From a bacterium (GTDB taxonomy: Bacteria; Auribacterota; UBA3054; JAAYZF01), in NCBI GenBank assembly GCA_012514975.1, contig JAAYZF010000272.1, positions 1 through 39,992 on the forward strand: a DNA stretch of 39,992 nucleotides, in the 5' to 3' direction. The notes beneath the pieces are model-generated. The model was given only the letters and a program-made list of their open reading frames with translations, did no database searches and was not told the origin of the DNA. The stretch's first letter is position 1, and each line of letters begins with the position of its first letter. Position numbers and translations under genes: made by a program. Positions 1-39,992 of this stretch are shown piece by piece.

Positions 1-72
1 ATGGAATGATGGATGAATGGATGAATGGATGAATGGATGAATGGATGGATGGATGAATGGATGAATGGATGA
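1..72. repeat. Microsatellite of 8-bp unit ATGAATGG
   Basis: The sequence is an almost uninterrupted run of ATGAATGG units with a few ATGG contractions. It reads open in several frames but has no ribosome site or plausible product, so I regard it as non-coding. It continues off the left edge, so its full length is unknown. Confidence 0.9.
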
Positions 73-80
73 ACAGCACG

Positions 81-143
81 AACTTCCAACTTCCAACTTC
101 CAACTCCCAACTATCGACTATCGACTATCGACTATCAACTATC
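81..143. repeat. Two short tandem repeats, ACTTCCA and CTATCGA
   Basis: Three to four 7-bp units of the ACTTCCA type run directly into four 7-bp units of the CTATCGA/CTATCAA type. Both arrays lie just downstream of the 8-bp microsatellite, so three unrelated simple repeats follow one another upstream of the flavoprotein gene. No coding or regulatory role is visible. Confidence 0.85.
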
Positions 144-151
144 CAGCGACC

Positions 152-261
152 ATGAACGATGAATCCCCCAAGACGCATCTGGGGGAAACAATGAACGATG
201 AATCCCCCAAGACGCATCTGGGGGAAACGATGAATCCCCCAAGACGCATCTGGGGGAAACC
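152..261 (+). repeat. Three tandem hairpin-forming repeats upstream of the flavoprotein gene
   Basis: Two 39-bp units (152-190, 191-229) and one 32-bp unit (230-261) share a core that forms a 7-bp perfect stem, TCCCCCA pairing with TGGGGGA around a 9-nt loop. The units end about 12 bp before the ribosome site GAGGGA (274-279) of the gene starting at 284. If transcribed they would give three consecutive hairpins in its leader. They could be a mobile palindromic family or a leader structure; the sequence does not decide. Confidence 0.8.
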
Positions 262-283
262 ATGAACTCCCCCGAGGGATCGC

Positions 284-2017
284 ATGAAACATCTTACACA
301 CAACGTTGACATCTGTGTCATCGGCGGCGGGCTGTCGGGCCTGTGCGCCGCCGTTGCGGCCGCGCGGCGCGGTGCAAAGGTCCTGCTGCTGCAGGACAGG
401 CCCGTACTCGGCGGCAACGCATCGAGCGAAATACGCATGTGGGTCCGCGGCGCGCACGGCGCGAACAACCGCGAGACGGGCATCATCGAGGAGATCGAGC
501 TCGAGAATCTCCATCGCAACGCGGCGGCAAACTATCCGATCTGGGACAGCGTGCTCTTCGAGAAGGCGCGGTTCCAGGCCAACCTCGCCCTGCTGCTCAA
601 CTGCGCATGTTGTGAAGCGGCAATGGACGGCACGCGCATCAGGAGCGTCAAGGCGTATCAGTCCACCGCGGAGACATGGCATACGGTTGCCGCGCAGTAC
701 TTCATCGACTGCTCGGGCGACAGCGTGCTCGCGCCGCTCACCGGCGCGCAGTTCCGCGTCGGCCGCGAAGCGCGCGCCGAGTTCAACGAGGATATCGAGC
801 CCGAGCAGGCCGACCTGAGGACCATGGGCCTCTCCTGCCTCATCCAGGCGCGCGAAACCGGCCGGCCGCAACCGTTCGTTCCGCCCGCATGGGCCCATGT
901 CTACACATCCGATGAAGACCTCCCGCATCGCGGCCACGACGTCCGCGGTAAATTCACCAACTTCTGGTGGATGGAAATCGGCGGCGAGTTCGACAGCATC
1001 CACGACACGGAATCGCTGCGCGATGAGCTGCTCAAGATCGCCTTTGGCGTCTGGGACCACGTGAAGAACCGCGGCGACCACGGCGCCGACAACTGGGTGC
1101 TCGACTGGGTCGGTTTCCTCCCCGGCAAACGCGAGAGCCGCCGCTATGTCGGCGACCATATCCTCACGCAGAACGACGTGCGCGCGGAAGGCCGCTTCGA
1201 CGACCTCATCGCGTACGGCGGATGGAGCATGGACGATCACCATCCCGCCGGCATCCGCTTCCCGGGCGAGCCGACGATCTTCCATCCCGCGCCGTCCCCG
1301 TATGGCATCCCGTACCGCTCGCTCTATTCGAGGAACATCGGCAACCTGCTCTTCGCCGGGCGCAACATCAGCACGACGCACGCCGCGCTCAGCTCGACAC
1401 GCGTCATGGCAACGTGCTCGATCATCGGCCAGGCTGCAGGCACCGCGGCGGGGATCGCCGCACAGCACGGCGTGACGCCGCGCGGCGTGTACGAAAAGCA
1501 TCTGCGCGAGCTCCAGCAGGCGTTGATGGATGACGACTGCTACCTGCCGTGGCAGAAGCGTGACATACCGAGGCTGACGGCCGAAGCAACCGTCGCCTCG
1601 TCCGGGGGCAATGCCGATGCGTTGCGCAATGGCATCGACCGTCCGGTCGGCAACGAGTCACATGCGTGGACAACGCGCTTGGGCGGCTGGGCCGAGTACC
1701 GCTTCGAAAAGGAAGTGAACATCAGCGGCGTGCGCCTGGTGTTTGACAGCGATCTGAACCGCGACCGGCGCATGGGAATGACGGCGATGTACCCCCTCGA
1801 CCTCCCGGCCCTATGCCCGCCGCCGTCTCTCGTCAAGGAGTTCACCATTGATGCACAGGCTTCTGACGGGTCATGGGGCACGGTGCTGCGTCACAAGGGC
1901 AACTACCAGAGGCTCGTGCGCCTGTCGCTGGACGTGACGGCAACTGCGCTGCGTTTGTCTCCAAAAAGCAGTTGGGGCAATGACGTGGTGAATGTGTTCG
2001 CGTGGGAGGTGAAGTAG
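284..2017 (+). CDS. FAD-dependent oxidoreductase (FAD_oxidored family) with C-terminal beta-sandwich
   Basis: The protein has 577 aa. Residues 9-40 form a Rossmann dinucleotide-binding fold with GGGLSG at 14-19, followed by the VLGGNASSE segment (41-49) typical of the FAD_oxidored family (PF12831-like). A second FAD-contacting region appears near residues 355-385 (LLFAGRNIS through GQAAGTAAG). From about residue 440 the chain turns into a discoidin-like beta-sandwich (GGWAEYRFEKEVNISGVRLVFDSD). No signal peptide is seen, so it is probably cytoplasmic. The substrate is unknown; relatives are often found near polysaccharide-degradation genes, but nothing here identifies one. The start is supported by GAGGGA four bases upstream. 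The gene is convergent with the next, and its TAG stop lies inside the first copy of a flanking repeat. Confidence 0.88.
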   Translation: MKHLTHNVDICVIGGGLSGLCAAVAAARRGAKVLLLQDRPVLGGNASSEIRMWVRGAHGANNRETGIIEEIELENLHRNAAANYPIWDSVLFEKARFQANLALLLNCACCEAAMDGTRIRSVKAYQSTAETWHTVAAQYFIDCSGDSVLAPLTGAQFRVGREARAEFNEDIEPEQADLRTMGLSCLIQARETGRPQPFVPPAWAHVYTSDEDLPHRGHDVRGKFTNFWWMEIGGEFDSIHDTESLRDELLKIAFGVWDHVKNRGDHGADNWVLDWVGFLPGKRESRRYVGDHILTQNDVRAEGRFDDLIAYGGWSMDDHHPAGIRFPGEPTIFHPAPSPYGIPYRSLYSRNIGNLLFAGRNISTTHAALSSTRVMATCSIIGQAAGTAAGIAAQHGVTPRGVYEKHLRELQQALMDDDCYLPWQKRDIPRLTAEATVASSGGNADALRNGIDRPVGNESHAWTTRLGGWAEYRFEKEVNISGVRLVFDSDLNRDRRMGMTAMYPLDLPALCPPPSLVKEFTIDAQASDGSWGTVLRHKGNYQRLVRLSLDVTATALRLSPKSSWGNDVVNVFAWEVK

Positions 2018-2315
2018 ACGCGGAATGGTATTCCGCGCAGGCGCGGGCGAGCGCGCGTGTGGAGTGCGGCGGCCATGCCGCCGCTGTGTTGTCTGCGACT
2101 GGTCGCAGACGGCGGCAGGCGTGTACGCCCTGCCCTCGAGCGGACACCGGGGACGGTGTCCCTCCAACGGACACCGGGGACGGTGTCCCTCCAACGGACA
2201 CCGGGGACGGTGTCCCTCCAACGGACACCGGGGACGGTGTCCCTCCATGGGTGGGCTGACGCGTGGTGTGCAGATGTAGACGCGGAACGGCCTCGCTGAA
2301 GCGAGCACTCCACAC
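2014..2315. repeat. Palindrome cluster between convergent genes
   Basis: The 12-bp direct repeat GTAGACGCGGAA occurs at 2014-2025 and 2276-2287. The 11-bp inverted repeat GTGTGGAGTGC / GCACTCCACAC occurs at 2057-2067 and 2305-2315. Inside are unrelated perfect hairpins: CGCGGAAT/ATTCCGCG (2019-2037), GCGGCGGC/GCCGCCGC (2066-2084) and GTCTGCGAC/GTCGCAGAC (2091-2110), followed by a 27-bp tandem array. Nothing here is coding. The position between two convergent stop codons suits REP-type palindromes or a bidirectional transcription end. There are no T-tracts, so classical terminators are not supported. Confidence 0.8.
2141..2248. repeat. Four 27-bp tandem units, each a perfect hairpin
   Basis: Four near-identical 27-bp units start at 2141, 2168, 2195 and 2222. 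Each contains an 8-bp perfect stem, GGACACCG pairing with CGGTGTCC around the loop GGGA, with a CTCCAA linker. The last unit diverges at its final bases. There are no unique spacers, so this is not a CRISPR array. Confidence 0.95.
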
Positions 2316-2373
2316 CAACCACACCGCAGGCGGAGCGCACACTCGACGCCCTGTTCGTCGGTATGGGCTGCGA

Positions 2374-5300
2374 TCAGTGTGTGTTCTCTGCGCCTCTGCG
2401 TCTCTGCGCGAGGAAGGAAAGCAGCAGTACGCCGATGCATGCCGGCTCGGGCACGGCGCGGCCGGGCGAGCCGCCGGGCACGCCCGCCTGCCAGCTCGAT
2501 GGGTCTGCGCTGAATGACTCGGGGCTGATGCGCTGCAACGACGGGCCGTCACCGTCTGCCTCGCGCGGCCAGGGCGAGCCGTCGCGATAGGGCACTTCCT
2601 CGACCAGCACGGGCGCATAGCCGGCGGGCAACGTCGAATCAGGTTTGAACAGCTTCACGCAGTCGCCGCCATTGCCGAAGCTGCGCAGGCACGGGCCGAG
2701 CACAGGCACCTCTTCGGGCACGGCATGTTTCGTCCTGAAGGCATCGGGATCGATTCCCTCGCCGACAATCACCACATAGCTTTGTGACGCGATGGCGCAT
2801 GCCCACGGCAAGGCGAATGCGGCGCCGCCGTCGTCCTCGATTGACCAGGGCAGCGCGGGCTGGGCTGCGTGGCAGAGCACGATGTTGCTTGGCGCGCTGT
2901 TGTAGAGCTCGATGAACTCGTCGCCGCCCGCGGCGGGATGGTACATTATTTCGCTGATGATCACCGGGCCGATGAGCGGGCCTGGATTTGCCGCGCCGGC
3001 GCCCGATCTGAACTCGTTGCTCCGCGAAGGAGGGTCGCCCGGGCGGACGTCCGTGCCGAAGCTCGTCTCGCGCATCGCGGTGAACTGCCCCATGCCGTCG
3101 CTCGTCACATGAGGCCCGAACGACACGCCGTCTTCGCTTCCGCCGAACGAGACGGACGTATGATGGAACGGCGGTTCCTCGGGCGACGTGAGATGCACTT
3201 CGCCGCCCCGCTCGTTCAGGGCGAAGCACGACGGTGTGCCGGGCGCCGCATTGAACTGGAACTCATAGAACACATGGTAGCTCCGCGCTGAAATCACCGT
3301 GCCGTCGGGGATGCGATACTTGCGCAGGTTGAGCGCATGGTCGCTGAGGTGCCAGCCGCCGATGGCGACGTCGGTTGTGCCCGCGTTGAAGAGCTCGACT
3401 GCGCCTTCGAGCGGCGGGCGCGCATGGGCGAGCACCTCGTTGATGGCGACGTGGGCATAGCAGTCGGTGACGGAGAACGTCGCTTCAGTCAGCGGGCTCC
3501 AGACATCGCCATCGAGGACGCGGGCCTTGACGGTCGTGGTGCGATCGATGGCGAACGGCCCGGCGTAGGTGATGCCCTGGACGATACCGGTCGTGCCGCG
3601 CGGGTCGCTCGCATCGGTCGTGTAGTAGACGATGCCGGCTTCATTGCTGTTGACGATGGCGACGGGGAAGCCGTTGGAGACCCAGCCGCCATGCTGGCTG
3701 AACTCGGGCGGGATGATATTGGTGGGCCAGATGCCCTGGGCGACATAGTCGCGGAAGATGGCCGCGCGGCGCTGGGGAATCCACTTGGTCTCGACGTCGT
3801 TGTTGAACGATTTCTGCTGATAGAACACCATGGGCCGCACGACCTCGCGCAGGGCGGCAAAGCGGTTCGAGACATTCTGGTCGCTGAGCGCGCCGCCGTG
3901 GAAGAAGTGCTTGTTGATGCGGTCGGCGAAGAACAGGCGGCCTTCGGGGCTTCGCTTGAGAAAGCTGAAGAGGATGGTCACCGGGGCACTGCTGGTCCAT
4001 TGCGATGCGAGCAGCACCTTCTCGGCGAAGTGGTCGTTGGTCACTTTGCTTGCGTTGAACCCGCTGCCGTTGTCCCACGAGTAGAACCGGTATTTGCCGC
4101 CGGGCATGATGGGGCGGGACATGACGTAGTTATGCCCGGGCCAGTCCTGCACGGCCGAGTACGTGCAAACGAGAAGGTAGTCGGCGAAGCTGGCGAGATC
4201 GACGCGGGCATCGACGAACGCGAAGTTCTTGTAGAGCGCGGGGTCGTTGGTGGCAGCCTTGACGAAGTCGCGCAGGCCGTTCCAGTAGCTTTGATCGACG
4301 GGTTTCTGCCGCGGGGGCTTCCAGTATTCCCACGCCTCGCCGCCGTAGTAATCCTGGAAGAACTCGATATCGGGGCGCTCGCACACGTTGTAGTACGTTT
4401 TGAACGTCCCGTTGATGAAGAGATTCGCGTACGTGCCGTGGAAGGTCATCTGGCCGCAATCAAGATGGATGCGTTTGATCAACTCGTCCTTGACGGCGGG
4501 ATTGATGCAATCATCCGCGACGGCGCCGCGGAAGGCGATGGCCGAATAGGCGTCGCGGGTCGATTCGGGGAACAGATGGTAGTACAGCCGGTCCGAGCCG
4601 TACCGCCCGCGGAAGTAGATTTTCAGGTTGTACTTGTAGACCGAGCTGGCCCAGTTGGTGCCGAGCTTGTTGTTGAGCCGGGCAGCTTCGCCCGCGGCGC
4701 GGATGCCGCCGCCGACATCCACGAACCCCGAGTTGTCCGCCGGGTTGATGAACGAGGTGACGATGGGGCGCTCGTACGCCTGGCCGCGGTAGATGCCGTT
4801 CTTGTACCAGTCGGCATGTTCGGCCCAGTTGGTGCCGGACCACCAGTTCGAGTAGCCGCCGCTGACGGCCATGACGCCATGCGGGCAGAAGAAGTCGCGT
4901 TCCTCGTCGCCGATCATGACGAACGCGGGGAGCGTCTTGATCACCGCGGGCTGGTTGAGCAGGTAGGCTCTCGATGCGGTTCTCGAGGGAATGCTGCCCG
5001 GCCTGAACGCCCTGGCGCGCAGCGCGCAGTTGGTGACGGCGAGGTGGACCGGGCCGGTGTAGAGGTACCCGTTTGACAGCGTCGGCTCCCTTCCGTCGGT
5101 CGTGTACCGCACGAACGCCCCGGGCTCGCGCGTGATGACCGCGACGTCGATCGCGCCGTCGTAGAAGCCCTGCGGCATGTCGAACACCGGCTCGGGCAGG
5201 ATCGTGTCGAAGGTCTCGCCCGTATCATTCGGCTGGCCGGGCGTGGCGCGGGAGAGATAGCGATACTCCTGGCCGGCGCCGTCGACAATGCCGCACGAAT

Positions 5301-6327
5301 GGAAGTACGACTGGTCCGGATAGCCGGGGCTGAACAGCGTGCGCGCCCGCGGCGGCGAGGCGTTGTCGAACAGGGCGAGATACTCGCCTCCGCTCCCGAG
5401 CTCGAACGTCGTGTGCGGCCCATAGCCGTTCGTGGCGGGAAGGCCGAGGCCGCTCGCCTGGACGACGAGATACTGCCCCGCGGTGAGCACGATCTGCGGG
5501 AAAACCCATTTGCGCGGCAGGGCGGGATCGTCGGTCAGCGACCAGCCGGCGAGCGGGACGTTCGATGTGCCGCGGTTCCAGAGCTCGATCCAGTCGACGC
5601 CCTCGGGCGGCTCGCGCACGCCGCCTACCGGCTCGACGTTGCCGGGCGAGTACCGCCAGATGTTGGTGGCGTGGACAAACGTTGTCGCCGGCGCGTTCGA
5701 GAATGCAAGCGACGGTATCGCGCGCCATGTCGCGCCTGAAGAGACCCAATGGACGTGCACGGCGAGGACGTTCGTTCCCGTGCGCAGCACGTTCGACGCG
5801 ATGCCGATGGCGAACGATTCGGGCACGCCGGCCGTGCGGAGCGTATGGCTGGCAAACTGGTCGTGATAGCTGAACCCGCCGGGCGCCTCGACCGCGCGGC
5901 GCTTGATTTCGACGCCGTTGAGATACGCGACGAATCCCTCCTCGAAATCGATTGTCAGGATCACCGGGTCGCCGCGCTCGAGATCAGCGGGCGACGGGAC
6001 AAAGGCGTGGCGGAGGTAGCAGGAGACGGATCCGGCGGGGCATGTCACACTGGTGCCGGCCCCGGCGGCGCGATAGCCAAGGCCGCCGCGCCCGGCGCGC
6101 CACTCGCGGTCGTCAAACGTCACTTCGTGCCACTGAGGCCGCATGCCCATGCGAGGCCGCCCGTCGTCCGTCCAGGTGAGCAGGCGGGCCGACGTGGCTG
6201 CGGCGAACTCGGAGATGATGACATCGCCCGTGCTGACGGCTGAAGGGAATGCGGAAGCAGAGAGATGAAGTGCCGCGCTGAGCGCGGCACAGGCAAGGCA
6301 GGCGATGCGCGACGTTCGTGGTTCCAT
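2374..6327 (-). CDS. Secreted lamin-tail/CotH-kinase-family protein with PEP-CTERM signal
   Basis: The protein has 1317 aa. A signal peptide (about 1-26) is followed by a beta-sandwich region (about 30-190) and an LTD domain (about 205-345, WIELWNRG...LAGWSLTDD). Next come a chitobiase/FN3-associated module (about 380-450, YTTDGREPT), a CotH-like domain (about 535-760, ending in SWDNGSG near 749), a second chitobiase-like module (about 875-955, YYTTDASDP) and two more LTD modules (about 955-1090 and 1120-1260). A VPEPA-hydrophobic-RRR sorting signal closes it. It is probably exported and processed at the envelope by an exosortase encoded elsewhere. The CotH domain is divergent: the acidic residue expected after WDx is absent. 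The last residues are encoded by a low-complexity repeat (2386-2409). It is a distant relative of the four-gene array at 18936-33528 but on the opposite strand, with its own strong promoter. Confidence 0.87.
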   Translation of the reverse strand: MEPRTSRIACLACAALSAALHLSASAFPSAVSTGDVIISEFAAATSARLLTWTDDGRPRMGMRPQWHEVTFDDREWRAGRGGLGYRAAGAGTSVTCPAGSVSCYLRHAFVPSPADLERGDPVILTIDFEEGFVAYLNGVEIKRRAVEAPGGFSYHDQFASHTLRTAGVPESFAIGIASNVLRTGTNVLAVHVHWVSSGATWRAIPSLAFSNAPATTFVHATNIWRYSPGNVEPVGGVREPPEGVDWIELWNRGTSNVPLAGWSLTDDPALPRKWVFPQIVLTAGQYLVVQASGLGLPATNGYGPHTTFELGSGGEYLALFDNASPPRARTLFSPGYPDQSYFHSCGIVDGAGQEYRYLSRATPGQPNDTGETFDTILPEPVFDMPQGFYDGAIDVAVITREPGAFVRYTTDGREPTLSNGYLYTGPVHLAVTNCALRARAFRPGSIPSRTASRAYLLNQPAVIKTLPAFVMIGDEERDFFCPHGVMAVSGGYSNWWSGTNWAEHADWYKNGIYRGQAYERPIVTSFINPADNSGFVDVGGGIRAAGEAARLNNKLGTNWASSVYKYNLKIYFRGRYGSDRLYYHLFPESTRDAYSAIAFRGAVADDCINPAVKDELIKRIHLDCGQMTFHGTYANLFINGTFKTYYNVCERPDIEFFQDYYGGEAWEYWKPPRQKPVDQSYWNGLRDFVKAATNDPALYKNFAFVDARVDLASFADYLLVCTYSAVQDWPGHNYVMSRPIMPGGKYRFYSWDNGSGFNASKVTNDHFAEKVLLASQWTSSAPVTILFSFLKRSPEGRLFFADRINKHFFHGGALSDQNVSNRFAALREVVRPMVFYQQKSFNNDVETKWIPQRRAAIFRDYVAQGIWPTNIIPPEFSQHGGWVSNGFPVAIVNSNEAGIVYYTTDASDPRGTTGIVQGITYAGPFAIDRTTTVKARVLDGDVWSPLTEATFSVTDCYAHVAINEVLAHARPPLEGAVELFNAGTTDVAIGGWHLSDHALNLRKYRIPDGTVISARSYHVFYEFQFNAAPGTPSCFALNERGGEVHLTSPEEPPFHHTSVSFGGSEDGVSFGPHVTSDGMGQFTAMRETSFGTDVRPGDPPSRSNEFRSGAGAANPGPLIGPVIISEIMYHPAAGGDEFIELYNSAPSNIVLCHAAQPALPWSIEDDGGAAFALPWACAIASQSYVVIVGEGIDPDAFRTKHAVPEEVPVLGPCLRSFGNGGDCVKLFKPDSTLPAGYAPVLVEEVPYRDGSPWPREADGDGPSLQRISPESFSADPSSWQAGVPGGSPGRAVPEPACIGVLLLSFLAQRRRGAENTH
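2386..2409. repeat. CTCTGCGY 8-bp triplet repeat at the 3' end of the CotH gene
   Basis: Three consecutive 8-bp units (CTCTGCGC, CTCTGCGT, CTCTGCGC) lie inside the last codons of the minus-strand gene, encoding its AQRRRGAE tail. From memory, repeats of this type (CTCTGCG... and its complement CGCAGAG...) recur between genes in many environmental bacteria, so this may be an intergenic repeat that has become coding. That identification is recall, not a search. Confidence 0.7.
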
Positions 6328-6366
6328 CTACAGGAGCCTGGACGTTCAACAATCCAACAACAACGT

Positions 6367-6394
6367 ATTATAGCATAAATCCGTCGGACGGCAA
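6367..6394 (-). promoter_or_regulatory. Sigma-70-like promoter for the 2374-6327 gene
   Basis: Read on the minus strand, TTGCCG (6389-6394) is followed after 16 bp by a perfect TATAAT (6367-6372). Transcription would begin near 6360, giving a leader of about 30 nt before the ATG at 6327. The ribosome site is weak (only an AGG about 12 nt upstream). Confidence 0.75.
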
Positions 6395-6460
6395 TCCCGC
6401 ACGCGGGGTCGGGGACATTGACGAGGCGGAGGTCGCCGGAACCGAAAGGATGGATGGCTT

Positions 6461-7381
6461 TCATCTGGCGACCACATGGTTGGTTGTGGCGGCAGGGCCG
6501 ATGAGCAAGTCTTTGTCAAACGAATCGAGGCGGCCGTTGATGTGCCATATGCGAAGACTGGGTGTCTTGGGCGGGCTCATGAAGGCATGCAGTTCCGGGC
6601 TGAGTGAATACAACTGCGCGGCGTCGAGTGTCACAGGTGTGTGGCGGAGTTTGATGCGTGCACGCGGGATGCCGAGGCACATGGCGGTCTTCACGAGTTT
6701 GTCGGTGAGGATGAGAAGCTCGACGGATGTCTGGCCTTGTTCGACGCGGGTGATGCGCAGGGGGTAGTAGAGCGCCGGCGTTTTGAAGCGCAGTTGAATG
6801 GCTTCTTTTGATCCCGGCGTGTTGCTGAGCGAGACGACATCGAAGGCGAACCATGCGTAGCCATCAGCGATGTATTCTTCAACGACTTTCTGGAGCGGCG
6901 CGGGAATCTGGGGATTGCTCACATTCATGGACGTGAGATACTTGTTCACCCAGGCGGCAAAGCGCTCGCCGCTCAACGCCTCGATCACCGAGATGTCGTG
7001 CGCGCCGATCTGGTCGTGAAAGGTGACGCGCGCCACGGGCCTGGCCGGTTCGGGCGACGACTCGGAGAAGATGTCGAACCCGTTGTTGACCTGGTTTATG
7101 CGGATGGTATTGATGAGGTCTGTTGCCCTGTTGAAGATCGTCTTGTCGCCATTGGTGATTGCCGGCTCTGACGGGAGGGGCATCACTTCGAGCACTTTGG
7201 TCGGTTCTGAGGCATAGAGATCAGTCGTGTAGACAAGGATTTCCTCCTCGCCGTTCCAGGCGATCAGCGCACGTTGCGTCGGCTCGAAGAGCTTGACGAA
7301 CCGGTTGAACGGGATTGATCCGCAGTCCGCACACACGACGGCAGCGGAGAGCATTGACAGGGAGAGGATGGTTGCACGCAT
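6461..7381 (-). CDS. Secreted protein resembling DUF2330
   Basis: I chose the ATG at 7381, giving 306 aa, because GGAGAA lies about 6 nt upstream and the chain then opens with a good signal peptide (MRATILSLSMLSAAVVCADCGS). A longer in-frame start at 7555 would add a charged, low-quality extension. After cleavage the mature protein begins with Cys-Gly and contains ALIAWNGEEEILVYTTD followed by EVMPLPSEP. This matches the pattern I recall for DUF2330 (CG...alIvwdg...PvPs.P). No catalytic residues are known for that family. It lies 196 bp downstream of another secreted protein on the same strand and may be co-transcribed with it. Confidence 0.75.
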   Translation of the reverse strand: MRATILSLSMLSAAVVCADCGSIPFNRFVKLFEPTQRALIAWNGEEEILVYTTDLYASEPTKVLEVMPLPSEPAITNGDKTIFNRATDLINTIRINQVNNGFDIFSESSPEPARPVARVTFHDQIGAHDISVIEALSGERFAAWVNKYLTSMNVSNPQIPAPLQKVVEEYIADGYAWFAFDVVSLSNTPGSKEAIQLRFKTPALYYPLRITRVEQGQTSVELLILTDKLVKTAMCLGIPRARIKLRHTPVTLDAAQLYSLSPELHAFMSPPKTPSLRIWHINGRLDSFDKDLLIGPAATTNHVVAR

Positions 7382-7577
7382 GGTTGATTCTCCGGCAGCA
7401 TTATTGTGGCGTCTCACGGATGCCACTACGAACGGTTGCGCGGTGCGCGGCGGCGTAGAGCAGCATCGCTGCCGCTGCGCGGCCTCGTCGAGCATTGGTG
7501 TGCAAATGATGCAGCTTGGGGCTGTCCGTCGCGTTCGCCGGTCTGCAAGAGCCATCCGGTGGGCGGGGCTACCGGCA

Positions 7578-8675
7578 TCACCGGCCGCCGCGCTCTTTCA
7601 CTTTCTTGCCGCCGGCGTTACGTTTGGACGCACGCATGCGGACGGGCACGTTCTCGGCCGTATGTTGCTCGCCGTCGATGTCGAGGATGTAGCGACCGTA
7701 GCGCAGGTCACTCAGAGGCGGCGTGGCCGCCATCTGCGCGCGGTTTTGTTCGTAGGTTGCCTGGTCGATGACATCGCCGCGCTTGTTCCTGAGGAACACT
7801 TTGTATTTGTACCAGAGCTCGCCGTTGTAGATGGCGGCGGCGAAACCGGCGTAGAGCTCCGGCCTGGCGCCGTTTTGGCCGGAGCCGGGAACGGCGAAAT
7901 AGTGAATGTAGGCGGGGTATCTCCCCTTCTTGATGCCGCCGGGCTCGCAGGTGATGACAACCGTGTTGGACTCGCCCGCCTCGTCGCCGAACAGCGGGAA
8001 GGGCGAGAAGGAGATGGAAGTGATCTGGTCGAAAGAGGTGTACGTTGTCGGCGCGCGGCCGTAGACCATGCCGCGGCTCGTTGCCTTGAGGTAGTCCGGG
8101 CTGGCATATGACCCGCCGAACGACGCGCGCATCACCGTAAGATCAGGCGTTGACATGGTGCGCGCCTTGCGCGCCAGGGCGCATGCCTGCATGACGGTGG
8201 CAATGGCGACGGGCGTGCCTGGCTCGGCAACGCGGCCGGAGGAGAGTGTCACAGGCTGGTCGAAGACGACTGACTCGAGCAGGTGATCCGCGCCGTAGCG
8301 CAGGGCGACGCGGCAGTCCAGCGCATTCGTCGTCCCCTCGATGCGCGCGCGGAGCGTGAAGCTGCCAAGCCCATTGGCCTCGCAGTGGGCCAGCCGGGCT
8401 TGTGGCGCGCAGAGGCGGACTAGATCGCGGCCATGCTCGTCCATGAAAACGGAGCCGTTCCCTTCACTCAACGCCTGGCCGGGCGCAAATACGCATATCC
8501 TCCAGTAGAGGAAGTATATGACCGTCAGTGCCCGCAGGTAGTCCCTCTCATACTCGGTATAGAAGGGACCTGGGCGGGTCGACGCCTCGACTGGGCGGGC
8601 GAACGAGGCAAGTATGAGGAGTGCGGTGACGGCTGCGGCAAGGCAGCGTGTGTGCGGGTGCGTGACGGTTTTCAT
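7578..8675 (-). CDS. Secreted or membrane-associated protein of unknown function
   Basis: The protein has 365 aa from the ATG at 8675, preceded by GAAGG at 8-nt spacing; an alternative ATG at 8738 would add 21 residues before the signal sequence. Residues 1-31 form a signal peptide (hydrophobic core AAAVTALLILASFA). A second hydrophobic stretch (ALTVIYFLYWRICVF, about 49-63) could be a membrane segment. The rest is mixed alpha/beta with no motif I recognise, and the C-terminus is strongly basic (RMRASKRNAGGKKVKERGGR). It is the first gene of a probable two-gene minus-strand unit and has a good promoter. Confidence 0.72.
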   Translation of the reverse strand: MKTVTHPHTRCLAAAVTALLILASFARPVEASTRPGPFYTEYERDYLRALTVIYFLYWRICVFAPGQALSEGNGSVFMDEHGRDLVRLCAPQARLAHCEANGLGSFTLRARIEGTTNALDCRVALRYGADHLLESVVFDQPVTLSSGRVAEPGTPVAIATVMQACALARKARTMSTPDLTVMRASFGGSYASPDYLKATSRGMVYGRAPTTYTSFDQITSISFSPFPLFGDEAGESNTVVITCEPGGIKKGRYPAYIHYFAVPGSGQNGARPELYAGFAAAIYNGELWYKYKVFLRNKRGDVIDQATYEQNRAQMAATPPLSDLRYGRYILDIDGEQHTAENVPVRMRASKRNAGGKKVKERGGR

Positions 8676-8728
8676 GGTCGCGGCCTTCGTTGAGTTGACG
8701 ATGCCACAAAGCCCGTGGGCATGACACA

Positions 8729-8757
8729 ATTGTACCATAATCCCGCGGGAACTTCAA
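8729..8757 (-). promoter_or_regulatory. Sigma-70-like promoter for the 8675-7578 gene
   Basis: On the minus strand TTGAAG (8752-8757) is separated by 17 bp from TACAAT (8729-8734). The start would be near 8722, leaving a leader of about 47 nt. This promoter is back-to-back with the plus-strand promoter at 8859-8888. Confidence 0.7.
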
Positions 8758-8858
8758 AGGACGCGCAGGCCCGGTTCGGGCGACAGGGCGCGGCGCTATT
8801 GTGCGCGCGGGAAGCGGCCGCAGCCATTCACAGTGGCCAGCCCCGGTTAGCGCGGGTC

Positions 8859-8888
8859 TTGCGGCACACCCCCGAAAGATGATATACT
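8859..8888 (+). promoter_or_regulatory. Sigma-70-like promoter for the RCC1/C25-like gene pair
   Basis: TTGCGG (8859-8864), an 18-bp spacer and TATACT (8883-8888). The predicted start near 8895 gives a leader of about 70 nt to the ATG at 8968. The same TATACT box with a 17-18-bp spacer recurs ahead of the genes at 18936 and 36647. Confidence 0.7.
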
Positions 8889-8967
8889 TTGGTCTAGGGT
8901 GTTTTGTCACCGGACTCCAGCCGTCTGGAGCGATCCATATGCTGGCGAGTATGACTCTCGGAGGACT

Positions 8968-11900
8968 ATGAACGGAGCTTCCATTCTTTCCGTCAGGCGC
9001 GCGGGGCAGGTGCTTTGCTTTTGCGGCGCAGTCGTGATCGCGTCCGCCAATGCCCGCGCGGATGTGCGGGATGGGGCGGTCGACATTGAGGCGTACATCA
9101 GCAATGCGGCGCCGTACATCACTCTGCGGTGGTCGCTGCGGCTTCCGGGGCTGATCACTGCGCAAACGCTGTACCGGCGGGTGCAGGGCGAGACGGTGTG
9201 GTCGCAGACCAACGCGTTCACCACTTCCGCCACGCAGTTTGCCGACGCCACGGCCGTGCCCGGTGTCCGCTACGAGTACTACATGCACCGCACGTTCAGC
9301 GGCAGTCCCTACAACGGCTACGGCCATCTGCTTGCCGGGGCGGATGTGCCGCCGATCGAGGACCGGGGCGCGGTGGTCCTCCTCGTTGACGCGACGCTTG
9401 CGGCCGCGCTGTTCCCCGACATCGAGCAGCTCACGGAGGATCTTGCCGGGGACGGCTGGCAGGTTATCCGTCACGACGTTGCCCGCACGATGGCGGTGAG
9501 CAACGTGCGCGAGCTTGTCCGGCAGGAGTATCTTGCCAACAGCAACGCCGTGAAGGCCGTCTACGTGCTTGGCCATGTGCCCGTGCCGTACTCGGGCAAC
9601 ATCGCGCCCGACGGGCATAGCAATCACGTCGGTGCATGGCCGGCCGATGTGTACTATGCCGAGATGAACGGCGTCTGGACGGACACGACGGTCAGCAACG
9701 TCGCCGCGAGCAGCCCGCGCAACGACAACATTCCTCGCGACGGGAAGTTCGACCAGAGCTCCCTGCTCAGCGATGCCGAGCTGCAGATCGGCCGCGTCGA
9801 CATGAACAACATGACGGTCTTTCCGGACGCGAGCGTCACGGAGACGGATCTCGTGCGGCGGTACCTCAACCGCGCGCACGATTACCGGACGCGCAGCGGC
9901 GTCTTCACGAACGAGGTGCCGCGCCGCGTGCTCGTCGACGACAACTTCGCCTTCTACGGCAGCGTCGAGGGATTCGCCAACACGGCCTACCGCACGGCCC
10001 ACGCCTTGTGCGGCAACCGCCCGGGCGCCCTGCTCGATGGCGACTGGTTCGGCGTTCTCGACACGGAAGTCTACCTCTACGCGTATGGATGCGGCGCAGG
10101 CAGCTACACCAGCGCCACCGGCGTGGGCACGTCGGGCGATTTCGGCGCCACGCCGTCGAAGGCCGTGTTCACATCGCTCTTCGGCAGCTTCCACGGCGAC
10201 TGGGACGTCAACAACAACTTCATGCGCGCATGCCTCGCGTCGCGCGAGGACTCGTACGGCCTTGCCTGCACGTGGGCCGGCAGGCCGCAATGGTTCTTCC
10301 ACCACATGGCCCTTGGCGAGCCGATCGGCTACAGCACGCGTGCCACACAGAACAACGCATACTCCGGCCTGCAGCCGCCCGGCTCCTCGTACAGGCAGGT
10401 GCACATCGCCTTGATGGGCGACCCGACGCTGCGATTGTACCCGGTGGTGCCGCCGCGGAACGCCCGGGCGCGCAGCACGGCGAGCGTGATCGAGGTGGCA
10501 TGGGATGCCTCGCCCGACACGAATGTGCTCGGGTACTACATCTATCGCGGCACGTCGTACTCTGCGGCGTTCGAGCGTGTTGCGCACGCGCTGGTGACGG
10601 CGACGTCGTTCACCGACGATACGGTGAACGCCGGGGAGGCGTGGACGTACCTGGTGCGCGGGGCGAAGCTGGAGAGCAGCCCGGGCGGCACGTTCACCAA
10701 TCTGAGCCAGGGCGTGTTCGCGCGGGCCGTGGCGGGCAGCGGCGCGCCGTTCAATCCCGGCGGGCTTCGGGCGGATGCAACGGCGTCATCGCCCGTCCGG
10801 CTCACGTGGACTGACTACTCGGATGACGAGACCGGGTTCGTCATCGAGCGCGCGACAACGTACGAGGGAGCATTCACCCTCATCGGCGACTCGGGCGCCG
10901 ACACGAACTGGTTCGACGACCCCGGCCCGCTGACGCCCGGGGCTGTCTGGCGCTATCGCGTCTCGGCCGTGGGGGTGAACGCGACGTCGGCGCCGAGCGC
11001 CATCGCCTCGGCCAAGGGCACTGGCGGGTTCATCGCGACGCTCACGAACATACTGACGGCCGACATAAGCAACGGGACGATCTTCGTTCCCGCGCAGCGC
11101 TACGGCGGGACGCTCGGCGCGGTCACCGCGACCTACATGACGGCCAACGCGATCGCGCGGGCGGGAAGGGACTACGAGAGCGTGACGAACGTGGTCGTGT
11201 GGGCCGACGGCACGGCGGGCGAGGCCGGCGCGCCGGTGCAGGTGGTCGCGCAGCCGGAACCGCGCCTTGCCCGGTCGTTCAAATTCACGCTTGCCAGCTC
11301 GACGGGGTGGGCGAGCCTGTCGGGCGCGAGGAACACGACGGTCCTCCTTACCGATGCGCGCGCGCCGGTCATGGCGCCGTGGCATGACCTCATCCTCGAT
11401 ACCATGACGCATACGGGCGCCGCGGCGATGGCCGAGGGAGTGATCGGCTCGACGATCTACGGCGGCGGCATACCGAACAACACGCTTGACTCGTGCCGGT
11501 TCATCCACCAGCCCATGACGGGCAACTGGGTGCTGACGTCATTTGTCGCCATGGATCCTTACACGCAGAACGCACGTCTGGCGCTGATGGCGCGCAACGA
11601 CCTGAACGCGTACGGCAAGTGCGTCAGCGTCTGCATCGGCAACAACCGCATCACGCTGCAATCGCGCTCGAGCAACCTGGGCAGCACGGTCGCCGCTGGC
11701 TACGTCCCGTACAGCACCAACGGCGTGTGGCTGCGGCTGGCGCGCGGCGGCGATCTGTTCACGGCGCTCTACTCGCCGAACGGAACTGCGTGGACGGAGA
11801 TCGCGACGGTCTCCCTGCCGGTCGACGCCGCGGCGCTGTGGGGCATGGCGCACAGCGGCGATGCGGACTTCCAGCTCGCCACGTTCAGCAATGCCACGTT

Positions 11901-13881
11901 CGAAGCATTCCAGACCGCGGCGCCCGTATGCTCGAATGACACAGCGACGGCAACGGAGGACGGCCCGGCGATCACTGTCGATGTCCTTGCCAACGACCAT
12001 GATCCCGACGGCGGCCCGCTGGCCGTCATCGCGGCCGGCCCGGCCGCGCACGGAACGGTGCAGGTGAATGGCGGCACGAGCGTCACGTACCACGCTGATG
12101 CCGATTTCAGCGGGACGGACACGTTCGTCTACGTGGCGCAGGAGCAACACGGGGAGACGAACGGCGCGGTGGTCAGCGTCTACGTCACGCCCGTCAACGA
12201 CACGCCGGTCGTCACCCACGTCAGGCTGATCACCCCTGTGGACACGCCGGCCCCGTTCGTTCTCGGGGTCCGCGACGTCGACGACGACCCGCTGCTCTTC
12301 ACCGTGCTTGACGGGCCGGACCATGGCGCGCTGACGGGCGTGCTGCCCTCGGGCGTTTACCTGCCCGCGGCGGGATTCACCGGCCTCGAGACGATGCGCA
12401 TCGCCGTGGCCGATCCCGTGGGCGCGGCGGCGACGGCGATGGTGTGGATCACCGTTGCGCCGGAAGGCATGATCGGCGCGCGGCTGCTCGCATGGGGCTA
12501 CAACAGCTACGGCCAGCTCGGCCTGCCGACCGCGACGGCGCAGTGCCCCCCGACGCCGATTCCAGGCGCGGGCCCCGTGACGGCGGTTGCGGCGGGCAAC
12601 AACCACTCGATCGCGCTCCGGGCCGACGGCGTGCCCATGGCGAGCGGCTACAACCAGTTCGGCGGCCTGGGCATTGGCACGACGGCGCAGGCGACGAACT
12701 TCACGCCGGTCGCCAGCCTGGGCGGCATCGCCGGCGTCGCGGCGGGCATGTACCACAGTTTGTTCGCCGGCACGAACGGCCACGTGTGGGCATGCGGCTA
12801 TGGCGCGGCGGGCCAGTTGGGCACCGGGGCAACGGGCAACCAGCTCTCTCCGGTGGCCGTGCCCGGCCTGTTCAATGTCACGGCCGTGGCGTGCGCAAGC
12901 CTCACGAGCTATGCACTCGATGCCGACGGGTGCGTCCATGCATTTGGCCAGAATCTATACGGCCAGATCGGCGATGGCACGACAGCCAACCGTCTGTCGC
13001 CGGTGCTTGTCGGAGGGCTCTCGAACATCACGGCGATCGCCGCGGGCGGCAGTCAAGCGCTTGCGGTGGATGGCGCGGGGCAGGCATGGGCGTGGGGCCG
13101 CAACACGCACGGGCAACTGGGGCTGGGCACCACCAACGACCAATGGCAGCCCGTACCCGTTCCCGGCGCGACGAATGCCGTCGCGGTCGCCGCGGGGAAC
13201 GACACGTGCTACATCCTTCGCGAGGACGGCGCGGTTGCCGCCAGCGGGCTGGGCGCCAGCGGCCAGCTTGGCAACGGCGGATGGGACAGCACGAACATTT
13301 TCATAAGCGTGCCCGGCGTGGCGGGCGCCGAGGGTGTCGCCGCGGGTTCCGCCTTTGTGTTTGTGCGCGGCACCAACGGCTGCCTCGCCGCCGCGGGCGA
13401 CAACGCCTACGGCCAGCTCGGCGTTCCAGGCGCGCCCACGACCAACCTGTTCATCCCGGTGGAGGGGCTTGAGGACATACAGCGCGTGGCAGGCGGCGGC
13501 AGTCATTCTCTTGCCCGGCAGCGCGCCCTCACGAACCAGCCGCCTGTTGCCCACGACGCAACCGTCAGCGGCGACAGCGGCGCACCGATACCGGTGACAC
13601 TGACCGCCAGCGACGCGGAAGGCGATGCCCTTACCTTCATGGTGGTCGACCAGCCGGGAAGCGGCGTCCTGAACGGCGCACCCCCGCTGCTGACGTACAC
13701 CTCGGCGGACGAGTTCTACGGCACGGACAGTTTCACCTTTGTGGCGTGTGACTGGCAGCCGGGCGCTCTTGCGACAGTGCGCGTCGTGGTGGTGCCCGAG
13801 CCTGCCATCGTGTTGCTGCTGGCCGTGGCGGCCTTTGCCTCGGGTCGCCGCGTGGCGTTGGGGGGCTTCAGGAAACCATGA
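8968..13881 (+). CDS. Giant secreted C25-like / FN3 / cadherin-like / RCC1-propeller protein with PEP-CTERM signal
   Basis: The protein has 1637 aa. The ATG at 8968 is chosen because GGAGG lies just upstream and it aligns with the paralogue's start. After the signal peptide (about 1-31) come a gingipain/C25-like alpha/beta domain (about 133-490), two FN3 modules (494-690), a Calx-beta-like module (690-795) and a lectin-like beta-sandwich (810-984; DUF1349-like). Two cadherin-like tandem domains (986-1167), seven RCC1 blades (1171-1516; WGYNSYGQLGL type), a further cadherin-like domain (1524-1610) and a PEP-CTERM tail (VPEPAIVLLL...GRR) follow. The C25-like part lacks the usual dyad: the GHGS position reads GAGS (about 375-378) and the cysteine position reads SFHGDWD (about 406-412). 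It is more likely a structural or binding domain than an active protease. The stop overlaps the next start (ATGA). Confidence 0.88.
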   Translation: MNGASILSVRRAGQVLCFCGAVVIASANARADVRDGAVDIEAYISNAAPYITLRWSLRLPGLITAQTLYRRVQGETVWSQTNAFTTSATQFADATAVPGVRYEYYMHRTFSGSPYNGYGHLLAGADVPPIEDRGAVVLLVDATLAAALFPDIEQLTEDLAGDGWQVIRHDVARTMAVSNVRELVRQEYLANSNAVKAVYVLGHVPVPYSGNIAPDGHSNHVGAWPADVYYAEMNGVWTDTTVSNVAASSPRNDNIPRDGKFDQSSLLSDAELQIGRVDMNNMTVFPDASVTETDLVRRYLNRAHDYRTRSGVFTNEVPRRVLVDDNFAFYGSVEGFANTAYRTAHALCGNRPGALLDGDWFGVLDTEVYLYAYGCGAGSYTSATGVGTSGDFGATPSKAVFTSLFGSFHGDWDVNNNFMRACLASREDSYGLACTWAGRPQWFFHHMALGEPIGYSTRATQNNAYSGLQPPGSSYRQVHIALMGDPTLRLYPVVPPRNARARSTASVIEVAWDASPDTNVLGYYIYRGTSYSAAFERVAHALVTATSFTDDTVNAGEAWTYLVRGAKLESSPGGTFTNLSQGVFARAVAGSGAPFNPGGLRADATASSPVRLTWTDYSDDETGFVIERATTYEGAFTLIGDSGADTNWFDDPGPLTPGAVWRYRVSAVGVNATSAPSAIASAKGTGGFIATLTNILTADISNGTIFVPAQRYGGTLGAVTATYMTANAIARAGRDYESVTNVVVWADGTAGEAGAPVQVVAQPEPRLARSFKFTLASSTGWASLSGARNTTVLLTDARAPVMAPWHDLILDTMTHTGAAAMAEGVIGSTIYGGGIPNNTLDSCRFIHQPMTGNWVLTSFVAMDPYTQNARLALMARNDLNAYGKCVSVCIGNNRITLQSRSSNLGSTVAAGYVPYSTNGVWLRLARGGDLFTALYSPNGTAWTEIATVSLPVDAAALWGMAHSGDADFQLATFSNATFEAFQTAAPVCSNDTATATEDGPAITVDVLANDHDPDGGPLAVIAAGPAAHGTVQVNGGTSVTYHADADFSGTDTFVYVAQEQHGETNGAVVSVYVTPVNDTPVVTHVRLITPVDTPAPFVLGVRDVDDDPLLFTVLDGPDHGALTGVLPSGVYLPAAGFTGLETMRIAVADPVGAAATAMVWITVAPEGMIGARLLAWGYNSYGQLGLPTATAQCPPTPIPGAGPVTAVAAGNNHSIALRADGVPMASGYNQFGGLGIGTTAQATNFTPVASLGGIAGVAAGMYHSLFAGTNGHVWACGYGAAGQLGTGATGNQLSPVAVPGLFNVTAVACASLTSYALDADGCVHAFGQNLYGQIGDGTTANRLSPVLVGGLSNITAIAAGGSQALAVDGAGQAWAWGRNTHGQLGLGTTNDQWQPVPVPGATNAVAVAAGNDTCYILREDGAVAASGLGASGQLGNGGWDSTNIFISVPGVAGAEGVAAGSAFVFVRGTNGCLAAAGDNAYGQLGVPGAPTTNLFIPVEGLEDIQRVAGGGSHSLARQRALTNQPPVAHDATVSGDSGAPIPVTLTASDAEGDALTFMVVDQPGSGVLNGAPPLLTYTSADEFYGTDSFTFVACDWQPGALATVRVVVVPEPAIVLLLAVAAFASGRRVALGGFRKP

Positions 13882-16800
13882 ACAGGATTCACACTGCATT
13901 CTCGAGGACGATGATGCGGGTGCTCCGCCTGTGCGGCGCGTTCATCCTCTGTTCAGCGGCTGCACGCGGGGCGGTGGTGCAGGATGCGACGGTCGACCTC
14001 GAGGCATCGGTCAGCGATGCGGCGCCGCACATCACGCTGAAGTGGTCCCTGCGGCTTTCCGGCACGATCACTGCGCAGACGCTGTACCGGCGTGTGCATG
14101 GCGAGACGAAGTGGCCGCAGACCAACGTGCTCTCCACCGCCGCGACGCAATTCGCTGACGCCACTGCCGTTCCCGGTGTCCGCTATGAGTACTGGCTGCA
14201 CAGGACGTACAACGCCGATCCGTACAGCGCCTACGGCCACCTGTTCGCCGGGATGAATGTTCCGCCGGTCGAGGCGCGCGGCACGGTGGTCCTGCTGGTG
14301 GACGCGACGCTTGCCGCCGCGCTGACCCCCGACATCCAGCAGCTCACCGGGGATCTCGCCGGCGACGGCTGGCAGGTCATCCGCCACGACGTGGCGCGCT
14401 CCATGGCGGTCACCAACGTGCGCGAGCTTGTCCGGCAGGACTACCTTGCCGACAGCAACGCCGTGAAGGCAGTTTACGTGCTCGGCCACGTGCCCGTGCC
14501 GTACTCGGGGGCGATTGCGCCGGACGGGCATGGCAATCACAGCGGCGCCTGGCCGGCCGATGTGTACTATGCCGAGATGAACGGCGTATGGTCGGATGCG
14601 GTCGTCAGTAACGTCACCGCAAGCGACGCGCGCAACCGCAACGTGCCCGGCGACGGCAAATTCGACCAGTCGTCGCTGCCGGGCGACATCGAGCTGCAGA
14701 TCGGCCGCGTCGACCTGTACAACATGACGCAGTATCCCAACTCGAGTGTCAGCGAGACGGATCTGATGCGGCGCTACCTGCGCCGTGCGCACGACTACCG
14801 CACGCGCAGGGGCATGTTCGCCGCCGAGATTCCCCGCCGCGCGCTCATTGACGACAATTTCGGCTTCTACGGCAGCAGCGAGGGATTTGCCAACACGGCG
14901 TTCCGCACCGCCTATGCCTGGGGCGGCCGCGGCGCGGGCGCGTACTACAACGGCGACTGGTTCGCCACGCTCGGCACGGGCGAATATCTCTTTGCCTATG
15001 GCTGCGGCGCGGGCAGCTACACCAGCGCAACCGGCGTCGGCAACTCGGGCGATTTTGGCGCCAAGCCGAGCAAGGCGGTGTTCACCTGCCTGTTCGGCAG
15101 TTACCATGGTGACTGGGACTACAAGGACAACCTCATGCGCGCCTCGCTCGCGGCGCGCGAGGATTCGTACACGCTGAGCTGCGCCTGGGCGGGCAGGCCG
15201 CAATGGTTCTTCCATCACATGGCCCTTGGCGAGCCCATCGGCCACAGCGCCCGCGTCTCGCAGAACAATTCATACATCGGACTGCTTCCTGCCGGCTCGT
15301 CCTACCGGCAGGTCCACGTCGCCCTGATGGGCGATCCCACCTTGCGGCTCTACCCGGCGCAGCCGCCCGTGAATCCCCGTGCGCGCGGTGTCGCGGGCGC
15401 GATCGAGCTTGCCTGGGACGCGCCTGATGACACGAACATCCTCGGGTACTACGTCTATCGCGCCGCGTCCATCACCGATGCGTTCGTTCGTGTGACCAAT
15501 GAGCTGCTGACGGTGAATGCCTGCATCGACGGCGCGGCGGGCGCGGGAGGGGCATGGACGTACATGGTGCGCGGCGTGAAGCTCGAGCACAGCGCGGCCG
15601 GGACGTTCACGAATCTGAGCCAGGGCGTGTTCGCCGCCGGGGTCGAAGGCTCCGGCGCGCCGTTCAGCCCCGGCGCGCTCGAGATCTTCGCGCCGTCCTC
15701 CTCGCCAATCCATCTCGCCTGGCAGGACAACTCGGACGATGAGACCGGGTTCATCATCGAGCGCGCAACGGCGCCTGACGGCGCGTTCACGGCCATCGGC
15801 GGCGCCGGGGCCGGCACGAACCGGTATGACGACGCGGGCCCGCTGACGCACGGCGCCGTCTGGCGCTACCGGGTGGCTGCCGCGGGCGTCAACGCCACCT
15901 CGCCGCCAAGCAACGTCGCAACGGTGCAGGGCAGTGCCGGCTTCATCGAGACGCCCAGGCTGATCGTCACGGCCGATGTGAGCAACGAGACGGTCGCCGT
16001 GCCCGTGCAGCGCTATGGCGGGTCGCACGGAGCTGCCGGCGCATCGTACATGACGATCAACTCGACCGCGCGGCCGGGCGCGGATTACGTGGCGGTGACG
16101 GGCGCGCTTGAGTGGGCAGACGGCGTGGCGGGGGAGGTGGACGCCGGGGTGCAGACGGTTGCCCAGCCCGCGCCGCGTCTCGCGCGCTCGTTCAGAGTGT
16201 TGATTGACGCTCCGACCGGCGGGGTGAGCCTGACGGCGTTGCGCTCGTCGATCTGCCTGCTCACCGATGCACGCGCGGCGGTGACCGGGCCATGGAATGT
16301 CGCCATCATTGATGCCATGACGCACACGGGCGCCGCCTCGATGGCCGAGGGCGTCATCGGCTCGGCGATCTACGGCGGCGGCATACCGAACGGGACGTTC
16401 GATTCCTGCCGGTTCATTTCACAGCCGGTCAACGGCGATTCGGCGATCACGTCGTTCGTCAGGATGGACCCGTACTCGCAGAACGCGCGGCTCGGGTTGA
16501 TGATCCGCAACGACCTCAATAGGAACGCTCCCTGCGTCAGCGTCTGCATGGGCAACAACCGCGTCATCATGCAGAGCCGCCCGACCACCGGGGCGGCCAC
16601 CGCCTCGAACGGCGAGGTCTGGCTCCCCACGTACGGCGTCTGGCTCCGCCTGCAGCGCCTCGGCAACACGTTCAACGCGTTCTACTCGACGAACGGCACG
16701 GCATGGGTGAAGTTTGCCTCGGCCACCGTGGCGCTGAACGCCGGAGCGCTGTGGGGCATGGCGCATAGCGGCGATCCGGGCGGCGGCGATTTCCAGCTCG

Positions 16801-18797
16801 CTTCGTTCAGCAACGCGATGATCACCGCGTATGCCTCCGCCGCGCCCGTGTGCAGCAATGACGCGGCAGCGATGATGGAGGACGGGGGGGCGATCCCCGT
16901 GTATGTGCTCACCAATGATTACGCCCCGGACGGCGGCCCGCTGACCGTGATCAACGCGGGCCCGGCGTTAAATGGAACCGTGCAGGTCGCCGGCGGCGGC
17001 ACGCACGTCACCTATCGTCCCGCAGCCGACTTCTGCGGCACCGACACGTTCGTCTACGTGGCGCGGGAGCCGTTTGGGCGGACGAACGGCGCCGTGGCGA
17101 CGGTTGTCGTTTCGCCTGTGAACGACGGGCCGGCCGTGCGCTCTTCGAGGCTAATCACGACCGTTGACACGCCGCTGCCGTTCACCATTGCAGCGCGCGA
17201 TCCCGAGGGCGATCCGCTCTCGTACACCCTGTGTGAAGGGCCGGGCCATGGCGCGGTGACAGGCGTGATGCCCCGCGGCGTCTATCTGCCCGCGGCGGGC
17301 TTCGCCGGGCTCGAGACGATGCGCGTCGCAGTGGCTGATCCGGCCGGCGCAGCGGCGACCGCGATGGTCTGGATCACCGTGGCCCCGGCAGGCATGGTCG
17401 AGACCCGCCTGCTGGCGTGGGGATACAACTACTACGGCCAGCTTGGCCTCGGCCACACGACGTCGCAGCCCGCGCCAACCGCTGTCCCGGTGGCCGGCTC
17501 GATGGCGGCCATCGCGGCCGGCGACTATCATTCGCTTGCGGTCGGCGCGGACGGCGTGCCGCTGGCATGCGGCTTCAATTCGTTTGGCGGTCTCGGGCTG
17601 GGCACGACGGCATCGACGGAGGAGTTTGTGCGCATCACGGGGCTCAGTGGCATCAGCAGCGTTGCAGCCGGCAGGTACCACAGCCTCTTCGCCGGCACGA
17701 ACGGCCAGGTGTGGGCATGCGGCTATGGCGCCCAGGGCCAGCTTGGCGACGGCGCGGGCGTCAACCGCCTGTCGCCCGTGCCCGTGCCGGGCCTGTCGAA
17801 CATCGTTGCGCTCGCTTGCGGCATCTACTCGAGCTACGCGCTCGATACCGGCGGGTTCGTCCACTCATTCGGCGACAATGCGTCCGGCCAGCTTGGCGAT
17901 GGCACAAAGGAGACGCGCACCACTCCGGTCCTCGTCGCCCCGCTGTCGAACGTCACGGCGATCGCCGCGGGCGGGACTCACGCGATGGCGCTTGATGCAT
18001 CGGGCCAGTTGTGGACGTGGGGCTACAACGCGAACGGGCAGTTGGGCCTTGGCAATACGGCGGACCAACTGGCGCCGACGGCCGTGCCCGGCATGACGGA
18101 CGTGGTGGCGATTGCCGCCGGGTACTTCACCAGCCATGCGCTCCACGCGAACGGCGCTCTCTCGGCGTGCGGGCAGGGCTGGTACGGCCAGTTGGGCCTC
18201 GGAGAGCTGACGGCAACAAATGCCTTTGCCGCAGTACCCGGCATTGCCGGCGCGGAAGGCGTGGCCGCGGGATACACCTTCGCCTTCGCCCGCGGCCCCG
18301 GTGAAGGCATTGCTGCCGCGGGCAACAACATCTACGGCCAGCTCGGCCTGCCCGGCGCGCCCGCGAGCACCAACGTGTTCCTGCCGCTTGAGGGCTTCGA
18401 GCGCGTCATGGCTGTCGCCGGCGGAGGCAATCACGCCCTGGCGCTCCAGCGCTCACTCACCAACCAGCCCCCTGTTGCGGACAGCAAGACTGTTTCGGCA
18501 AGCAGCGGCGTGCCGCTCCCGATCACGCTGACTGCCGGCGACGCCGAGGGCGACGCGCTTGTGTTCATGGTGGTCGACCAGCCTGCGCACGGAGTCCTGG
18601 ACGGGGCGGCTCCGTCACTCGTGTACACGTCGTCAGACCTGTTCGCCGGTACGGACACGTTCACGTTCGTCGCCGCGGACTGGCAGCCGGGCCCTGTTGC
18701 CGTCGTGCGCATCCTCGTGATTCCCGAGCCGGCCGCCGCACTGCTCATCGCGGCCGCGATGGCGTGGTGCGGGTGCGCCGCCATTCGCAGGCGGTAG
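13878..18797 (+). CDS. Paralogous giant C25-like / RCC1-propeller PEP-CTERM protein
   Basis: The protein has 1639 aa and is collinear with the preceding gene over its whole length: signal peptide, C25-like domain, two FN3 modules, Calx-beta-like, lectin-like and cadherin-like modules, seven RCC1 blades (AWGYNYYGQLGLG type), a last cadherin-like domain and a PEP-CTERM tail (IPEPAAALLIAAAMAW...RRR). Its ATG overlaps the upstream TGA by four bases, which indicates translational coupling. No independent ribosome site stands out beyond AGGAAA. As in its neighbour, the expected catalytic His and Cys of the C25 fold are replaced (GAGS near 375; GSYHGDWD near 407). A recent tandem duplication is the simplest explanation. 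The function is probably extracellular adhesion or scaffolding, by inference. Confidence 0.88.
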   Translation: MNRIHTAFSRTMMRVLRLCGAFILCSAAARGAVVQDATVDLEASVSDAAPHITLKWSLRLSGTITAQTLYRRVHGETKWPQTNVLSTAATQFADATAVPGVRYEYWLHRTYNADPYSAYGHLFAGMNVPPVEARGTVVLLVDATLAAALTPDIQQLTGDLAGDGWQVIRHDVARSMAVTNVRELVRQDYLADSNAVKAVYVLGHVPVPYSGAIAPDGHGNHSGAWPADVYYAEMNGVWSDAVVSNVTASDARNRNVPGDGKFDQSSLPGDIELQIGRVDLYNMTQYPNSSVSETDLMRRYLRRAHDYRTRRGMFAAEIPRRALIDDNFGFYGSSEGFANTAFRTAYAWGGRGAGAYYNGDWFATLGTGEYLFAYGCGAGSYTSATGVGNSGDFGAKPSKAVFTCLFGSYHGDWDYKDNLMRASLAAREDSYTLSCAWAGRPQWFFHHMALGEPIGHSARVSQNNSYIGLLPAGSSYRQVHVALMGDPTLRLYPAQPPVNPRARGVAGAIELAWDAPDDTNILGYYVYRAASITDAFVRVTNELLTVNACIDGAAGAGGAWTYMVRGVKLEHSAAGTFTNLSQGVFAAGVEGSGAPFSPGALEIFAPSSSPIHLAWQDNSDDETGFIIERATAPDGAFTAIGGAGAGTNRYDDAGPLTHGAVWRYRVAAAGVNATSPPSNVATVQGSAGFIETPRLIVTADVSNETVAVPVQRYGGSHGAAGASYMTINSTARPGADYVAVTGALEWADGVAGEVDAGVQTVAQPAPRLARSFRVLIDAPTGGVSLTALRSSICLLTDARAAVTGPWNVAIIDAMTHTGAASMAEGVIGSAIYGGGIPNGTFDSCRFISQPVNGDSAITSFVRMDPYSQNARLGLMIRNDLNRNAPCVSVCMGNNRVIMQSRPTTGAATASNGEVWLPTYGVWLRLQRLGNTFNAFYSTNGTAWVKFASATVALNAGALWGMAHSGDPGGGDFQLASFSNAMITAYASAAPVCSNDAAAMMEDGGAIPVYVLTNDYAPDGGPLTVINAGPALNGTVQVAGGGTHVTYRPAADFCGTDTFVYVAREPFGRTNGAVATVVVSPVNDGPAVRSSRLITTVDTPLPFTIAARDPEGDPLSYTLCEGPGHGAVTGVMPRGVYLPAAGFAGLETMRVAVADPAGAAATAMVWITVAPAGMVETRLLAWGYNYYGQLGLGHTTSQPAPTAVPVAGSMAAIAAGDYHSLAVGADGVPLACGFNSFGGLGLGTTASTEEFVRITGLSGISSVAAGRYHSLFAGTNGQVWACGYGAQGQLGDGAGVNRLSPVPVPGLSNIVALACGIYSSYALDTGGFVHSFGDNASGQLGDGTKETRTTPVLVAPLSNVTAIAAGGTHAMALDASGQLWTWGYNANGQLGLGNTADQLAPTAVPGMTDVVAIAAGYFTSHALHANGALSACGQGWYGQLGLGELTATNAFAAVPGIAGAEGVAAGYTFAFARGPGEGIAAAGNNIYGQLGLPGAPASTNVFLPLEGFERVMAVAGGGNHALALQRSLTNQPPVADSKTVSASSGVPLPITLTAGDAEGDALVFMVVDQPAHGVLDGAAPSLVYTSSDLFAGTDTFTFVAADWQPGPVAVVRILVIPEPAAALLIAAAMAWCGCAAIRRR

Positions 18798-18879
18798 TGC
18801 GCAGACGCCCGGGCCCGGTTTGGGCGCCGGTTGCTACTTGCCAGTCCCGCCGCGGGATTGGCCGCTGTGATCGCCGGAG

Positions 18880-18900
18880 CCGGGCATGGCAGCCCGGTTT
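18880..18900 (+). terminator. Possible weak terminator after the RCC1 gene pair
   Basis: A 6-bp GC stem (CCGGGC 18880-18885, GCCCGG 18892-18897, loop ATGGCA) is followed by only three T residues. It lies between the RCC1 gene stop (18797) and the next promoter, whose -35 box overlaps its end. The T-tract is too short to be confident. Confidence 0.35.
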
Positions 18901-18927
18901 ACACGGCCTCCGTTAATATGGTATACT
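18898..18927 (+). promoter_or_regulatory. Sigma-70-like promoter for the LTD-CotH array
   Basis: TTTACA (18898-18903), 18-bp spacer, TATACT (18922-18927). The predicted start, 18934-18936, falls on or beside the ATG at 18936. The first gene would therefore be leaderless, or translation would begin at the in-frame ATG at 18975. Confidence 0.7.
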
Positions 18928-18935
18928 GAAATGCT

Positions 18936-21900
18936 ATGAGGACACCATCCCACACCCCACACTCTCAGGGCGCCATGGCGCGTTTGCTGCTGCTGGCGAT
19001 CATACTTTGCGCATCGACCGCGAGCGCTTCGTCAGTACTCATCTCCGAGTTCATGGCGCAGAACAGCACAGGTCTGACGGACGAAGATGGAGATTACTCC
19101 GATTGGGTCGAGATTTACAACGCCGGCACGGCGACCGTGAACATGCTGGGCTGGCGTTTGACGGACGATGCGGGTGACGCGACGAAATGGGTGTTCCCGG
19201 AGACCAATCTCGCGCCGGGCAGGTTCATCATCGTGTTCGCCTCGGACAAGAACCGCAGGATTGCCGGCGCGGAGCTGCATGCGAACTTCAGGTTGAGTGT
19301 CGCCGGCGAATACCTGGGGCTCCTCATGCCTGATGGCGCCGTTTCCTACGAATACGCACCCGTGTTCCCGCCGCAGCAGACGGACATATCGTTCGGCATT
19401 CCCGCCGGCGTCGAGAGCAACACGCTGGTTGCCACAGGCGCCTTCTGCCGCGCATTTGTCCCGCGGGACGATTCGCTTGGCATGAGCTGGACGAGCAACG
19501 CGTTCAATGACGGCGGCTGGCTGTCAGGCACGACGGGCGTCGGCTACAAACGCGGCGGCGGGTTCGAGGGGCTCATCGGGCTTAACATCGAGGGGCCGAT
19601 GTATGCCAGCAATGCGACGTGCTACATCCGCGTGCCGTTCGTCGCGCAGAACGTTGCGCAGATGAGCACACTCACCCTGCAGACGACCTACGAGGAAGGC
19701 TATGTGCCGTACATCAACGGCCGCAAGGGACCCGGCGCGAACAATCCGGACGACCTGGCATGGGACTCCGCGGCGACATCCTACATGGGCGATCCGACAA
19801 CGCTGACGGCTGACCTGAGCAGCCTGATTGGCGCGCTCGTCGAGGGGACAAACGTCCTTGCGCTCCACGGCCTCAACCAGTCGGCCGGCAGCTCCGATTT
19901 CCTCGTTCTGCCGCGCCTTGGCGCCGAGCGCGGCCTGTTCAACGCGGCATCTGAGCCCGCGCTGCTCGCTTCGCCCACGCCCGGCGCGATGAACGGCGGG
20001 GCATTCGTGATGACCACGTCGAAAGCGCGGTTCAGCCACGAGCGCGGCTTCTACGATGCGCCCTTCGCACTCACGCTCAGCAACGATACGCCCGGCGCGA
20101 CCATCCGCTACCGCACCGACTTCTACGAGCCGACCGTGAGCGGCGGCATCCTGTACACCGGCCCCATCTGGATCAGCAAGACGACGTGCATCCGTACCAT
20201 CGCGTACACCAACGGCTACCTGCCCTCCGAGTGCATCACGCGCACCTTCATCTTCGCCGCGCAAGTCGCAACGCAGTCAGCCGACCAGACCGCGGCGGGC
20301 TTCCCGACCGCATGGGTGACGTCCAGCGGCACATCGGTCACGCCTGACTATGGCATGGACCAGCGGATATGTGGCCCGAGCGACAACTACGGCGGCCTGT
20401 ACCGCGGAAGCATCACGAACGACCTGCAGTCGATCCCCGCCATTTCGATCGTCACGACGATGTCCAACCTGTTCGACCGCTATGCCGGCATCTACTCGAA
20501 CCCGGGCGGCATCGGGGACAACTGGGAGCGCCCGTGCTCGTTCGAGTATATCAACGACCCGCGCGACCCTGATGGCATGCAGATCAACTGCGGCCTGCGC
20601 ATTCACGGCGAGGCCAACCGCAGCGTCAACAACCGCAAACATTCGTTCCGCTTCCTCTTCAAAAGCGAGTACGGCGACTCGAAGCTCAGATATCCGCTCT
20701 TCGCGGGCGATCCCGTCGAGGAATACAACACGATCGTCCTCCGCTGCATGTTTGGCGATTCGTGGGTGTCTGCGGACCGCGGTTCCTGCCTGCGCGAACA
20801 GTGGGCGCACGACACGCAGCGCGCGTTCGGCCATCCCGTCGGCTTGCACGGCCGGCTGGTGCACCTGTACGTCAACGGCCTGTACTGGGGCATCCACAAC
20901 GCGGTCGAGCGGCCTGACGACGCCTTCATGGCAGACCACGTCGCCGAGCCGCGCGAGAACTGGGACATTCTCCAGGGGCTGATCACGGCGGCCGAGGTGG
21001 CGCTCGCCGAAGGCAGCCGCGCAGCCTACGACGCCATGATGGCCCTGGTGCCGAAGTCGCCGACGACAACCATCTCCGACGTCGCCTATGCCCAGCTCGA
21101 GCAGTATCTTGACATGCCGCTGTATGCCGAGTACATGCTGCTCCAGTTCTACTCGCAGAACTATGACTGGCCGAACAAGAACTGGCGCGTGGCCTGCCAG
21201 CGCAACCCGGCCAACCCGGCCGGCCCGCCCGTGATCAAGTTCCGGTACAACTTGTGGGACCAGGAGTCCACGCTCGGTTTCTACGCACAGGACCGCACGA
21301 CCATCGGGAACAACACGTCCGAGATGCGCGGTCCGGCGCAGATATACAAGCGCATCCGTGGCCACCGCAAGTTCAAGCGGCTGTTCGGCGACCGCGCGCA
21401 CAAGCACATGTTCAACGGCGGCGCGCTCAGCACCGAGTCCAACATGGCGCGCTGGGTGGCGCTGATGGTGGGCACGTCCAACGCGATCGTCGGCGAGTCG
21501 GCCCGCTGGGGCGACTATCGCTATCCCAGCACTCCGATCACACGCGACTACTTTGCGTCGAGTCCGACGTACTGGTACAGCGAAATGTACAACAAAACGA
21601 ACGAATGGTTCCCGCTGCGCAACGCGTATTTCCTCAACTCGCTTAAGAACGCGGGGCTCTATCCCACGGTCAACGCGCCCTCGTTCAACCAGTTCGGCGG
21701 CCCGATCTCCGGCGGGTTCAATCTTGTCATGACGGCGTCCGCCGGCACCATTTACTATACGACCGACGGGAGCGACCCGGCCAACGAGGACGACACCATC
21801 GGCGCCACCGCCTCAGCCTATTCCGCGCCCGTGCCCCTGACGCAGAACGTCCGCGTCAAGGCGCGCGCACGCAGCGGCGGCCTTTGGAGCGCGCTGACCG

Positions 21901-22484
21901 AGGCCGTCTTCATCGCCGGCAGGCCCGCCCTGCGCGTCACCGAGATGATGTACCATCCGCCCGCGCCGCCCGTTGGCTCGCCCTATCTTGCCGAGGACTT
22001 CGAGTTCATCGAGCTGGCAAACATAGGCGCGGCAGTGCTCCCGGTGCGCACGTTCGCGTTCACGAAGGGCATCCAGTACGACCTCAGCAACTCGCTAGTG
22101 CAGCTTGCCCCGCAGCGCTGCATCGTGGTTGCGAAGAACCCCGCCGCGTTCGCCACGCGGTACGACACGTCGTCGTATGCCGTTGTCGGCGGCTATGCGG
22201 AGTCGCTTAACAACAGCGGTGAACCGATCGCGTTCGATGATGCGCTGTACAGCACCGTGCAGGACTTTGCCTACAGCGACACATGGTATCCCGAGACGGA
22301 CGGCGGGGGCTACTCGCTGACGATCAATGAGGCAGGCGGCGCGGTCGAGCTGTGGAACACGCAGGAGGGCTGGCGCGCGAGCTTCGCAAATCTTGGGACG
22401 CCGGGCTACATCGAGGTGCCCGAGCCGGCGTGCCTGCTGCTTCTGCTGGCTGCCTTCGCGGCCCGTCGTCGCATGGCGGCGTGA
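18936..22484 (+). CDS. Secreted LTD-CotH-LTD protein with PEP-CTERM signal (array copy 1)
   Basis: The protein has 1182 aa. A signal peptide is followed by an LTD domain (about 33-150, ISEFMAQN...DYSDWVEIYN), a beta-sandwich (about 160-340), a chitobiase-like module (361-440) and a CotH-kinase-family domain (about 550-780, from LRIHGEANRS to NLWDQES at about 771). A second chitobiase-like module (913-990, YYTTDGSDP), a second LTD (998-1140) and a PEP-CTERM tail (VPEPACLLLLLAAFAARRR) complete it. CotH of Bacillus spores is an atypical kinase of coat proteins; here the fold is carried by an envelope-targeted protein whose substrate is unknown. There is no Shine-Dalgarno before 18936. The ATG at 18975 (MARLLLLAIILCASTASA) also gives a perfect signal peptide, so the start is uncertain by 13 codons. 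Confidence 0.88.
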   Translation: MRTPSHTPHSQGAMARLLLLAIILCASTASASSVLISEFMAQNSTGLTDEDGDYSDWVEIYNAGTATVNMLGWRLTDDAGDATKWVFPETNLAPGRFIIVFASDKNRRIAGAELHANFRLSVAGEYLGLLMPDGAVSYEYAPVFPPQQTDISFGIPAGVESNTLVATGAFCRAFVPRDDSLGMSWTSNAFNDGGWLSGTTGVGYKRGGGFEGLIGLNIEGPMYASNATCYIRVPFVAQNVAQMSTLTLQTTYEEGYVPYINGRKGPGANNPDDLAWDSAATSYMGDPTTLTADLSSLIGALVEGTNVLALHGLNQSAGSSDFLVLPRLGAERGLFNAASEPALLASPTPGAMNGGAFVMTTSKARFSHERGFYDAPFALTLSNDTPGATIRYRTDFYEPTVSGGILYTGPIWISKTTCIRTIAYTNGYLPSECITRTFIFAAQVATQSADQTAAGFPTAWVTSSGTSVTPDYGMDQRICGPSDNYGGLYRGSITNDLQSIPAISIVTTMSNLFDRYAGIYSNPGGIGDNWERPCSFEYINDPRDPDGMQINCGLRIHGEANRSVNNRKHSFRFLFKSEYGDSKLRYPLFAGDPVEEYNTIVLRCMFGDSWVSADRGSCLREQWAHDTQRAFGHPVGLHGRLVHLYVNGLYWGIHNAVERPDDAFMADHVAEPRENWDILQGLITAAEVALAEGSRAAYDAMMALVPKSPTTTISDVAYAQLEQYLDMPLYAEYMLLQFYSQNYDWPNKNWRVACQRNPANPAGPPVIKFRYNLWDQESTLGFYAQDRTTIGNNTSEMRGPAQIYKRIRGHRKFKRLFGDRAHKHMFNGGALSTESNMARWVALMVGTSNAIVGESARWGDYRYPSTPITRDYFASSPTYWYSEMYNKTNEWFPLRNAYFLNSLKNAGLYPTVNAPSFNQFGGPISGGFNLVMTASAGTIYYTTDGSDPANEDDTIGATASAYSAPVPLTQNVRVKARARSGGLWSALTEAVFIAGRPALRVTEMMYHPPAPPVGSPYLAEDFEFIELANIGAAVLPVRTFAFTKGIQYDLSNSLVQLAPQRCIVVAKNPAAFATRYDTSSYAVVGGYAESLNNSGEPIAFDDALYSTVQDFAYSDTWYPETDGGGYSLTINEAGGAVELWNTQEGWRASFANLGTPGYIEVPEPACLLLLLAAFAARRRMAA

Positions 22485-22613
22485 CAACCGCCTGCTCCGT
22501 GTGTTCCGCGCTGTGGATTCAGCGGCAGGGACGCATCGTGAATGGACCCGCGCGGGAAGTGGGCTGGCCGGCCCACCTCCCGAGCGGCAGCACACTACTG
22601 ACAAAGGAGCCCT

Positions 22614-25600
22614 ATGAAGAACGCCCTCCGCTCCCCCGTGCTTGTGCGGCTCATGATCGCTTTCTGCGTCATTTCAGCGCCATTCACGCATGCCGCATCG
22701 GTCTTCATCTCCGAGTTCATGGCCCAGAACACCTTGTCTCTTCAGGACGAGGATGGCGAGTACTCGGACTGGGTGGAGATCTACAATGCCGGGACGACGA
22801 ACATCAATCTGCCGGGCTGGCGCCTGACGGATGATGCAGGCGACACGGCGAAGTGGGTGTTCCCGGAGACGAATCTTGCGCCGGGCACGTTCATCATCGT
22901 CTTCTGCTCGGACAAGAACCGCAGGATCGGCGGCGCGGAATTGCACGCGAATTTCAAGCTGAGCGCCTCGGGCGAGTACCTGGGCCTGTACCAGGCGGAC
23001 GGCGCGGTGGCGCACGAGTATGCCCCGTCGTTCCCGGCGCAGACGGCTGACATGTCGTTCGGCATCCCCGCCGGCACAGAGAGCAATGCGCTCATCGGCG
23101 CGAACGCGCCATGCCGTGCCCGTGTCCCGACGGACGACTCGCTCGGGATGGCCTGGGCGAGCAACAGCTTCAATGACGGCGGCTGGCAGGCGGGCACGAC
23201 GGGCGTCGGCTTCGAGCGCGGCACGGGCTACGAATCGATGATCGGGCTTGACGTCGGCGCGGCGATGTATGCGAGCAACGCCTCGTGCTACATCCGCGTG
23301 CCCTTCGTCGTGGCGAATGCCGCGCAGATACGGCGCCTGACCCTCCAGACGACGTTCGACGACGGCTACGTGCCGTATCTCAACGGGCGCAAGGGCCCGG
23401 GCGCGAACAATCCGGATGACCTGGTCTGGGATTCACAGGCGACCGGCGTTTCGGCCGAGCCGGAGACCGCGGTCGTCGATGTGAGCGACCTGAGCGGCGC
23501 GCTGGTCGACGGCACGAACGTGCTGGCGTTCCACGGCTTGAACCAGACCAACACGAGCTCCGACTTCCTCGTCCTCCCGCGCCTTGACGGCGTGCGCGAC
23601 CTGTTCAGCCCCGGGACGACGCCCGCGGTGCTCGCCACGCCCACGCCCGGCGCGATGAACGGCAGCGCATTCGTGATGACCACGTCGAAAGCGCGGTTCA
23701 GCCACGAGCGCGGTTTCTACGACGCCCCCTTCGTACTCACGTTGAGCAGCGATACGCCCGGCGCCACCATCCGCTACCGCACCGACTTCTACGAGCCGAC
23801 CGTGAGCGGCGGCATCCTGCACACCGGCCCGATCTGGATCACCAAGACAACGTGCGTCCGCGCCATCGCCTATACCAACGGGTATCTGCCTTCCGAGTGC
23901 ATCACGCGCACGTTCATCTTCCCCGCACAGGTGGTCACCCAGTCCGCCACGCAGACCGCGGCAGGCTTCCCGGGCACCTGGGTGCAGGCGGGCGGCTCCT
24001 CGGTCTCAGCCGATTATGGCATGGACCAGCGGATCGTCGGCCCGAGCGACATCTGCGGCGGCGTGTACCGCGCGAGCATCACGAACGACCTGCGCTCGAT
24101 CCCCTCGATCTCGATCGTCACCACGATCTCCAATCTGTTCGACCGCTATGCAGGCATCTACTCGAATCCGAACGGCATCGGCGACAACTGGGAACGCCCG
24201 TGCTCGTTCGAGTATATCAACGACCCGCGCGACCCGGACGGCATGCAGATCAACTGCGGCCTGCGCATCCACGGCGAGGCGAACCGCAGCATCAACAACC
24301 GGAAACACTCCTTCCGCTTCCTCTTCAAAAGCCAGTACGGCGACTCGAAGCTCAGATACCCGCTCTTCGCAGGCGATCCCGTCGAGGAGTACAATACGAT
24401 CGTCCTTCGTTGCATGTATGGAGATTCGTGCGTGGGTAATCGCGACGGTACCTATCTGCGCGAGCAGTGGGCGCACGACACGCAGCGCGCGTTCGGCCAT
24501 CCCGTCGGCTTGCATGGCCGGCTGGTTCACCTGTACGTCAACGGCCTGTACTGGGGCCTGTACAACGCAGTCGAGCGGCCTGATGACGCCTACATGGCGG
24601 ACCATGTCGCCGAGCCGCGCGAGAACTGGGACATCCTGCAGGGGCTGGTCACGGCGGCCGAAGTCTCGCTGGCCGAGGGCAGCCGCGCGGCGTACGACGC
24701 GATGATGGCCCTCGTGCCGAAGTCGCCGACGACGACGATCTCCGACGTCACCTATGCCCAGCTCGAGCAATATCTTGACATGCCGCTGTATGCCGAGTAC
24801 ATGCTTCTCCAGCTCTACTCGCAGAACTATGACTGGCCGAACAAGAACTGGCGCGTGGCATGCCAGCGCAACCTGGCCGACCCGGCTGGGCCGCCCGTCA
24901 TCAAGTTCCGGTACAACTTGTGGGACCAGGAGTCCACGCTCGGTTTCTATGCGCAGGACCGCACGACGGTGGGGAATGATCTGACCGGCAATAATGGCAG
25001 GATCGGCCCGGCGCAGATATACAAGCGCATCCGGGGCCACCGCAAATTCAAGCGGCTGTTCGGCGACCGTGCGCACAAGCACATGTTCAACGGCGGCGCG
25101 CTTACCGTCGAGTCCAACATGGCGCGCTGGGTCGCGCTGATGGTGGACACGAAGGGAGCTGTCGTGGGCGAGTCGGCCCGGTGGGGCGACCATACGTTTG
25201 TCAGCGCGCCCTACACGCGCGACCGCTTCACGTTCAATCCCTCGACGAACTGGTACCAAGCGATGGGGGGCAGAACGAACTCATGGTTCCCGCTGCGCAA
25301 CGCGTATTTCCTTAACTCGCTCAAGAACGCGGGGCTCTATCCCACCGTCGACGCGCCCTCGTTCAACCAGTTCGGCGGCCCGATTTCAGGAGAATTCAGT
25401 CTTGTCATGACGGCGCCGGCCGGCACCATTTACTATACGACCGACGCGAGCGACCCGGCCAAGGAGGACGACACCGTGGGCGCTACAGCCTCAGCCTATT
25501 CCGCGCCCGTGCCCCTGGCGCAGAATGTCCGCGTCAAGGCGCGCACAAAGAGCGGCAGCCTTTGGAGCGCGCTGACCGAGGCGGTGTTCATCGCCGGCCG

Positions 25601-26228
25601 GCCCAGCCTGCGCGTTACCGAACTGATGTACCATCCGCCCGCGCCGCCCGTCGGCTCGCCTTTCCTTGCCGAGGATTTCGAGTTCATCGAGCTGGCGAAC
25701 ATCGGGACGACGACGCTGCCCGTGCGCACGTTCGCGTTCACCAAAGGCATCCAGTACGATCTCAGCAACTCGCTCGTGCAGCTTGCGCCGCAGCAGTGCC
25801 TGGTGATCGCGAAGAACCCCGCCGCGTTCGTCACGCGGTACGACACGTCGTCGTATGCCGTTGTCGGCGGCTATGCGCAGTCGCTCGACAACAGCGGCGA
25901 GCAGATCGCGTTCGATGATGCGCTGTACAGCACCGTGCAGGACTTTGCCTACATTGACACATGGTATCCCGAGACGGACGGCGGCGGCTACTCGCTGACG
26001 ATCAAGAACGTCTCCGGGCCCGTCGATCTGTGGAATACGCAGGAGGGCTGGCGCGGGAGTTTCCTGCAACTCGGTACGCCCGGTTACATCGAGGTGCCCG
26101 AGCCGGCGTGCCTGCTGTTTCTGCTGGCTGCCTTCGCGGCCCGCCGTCGCATGGCGCCTGGACAGCGTGCGGCTGCAGGCATGCCGCGCATGCGGGGAGG
26201 ATCGGGCGATGACATGCGCCGTGTATGA
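22614..26228 (+). CDS. Secreted LTD-CotH-LTD protein with PEP-CTERM signal (array copy 2)
   Basis: The protein has 1204 aa and is a close paralogue of the preceding gene with the same domain order: signal peptide (about 1-28), LTD, beta-sandwich, chitobiase-like, CotH-like (WDQES near 769), chitobiase-like, LTD, PEP-CTERM. Long stretches are nearly identical at DNA level, for example around 24187-24300 against 20520-20640. The start is supported by AAAGGAG (22603-22609). It is odd in that the chain continues about 22 residues past the RRR cluster of the sorting signal (to GDDMRRV), whereas copy 1 stops at once. The gap to copy 1 is 129 bp, without a promoter I can see, so the two are probably co-transcribed. 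Confidence 0.88.
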   Translation: MKNALRSPVLVRLMIAFCVISAPFTHAASVFISEFMAQNTLSLQDEDGEYSDWVEIYNAGTTNINLPGWRLTDDAGDTAKWVFPETNLAPGTFIIVFCSDKNRRIGGAELHANFKLSASGEYLGLYQADGAVAHEYAPSFPAQTADMSFGIPAGTESNALIGANAPCRARVPTDDSLGMAWASNSFNDGGWQAGTTGVGFERGTGYESMIGLDVGAAMYASNASCYIRVPFVVANAAQIRRLTLQTTFDDGYVPYLNGRKGPGANNPDDLVWDSQATGVSAEPETAVVDVSDLSGALVDGTNVLAFHGLNQTNTSSDFLVLPRLDGVRDLFSPGTTPAVLATPTPGAMNGSAFVMTTSKARFSHERGFYDAPFVLTLSSDTPGATIRYRTDFYEPTVSGGILHTGPIWITKTTCVRAIAYTNGYLPSECITRTFIFPAQVVTQSATQTAAGFPGTWVQAGGSSVSADYGMDQRIVGPSDICGGVYRASITNDLRSIPSISIVTTISNLFDRYAGIYSNPNGIGDNWERPCSFEYINDPRDPDGMQINCGLRIHGEANRSINNRKHSFRFLFKSQYGDSKLRYPLFAGDPVEEYNTIVLRCMYGDSCVGNRDGTYLREQWAHDTQRAFGHPVGLHGRLVHLYVNGLYWGLYNAVERPDDAYMADHVAEPRENWDILQGLVTAAEVSLAEGSRAAYDAMMALVPKSPTTTISDVTYAQLEQYLDMPLYAEYMLLQLYSQNYDWPNKNWRVACQRNLADPAGPPVIKFRYNLWDQESTLGFYAQDRTTVGNDLTGNNGRIGPAQIYKRIRGHRKFKRLFGDRAHKHMFNGGALTVESNMARWVALMVDTKGAVVGESARWGDHTFVSAPYTRDRFTFNPSTNWYQAMGGRTNSWFPLRNAYFLNSLKNAGLYPTVDAPSFNQFGGPISGEFSLVMTAPAGTIYYTTDASDPAKEDDTVGATASAYSAPVPLAQNVRVKARTKSGSLWSALTEAVFIAGRPSLRVTELMYHPPAPPVGSPFLAEDFEFIELANIGTTTLPVRTFAFTKGIQYDLSNSLVQLAPQQCLVIAKNPAAFVTRYDTSSYAVVGGYAQSLDNSGEQIAFDDALYSTVQDFAYIDTWYPETDGGGYSLTIKNVSGPVDLWNTQEGWRGSFLQLGTPGYIEVPEPACLLFLLAAFAARRRMAPGQRAAAGMPRMRGGSGDDMRRV

Positions 26229-26297
26229 ACCAGGCGCTGCGGATGGGCCGGCCGGTCCGTCTCCAGTGTTGTAGTAGAACACCAATCAAGGCACTCC

Positions 26298-29200
26298 GTG
26301 AACGTTACATCTCGCTTTCCCATGCTCACGCCGGCGGTGATCGCCCTTTGCGTTGTCACAGCCCCGCTGGCCTCGGCTGCTTCAATCCTCATCTCCGAGT
26401 TCATGGCGCAGAACGGCAGCACGCTCAAGGACAGCGACGGCGAGCACTCCGACTGGGTCGAGCTCTGCAATGCAGGCACGGCCACGGTGGATCTCGCCGG
26501 CTGGCATCTGACGGATGATGCGCTCGACCTGACGAAATGGACGTTCCCGGCGACGAACATGCCGCCCGGGAGCTACCTGCTCGTGTTTGCCTCGGACAAG
26601 GATCGGGCGAAGGCGGGGGAGGAGCTGCACGCGAACTTCAAGCTGACGGCCTCGGGCGAGTACCTTGGGCTGGTGATGCCTGACGGCGCGACGGTATCCT
26701 TTGCGTACGCGCCGCGGTTCCCCGAGCAGGTCGCCGATCTGTCCTACGGTATCAGCGGCGAGGCTGCGTCCCGGGAGTTCGTGCCTGAGAGCGCCGCATG
26801 CAGGGCGCTTGTGCCGGCCAACGCGGGCCTTGGCACCACCTGGGTCGCGCGCACCGGGTTCAACGACAGCGGCTGGATCACCGGCGACACCGGCGTCGGC
26901 TATGGCGCGAACTACACGAATGTCATCGGCCTCAACATCCAGCCGGCGATGTACAACAGCAACTCGACCTGCTACATCCGCGTGCCGTTCCAGGCGAGCA
27001 ATGTTGCCGCCTTGACGGCCCTGAGCCTTGACCTGCGCTATGACGACGGGTTCGTCGCGCATCTCAACGGCGTGCGCGTCGCGGCCGCATACGCGCCGAC
27101 GACGCCCGCGTGGAACTCGATGTCGACTGGGTCGCACGACGGGTCGCTCTACGAGACGTTCAACATCACCGCGTTCAAGGGCGCGCTCGTCAACGGCGCA
27201 AACGTCCTCGCGTTCCAGGCGCTGAACACGAGGACGAACGGCCCCGACCTGCTCATCCTGCCCCGCCTCCGCGGCGTACAGAGCGGCATTGACACGAACA
27301 ACATCGGGTATTTCCACATCCCGACCCCCGGTCAGCCGAACGGCGCAACGCTTACCAACATCGGCGCAGTCGTCAAGTACGCCGGCCACGCGCCGCTCAT
27401 CCCCGCGGTGAGCGACACGATCGTGGTGACGGCACAGATCACCGCCATTGACGGCGTCGTCGCCGCCGCGGCCCTGCGCTACCGCGTCATGTTCGGCGCC
27501 GAGACCGCCGTGCCCATGTACGACGATGGCGCGCACGGCGACGGCCTGACGAACGACGGCTGCTTCGCCGCCACCATCGCCTCGGGCATCGCCTCGCCCG
27601 GCCAGATGATCCGCTACCGCATCGTCGCGACCAACAGCGCCGGCGTGGGCGCCCGCTGGCCGCTGTTCATGAATCCCACCAACTCGCCCGAGTACCTTGG
27701 CACCGTGGTGCATGACCCGGCCGTCTCGACAAACATCCCGGTCTACCACTGGTTCGTCCAGAATACCGCCGCGGCAGACACGCGCACGGGCGCGCGCTGC
27801 TCGCTCTTCTACGACGGCGAATTCTATGACAATCTGTTCTGCCGCCTCCGCGGTGGCAGCTCGTCCAGCCAGACGAAGAAGCCGCACAAGATCGAGTTCA
27901 ACGACGGGTATGACTTCAGGGCGCTTCCGGGCGAGAAACGCGTGGATGAGATCAACCTGAACGCCGCGTTTGACGACCCAACGTACATGCGCGACTTCCT
28001 TTCATGGGAGACGTTCGAGGAGGCGAAGATGCCGTACTGCTTCTCCTACCATCTGCAGCTCCGGCAGAACGGCGCGTTCCACAGCCTTGCCGTGCTGGTC
28101 GAGCAGGTTGACAAGCACTTCCTCCGCCGCCACGGTTTTGACGACCGCGGCGCGCTCTACAAGGCCGCGGCCAACAGCCTCTTCCTGCGCGAGTCGGCCA
28201 CCTCCTACGAGAAAAAGACGCCCGATGACACCAATTACTCGGACCTGCAGGGCCTGATCAGCATGCTCACGAGCTCGGATGCCGCGGCCAAGCGGCGCTT
28301 CGCCTACGACCAGCTCAATCTCCCCGAGATCATCAACTTCCTCGCGGCGAACGTGCTCCTCCAGGACTGGGACTATGGCAACAAGAACTATTATATGTAC
28401 CGCGACACCTACGGCTCCGGCGAATGGACCATCTTCGGCTGGGACAAGAACCTGACGTTCGGGTACATCTGGGACAACGCCAACGTCGTGGCCAACAACG
28501 ACACGCTCGGCGGCTCGAACGGCAGGGGCATCTCAAGCCCGTACTGGAATTCCTGGAATGCGCTCTACGGCCTGATCTTCAACATCAACACGCCGTACGT
28601 CAACATCCCTGATTTCCTCCCGCTCTATGCCCGCCGCGCCCGCACGCTCATGGACACAATCCTCCAGGCCCCCGGCACGCCTGGCGCGGAACTGAAATTC
28701 GAGAAGCGCATCGAGCAGTTGCGCCAGATGATCAAGCCGCTCGCCGATGCAGACCGGTCAAAGTGGGGCTGGCCGGCTTCGAGCGGCTTCTTCAGGCATC
28801 CCCATTACCTGATCGACGAGGGATGCACGGAGATGACCAACCTCTTTCTCGCGCCCCGCCGCGTCCACCTCTTCGTCACGCACAACGTCGGCAGCGGCAG
28901 CATCATCCCCAATTCGCAGCCCGCGAGCGCCAACCTCCTGTTCGGTACGGTCGAGCCCGTGCCCGCATCGGGCAACCAGGATGAGGAATATATCGAGCTG
29001 CGCAACACGAACACGTACGCAGCGGACATCTCCGGCTGGCGGCTGTCGAACGCCGTGGAGCACACGTTCCAGCCGGGCGTGGTCGTGCCCGCGGGCGGCT
29101 CGCTCTACGTCTCGCCGCGGGTGAGTGCGTTCCGCGCGCGCAGCACCAGCCCGCGCAGCAACGAGTACCGCTTCGTCCAGGGCAACTACAAGGGGCAGTT

Positions 29201-29864
29201 GTCCTCATGGGGCGAGACCATCTACCTCCTTGACGACAGCGGCGCGGTGAAGAACTCGACCATGTACCCGCCGTCGCTCAGCGCGCCGCAGCGCTTCCTG
29301 CGCGTCTCGGAAATCATGTACCATCCCGCCGACCCGCCTGCGGGCAGCCCGTATTTGAACGACGACTTCGAGTTTGTCGAGCTCTGCAATATTGGCGCGG
29401 CGCCATTGAACGTCAGCGGCACGTATTTCAGCGCGGGCATCCAGTTTTCGTTCGGCCCGGCCACCTTCACCATTCCCGCTGGCGGGTGCGTCGTCATTGT
29501 GAACAACCTCGAAGCCTTTGAGACGCGGTACGACACCAACGGAATGCGCATCGCCGGCACATTCGCCGGCAAGCTGGACAACGCGGGAGAGCACATCGAA
29601 ACCGAAGACCCGCGCAACGAGACGATCCAGGCCTTCACCTTCGATCCCGCATGGTATCCAGTGACGGACGGCGGCGGCAGGTCGCTTGAGATCGTCAGCC
29701 CGGACGGCGCGCTCGCAAGCTGGGACACGGCGGAAGGCTGGTGTGCCAGCGGCCAGCCGTGCGGCACGCCCGGCTATCTCGTGCCCGAGCCGGCATGCAC
29801 CGCGCTTCTGCTGCTCTGTCTTGCCGGCTGTTGCGCGCGCGGGAAGAGCTGCAGAGCGTTGTGA
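26298..29864 (+). CDS. Secreted LTD-CotH-LTD PEP-CTERM protein, divergent member (array copy 3)
   Basis: The protein has 1188 aa. It begins at GTG 26298 with a weak AAGG site 6 nt upstream; the ATG at 26322 is an alternative that keeps the signal peptide. The N-terminal LTD (ISEFMAQN) and final LTD resemble its neighbours, but the middle differs. There is no chitobiase-like module; an Ig-like module (about 340-460, with YDDGAHGDGLTNDG) precedes a different CotH subtype (about 510-725) that ends in FGWDKNLTFG, the form closest to classical CotH. Another LTD follows (about 870-960), then a third (about 995-1130), and the tail is VPEPACTALLLLCLAGCCARG. The second acidic residue of the WDxD-type motif is Asn. 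It sits between three mutually similar copies, so the array is not a simple serial duplication. Confidence 0.86.
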   Translation: MNVTSRFPMLTPAVIALCVVTAPLASAASILISEFMAQNGSTLKDSDGEHSDWVELCNAGTATVDLAGWHLTDDALDLTKWTFPATNMPPGSYLLVFASDKDRAKAGEELHANFKLTASGEYLGLVMPDGATVSFAYAPRFPEQVADLSYGISGEAASREFVPESAACRALVPANAGLGTTWVARTGFNDSGWITGDTGVGYGANYTNVIGLNIQPAMYNSNSTCYIRVPFQASNVAALTALSLDLRYDDGFVAHLNGVRVAAAYAPTTPAWNSMSTGSHDGSLYETFNITAFKGALVNGANVLAFQALNTRTNGPDLLILPRLRGVQSGIDTNNIGYFHIPTPGQPNGATLTNIGAVVKYAGHAPLIPAVSDTIVVTAQITAIDGVVAAAALRYRVMFGAETAVPMYDDGAHGDGLTNDGCFAATIASGIASPGQMIRYRIVATNSAGVGARWPLFMNPTNSPEYLGTVVHDPAVSTNIPVYHWFVQNTAAADTRTGARCSLFYDGEFYDNLFCRLRGGSSSSQTKKPHKIEFNDGYDFRALPGEKRVDEINLNAAFDDPTYMRDFLSWETFEEAKMPYCFSYHLQLRQNGAFHSLAVLVEQVDKHFLRRHGFDDRGALYKAAANSLFLRESATSYEKKTPDDTNYSDLQGLISMLTSSDAAAKRRFAYDQLNLPEIINFLAANVLLQDWDYGNKNYYMYRDTYGSGEWTIFGWDKNLTFGYIWDNANVVANNDTLGGSNGRGISSPYWNSWNALYGLIFNINTPYVNIPDFLPLYARRARTLMDTILQAPGTPGAELKFEKRIEQLRQMIKPLADADRSKWGWPASSGFFRHPHYLIDEGCTEMTNLFLAPRRVHLFVTHNVGSGSIIPNSQPASANLLFGTVEPVPASGNQDEEYIELRNTNTYAADISGWRLSNAVEHTFQPGVVVPAGGSLYVSPRVSAFRARSTSPRSNEYRFVQGNYKGQLSSWGETIYLLDDSGAVKNSTMYPPSLSAPQRFLRVSEIMYHPADPPAGSPYLNDDFEFVELCNIGAAPLNVSGTYFSAGIQFSFGPATFTIPAGGCVVIVNNLEAFETRYDTNGMRIAGTFAGKLDNAGEHIETEDPRNETIQAFTFDPAWYPVTDGGGRSLEIVSPDGALASWDTAEGWCASGQPCGTPGYLVPEPACTALLLLCLAGCCARGKSCRAL

Positions 29865-29895
29865 AGTGACCGGCCGGACCGCGCGGCAATGAACT

Positions 29896-32800
29896 ATGAG
29901 GACATTGGCTGACATCATCGCATGGCCCGCCGGCCTTGCGCATGCATTCGTGCTGTCGACCATGCTCTGCGCATCCGGCTCGCACGCCGCAACGGTCTTC
30001 ATCTCCGAGTTCATGGCGCAGAACGATTCCGTCCTCGCGGACCAGGACGGCGAGTACTCCGATTGGATTGAGCTGTACAATGCCGGCACGGCCACCGTCA
30101 ACATGCTCGGCTGGCGCCTGAGCGACAATGCGACGGCCCCGGAGAAGTGGGTTTTCCCGCAGACGAACCTCGCGCCAGGCAGATTCGTCATTGTCTTTGC
30201 CTCGGGCAAGGACCGCAGGGCGGGCGGCGCGGAACTGCACGCGAATTTCAAGCTGAGCGCTTCGGGAGAATACCTCGGGCTTTCCATGCCCGATGGGACC
30301 GTTGCGCACGAGTATGCGCCTGTCTTCCCTGCACAGACGGCGGACATATCGTACGGCATCCCCTCGGGTTTCGGGAGCAATTCGCTCATAGGCATACGCG
30401 CGTTCTGCCGCGCGTTTGTCCCGCGCGACGATTCGCTTGGCAAGAGCTGGACCAGCAACGCGTTCAACGACAGCGGCTGGCTGCCAGGCGCGACGGGCGT
30501 CGGGTACGAGCGCGGCAGCGGGTACCAGTCGGGGATCGGGCTTGATGTCGGCGGGCCGATGTACGCGAGCAACACGACGTGCTACATCCGCGTGCCGTTT
30601 GTAGCGGATGACGCCGCGCTGGTGAAACAGCTTTCATTGCAGACGGTGTTTGACGACGGCTATGTGCCGTACATAAACGGGCGCAAAGGGCCCGGCGCGA
30701 ACAATCCCGAGGACCTGTCCTGGGACGCCGCGGCGACCGGCAGTTCAGGCGAGCCGGAAATGACGGTCACTGATCTGGGCGACCTGAGCGGCGCGCTGGT
30801 CGAGGGCACGAACGTGCTTGCCCTCCACGGGTTGAATCATTCGGTCACCGGGTCTCATTTCCTGGTTCTGCCCCGGCTGGATTGTGTGCGGAATCTGTTT
30901 GGCCCGGGGACGCCGCCTGTGCAGCTTGCGGCGCCCACGCCCGGCTCGATTAACGGCGGCGCATTCGTGATGACCACGTCGAACGTGCGCTTCAGCCATC
31001 CGCGCGGCTTCTACGATGCGCCCTTCGCGCTCACGCTGAGCAGCGACACGCCCGGCGCGACCATCCGCTACCGCACCGACTTTTTCGAGCCGACCGTCAG
31101 CGGCGGCACCTTTTACACCGGCCCCGTATGGATCAGCAAGACCACCTGCATCCGCACCATCGCGTACACCAACGGGTACCATCCCTCCGAGTGCATCACG
31201 CGCACGTTCATCTTCACCGCGCAGGTGGCTACCCAGTCGGCGGACCAGACCGCGGCGGGCTTCCCGGCACGCTGGGTGAGGTCGGACGGCGCGGTGGTCA
31301 CCTCTGACTACGCCATGGACCAGCGGGTCGTTGGTCCGGGCGACAACTATGGCGGCGTGTACCGCGCGAGCATCACGAACGACTTGCGCTCGATTCCCGC
31401 CATCTCGATCGTCACCACGATGTCCAACCTGTTCGACCGGTATGCGGGCATCTACTCGAACCCGGGCAGCATTGGCGACAACTGGGAGCGCCCCTGCTCG
31501 TTCGAGTACATCAACGATTCGCGCGACCCGGACGGGATGCAGATCAACTGCGGCCTGCGCATCCACGGCGAGCTTAACCGCATCATCGGCAACCGCAAGC
31601 ATTCGTTCCGCTTCCTCTTCAAAAGCCAGTACGGCGACGCGAAACTGAACTACCCGCTCTTCGCAGGCGACCCCGTCGGGGAGTACAACACGATCGTCCT
31701 CCGCTGCATGTACGGCGATTCGTGGATGAACCGGTTCGGCGCGACATACTTGAACGAACAGTGGGCGCACGATACGCAGCGCGCGCTTGGCCATCCCGTC
31801 GCCATGCATGGCCGGCACGTGCATCTCTACGTCAACGGCCTGTACTGGGGCCTCTACGACGCGGTCGAGCGGCCGGATGATGCGTTCATGAATGACCACG
31901 TCGCCGGGCCGCGCGAGAACTGGGACATTCTGCAGGGGCTTATCACGGCCGCCGAGGTGTCGCTGGCGGAAGGCAGCCGCGCGGCCTATGACGCCATGAT
32001 GGCCCTGGTGCCCAAGTCGCCCACCACCACTGTGTCCGATGTCACGTATGCGCAGCTCGAGCAGTATCTCGACATGCCGTTCTATGCTGACTACATGCTG
32101 CTGCAGTTCTACTCGCAGAACTACGACTGGCCGCGGAAGAACTGGCGCGTCGCCTGTCAGCGCACCCCGGCCAGCCCGGCCGGCCCGCCCGCGGTCAGAT
32201 TCCGCTATACCGCGTGGGACCATGAATCGGCATTGCGCTCGTACGACCGGGATCGCACGACGATCGGGAACGACCTTGCGGATATGCGCGGCCCGGCGCA
32301 GATATACAAGCGCATCCGCGGCCACCGCAAATTCAAGCGGCTGTTCGGCGACCGTGCGCACAAGCACATGTTCAACGGCGGCGTGCTCTGCACCGAGTCC
32401 AACCTCGCGCGCTGGGTGAGGCTGATGGCCGACGTGCATGGCGCCATCGTGGCCGAGTCTGCCCGGTGGGGCGACATCATGTTCCCTGACAGCCCGTTCA
32501 CGCGCGATAGGTTCCCGTTCAACGAGGCGACGAACTGGTTCACGGAGATCAACACGCATACGAACGAGTGGTTCCCGCGGCGCAACGGCGTACTGCTCAC
32601 CTCGCTGCGCAACGCGGGCCTCTATCCGCTGATCGACGCGCCCGTCTTCAGCCAGTTTGGCGGCTCCATCACCAACGGCGTCATGCTCACCATCTCCGCG
32701 GCCGCGGGCGACATCTACTACACGACCGATGGAAGCGACCCGGCCAATGAAGATGATTCCGTTGGCGCAGGCGCCTCGGTGTACGGCTCGCCCGTGCCCC

Positions 32801-33528
32801 TGACGCGGAATGTGCGCGTGAAAGCCCGCGCCAGGAGCGGAGGCACCTGGAGCGCGCTGACTGAGGCCGTGTTCATCGCCGGCCGTCCGGATTTGCGCGT
32901 GACGGAAGTGATGTACCATCCGCCCGCGCCGCCCGCCGGTTCGCCCTATCTTGCGGACGACTTCGAGTTCATCGAGCTTGCGAACGTCGGTACGGCGGCG
33001 TTGCCGGTGCGGACGTTTGCGCTCACGAAGGGCATCCAGTTTTCGCTGGGCAATGCGGCCCTGAGTCTCGCACCCGAGCAATGCATCGTGCTGGCACGGA
33101 ATCCCGCCGCGTTTGCCACGCGGTACAACACGTCCTCCTATGCCGTGGTTGGCGGCTATGCGCAGTCGCTCGACAATGGCGGGGAGGAACTGGCGTTCAG
33201 CGACGCGATCTACGGCACCGTGCAGGACTTTGCCTACAGCGATACATGGTTCCCCGAGACGGACGGCGGCGGCTTCTCGCTGACGATCAAGGATGCCGCG
33301 GGCGACGTCGGGATGTGGAACACGCAGGAAGGCTGGCGCGCAAGCTTCGCCGATCTTGGCACGCCGGGCTGCATCGAAGTGCCGGAGCCGGGCTGCCTGG
33401 CGCTCCTGTTGTGTGCGGCATGGTGTGCCGGGAGGCGGCGCCAGAATCCGCCGGCCTCAAGGTTTCGTTGTTGCCGCCCGTCATGGCGCGCGCCATTCGC
33501 CTTGGAGAGGAACGCCCATGAACGCTGA
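29896..33528 (+). CDS. Secreted LTD-CotH-LTD protein with PEP-CTERM signal (array copy 4)
   Basis: The protein has 1210 aa and is a close paralogue of copies 1 and 2 with the same domain order; the CotH motif reads AWDHES near residue 773. The start at 29896 has no clear ribosome site and lies 31 bp after the previous stop, in the same context (CTATGAGGACA) as the start of copy 1. After the PEP-CTERM signal (VPEPGCLALLLCAAWCAGRRR) the frame runs on for about 29 Arg/Pro/Cys-rich residues and overlaps the start of the quinoprotein gene by 11 bp. That tail looks like read-through into non-coding sequence after loss of an earlier stop. Confidence 0.87.
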   Translation: MRTLADIIAWPAGLAHAFVLSTMLCASGSHAATVFISEFMAQNDSVLADQDGEYSDWIELYNAGTATVNMLGWRLSDNATAPEKWVFPQTNLAPGRFVIVFASGKDRRAGGAELHANFKLSASGEYLGLSMPDGTVAHEYAPVFPAQTADISYGIPSGFGSNSLIGIRAFCRAFVPRDDSLGKSWTSNAFNDSGWLPGATGVGYERGSGYQSGIGLDVGGPMYASNTTCYIRVPFVADDAALVKQLSLQTVFDDGYVPYINGRKGPGANNPEDLSWDAAATGSSGEPEMTVTDLGDLSGALVEGTNVLALHGLNHSVTGSHFLVLPRLDCVRNLFGPGTPPVQLAAPTPGSINGGAFVMTTSNVRFSHPRGFYDAPFALTLSSDTPGATIRYRTDFFEPTVSGGTFYTGPVWISKTTCIRTIAYTNGYHPSECITRTFIFTAQVATQSADQTAAGFPARWVRSDGAVVTSDYAMDQRVVGPGDNYGGVYRASITNDLRSIPAISIVTTMSNLFDRYAGIYSNPGSIGDNWERPCSFEYINDSRDPDGMQINCGLRIHGELNRIIGNRKHSFRFLFKSQYGDAKLNYPLFAGDPVGEYNTIVLRCMYGDSWMNRFGATYLNEQWAHDTQRALGHPVAMHGRHVHLYVNGLYWGLYDAVERPDDAFMNDHVAGPRENWDILQGLITAAEVSLAEGSRAAYDAMMALVPKSPTTTVSDVTYAQLEQYLDMPFYADYMLLQFYSQNYDWPRKNWRVACQRTPASPAGPPAVRFRYTAWDHESALRSYDRDRTTIGNDLADMRGPAQIYKRIRGHRKFKRLFGDRAHKHMFNGGVLCTESNLARWVRLMADVHGAIVAESARWGDIMFPDSPFTRDRFPFNEATNWFTEINTHTNEWFPRRNGVLLTSLRNAGLYPLIDAPVFSQFGGSITNGVMLTISAAAGDIYYTTDGSDPANEDDSVGAGASVYGSPVPLTRNVRVKARARSGGTWSALTEAVFIAGRPDLRVTEVMYHPPAPPAGSPYLADDFEFIELANVGTAALPVRTFALTKGIQFSLGNAALSLAPEQCIVLARNPAAFATRYNTSSYAVVGGYAQSLDNGGEELAFSDAIYGTVQDFAYSDTWFPETDGGGFSLTIKDAAGDVGMWNTQEGWRASFADLGTPGCIEVPEPGCLALLLCAAWCAGRRRQNPPASRFRCCRPSWRAPFALERNAHER

Positions 33529-36500
33529 TCATTGTTGTCGCCGCTGGATATGCGTGGCATGCTGGTTCGCGTCACTGCTCCTTGTGACGTCCCATTGCGC
33601 CGCCGTCTCCATCGCCTCGCCCTATGATGTGCCGGAGCAGCCGGACGCGTGGCCCAGGGGCCTTGCCGTCGTTCTCGGCATCGAGAGCAACGCGTTCAGA
33701 GCCGCCGCACTGGCGCTGGCTCACGAACGCGACGTGCTGGTGTTCTGCCAGACGCCGTCCGCCGCGGCGGCAGATGAGATGCGCAACGCCGCCGATGCCG
33801 CGGGCATGCTTGGCACGCGCGTGTTCGTGGCGCACGGTCCGCTCGCGCGGCTTGGCCTTGCGGACAACCTGGCCGGCGAGATCGTCGCACCGCCGTGCGT
33901 CACGCAGGATGTCGCGGAGGCCGAGCTGCTGCGTGTGCTCCATCCTGAAGGCACGGCGGTCATCGGCGACCGCACGATCGTAAAGCCCTTCCCGGAAGGC
34001 ATCGATGCATGGAGCCATCCGCACCACGGGCCGGACAACAACCCCTTGTCACGCGACCGGCAGGCGCGTGTGCCGTACATGACGCAGTTCCTCGGCTTCC
34101 CGCTGTTCAGCCCGATGCCCGAGGTGACTGTCGCGGCCGGCGGGCGGATTTTCCGTGCGCACGGCCATATCGCGATGCGGCGCAACCAGAACGTCGTGCT
34201 CAACACGCTCTTCTGCGTCAACGGGTACAACGGGCAGATCATCTGGCGGCGCCCGCTGCACAAGGGCTTCATGATCCATCGCAACACGATCATCGCCACG
34301 CCCGACGCGCTTTTCCTCGGCGATGACGTGTCGTGCAAGCTGATCGATGCGCGTACAGGCGCACCCACGCGCGAGATCGCCATCCCGCCCGGCATCTCCG
34401 ACGGCCCTGTGTGGAAATGGATGGCCCTCGAAGGCGGCGTGCTCTACGCCCTCGCCGGCGCCGCGGAAGTGCAGGTCGATACGCTCGCTTCAACGAATCT
34501 CGGCATCGGCCAGTGGCCATGGGGCATGTGGAAAGGACATGATTACAAGGACCCTGCGCGCAACTTCGGCTTCGGCCGCACCTTCGCGGCGTTCGACACC
34601 ACTACGCTGAAACTGCTCTGGCATCGCCGCGAGGATGACTACATCGACAGCCGCGGCGTCTGCATGCGCAACGGGCGCATCTACTACTATGCGCCACGGC
34701 AGTATATCGCGTGTCTCGACGTGCGAACGCGGACGCAGCTCTGGAAGCGTGCGGACGAGGAGATTCTCGGCGCCATCGGCCCCGACCGCCGCGCGCAGAA
34801 TCCGCGCGAGGGATTCGCCACGCAGACCTACGTCAAGTGCGATGACGACTGCCTGTTCTTCGCCGGGCCGCAGCGCAGCAACATCGTCGCCCTCGCCACA
34901 CGCGACGGCTCGCTCCTCTGGCAGCAGCGCGACGGCAACAGGCTCCTCGTCCTCCGCGATGACGGCATCTACTACGCCGGCGCGGGCCGCGGCGCGAAGA
35001 TGGATTACCAGGGCAACGAGCTCGAAGTGCTTCCCGGCCGCCGCTCGTGCACCAGGGCGACAGGGAGCATCGACTCGCTGTTCTACCGCGCGCCCGAGGG
35101 CACCGCGCATATCGTCATCGACGGCGGCACGATCAGGACTCAGCATATCGCGCCCATGCGCCCGTCGTGCCAGGACGGCGTAATCATCGCGGGCGGCATG
35201 CTCTACTGGTCGCCCTGGATGTGCGCATGCTGGCTTTCGCTGTACGGCAGCGTCGGCGCGGGCCCGGCAGGCGCATTTGACTTTCATCCAGGGCCTGCGT
35301 CGCCTGAGATGCTGGCGGACAGCGCCGCGTTGTCATCCGTCAAGGCATTCCCGGATGATGATAGCGGTTCGTATCTCCCGGACGCAGCACGCGCGGGCGA
35401 GGCCGGCGTTGCCTCCACGCCGTTCACCGGCCTGTGCGCGCGTGCGTGGTCGTTCCAGGCGCTTCATTCCGGCAGGCCGACGCCGCCGCTCGCGGCAGTC
35501 GGGCTCGTGTTCATAGGCGACGAGCATGGCGCGGTGCACGCGATTGACGCCGCGTCAGGCACGTCCGTGTGGAAGCGATTCACCGGCGGCGCGATCTTCG
35601 CCGCCCCGGTCCTTTCCGCCGGCCGCCTGTTCGTCGGCTCCGCGGATGGCTGCGTCTATGCATTCGAGGCGGCGAGCGGGCGGCCGCTGTGGCGCTTCCG
35701 TGTCGGCCCGGCAGGGCGGATGATCCCGGTGTACGGCACGCTGATGTCCACATGGCCCGTCTCGGGCGGCGTGGTTGCGAAGGACGGCGTCGTGTACGCC
35801 GCTGCCGGCATCGCCCACTACGACGGCACGTACGTCTGCGCGCTCGATGCGGCGACCGGCGCGGTGAAATGGTACAACGATTCGAGCGGCGTCATGTCCG
35901 AGGAGTTCAGGAACGGTGTCAGCCTCCAGGGCCCGTTGCGCATCGAAGACGGCTCGCTCTGCTTCGAAGGCGGCAGCGTCTGCCCCACCGCGCGCTTCGA
36001 CCTCGCCACCGGCGAATTCATCAACACCCTCCCGCCCAGGTTCGGTTCGCTGCATCCAACTGCTTATGCGGCCTATTACCCGTGGTACGACCAGTACGTC
36101 TCGCTCGACCATACGTTTGACGACGGCACGACGCTCGATTACGAGGCCCTGTATGACGGCAGCTATCACGCGCCACTGTCACTGCTCAAGCCCATCACGC
36201 TTGCGCCGGGCCAGACGATGGGCTCGCGCCTGGTGTGGTGGACACAGGCATCCAAGCGCGAGATCATCTGGCAGGACAAGAGGAAGGCGCGGTACAACGG
36301 CCTCGTCGTCGCGAACGGTGCGGTGATCGGTGCAGGGCAGGCCGGGCCGCTCGACAACGGCGAGCCGTTCATTGCAGCGTGCCGCATCGCCGACGGCCAG
36401 ACGCTCTGGGAACAGCCGTTGCCCGCCCCGGCGGTCAAAGGCGGCCTCGCTGCCGGAGACGACGGCAGGTTGTACATGTCGCTTTCCAACGGCCAGTTGC

Positions 36501-36556
36501 TGGCGTTCGAACCGGAGCGCCGCCGCCTGTCGGGCACCGTTGGCGATCTCCGCTGA
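33518..36556 (+). CDS. Exported quinoprotein-like beta-propeller with N-terminal methyltransferase-like region
   Basis: The protein has 1012 aa. The ATG at 33518 is chosen because GGAGAGG (33504-33510) precedes it at 7 nt and a signal peptide follows (CVACWFASLLLVTSHCAA); an in-frame start 225 bp upstream would only add a shadow of copy 4. Residues about 35-155 look like a degenerate Rossmann/methyltransferase fold (LLRVLHPEGTAVI). A hallmark VKPFPEGIDAWSHPHHGPDNN segment (about 152-172) follows, then two blocks of PQQ-type blades (about 200-600 and 640-1010; blade example GSADGCVYAFEAASGRPLWRF). I recall this combination from planctomycete-type proteins annotated as PQQ-binding-like beta-propellers. 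The pyrroloquinoline cofactor and any enzymatic activity are not shown. It overlaps array copy 4 by 11 bp, which implies the same transcript. Confidence 0.85.
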   Translation: MNADHCCRRWICVACWFASLLLVTSHCAAVSIASPYDVPEQPDAWPRGLAVVLGIESNAFRAAALALAHERDVLVFCQTPSAAAADEMRNAADAAGMLGTRVFVAHGPLARLGLADNLAGEIVAPPCVTQDVAEAELLRVLHPEGTAVIGDRTIVKPFPEGIDAWSHPHHGPDNNPLSRDRQARVPYMTQFLGFPLFSPMPEVTVAAGGRIFRAHGHIAMRRNQNVVLNTLFCVNGYNGQIIWRRPLHKGFMIHRNTIIATPDALFLGDDVSCKLIDARTGAPTREIAIPPGISDGPVWKWMALEGGVLYALAGAAEVQVDTLASTNLGIGQWPWGMWKGHDYKDPARNFGFGRTFAAFDTTTLKLLWHRREDDYIDSRGVCMRNGRIYYYAPRQYIACLDVRTRTQLWKRADEEILGAIGPDRRAQNPREGFATQTYVKCDDDCLFFAGPQRSNIVALATRDGSLLWQQRDGNRLLVLRDDGIYYAGAGRGAKMDYQGNELEVLPGRRSCTRATGSIDSLFYRAPEGTAHIVIDGGTIRTQHIAPMRPSCQDGVIIAGGMLYWSPWMCACWLSLYGSVGAGPAGAFDFHPGPASPEMLADSAALSSVKAFPDDDSGSYLPDAARAGEAGVASTPFTGLCARAWSFQALHSGRPTPPLAAVGLVFIGDEHGAVHAIDAASGTSVWKRFTGGAIFAAPVLSAGRLFVGSADGCVYAFEAASGRPLWRFRVGPAGRMIPVYGTLMSTWPVSGGVVAKDGVVYAAAGIAHYDGTYVCALDAATGAVKWYNDSSGVMSEEFRNGVSLQGPLRIEDGSLCFEGGSVCPTARFDLATGEFINTLPPRFGSLHPTAYAAYYPWYDQYVSLDHTFDDGTTLDYEALYDGSYHAPLSLLKPITLAPGQTMGSRLVWWTQASKREIIWQDKRKARYNGLVVANGAVIGAGQAGPLDNGEPFIAACRIADGQTLWEQPLPAPAVKGGLAAGDDGRLYMSLSNGQLLAFEPERRRLSGTVGDLR

Positions 36557-36579
36557 GCAGCGTGCGTTTCGCAACGCGC

Positions 36580-36608
36580 TTGCGCTGTCCGCCGCGGTGT
36601 GCTATACT
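36580..36608 (+). promoter_or_regulatory. Sigma-70-like promoter for the small-protein trio
   Basis: TTGCGC (36580-36585), 17-bp spacer, TATACT (36603-36608). The start would be near 36615, 32 nt before the ATG at 36647. A strong AAGGAGG (36635-36641) precedes that ATG at 5-nt spacing. Intact promoter and ribosome site suggest the interrupted first gene lost its frame recently. Confidence 0.75.
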
Positions 36609-36646
36609 TGTTCAGCACGCAACCCACAACATTCAAGGAGGCAGCT

Positions 36647-37132
36647 ATGAGATGGCGCTTCATCTTCATGCTCGTCATTGCGCTGTCCGCCCTGCGCGGC
36701 CGGCCGCTGCACGCGGCCACGGAACAATGGAGCTATCCGGCCAGCAACATCGTCTTCTAGATTTTCGCTGACGGGAAGGGCGGCTGCGTCTTCATCCAGG
36801 CGCTCTCTCCGCCTGTAGGCGAACTGATCTGGCTGGACAAGAAGGGTGCGCTTGCCGGACAGTTCGTTCTCAGCAACATCCTGGCCGGCGGCGTGGCCGA
36901 GTGCACGAAGAAGCATGTGGTGTTCGCGGACATGCGGCCCGACCCCGTGGTGTTCCAGTGGGACGCGGGCGCGGCTCCCGTTGCCGTTCCGGCAGGGATG
37001 AACACGTTCAACACGACCGTGACTTTCGCGTTCCTGCCGCGCGACGTGCCCAATGATCCCAAAGGGTTCTTTGCCGTGCGCACAAACATCACCACGGGCG
37101 CCGGCGCCGTCGTGCGCTACTCGTACAAATGA
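36647..37132 (+). pseudogene. Small secreted protein, paralogue 1 of 3, interrupted by an in-frame amber codon
   Basis: Translation from the ATG at 36647 gives a signal peptide (FIFMLVIALSAL...HAA) and the family opening TEQWSYPASNIVF. It then meets TAG at 36758-36760 (codon 38), after which the frame stays open to TGA at 37130-37132. Alignment with the two following genes (TIMQIVADG, NILQLVADG) places glutamine at the interrupted site, so one C-to-T change (CAG to TAG) explains it. Full length would be 161 residues, matching the 162 aa of its paralogues. TAG ends other genes in this window, which argues against routine recoding. It could be a fresh pseudogene, a suppressed codon or an assembly error. 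No restart codon with a ribosome site follows. Confidence 0.85.
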
Positions 37133-37146
37133 GGGAGGAACCAGCC

Positions 37147-37635
37147 ATGAACACACGACTACACATGCTGCTCGCCTGCGCGTCCTGCGCGGCGCTCTGC
37201 GCCATGTCTGCCGTCTGCGCCACCGAGCAATGGAGCGTGCCAGGCGGCGATACCATCATGCAGATCGTCGCAGACGGTTCTGGCGGGTGCGCCTTTGCGT
37301 ACAGGGACGCCAGCAACAACGTCACGCTCGTCTGGCTCGACAAGAAGGGCCAGACCATCTTCGAGAGCCATCCGACCAATCACTACATGTGGCCCGTCAT
37401 CGTCTGCACGAAGAAAACGCTTCTCTTCGCCGACCTCCGTCCCGGGCCCGTCATAGTCCAGGCCGCCAATGATGGGACTGAAACGGTGCTTGCCGAGCCG
37501 GGCGCGGTGATCACCTCGTCCGCGTATGGCATGTACCGTCAGGCCGTCACCGCCGATGCAAAAGGGTTCTTCGCCGTCAACGTCACTCCCATCTCGCCCG
37601 GTGGGCAGACGTTGGTGCGGTTCAAGAACAGATAA
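37147..37635 (+). CDS. Small secreted protein of unknown function, paralogue 2 of 3
   Basis: The protein has 162 aa. GGAGG (37134-37138) lies 8 nt before the ATG; an upstream in-frame start at 37129 would overlap the previous stop and is not needed. A signal peptide (MLLACASCAALCAMSAVCA) is followed by TEQWSVPGG and three loosely repeated beta segments. These are an ADGSGGCAFAY...WLDKKG segment, a CTKKTLLFADL segment and an ADAKGFFAVNV segment. The pattern resembles blades of a beta-propeller or a small beta-sandwich, but I cannot name a family. It follows the interrupted paralogue by 14 bp. Confidence 0.82.
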   Translation: MNTRLHMLLACASCAALCAMSAVCATEQWSVPGGDTIMQIVADGSGGCAFAYRDASNNVTLVWLDKKGQTIFESHPTNHYMWPVIVCTKKTLLFADLRPGPVIVQAANDGTETVLAEPGAVITSSAYGMYRQAVTADAKGFFAVNVTPISPGGQTLVRFKNR

Positions 37636-37654
37636 CGCGGCACCGGAGACCAAC

Positions 37655-38143
37655 ATGCACACGAAACGACTTATTGTCCTCTCCGCCGTATTCGCCGCCT
37701 GCGGCGCAACGCGCTTGTTCGCCGCGACCCAGGAATGGCAGACGCCGCCCGTGTCGAATATACTCCAGCTTGTCGCCGATGGGAAGGGCGGTTGTGTGGT
37801 CGCCTCGTCTGACACGAACGAGCGCGTGCGCGTCACATGGTATGACCGGAAGGGCGCCGTGATGTACGAGTCGCCCGAGATGCTTGGGTACGGCCCGCTG
37901 AGTATCATCAACTCATGCAGCTCGAAGCAGCTTCTCTACACCATGTACTACGGGCTGCCCATGCTCGTGCAGGTTTCCAGAAACGGGAGCGCGCTCCCCG
38001 TGGCGTCCATTGGCGGATACACCATCGGAGGGCCAATCGCTGTCTTTCCCGCCAGCAGGTTCGCCGACGCGAAGGGGTTCTTCGTCATCAACGTGGACAC
38101 GAACATCCCGGCGAAGCGCGCCGTGCGGTATTCGTACAAGTGA
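37655..38143 (+). CDS. Small secreted protein of unknown function, paralogue 3 of 3
   Basis: The protein has 162 aa from the ATG at 37655, with GGAG (37645-37648) 6 nt upstream. The signal peptide (RLIVLSAVFAACGATRLFAA) and the order TQEW, VADGKGGCVV, WYDRKG, then DAKGFFVINV and a final VRYSYK match its two neighbours; the C-terminus is identical in ending to paralogue 1. Nineteen bases separate it from paralogue 2, so the three form one operon. The product is probably envelope-associated or secreted; no enzymatic motif is visible. Confidence 0.82.
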   Translation: MHTKRLIVLSAVFAACGATRLFAATQEWQTPPVSNILQLVADGKGGCVVASSDTNERVRVTWYDRKGAVMYESPEMLGYGPLSIINSCSSKQLLYTMYYGLPMLVQVSRNGSALPVASIGGYTIGGPIAVFPASRFADAKGFFVINVDTNIPAKRAVRYSYK

Positions 38144-38150
38144 CCCGCCG

Positions 38151-38279
38151 TGCGGTTTGGGCCGCGCCTGATGGAGGGTTCCGCCTCGCGGGATCCCCGG
38201 CCGCCGCAAGTGCGGCATGGGCCGCGCCGTATGGAGGGTCCCGCCTCGCGGGATCCTCCAGCGTGCGGTCAAGACCGCA
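38151..38279. repeat. 60-bp-period direct repeat with strong hairpins
   Basis: Two imperfect copies of a 60-bp unit begin at 38151 and 38211. The second contains a 12-bp stem with one G-T pair (GGAGGGTCCCGC 38233-38244, loop CTC, GCGGGATCCTCC 38248-38259). A perfect TGCGGTC/GACCGCA hairpin follows (38264-38279). It lies directly after the small-protein operon and could halt transcription, but it has no T-tract. In style it resembles the palindrome cluster at 2014-2315. Confidence 0.8.
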
Positions 38280-38320
38280 GTGATTATAGACGTGCGTGCG
38301 GGGTCGTGCGGGGTGCGTGC

Positions 38321-38556
38321 GGGGTCGGACCATAGCAACTATTTGATAACCAAGTGTTTACACGCGATTTTAGGCACGTTTTGGCCCTTAGAAGCCGCTT
38401 TTTGAGGCCAAAAACGGCCTTCTAACGAGCCACATGGTGAGATAACGTCCCTTAGAACGGGTTTTTTGCCCCTAAAAAACGGCTTCTAAGGCCCGAAAAG
38501 GGCCTTAAAAAACGCCTAACTGATTCATTGTGAATTGGTTACCGTGGTCCGACCCC
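38321..38556. mobile_element. Palindromic element with exact 12-bp terminal inverted repeats (MITE- or REP-like)
   Basis: GGGGTCGGACCA (38321-38332) and its exact complement TGGTCCGACCCC (38545-38556) bound 236 bp of AT-richer, non-coding DNA. Further matched arms nest inwards: TAACCAA/TTGGTTA (38347-38353, 38535-38541), TTAGGC/GCCTAA (38370-38375, 38514-38519) and CCTTAGAAGCCG/CGGCTTCTAAGG (38386-38397, 38480-38491). Each half also folds on itself, as TTAGAAGCCG against the imperfect CGGCCTTCTAA, and as CCTTAGAA against TTCTAAGG. I recall similar GGGGTCGGACC-type palindromes near REP-associated tyrosine transposases, so a non-autonomous element is likely. No transposase lies in the window and no target duplication is obvious. 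Confidence 0.75.
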
Positions 38557-38610
38557 AATGGACCAACCCCAATGGACCACCCCAATGGACCCCAATGGTA
38601 CCCCAATGGT
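38553..38610. repeat. Short tandem repeat of CCCCAATGG
   Basis: Five copies of CCCCAATGG separated by 1-5 bases (ACCAA, ACCA, A, TA spacers) abut the right end of the palindromic element. The first copy starts inside the terminal CCCC. This may be slippage seeded by the element's end. Confidence 0.85.
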
Positions 38611-38657
38611 CACGTGGCTGTCATTCTGTCAAGACAAACGAAAGGAGCAGCAGAACG

Positions 38658-39458
38658 ATGAGAGTGCTCACATGCAACATTCGCTGTTTCGGCGCCAATG
38701 ACGGGGAGAACAGCTGGGCGTATCGAAAGGAGCTCTGTGCCGATGTCATTCGATCCCGGTCCGCCGATATCATCTGTTTCCAGGAAATGTGGCGCCAGCA
38801 GTTCGCGGATTTGGCACGATCCCTTCCCGGATATCAATCCTACGGCATGGTTGACGAACCTACCGGACGTAATCCGCAGAACTGCATCTTCTATCGGCCG
38901 GAGGCCTGCGCACTGATATCATCGGGTGGCTACTGGCTGTCGGAGACCCCGCATGTCACGGGCAGCGCGTCATGGCAGAGCGCGTGTGTTCGCCTGGCAA
39001 ATTGGGTTCGACTTGAAGACCGTTCATCGGGAACCGAGTTCAGAGTCATCAACACGCATCTGGATCACGTCAGCCAGGCTGCGCGGGAGAATCAGGCCAG
39101 GCTTGTCGTTCAAGACGCGCAGGCATATCCTGATGACTACCCCCAGATACTCACGGGTGATATGAACTGCGATTGCACGAACGCGGCTATTGAGGTCTGC
39201 AAGGCGGGAGGATGGCTGGACACCTATGGCGCTATCCACGGGACAGAGAATCCTGGTCATACATATCATGCGTTTCTTGGGCCGGAGTACCGCGGTGCCA
39301 TCGGGAAGATGGACTGGATTCTCGTCCGGGGAAGTTTCAGGGCAGTCGCGGCGCATGTCATAACCGAATCGAGACAGGGAAGATTTCCCAGCGACCACTA
39401 CTTTGTCAGCGCCGATGTCATCTTAACCAACGGTGCGGCGACGTCGTCTGCGCGCTGA
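38658..39458 (+). CDS. Endonuclease/exonuclease/phosphatase (EEP) family protein
   Basis: The protein has 266 aa. The ATG at 38658 has AAAGGAG (38641-38647) ten bases upstream; an in-frame start further up would translate the CCCCAATGG repeat. The EEP catalytic set is complete in order: N7 in TCNIR, E43 in FQEM, H134 in NTHLDH, D168 and N170 in TGDMNCD, D219 in KMDW, and D246-H247 in SDH. These coordinate the divalent metal and activate water for phosphodiester or phosphomonoester cleavage; the substrate could be nucleic acid, inositol phosphate or a sphingolipid. There is no signal peptide, so it is cytoplasmic as annotated. Codon choice looks less GC-biased than in the neighbouring giant genes, and it sits between repeats, so recent acquisition is possible. 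Confidence 0.9.
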   Translation: MRVLTCNIRCFGANDGENSWAYRKELCADVIRSRSADIICFQEMWRQQFADLARSLPGYQSYGMVDEPTGRNPQNCIFYRPEACALISSGGYWLSETPHVTGSASWQSACVRLANWVRLEDRSSGTEFRVINTHLDHVSQAARENQARLVVQDAQAYPDDYPQILTGDMNCDCTNAAIEVCKAGGWLDTYGAIHGTENPGHTYHAFLGPEYRGAIGKMDWILVRGSFRAVAAHVITESRQGRFPSDHYFVSADVILTNGAATSSAR

Positions 39459-39496
39459 AAGCGCTCCAGCCCAGCCGGGTCCCGCCTCGCGCAGCA

Positions 39497-39525
39497 TTGA
39501 CAATGTGCTGGTGTTTGTGTACTAT
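39497..39525 (+). promoter_or_regulatory. Near-consensus sigma-70 promoter for the terminal gene
   Basis: A perfect TTGACA (39497-39502), 17-bp spacer and TACTAT (39520-39525). The start would be near 39532, giving a leader of about 130 nt that contains the repeat at 39586-39618. Confidence 0.75.
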
Positions 39526-39585
39526 TGCCTCGTTATAGCTGCACTCTGTCACGCGACTAACTGGTTCGATCATGACAGAGGTCTC

Positions 39586-39618
39586 TCACGGAGGCACGAA
39601 GGCACGGAGATGCACGAG
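39586..39618. repeat. Low-complexity CACGGAGGCACGAAGGCACGG-type repeat
   Basis: Purine-rich units of the form (CACGRAGG)n lie in the leader of the terminal gene. From memory, repeats of this type are scattered in intergenic DNA of many environmental bacteria. It is the second such family in the window after CTCTGCGY at 2386-2409. No function is apparent. Confidence 0.65.
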
Positions 39619-39660
39619 AAGAAGTTCGTGGATCGTCACCGATGTTGGGAGCAGAAAACA

Positions 39661-39992
39661 ATGAAGACAAAACTCCTTGTTGCCTGCTTAGCGATGGCGG
39701 TCTGGTGCAGAACCTCAGCAGGCGGTACCGTCACGTACCACAAATCATCCACACCGCGGTGCTTTACGGAGTGGTGCACATCGGACGATGGAAAGGTGTC
39801 GGCTTCATTTACAGCGGACAAGACAACATTTGATACGAATGAGACCATCCGGCTGCGCTGTGCGGTAAGGAACAACGGGGACAAGGCTATTACAGTACTG
39901 CGTCCATTCGGCGACAGCTTCTACACTCTTGCGTATGGGCTGTCGATATTGGGGCCTGATGGCCTGATACCATATCGTGGCCCCATGAAAGA
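39661..39992 (+). CDS. Secreted protein, N-terminal part (truncated by window end)
   Basis: The frame is open from the ATG at 39661 to the window edge (110 codons, no stop). GGGAG (39647-39651) precedes the start by 9 nt. Residues 1-20 are a signal peptide (KTKLLVACLAMAVWC). What follows, SASFTADKTTFDTNETIRLRCAVRNNGDKAITVLRP, has the look of an Ig-like beta-sandwich of the kind in extracellular protease N-termini or BsuPI-type inhibitors. The family cannot be fixed from the part visible. Confidence 0.7.
   Translation, partial: MKTKLLVACLAMAVWCRTSAGGTVTYHKSSTPRCFTEWCTSDDGKVSASFTADKTTFDTNETIRLRCAVRNNGDKAITVLRPFGDSFYTLAYGLSILGPDGLIPYRGPMK

Follow-up and report, generated by a model that had tools for sequence, protein, structure and literature searches.

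The locus examined here raises the question of what four large CotH-type proteins, encoded head to tail and predicted to be exported, do at the cell surface, and whether their clustering marks a system in itself. The reading favored here, with a probability of about 0.5, is that the array encodes secreted, exosortase-sorted surface kinases of the CotH type, which would act on envelope proteins or matrix and would be tied in trans to a VTC-DUF4956-adaptor module. To our knowledge, spore coats are almost the only setting in which extracellular protein phosphorylation is documented in bacteria, and no phosphate donor has been established for it. LTD-CotH proteins with export signals are present in many phyla and are annotated by domain only.

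Gene organization and domain architecture

Within the window (the whole 39,992-nucleotide stretch of DNA analysed), positions 18936-33528 of the + strand hold four LTD-CotH open reading frames of 1182, 1204, 1188 and 1210 aa, separated by intergenic gaps of 129, 69 and 31 bp, just as the initial annotation had described them (head to tail, 1182-1210 codons). Protein 1 (18936..22484) has an alternative start at Met14 (18975) that may be genuine. Proteins 2 (22614..26228) and 4 (29896..33528) are 80.6% and 74.5% identical to protein 1, and 72.6% identical to each other, while protein 3 (26298..29864) belongs to a different CotH subfamily, with 35% identity to protein 1 and values of about 35% against proteins 1, 2 and 4 as a group. 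Since three members are close paralogues and the remaining one represents another subfamily, the array does not consist of four equivalent copies. Divergence among proteins 1, 2 and 4 is patchy. The paralogues show dS values of 0.43-0.68 and a dN/dS of about 0.28, indicating purifying selection, and this means that every copy in the array has been retained under selection for some time.

The array sits inside a run of seven genes on the same strand (8899-36556). Upstream are two genes for RCC1/Big_9 proteins, of which the first (8899..13881, +) specifies a PEP-like tail and shares 4 bp with the second. The latter (13878..18797, +) is a paralogue with 66% identity, and stops 138 bp upstream of protein 1. 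At the other end, the start of a gene for a PQQ/BamB-type beta-propeller protein (33518..36556, +) overlaps the end of protein 4. A promoter-like site (TTTACA-18-TATACT with extended -10; 18898..18927, +) lies just upstream of protein 1, and a consensus scan found nothing like a terminator on the + strand in the gaps that separate the array genes. As judged by consensus matching only, the arrangement is consistent with one array transcript starting from about 18.9 kb. A fifth LTD-CotH protein of 1317 aa, with about 32% identity to proteins 1, 2 and 4 and a PEP-CTERM-like tail, is encoded on the opposite strand (2374..6327, -). A gingipain-like N-terminus, suspected by eye in the RCC1 protein P5, had no match in PDB or Pfam.

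The proposal of a CotH-like domain in all four proteins is borne out by the Pfam scan, in which PF08757 matches proteins 1-4 with E-values of 2.7e-18, 1.8e-19, 2.4e-38 and 3.9e-18. Scores are 66.5-132.9 bits, far over the curated cut-off of 23.8, and 36.4 bits for the fifth protein. The LTD profile (PF00932, cut-off 34.3) is also found in proteins 1-4, at 65-130 bits and E-values of 7e-18 to 8e-38, with one individually significant stretch in protein 1, two in each of proteins 2 and 4, and three in protein 3. LTDs had been described as flanking the CotH domain on both sides in every member; in protein 1, the putative C-terminal LTD is assigned through its close resemblance to proteins 2 and 4. 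Signal peptides were assigned by eye on the N-termini. Fn3_assoc and CHB_HEX_C_1 (chitobiase-type) modules, which are typical of carbohydrate-active enzymes, occur in proteins 1, 2 and 4 (two stretches each). The Pfam scan found neither of them in protein 3, and no dockerin module in any of the window proteins. The separate subfamily of protein 3, the fifth LTD-CotH gene, the Fn3_assoc and CHB_HEX_C_1 modules and the seven-gene run had not been mentioned in the initial annotation.

Family distribution and genomic partners

A scan of species genomes gave at least 80 LTD-CotH loci, with 134 candidates confirmed, many of them aligning with almost all of protein 1. They are spread over Verrucomicrobiota, Planctomycetota, Kiritimatiellia, Chloroflexota, Bacteroidota and other lineages, and the window genome itself carries 17 CotH genes. 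Tandem copies of the family are seen in Chloroflexota, Bacteroidota, Verrucomicrobiota and Planctomycetota, but the genes around them are not those that adjoin the window array. Given an architecture found in at least 80 genomes of many phyla, and recurrent tandem copies, the array is one further instance of a family that is already known and common. The earlier suggestion that the amplified array is a system found no support in its original form. Its own neighbours, the RCC1 and PQQ proteins, are not conserved with CotH in other genomes, most homologues are dispersed, and the family often occurs in tandem, so that the array alone defines no system. A conserved neighbour unit was also considered and rejected, as the RCC1 proteins (P5 and P6) and the PQQ, DUF2330 and FAD proteins have no full-length homologues beside CotH, and a comparison of the window neighbours with about 100 loci carrying CotH genes gave Big_9-type domain similarity only. 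A link to mreC in a related genus, taken up as a possible clue to cell shape, proved lineage-specific, with no CotH gene beside mreC in the window genome or in the other families of the order.

The most serious competitor to the surface-kinase reading is that the tandem simply reflects local duplication with no functional coordination, the copies being ordinary accessory surface proteins, kinase or not, and the array meaning nothing as a unit. An identity of 73-81% and patchy divergence among proteins 1, 2 and 4 would be expected on this explanation, as would tandem copies in four other phyla that have no common array neighbours. Set against these are the dS and dN/dS values given above, which show that the copies have been maintained by selection for some time, and the presence within the run of an embedded member of a distinct subfamily. 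Duplication of this kind is a real possibility, if somewhat short of an even chance, and for each single protein it is compatible with the reading favored here.

At the level of a system, a link is seen with VTC, a polyphosphate polymerase, and with DUF4956, both encoded outside the window. Among the 80 LTD-CotH loci listed, the commonest neighbour families are DUF4956 (7 loci) and VTC (6 loci), and the adjacency of CotH, VTC and DUF4956 is seen in several phyla. VTC is present in 45 of 50 LTD-CotH genomes drawn from these loci, a set in which one genome (G083) apparently repeats another (G001). In a sample of about 41 genomes of the window's phylum, VTC occurs in 19/22 CotH-positive versus 0/19 CotH-negative genomes (Fisher 8e-9, uncorrected for shared ancestry, and with a CotH-negative background of 19 genomes from one phylum). 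Two families (f6 and f11) each include one genome with both CotH and VTC alongside genomes with neither. In the window's order, genes for VTC, DUF4956 and an HlyD-like adaptor form an operon-like row, joined in families f2-f4 by a protein of the LTD/PEP-CTERM type, about 485 aa long, and in one genome (G029) by an outer-membrane efflux protein. In the window genome the three genes lie together on contig C409, and within the window neither VTC nor DUF4956 adjoins the array. The near-obligate co-occurrence with VTC, together with the order-level adjacency of VTC, DUF4956 and HlyD-like genes, supplies a concrete partner for the LTD-CotH family, and this association is the part most worth following.

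The same genes bear on a second alternative, raised also by the chitobiase-type modules, in which the CotH domains would act not on proteins but on exopolysaccharide or glycoconjugates, by phosphorylating or otherwise modifying them; the array would then decorate a surface glycan, with the Fn3_assoc/chitobiase-type modules binding glycan. Gram-positive Pel polysaccharide loci include CotH, polyphosphate polymerase and DUF4956 as accessory genes (PMC7112168), and in S. intermedius mutation of either the secreted CotH-like gene or SIR_1592, which encodes a transmembrane protein in the same gene cluster, results in less Pel and less aggregation (PMC12345266). Glycosyltransferases or epimerases are also found near some VTC/CotH loci (L166, L170, L174). 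However, the sole CotH enzyme activity characterised is protein Ser/Thr phosphorylation (PMC7821199), the array has no adjoining glycan synthesis genes, and three loci (L106, L117, L119) have no polysaccharide synthesis genes among the neighbours scanned. The CotH/polyphosphate-polymerase/DUF4956 arrangement was reported as not found outside Pel loci (PMC12345266), but this statement appears not to hold generally, since L052, L106, L117 and L119 carry the arrangement with no Pel genes among their scanned neighbours. A glycan target for the window proteins is considered unlikely.

Predicted kinase core and sorting tails

The CotH kinase domains are located at 20595..21521 in protein 1, 24261..25079 in protein 2, 27843..28817 in protein 3 and 31555..32358 in protein 4 (all +). 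The Lys/Glu/Asp/Asn/Asp catalytic set is intact in all five LTD-CotH proteins of the window, and includes K568, E658, D744, N749 and D775 in protein 1, and K527, D692, N697 and D716 in protein 3. Across two sets of diverse sequences (45 and 13), the Lys is conserved in 45/45 and 13/13, the first Asp in 42/45 and 13/13, and the second Asp in 43/45 and 13/13. The set is kept in about 90% or more of these 58 family sequences, and is altered in some members (L060, L078, L136). In B. subtilis CotH the changes D228Q and D251A result in an inactive protein (PMC7821199). The correspondence of the window Asp residues to D228 and D251 was made by spacing, and the ATP-site Lys was assigned by conservation.

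AlphaFold models of protein 1 (pLDDT 92) and protein 3 (pLDDT 80) both have B. cereus CotH with Mg2+/AMP (5jd9/5jda) as by far their best match in PDB, with E-values of 2e-12 and 4e-20, respectively, and TM scores of 0.75-0.77 on the target; this similarity of fold is seen at 12-19% sequence identity. Plain phmmer gave no match of protein 1 to PDB, while profile and fold searches did. Subfamily profiles match 5jd9 at 1e-26 (protein 3 type) and 1e-7 (protein 1 type), and in the profile alignments the Asp and Asn residues of the window proteins fall on the CotH motifs NFDGFVHN and PWDYD, in which the residues equivalent to D228 and D251 lie. The initial annotation would have been contradicted by the lack of a CotH profile match or by a fold with no nucleotide pocket; neither was the case, a CotH fold being predicted and its match to an AMP-bound structure suggesting a nucleotide pocket in the window domains. 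This predicted core is most naturally read as a domain that binds nucleotide and transfers phosphate, and as the models match CotH best in PDB and the catalytic set is intact in all five proteins, it is plausible that they are active kinases. The idea that they are instead structural or adhesive surface scaffolds, retaining the CotH fold without catalysis, could draw on their large, multi-domain, exported nature and paralogue expansion, on LTD domains proposed as anchors in other proteins (PMC6461901), and on the changed residues of L060, L078 and L136, but is quite improbable, as a purely structural role needs no catalytic set such as the one preserved in the window proteins and most of the family.

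PEP-CTERM-like tails were located with a lineage tail profile at 22416..22481 in protein 1 (VPEPACLLLLLAAFAARRR), 26094..26225 in protein 2, 29781..29861 in protein 3 and 33379..33525 in protein 4 (all +). The profile was built from 32 tails, taken from other proteins encoded in this genome and in related genomes. Over 161 long frames of the window, it ranks proteins 4, 2, 1 and 3 first (E 4e-7 to 1.4e-5). The next ranks fall to one of the RCC1 proteins, the fifth CotH protein and the second RCC1 protein, in that order, and no other frame is below E 0.6. All four tails also show the pattern of a PEP motif, a hydrophobic stretch and a basic end, which is matched by 11 of 14000 shuffled tails. 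The window genome has a single exosortase (G000:C420:4200-5009, E 3.9e-34, in a frame of 701-715 aa) and 44 PEP-CTERM matches. The curated PEP-CTERM models (PF07589/TIGR02595) had no match over cut-off in proteins 1-4, and in this respect the tails proposed at the outset found no support; but given the ranking by the lineage profile, the single exosortase and the 44 matches in the genome, they are taken as lineage-type PEP-CTERM signals. Exosortase as the cause of the CotH distribution was rejected, because many CotH-negative genomes have exosortases as well.

Proposed function and comparison with known systems

A cell-surface kinase, as the initial annotation had suggested, is the best reading of the array proteins, and is predicted from the CotH profile, the predicted fold, the intact catalytic residues, the export signal and the exosortase-type tail. 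Each protein would be exported by its signal peptide and sorted to the cell surface by its PEP-CTERM-like tail, so as to display a kinase domain flanked by LTD and beta-sandwich modules, which may bind neighbouring polymers. The CotH domain would then move phosphate onto Ser/Thr-bearing proteins of the envelope or onto matrix polymers. Proteins 1, 2 and 4 probably arose by local duplication, and protein 3 comes from a separate subfamily that is probably older. The kinases most likely cooperate with the VTC-DUF4956-HlyD-like module, whose genes are located in another part of the genome; its role would be to synthesize (poly)phosphate or to carry it through the envelope. We know of no external ATP source for surface kinases. 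A more elaborate scheme, and a doubtful one, is a trans-envelope phosphorylation system in which polyphosphate from an inner-membrane VTC would pass by way of DUF4956 and the HlyD-like adaptor (perhaps with a TolC-like component) to surface LTD-CotH proteins, which would draw on it, or on ATP regenerated from it, in phosphorylating the extracellular matrix. If this were true, the window array would represent a local expansion of the terminal enzymes.

Bacillus CotH (B. cereus 5jd9/5jda, and B. subtilis CotH with its substrates CotB and CotG) has the fold predicted for the window proteins, and its ATP-site Lys, its two catalytic/metal Asp and the Asn that lies between them are ordered and spaced as in these proteins. 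It is a coat protein of spore formers, whereas the window proteins are large and predicted to be exported, and carry LTD and beta-sandwich modules as well as an exosortase-type tail. Kinases of the Fam20C type are eukaryotic and have a lumenal ATP supply, unlike the window proteins. They are atypical kinases of the secretory pathway that phosphorylate secreted proteins outside the cytosol (PMC8721277), and the searches run gave no sequence or fold match between them and the window proteins. Closer in architecture is the cellulosomal Cthe_0239 of C. thermocellum (LTD-LTD-Fn3-CotH), a secreted protein that, as in the window, combines LTD, Fn3-type and CotH domains, and whose cellulosome companions are CseP/CotH and the RCC1 protein Cthe_0258 (PMC6083626). 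RCC1 proteins are found both in the C. thermocellum surface complex and upstream of the window array. Cthe_0239 is attached to the cellulosome, while the window proteins have a PEP-CTERM-like tail in place of a dockerin. Gram-positive Pel loci combine a secreted CotH+FN3 protein with VTC and DUF4956, a set shared with the proteins studied here (PMC7112168, PMC12345266). In contrast to these loci, Pel genes are absent here and the CotH genes are mostly unlinked from VTC-DUF4956, which in the window's order is accompanied by an HlyD-like adaptor, and in other families by an added LTD/PEP-CTERM protein.

Tandem LTD-CotH pairs

In genus g4, a related genus of the same order, two LTD-CotH PEP-CTERM genes stand in tandem and are followed immediately downstream by mreC-mreD-PBP2 in eight genomes (L138-L145), where the contig is long enough, as exemplified by L140:2313-18624. 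Two DUF945-like genes lie on the upstream side of the pair. No CotH gene was found next to mreC in the other families of the order. The window's own genome has a second LTD-CotH tandem pair (L131:578-9198), preceded by a large PEP-tailed protein that resembles, by eye, a secreted glycoside hydrolase.

Altered CotH copies and sorting tails

The catalytic residues are altered in three family members, two of them within tandem pairs of Anaerolineae (L060:12030-13862 and L078:6277-8085) and one from the window's own genome (L136:8131-9792). The Anaerolineae pairs may represent kinase/pseudokinase pairs, or else reflect misalignment. In the window, array proteins 4 and 2 continue for 25-28 additional residues past the sorting tail's basic end (33379-33525 and 26094-26225), possibly because stop codons shifted after duplication. 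Two big RCC1/cadherin-like/Big_9 paralogues at 8899-18797 also have PEP-like tails, and their N-terminal domain of ~450 aa has a likeness to C25-type peptidases, judged only by eye.

VTC and DUF4956 gene rows

Across the order, genes for an LTD/PEP-CTERM protein, an HlyD-like adaptor, VTC and DUF4956 form a row (L167, L168, L172, L173, L175-L182). The row of the window's own genome has no adjoining LTD protein (L164); that of L165 additionally includes a TolC-type outer-membrane protein. The order-wide row looks like a trans-envelope, polyphosphate-related exporter. CotH, VTC and DUF4956 adjoin in L052 (9944-18107), L106, L117 and L119, with no Pel genes among the scanned neighbours; these four loci run counter to the statement that the CotH/polyphosphate-polymerase/DUF4956 arrangement is unseen beyond Pel loci (PMC12345266).
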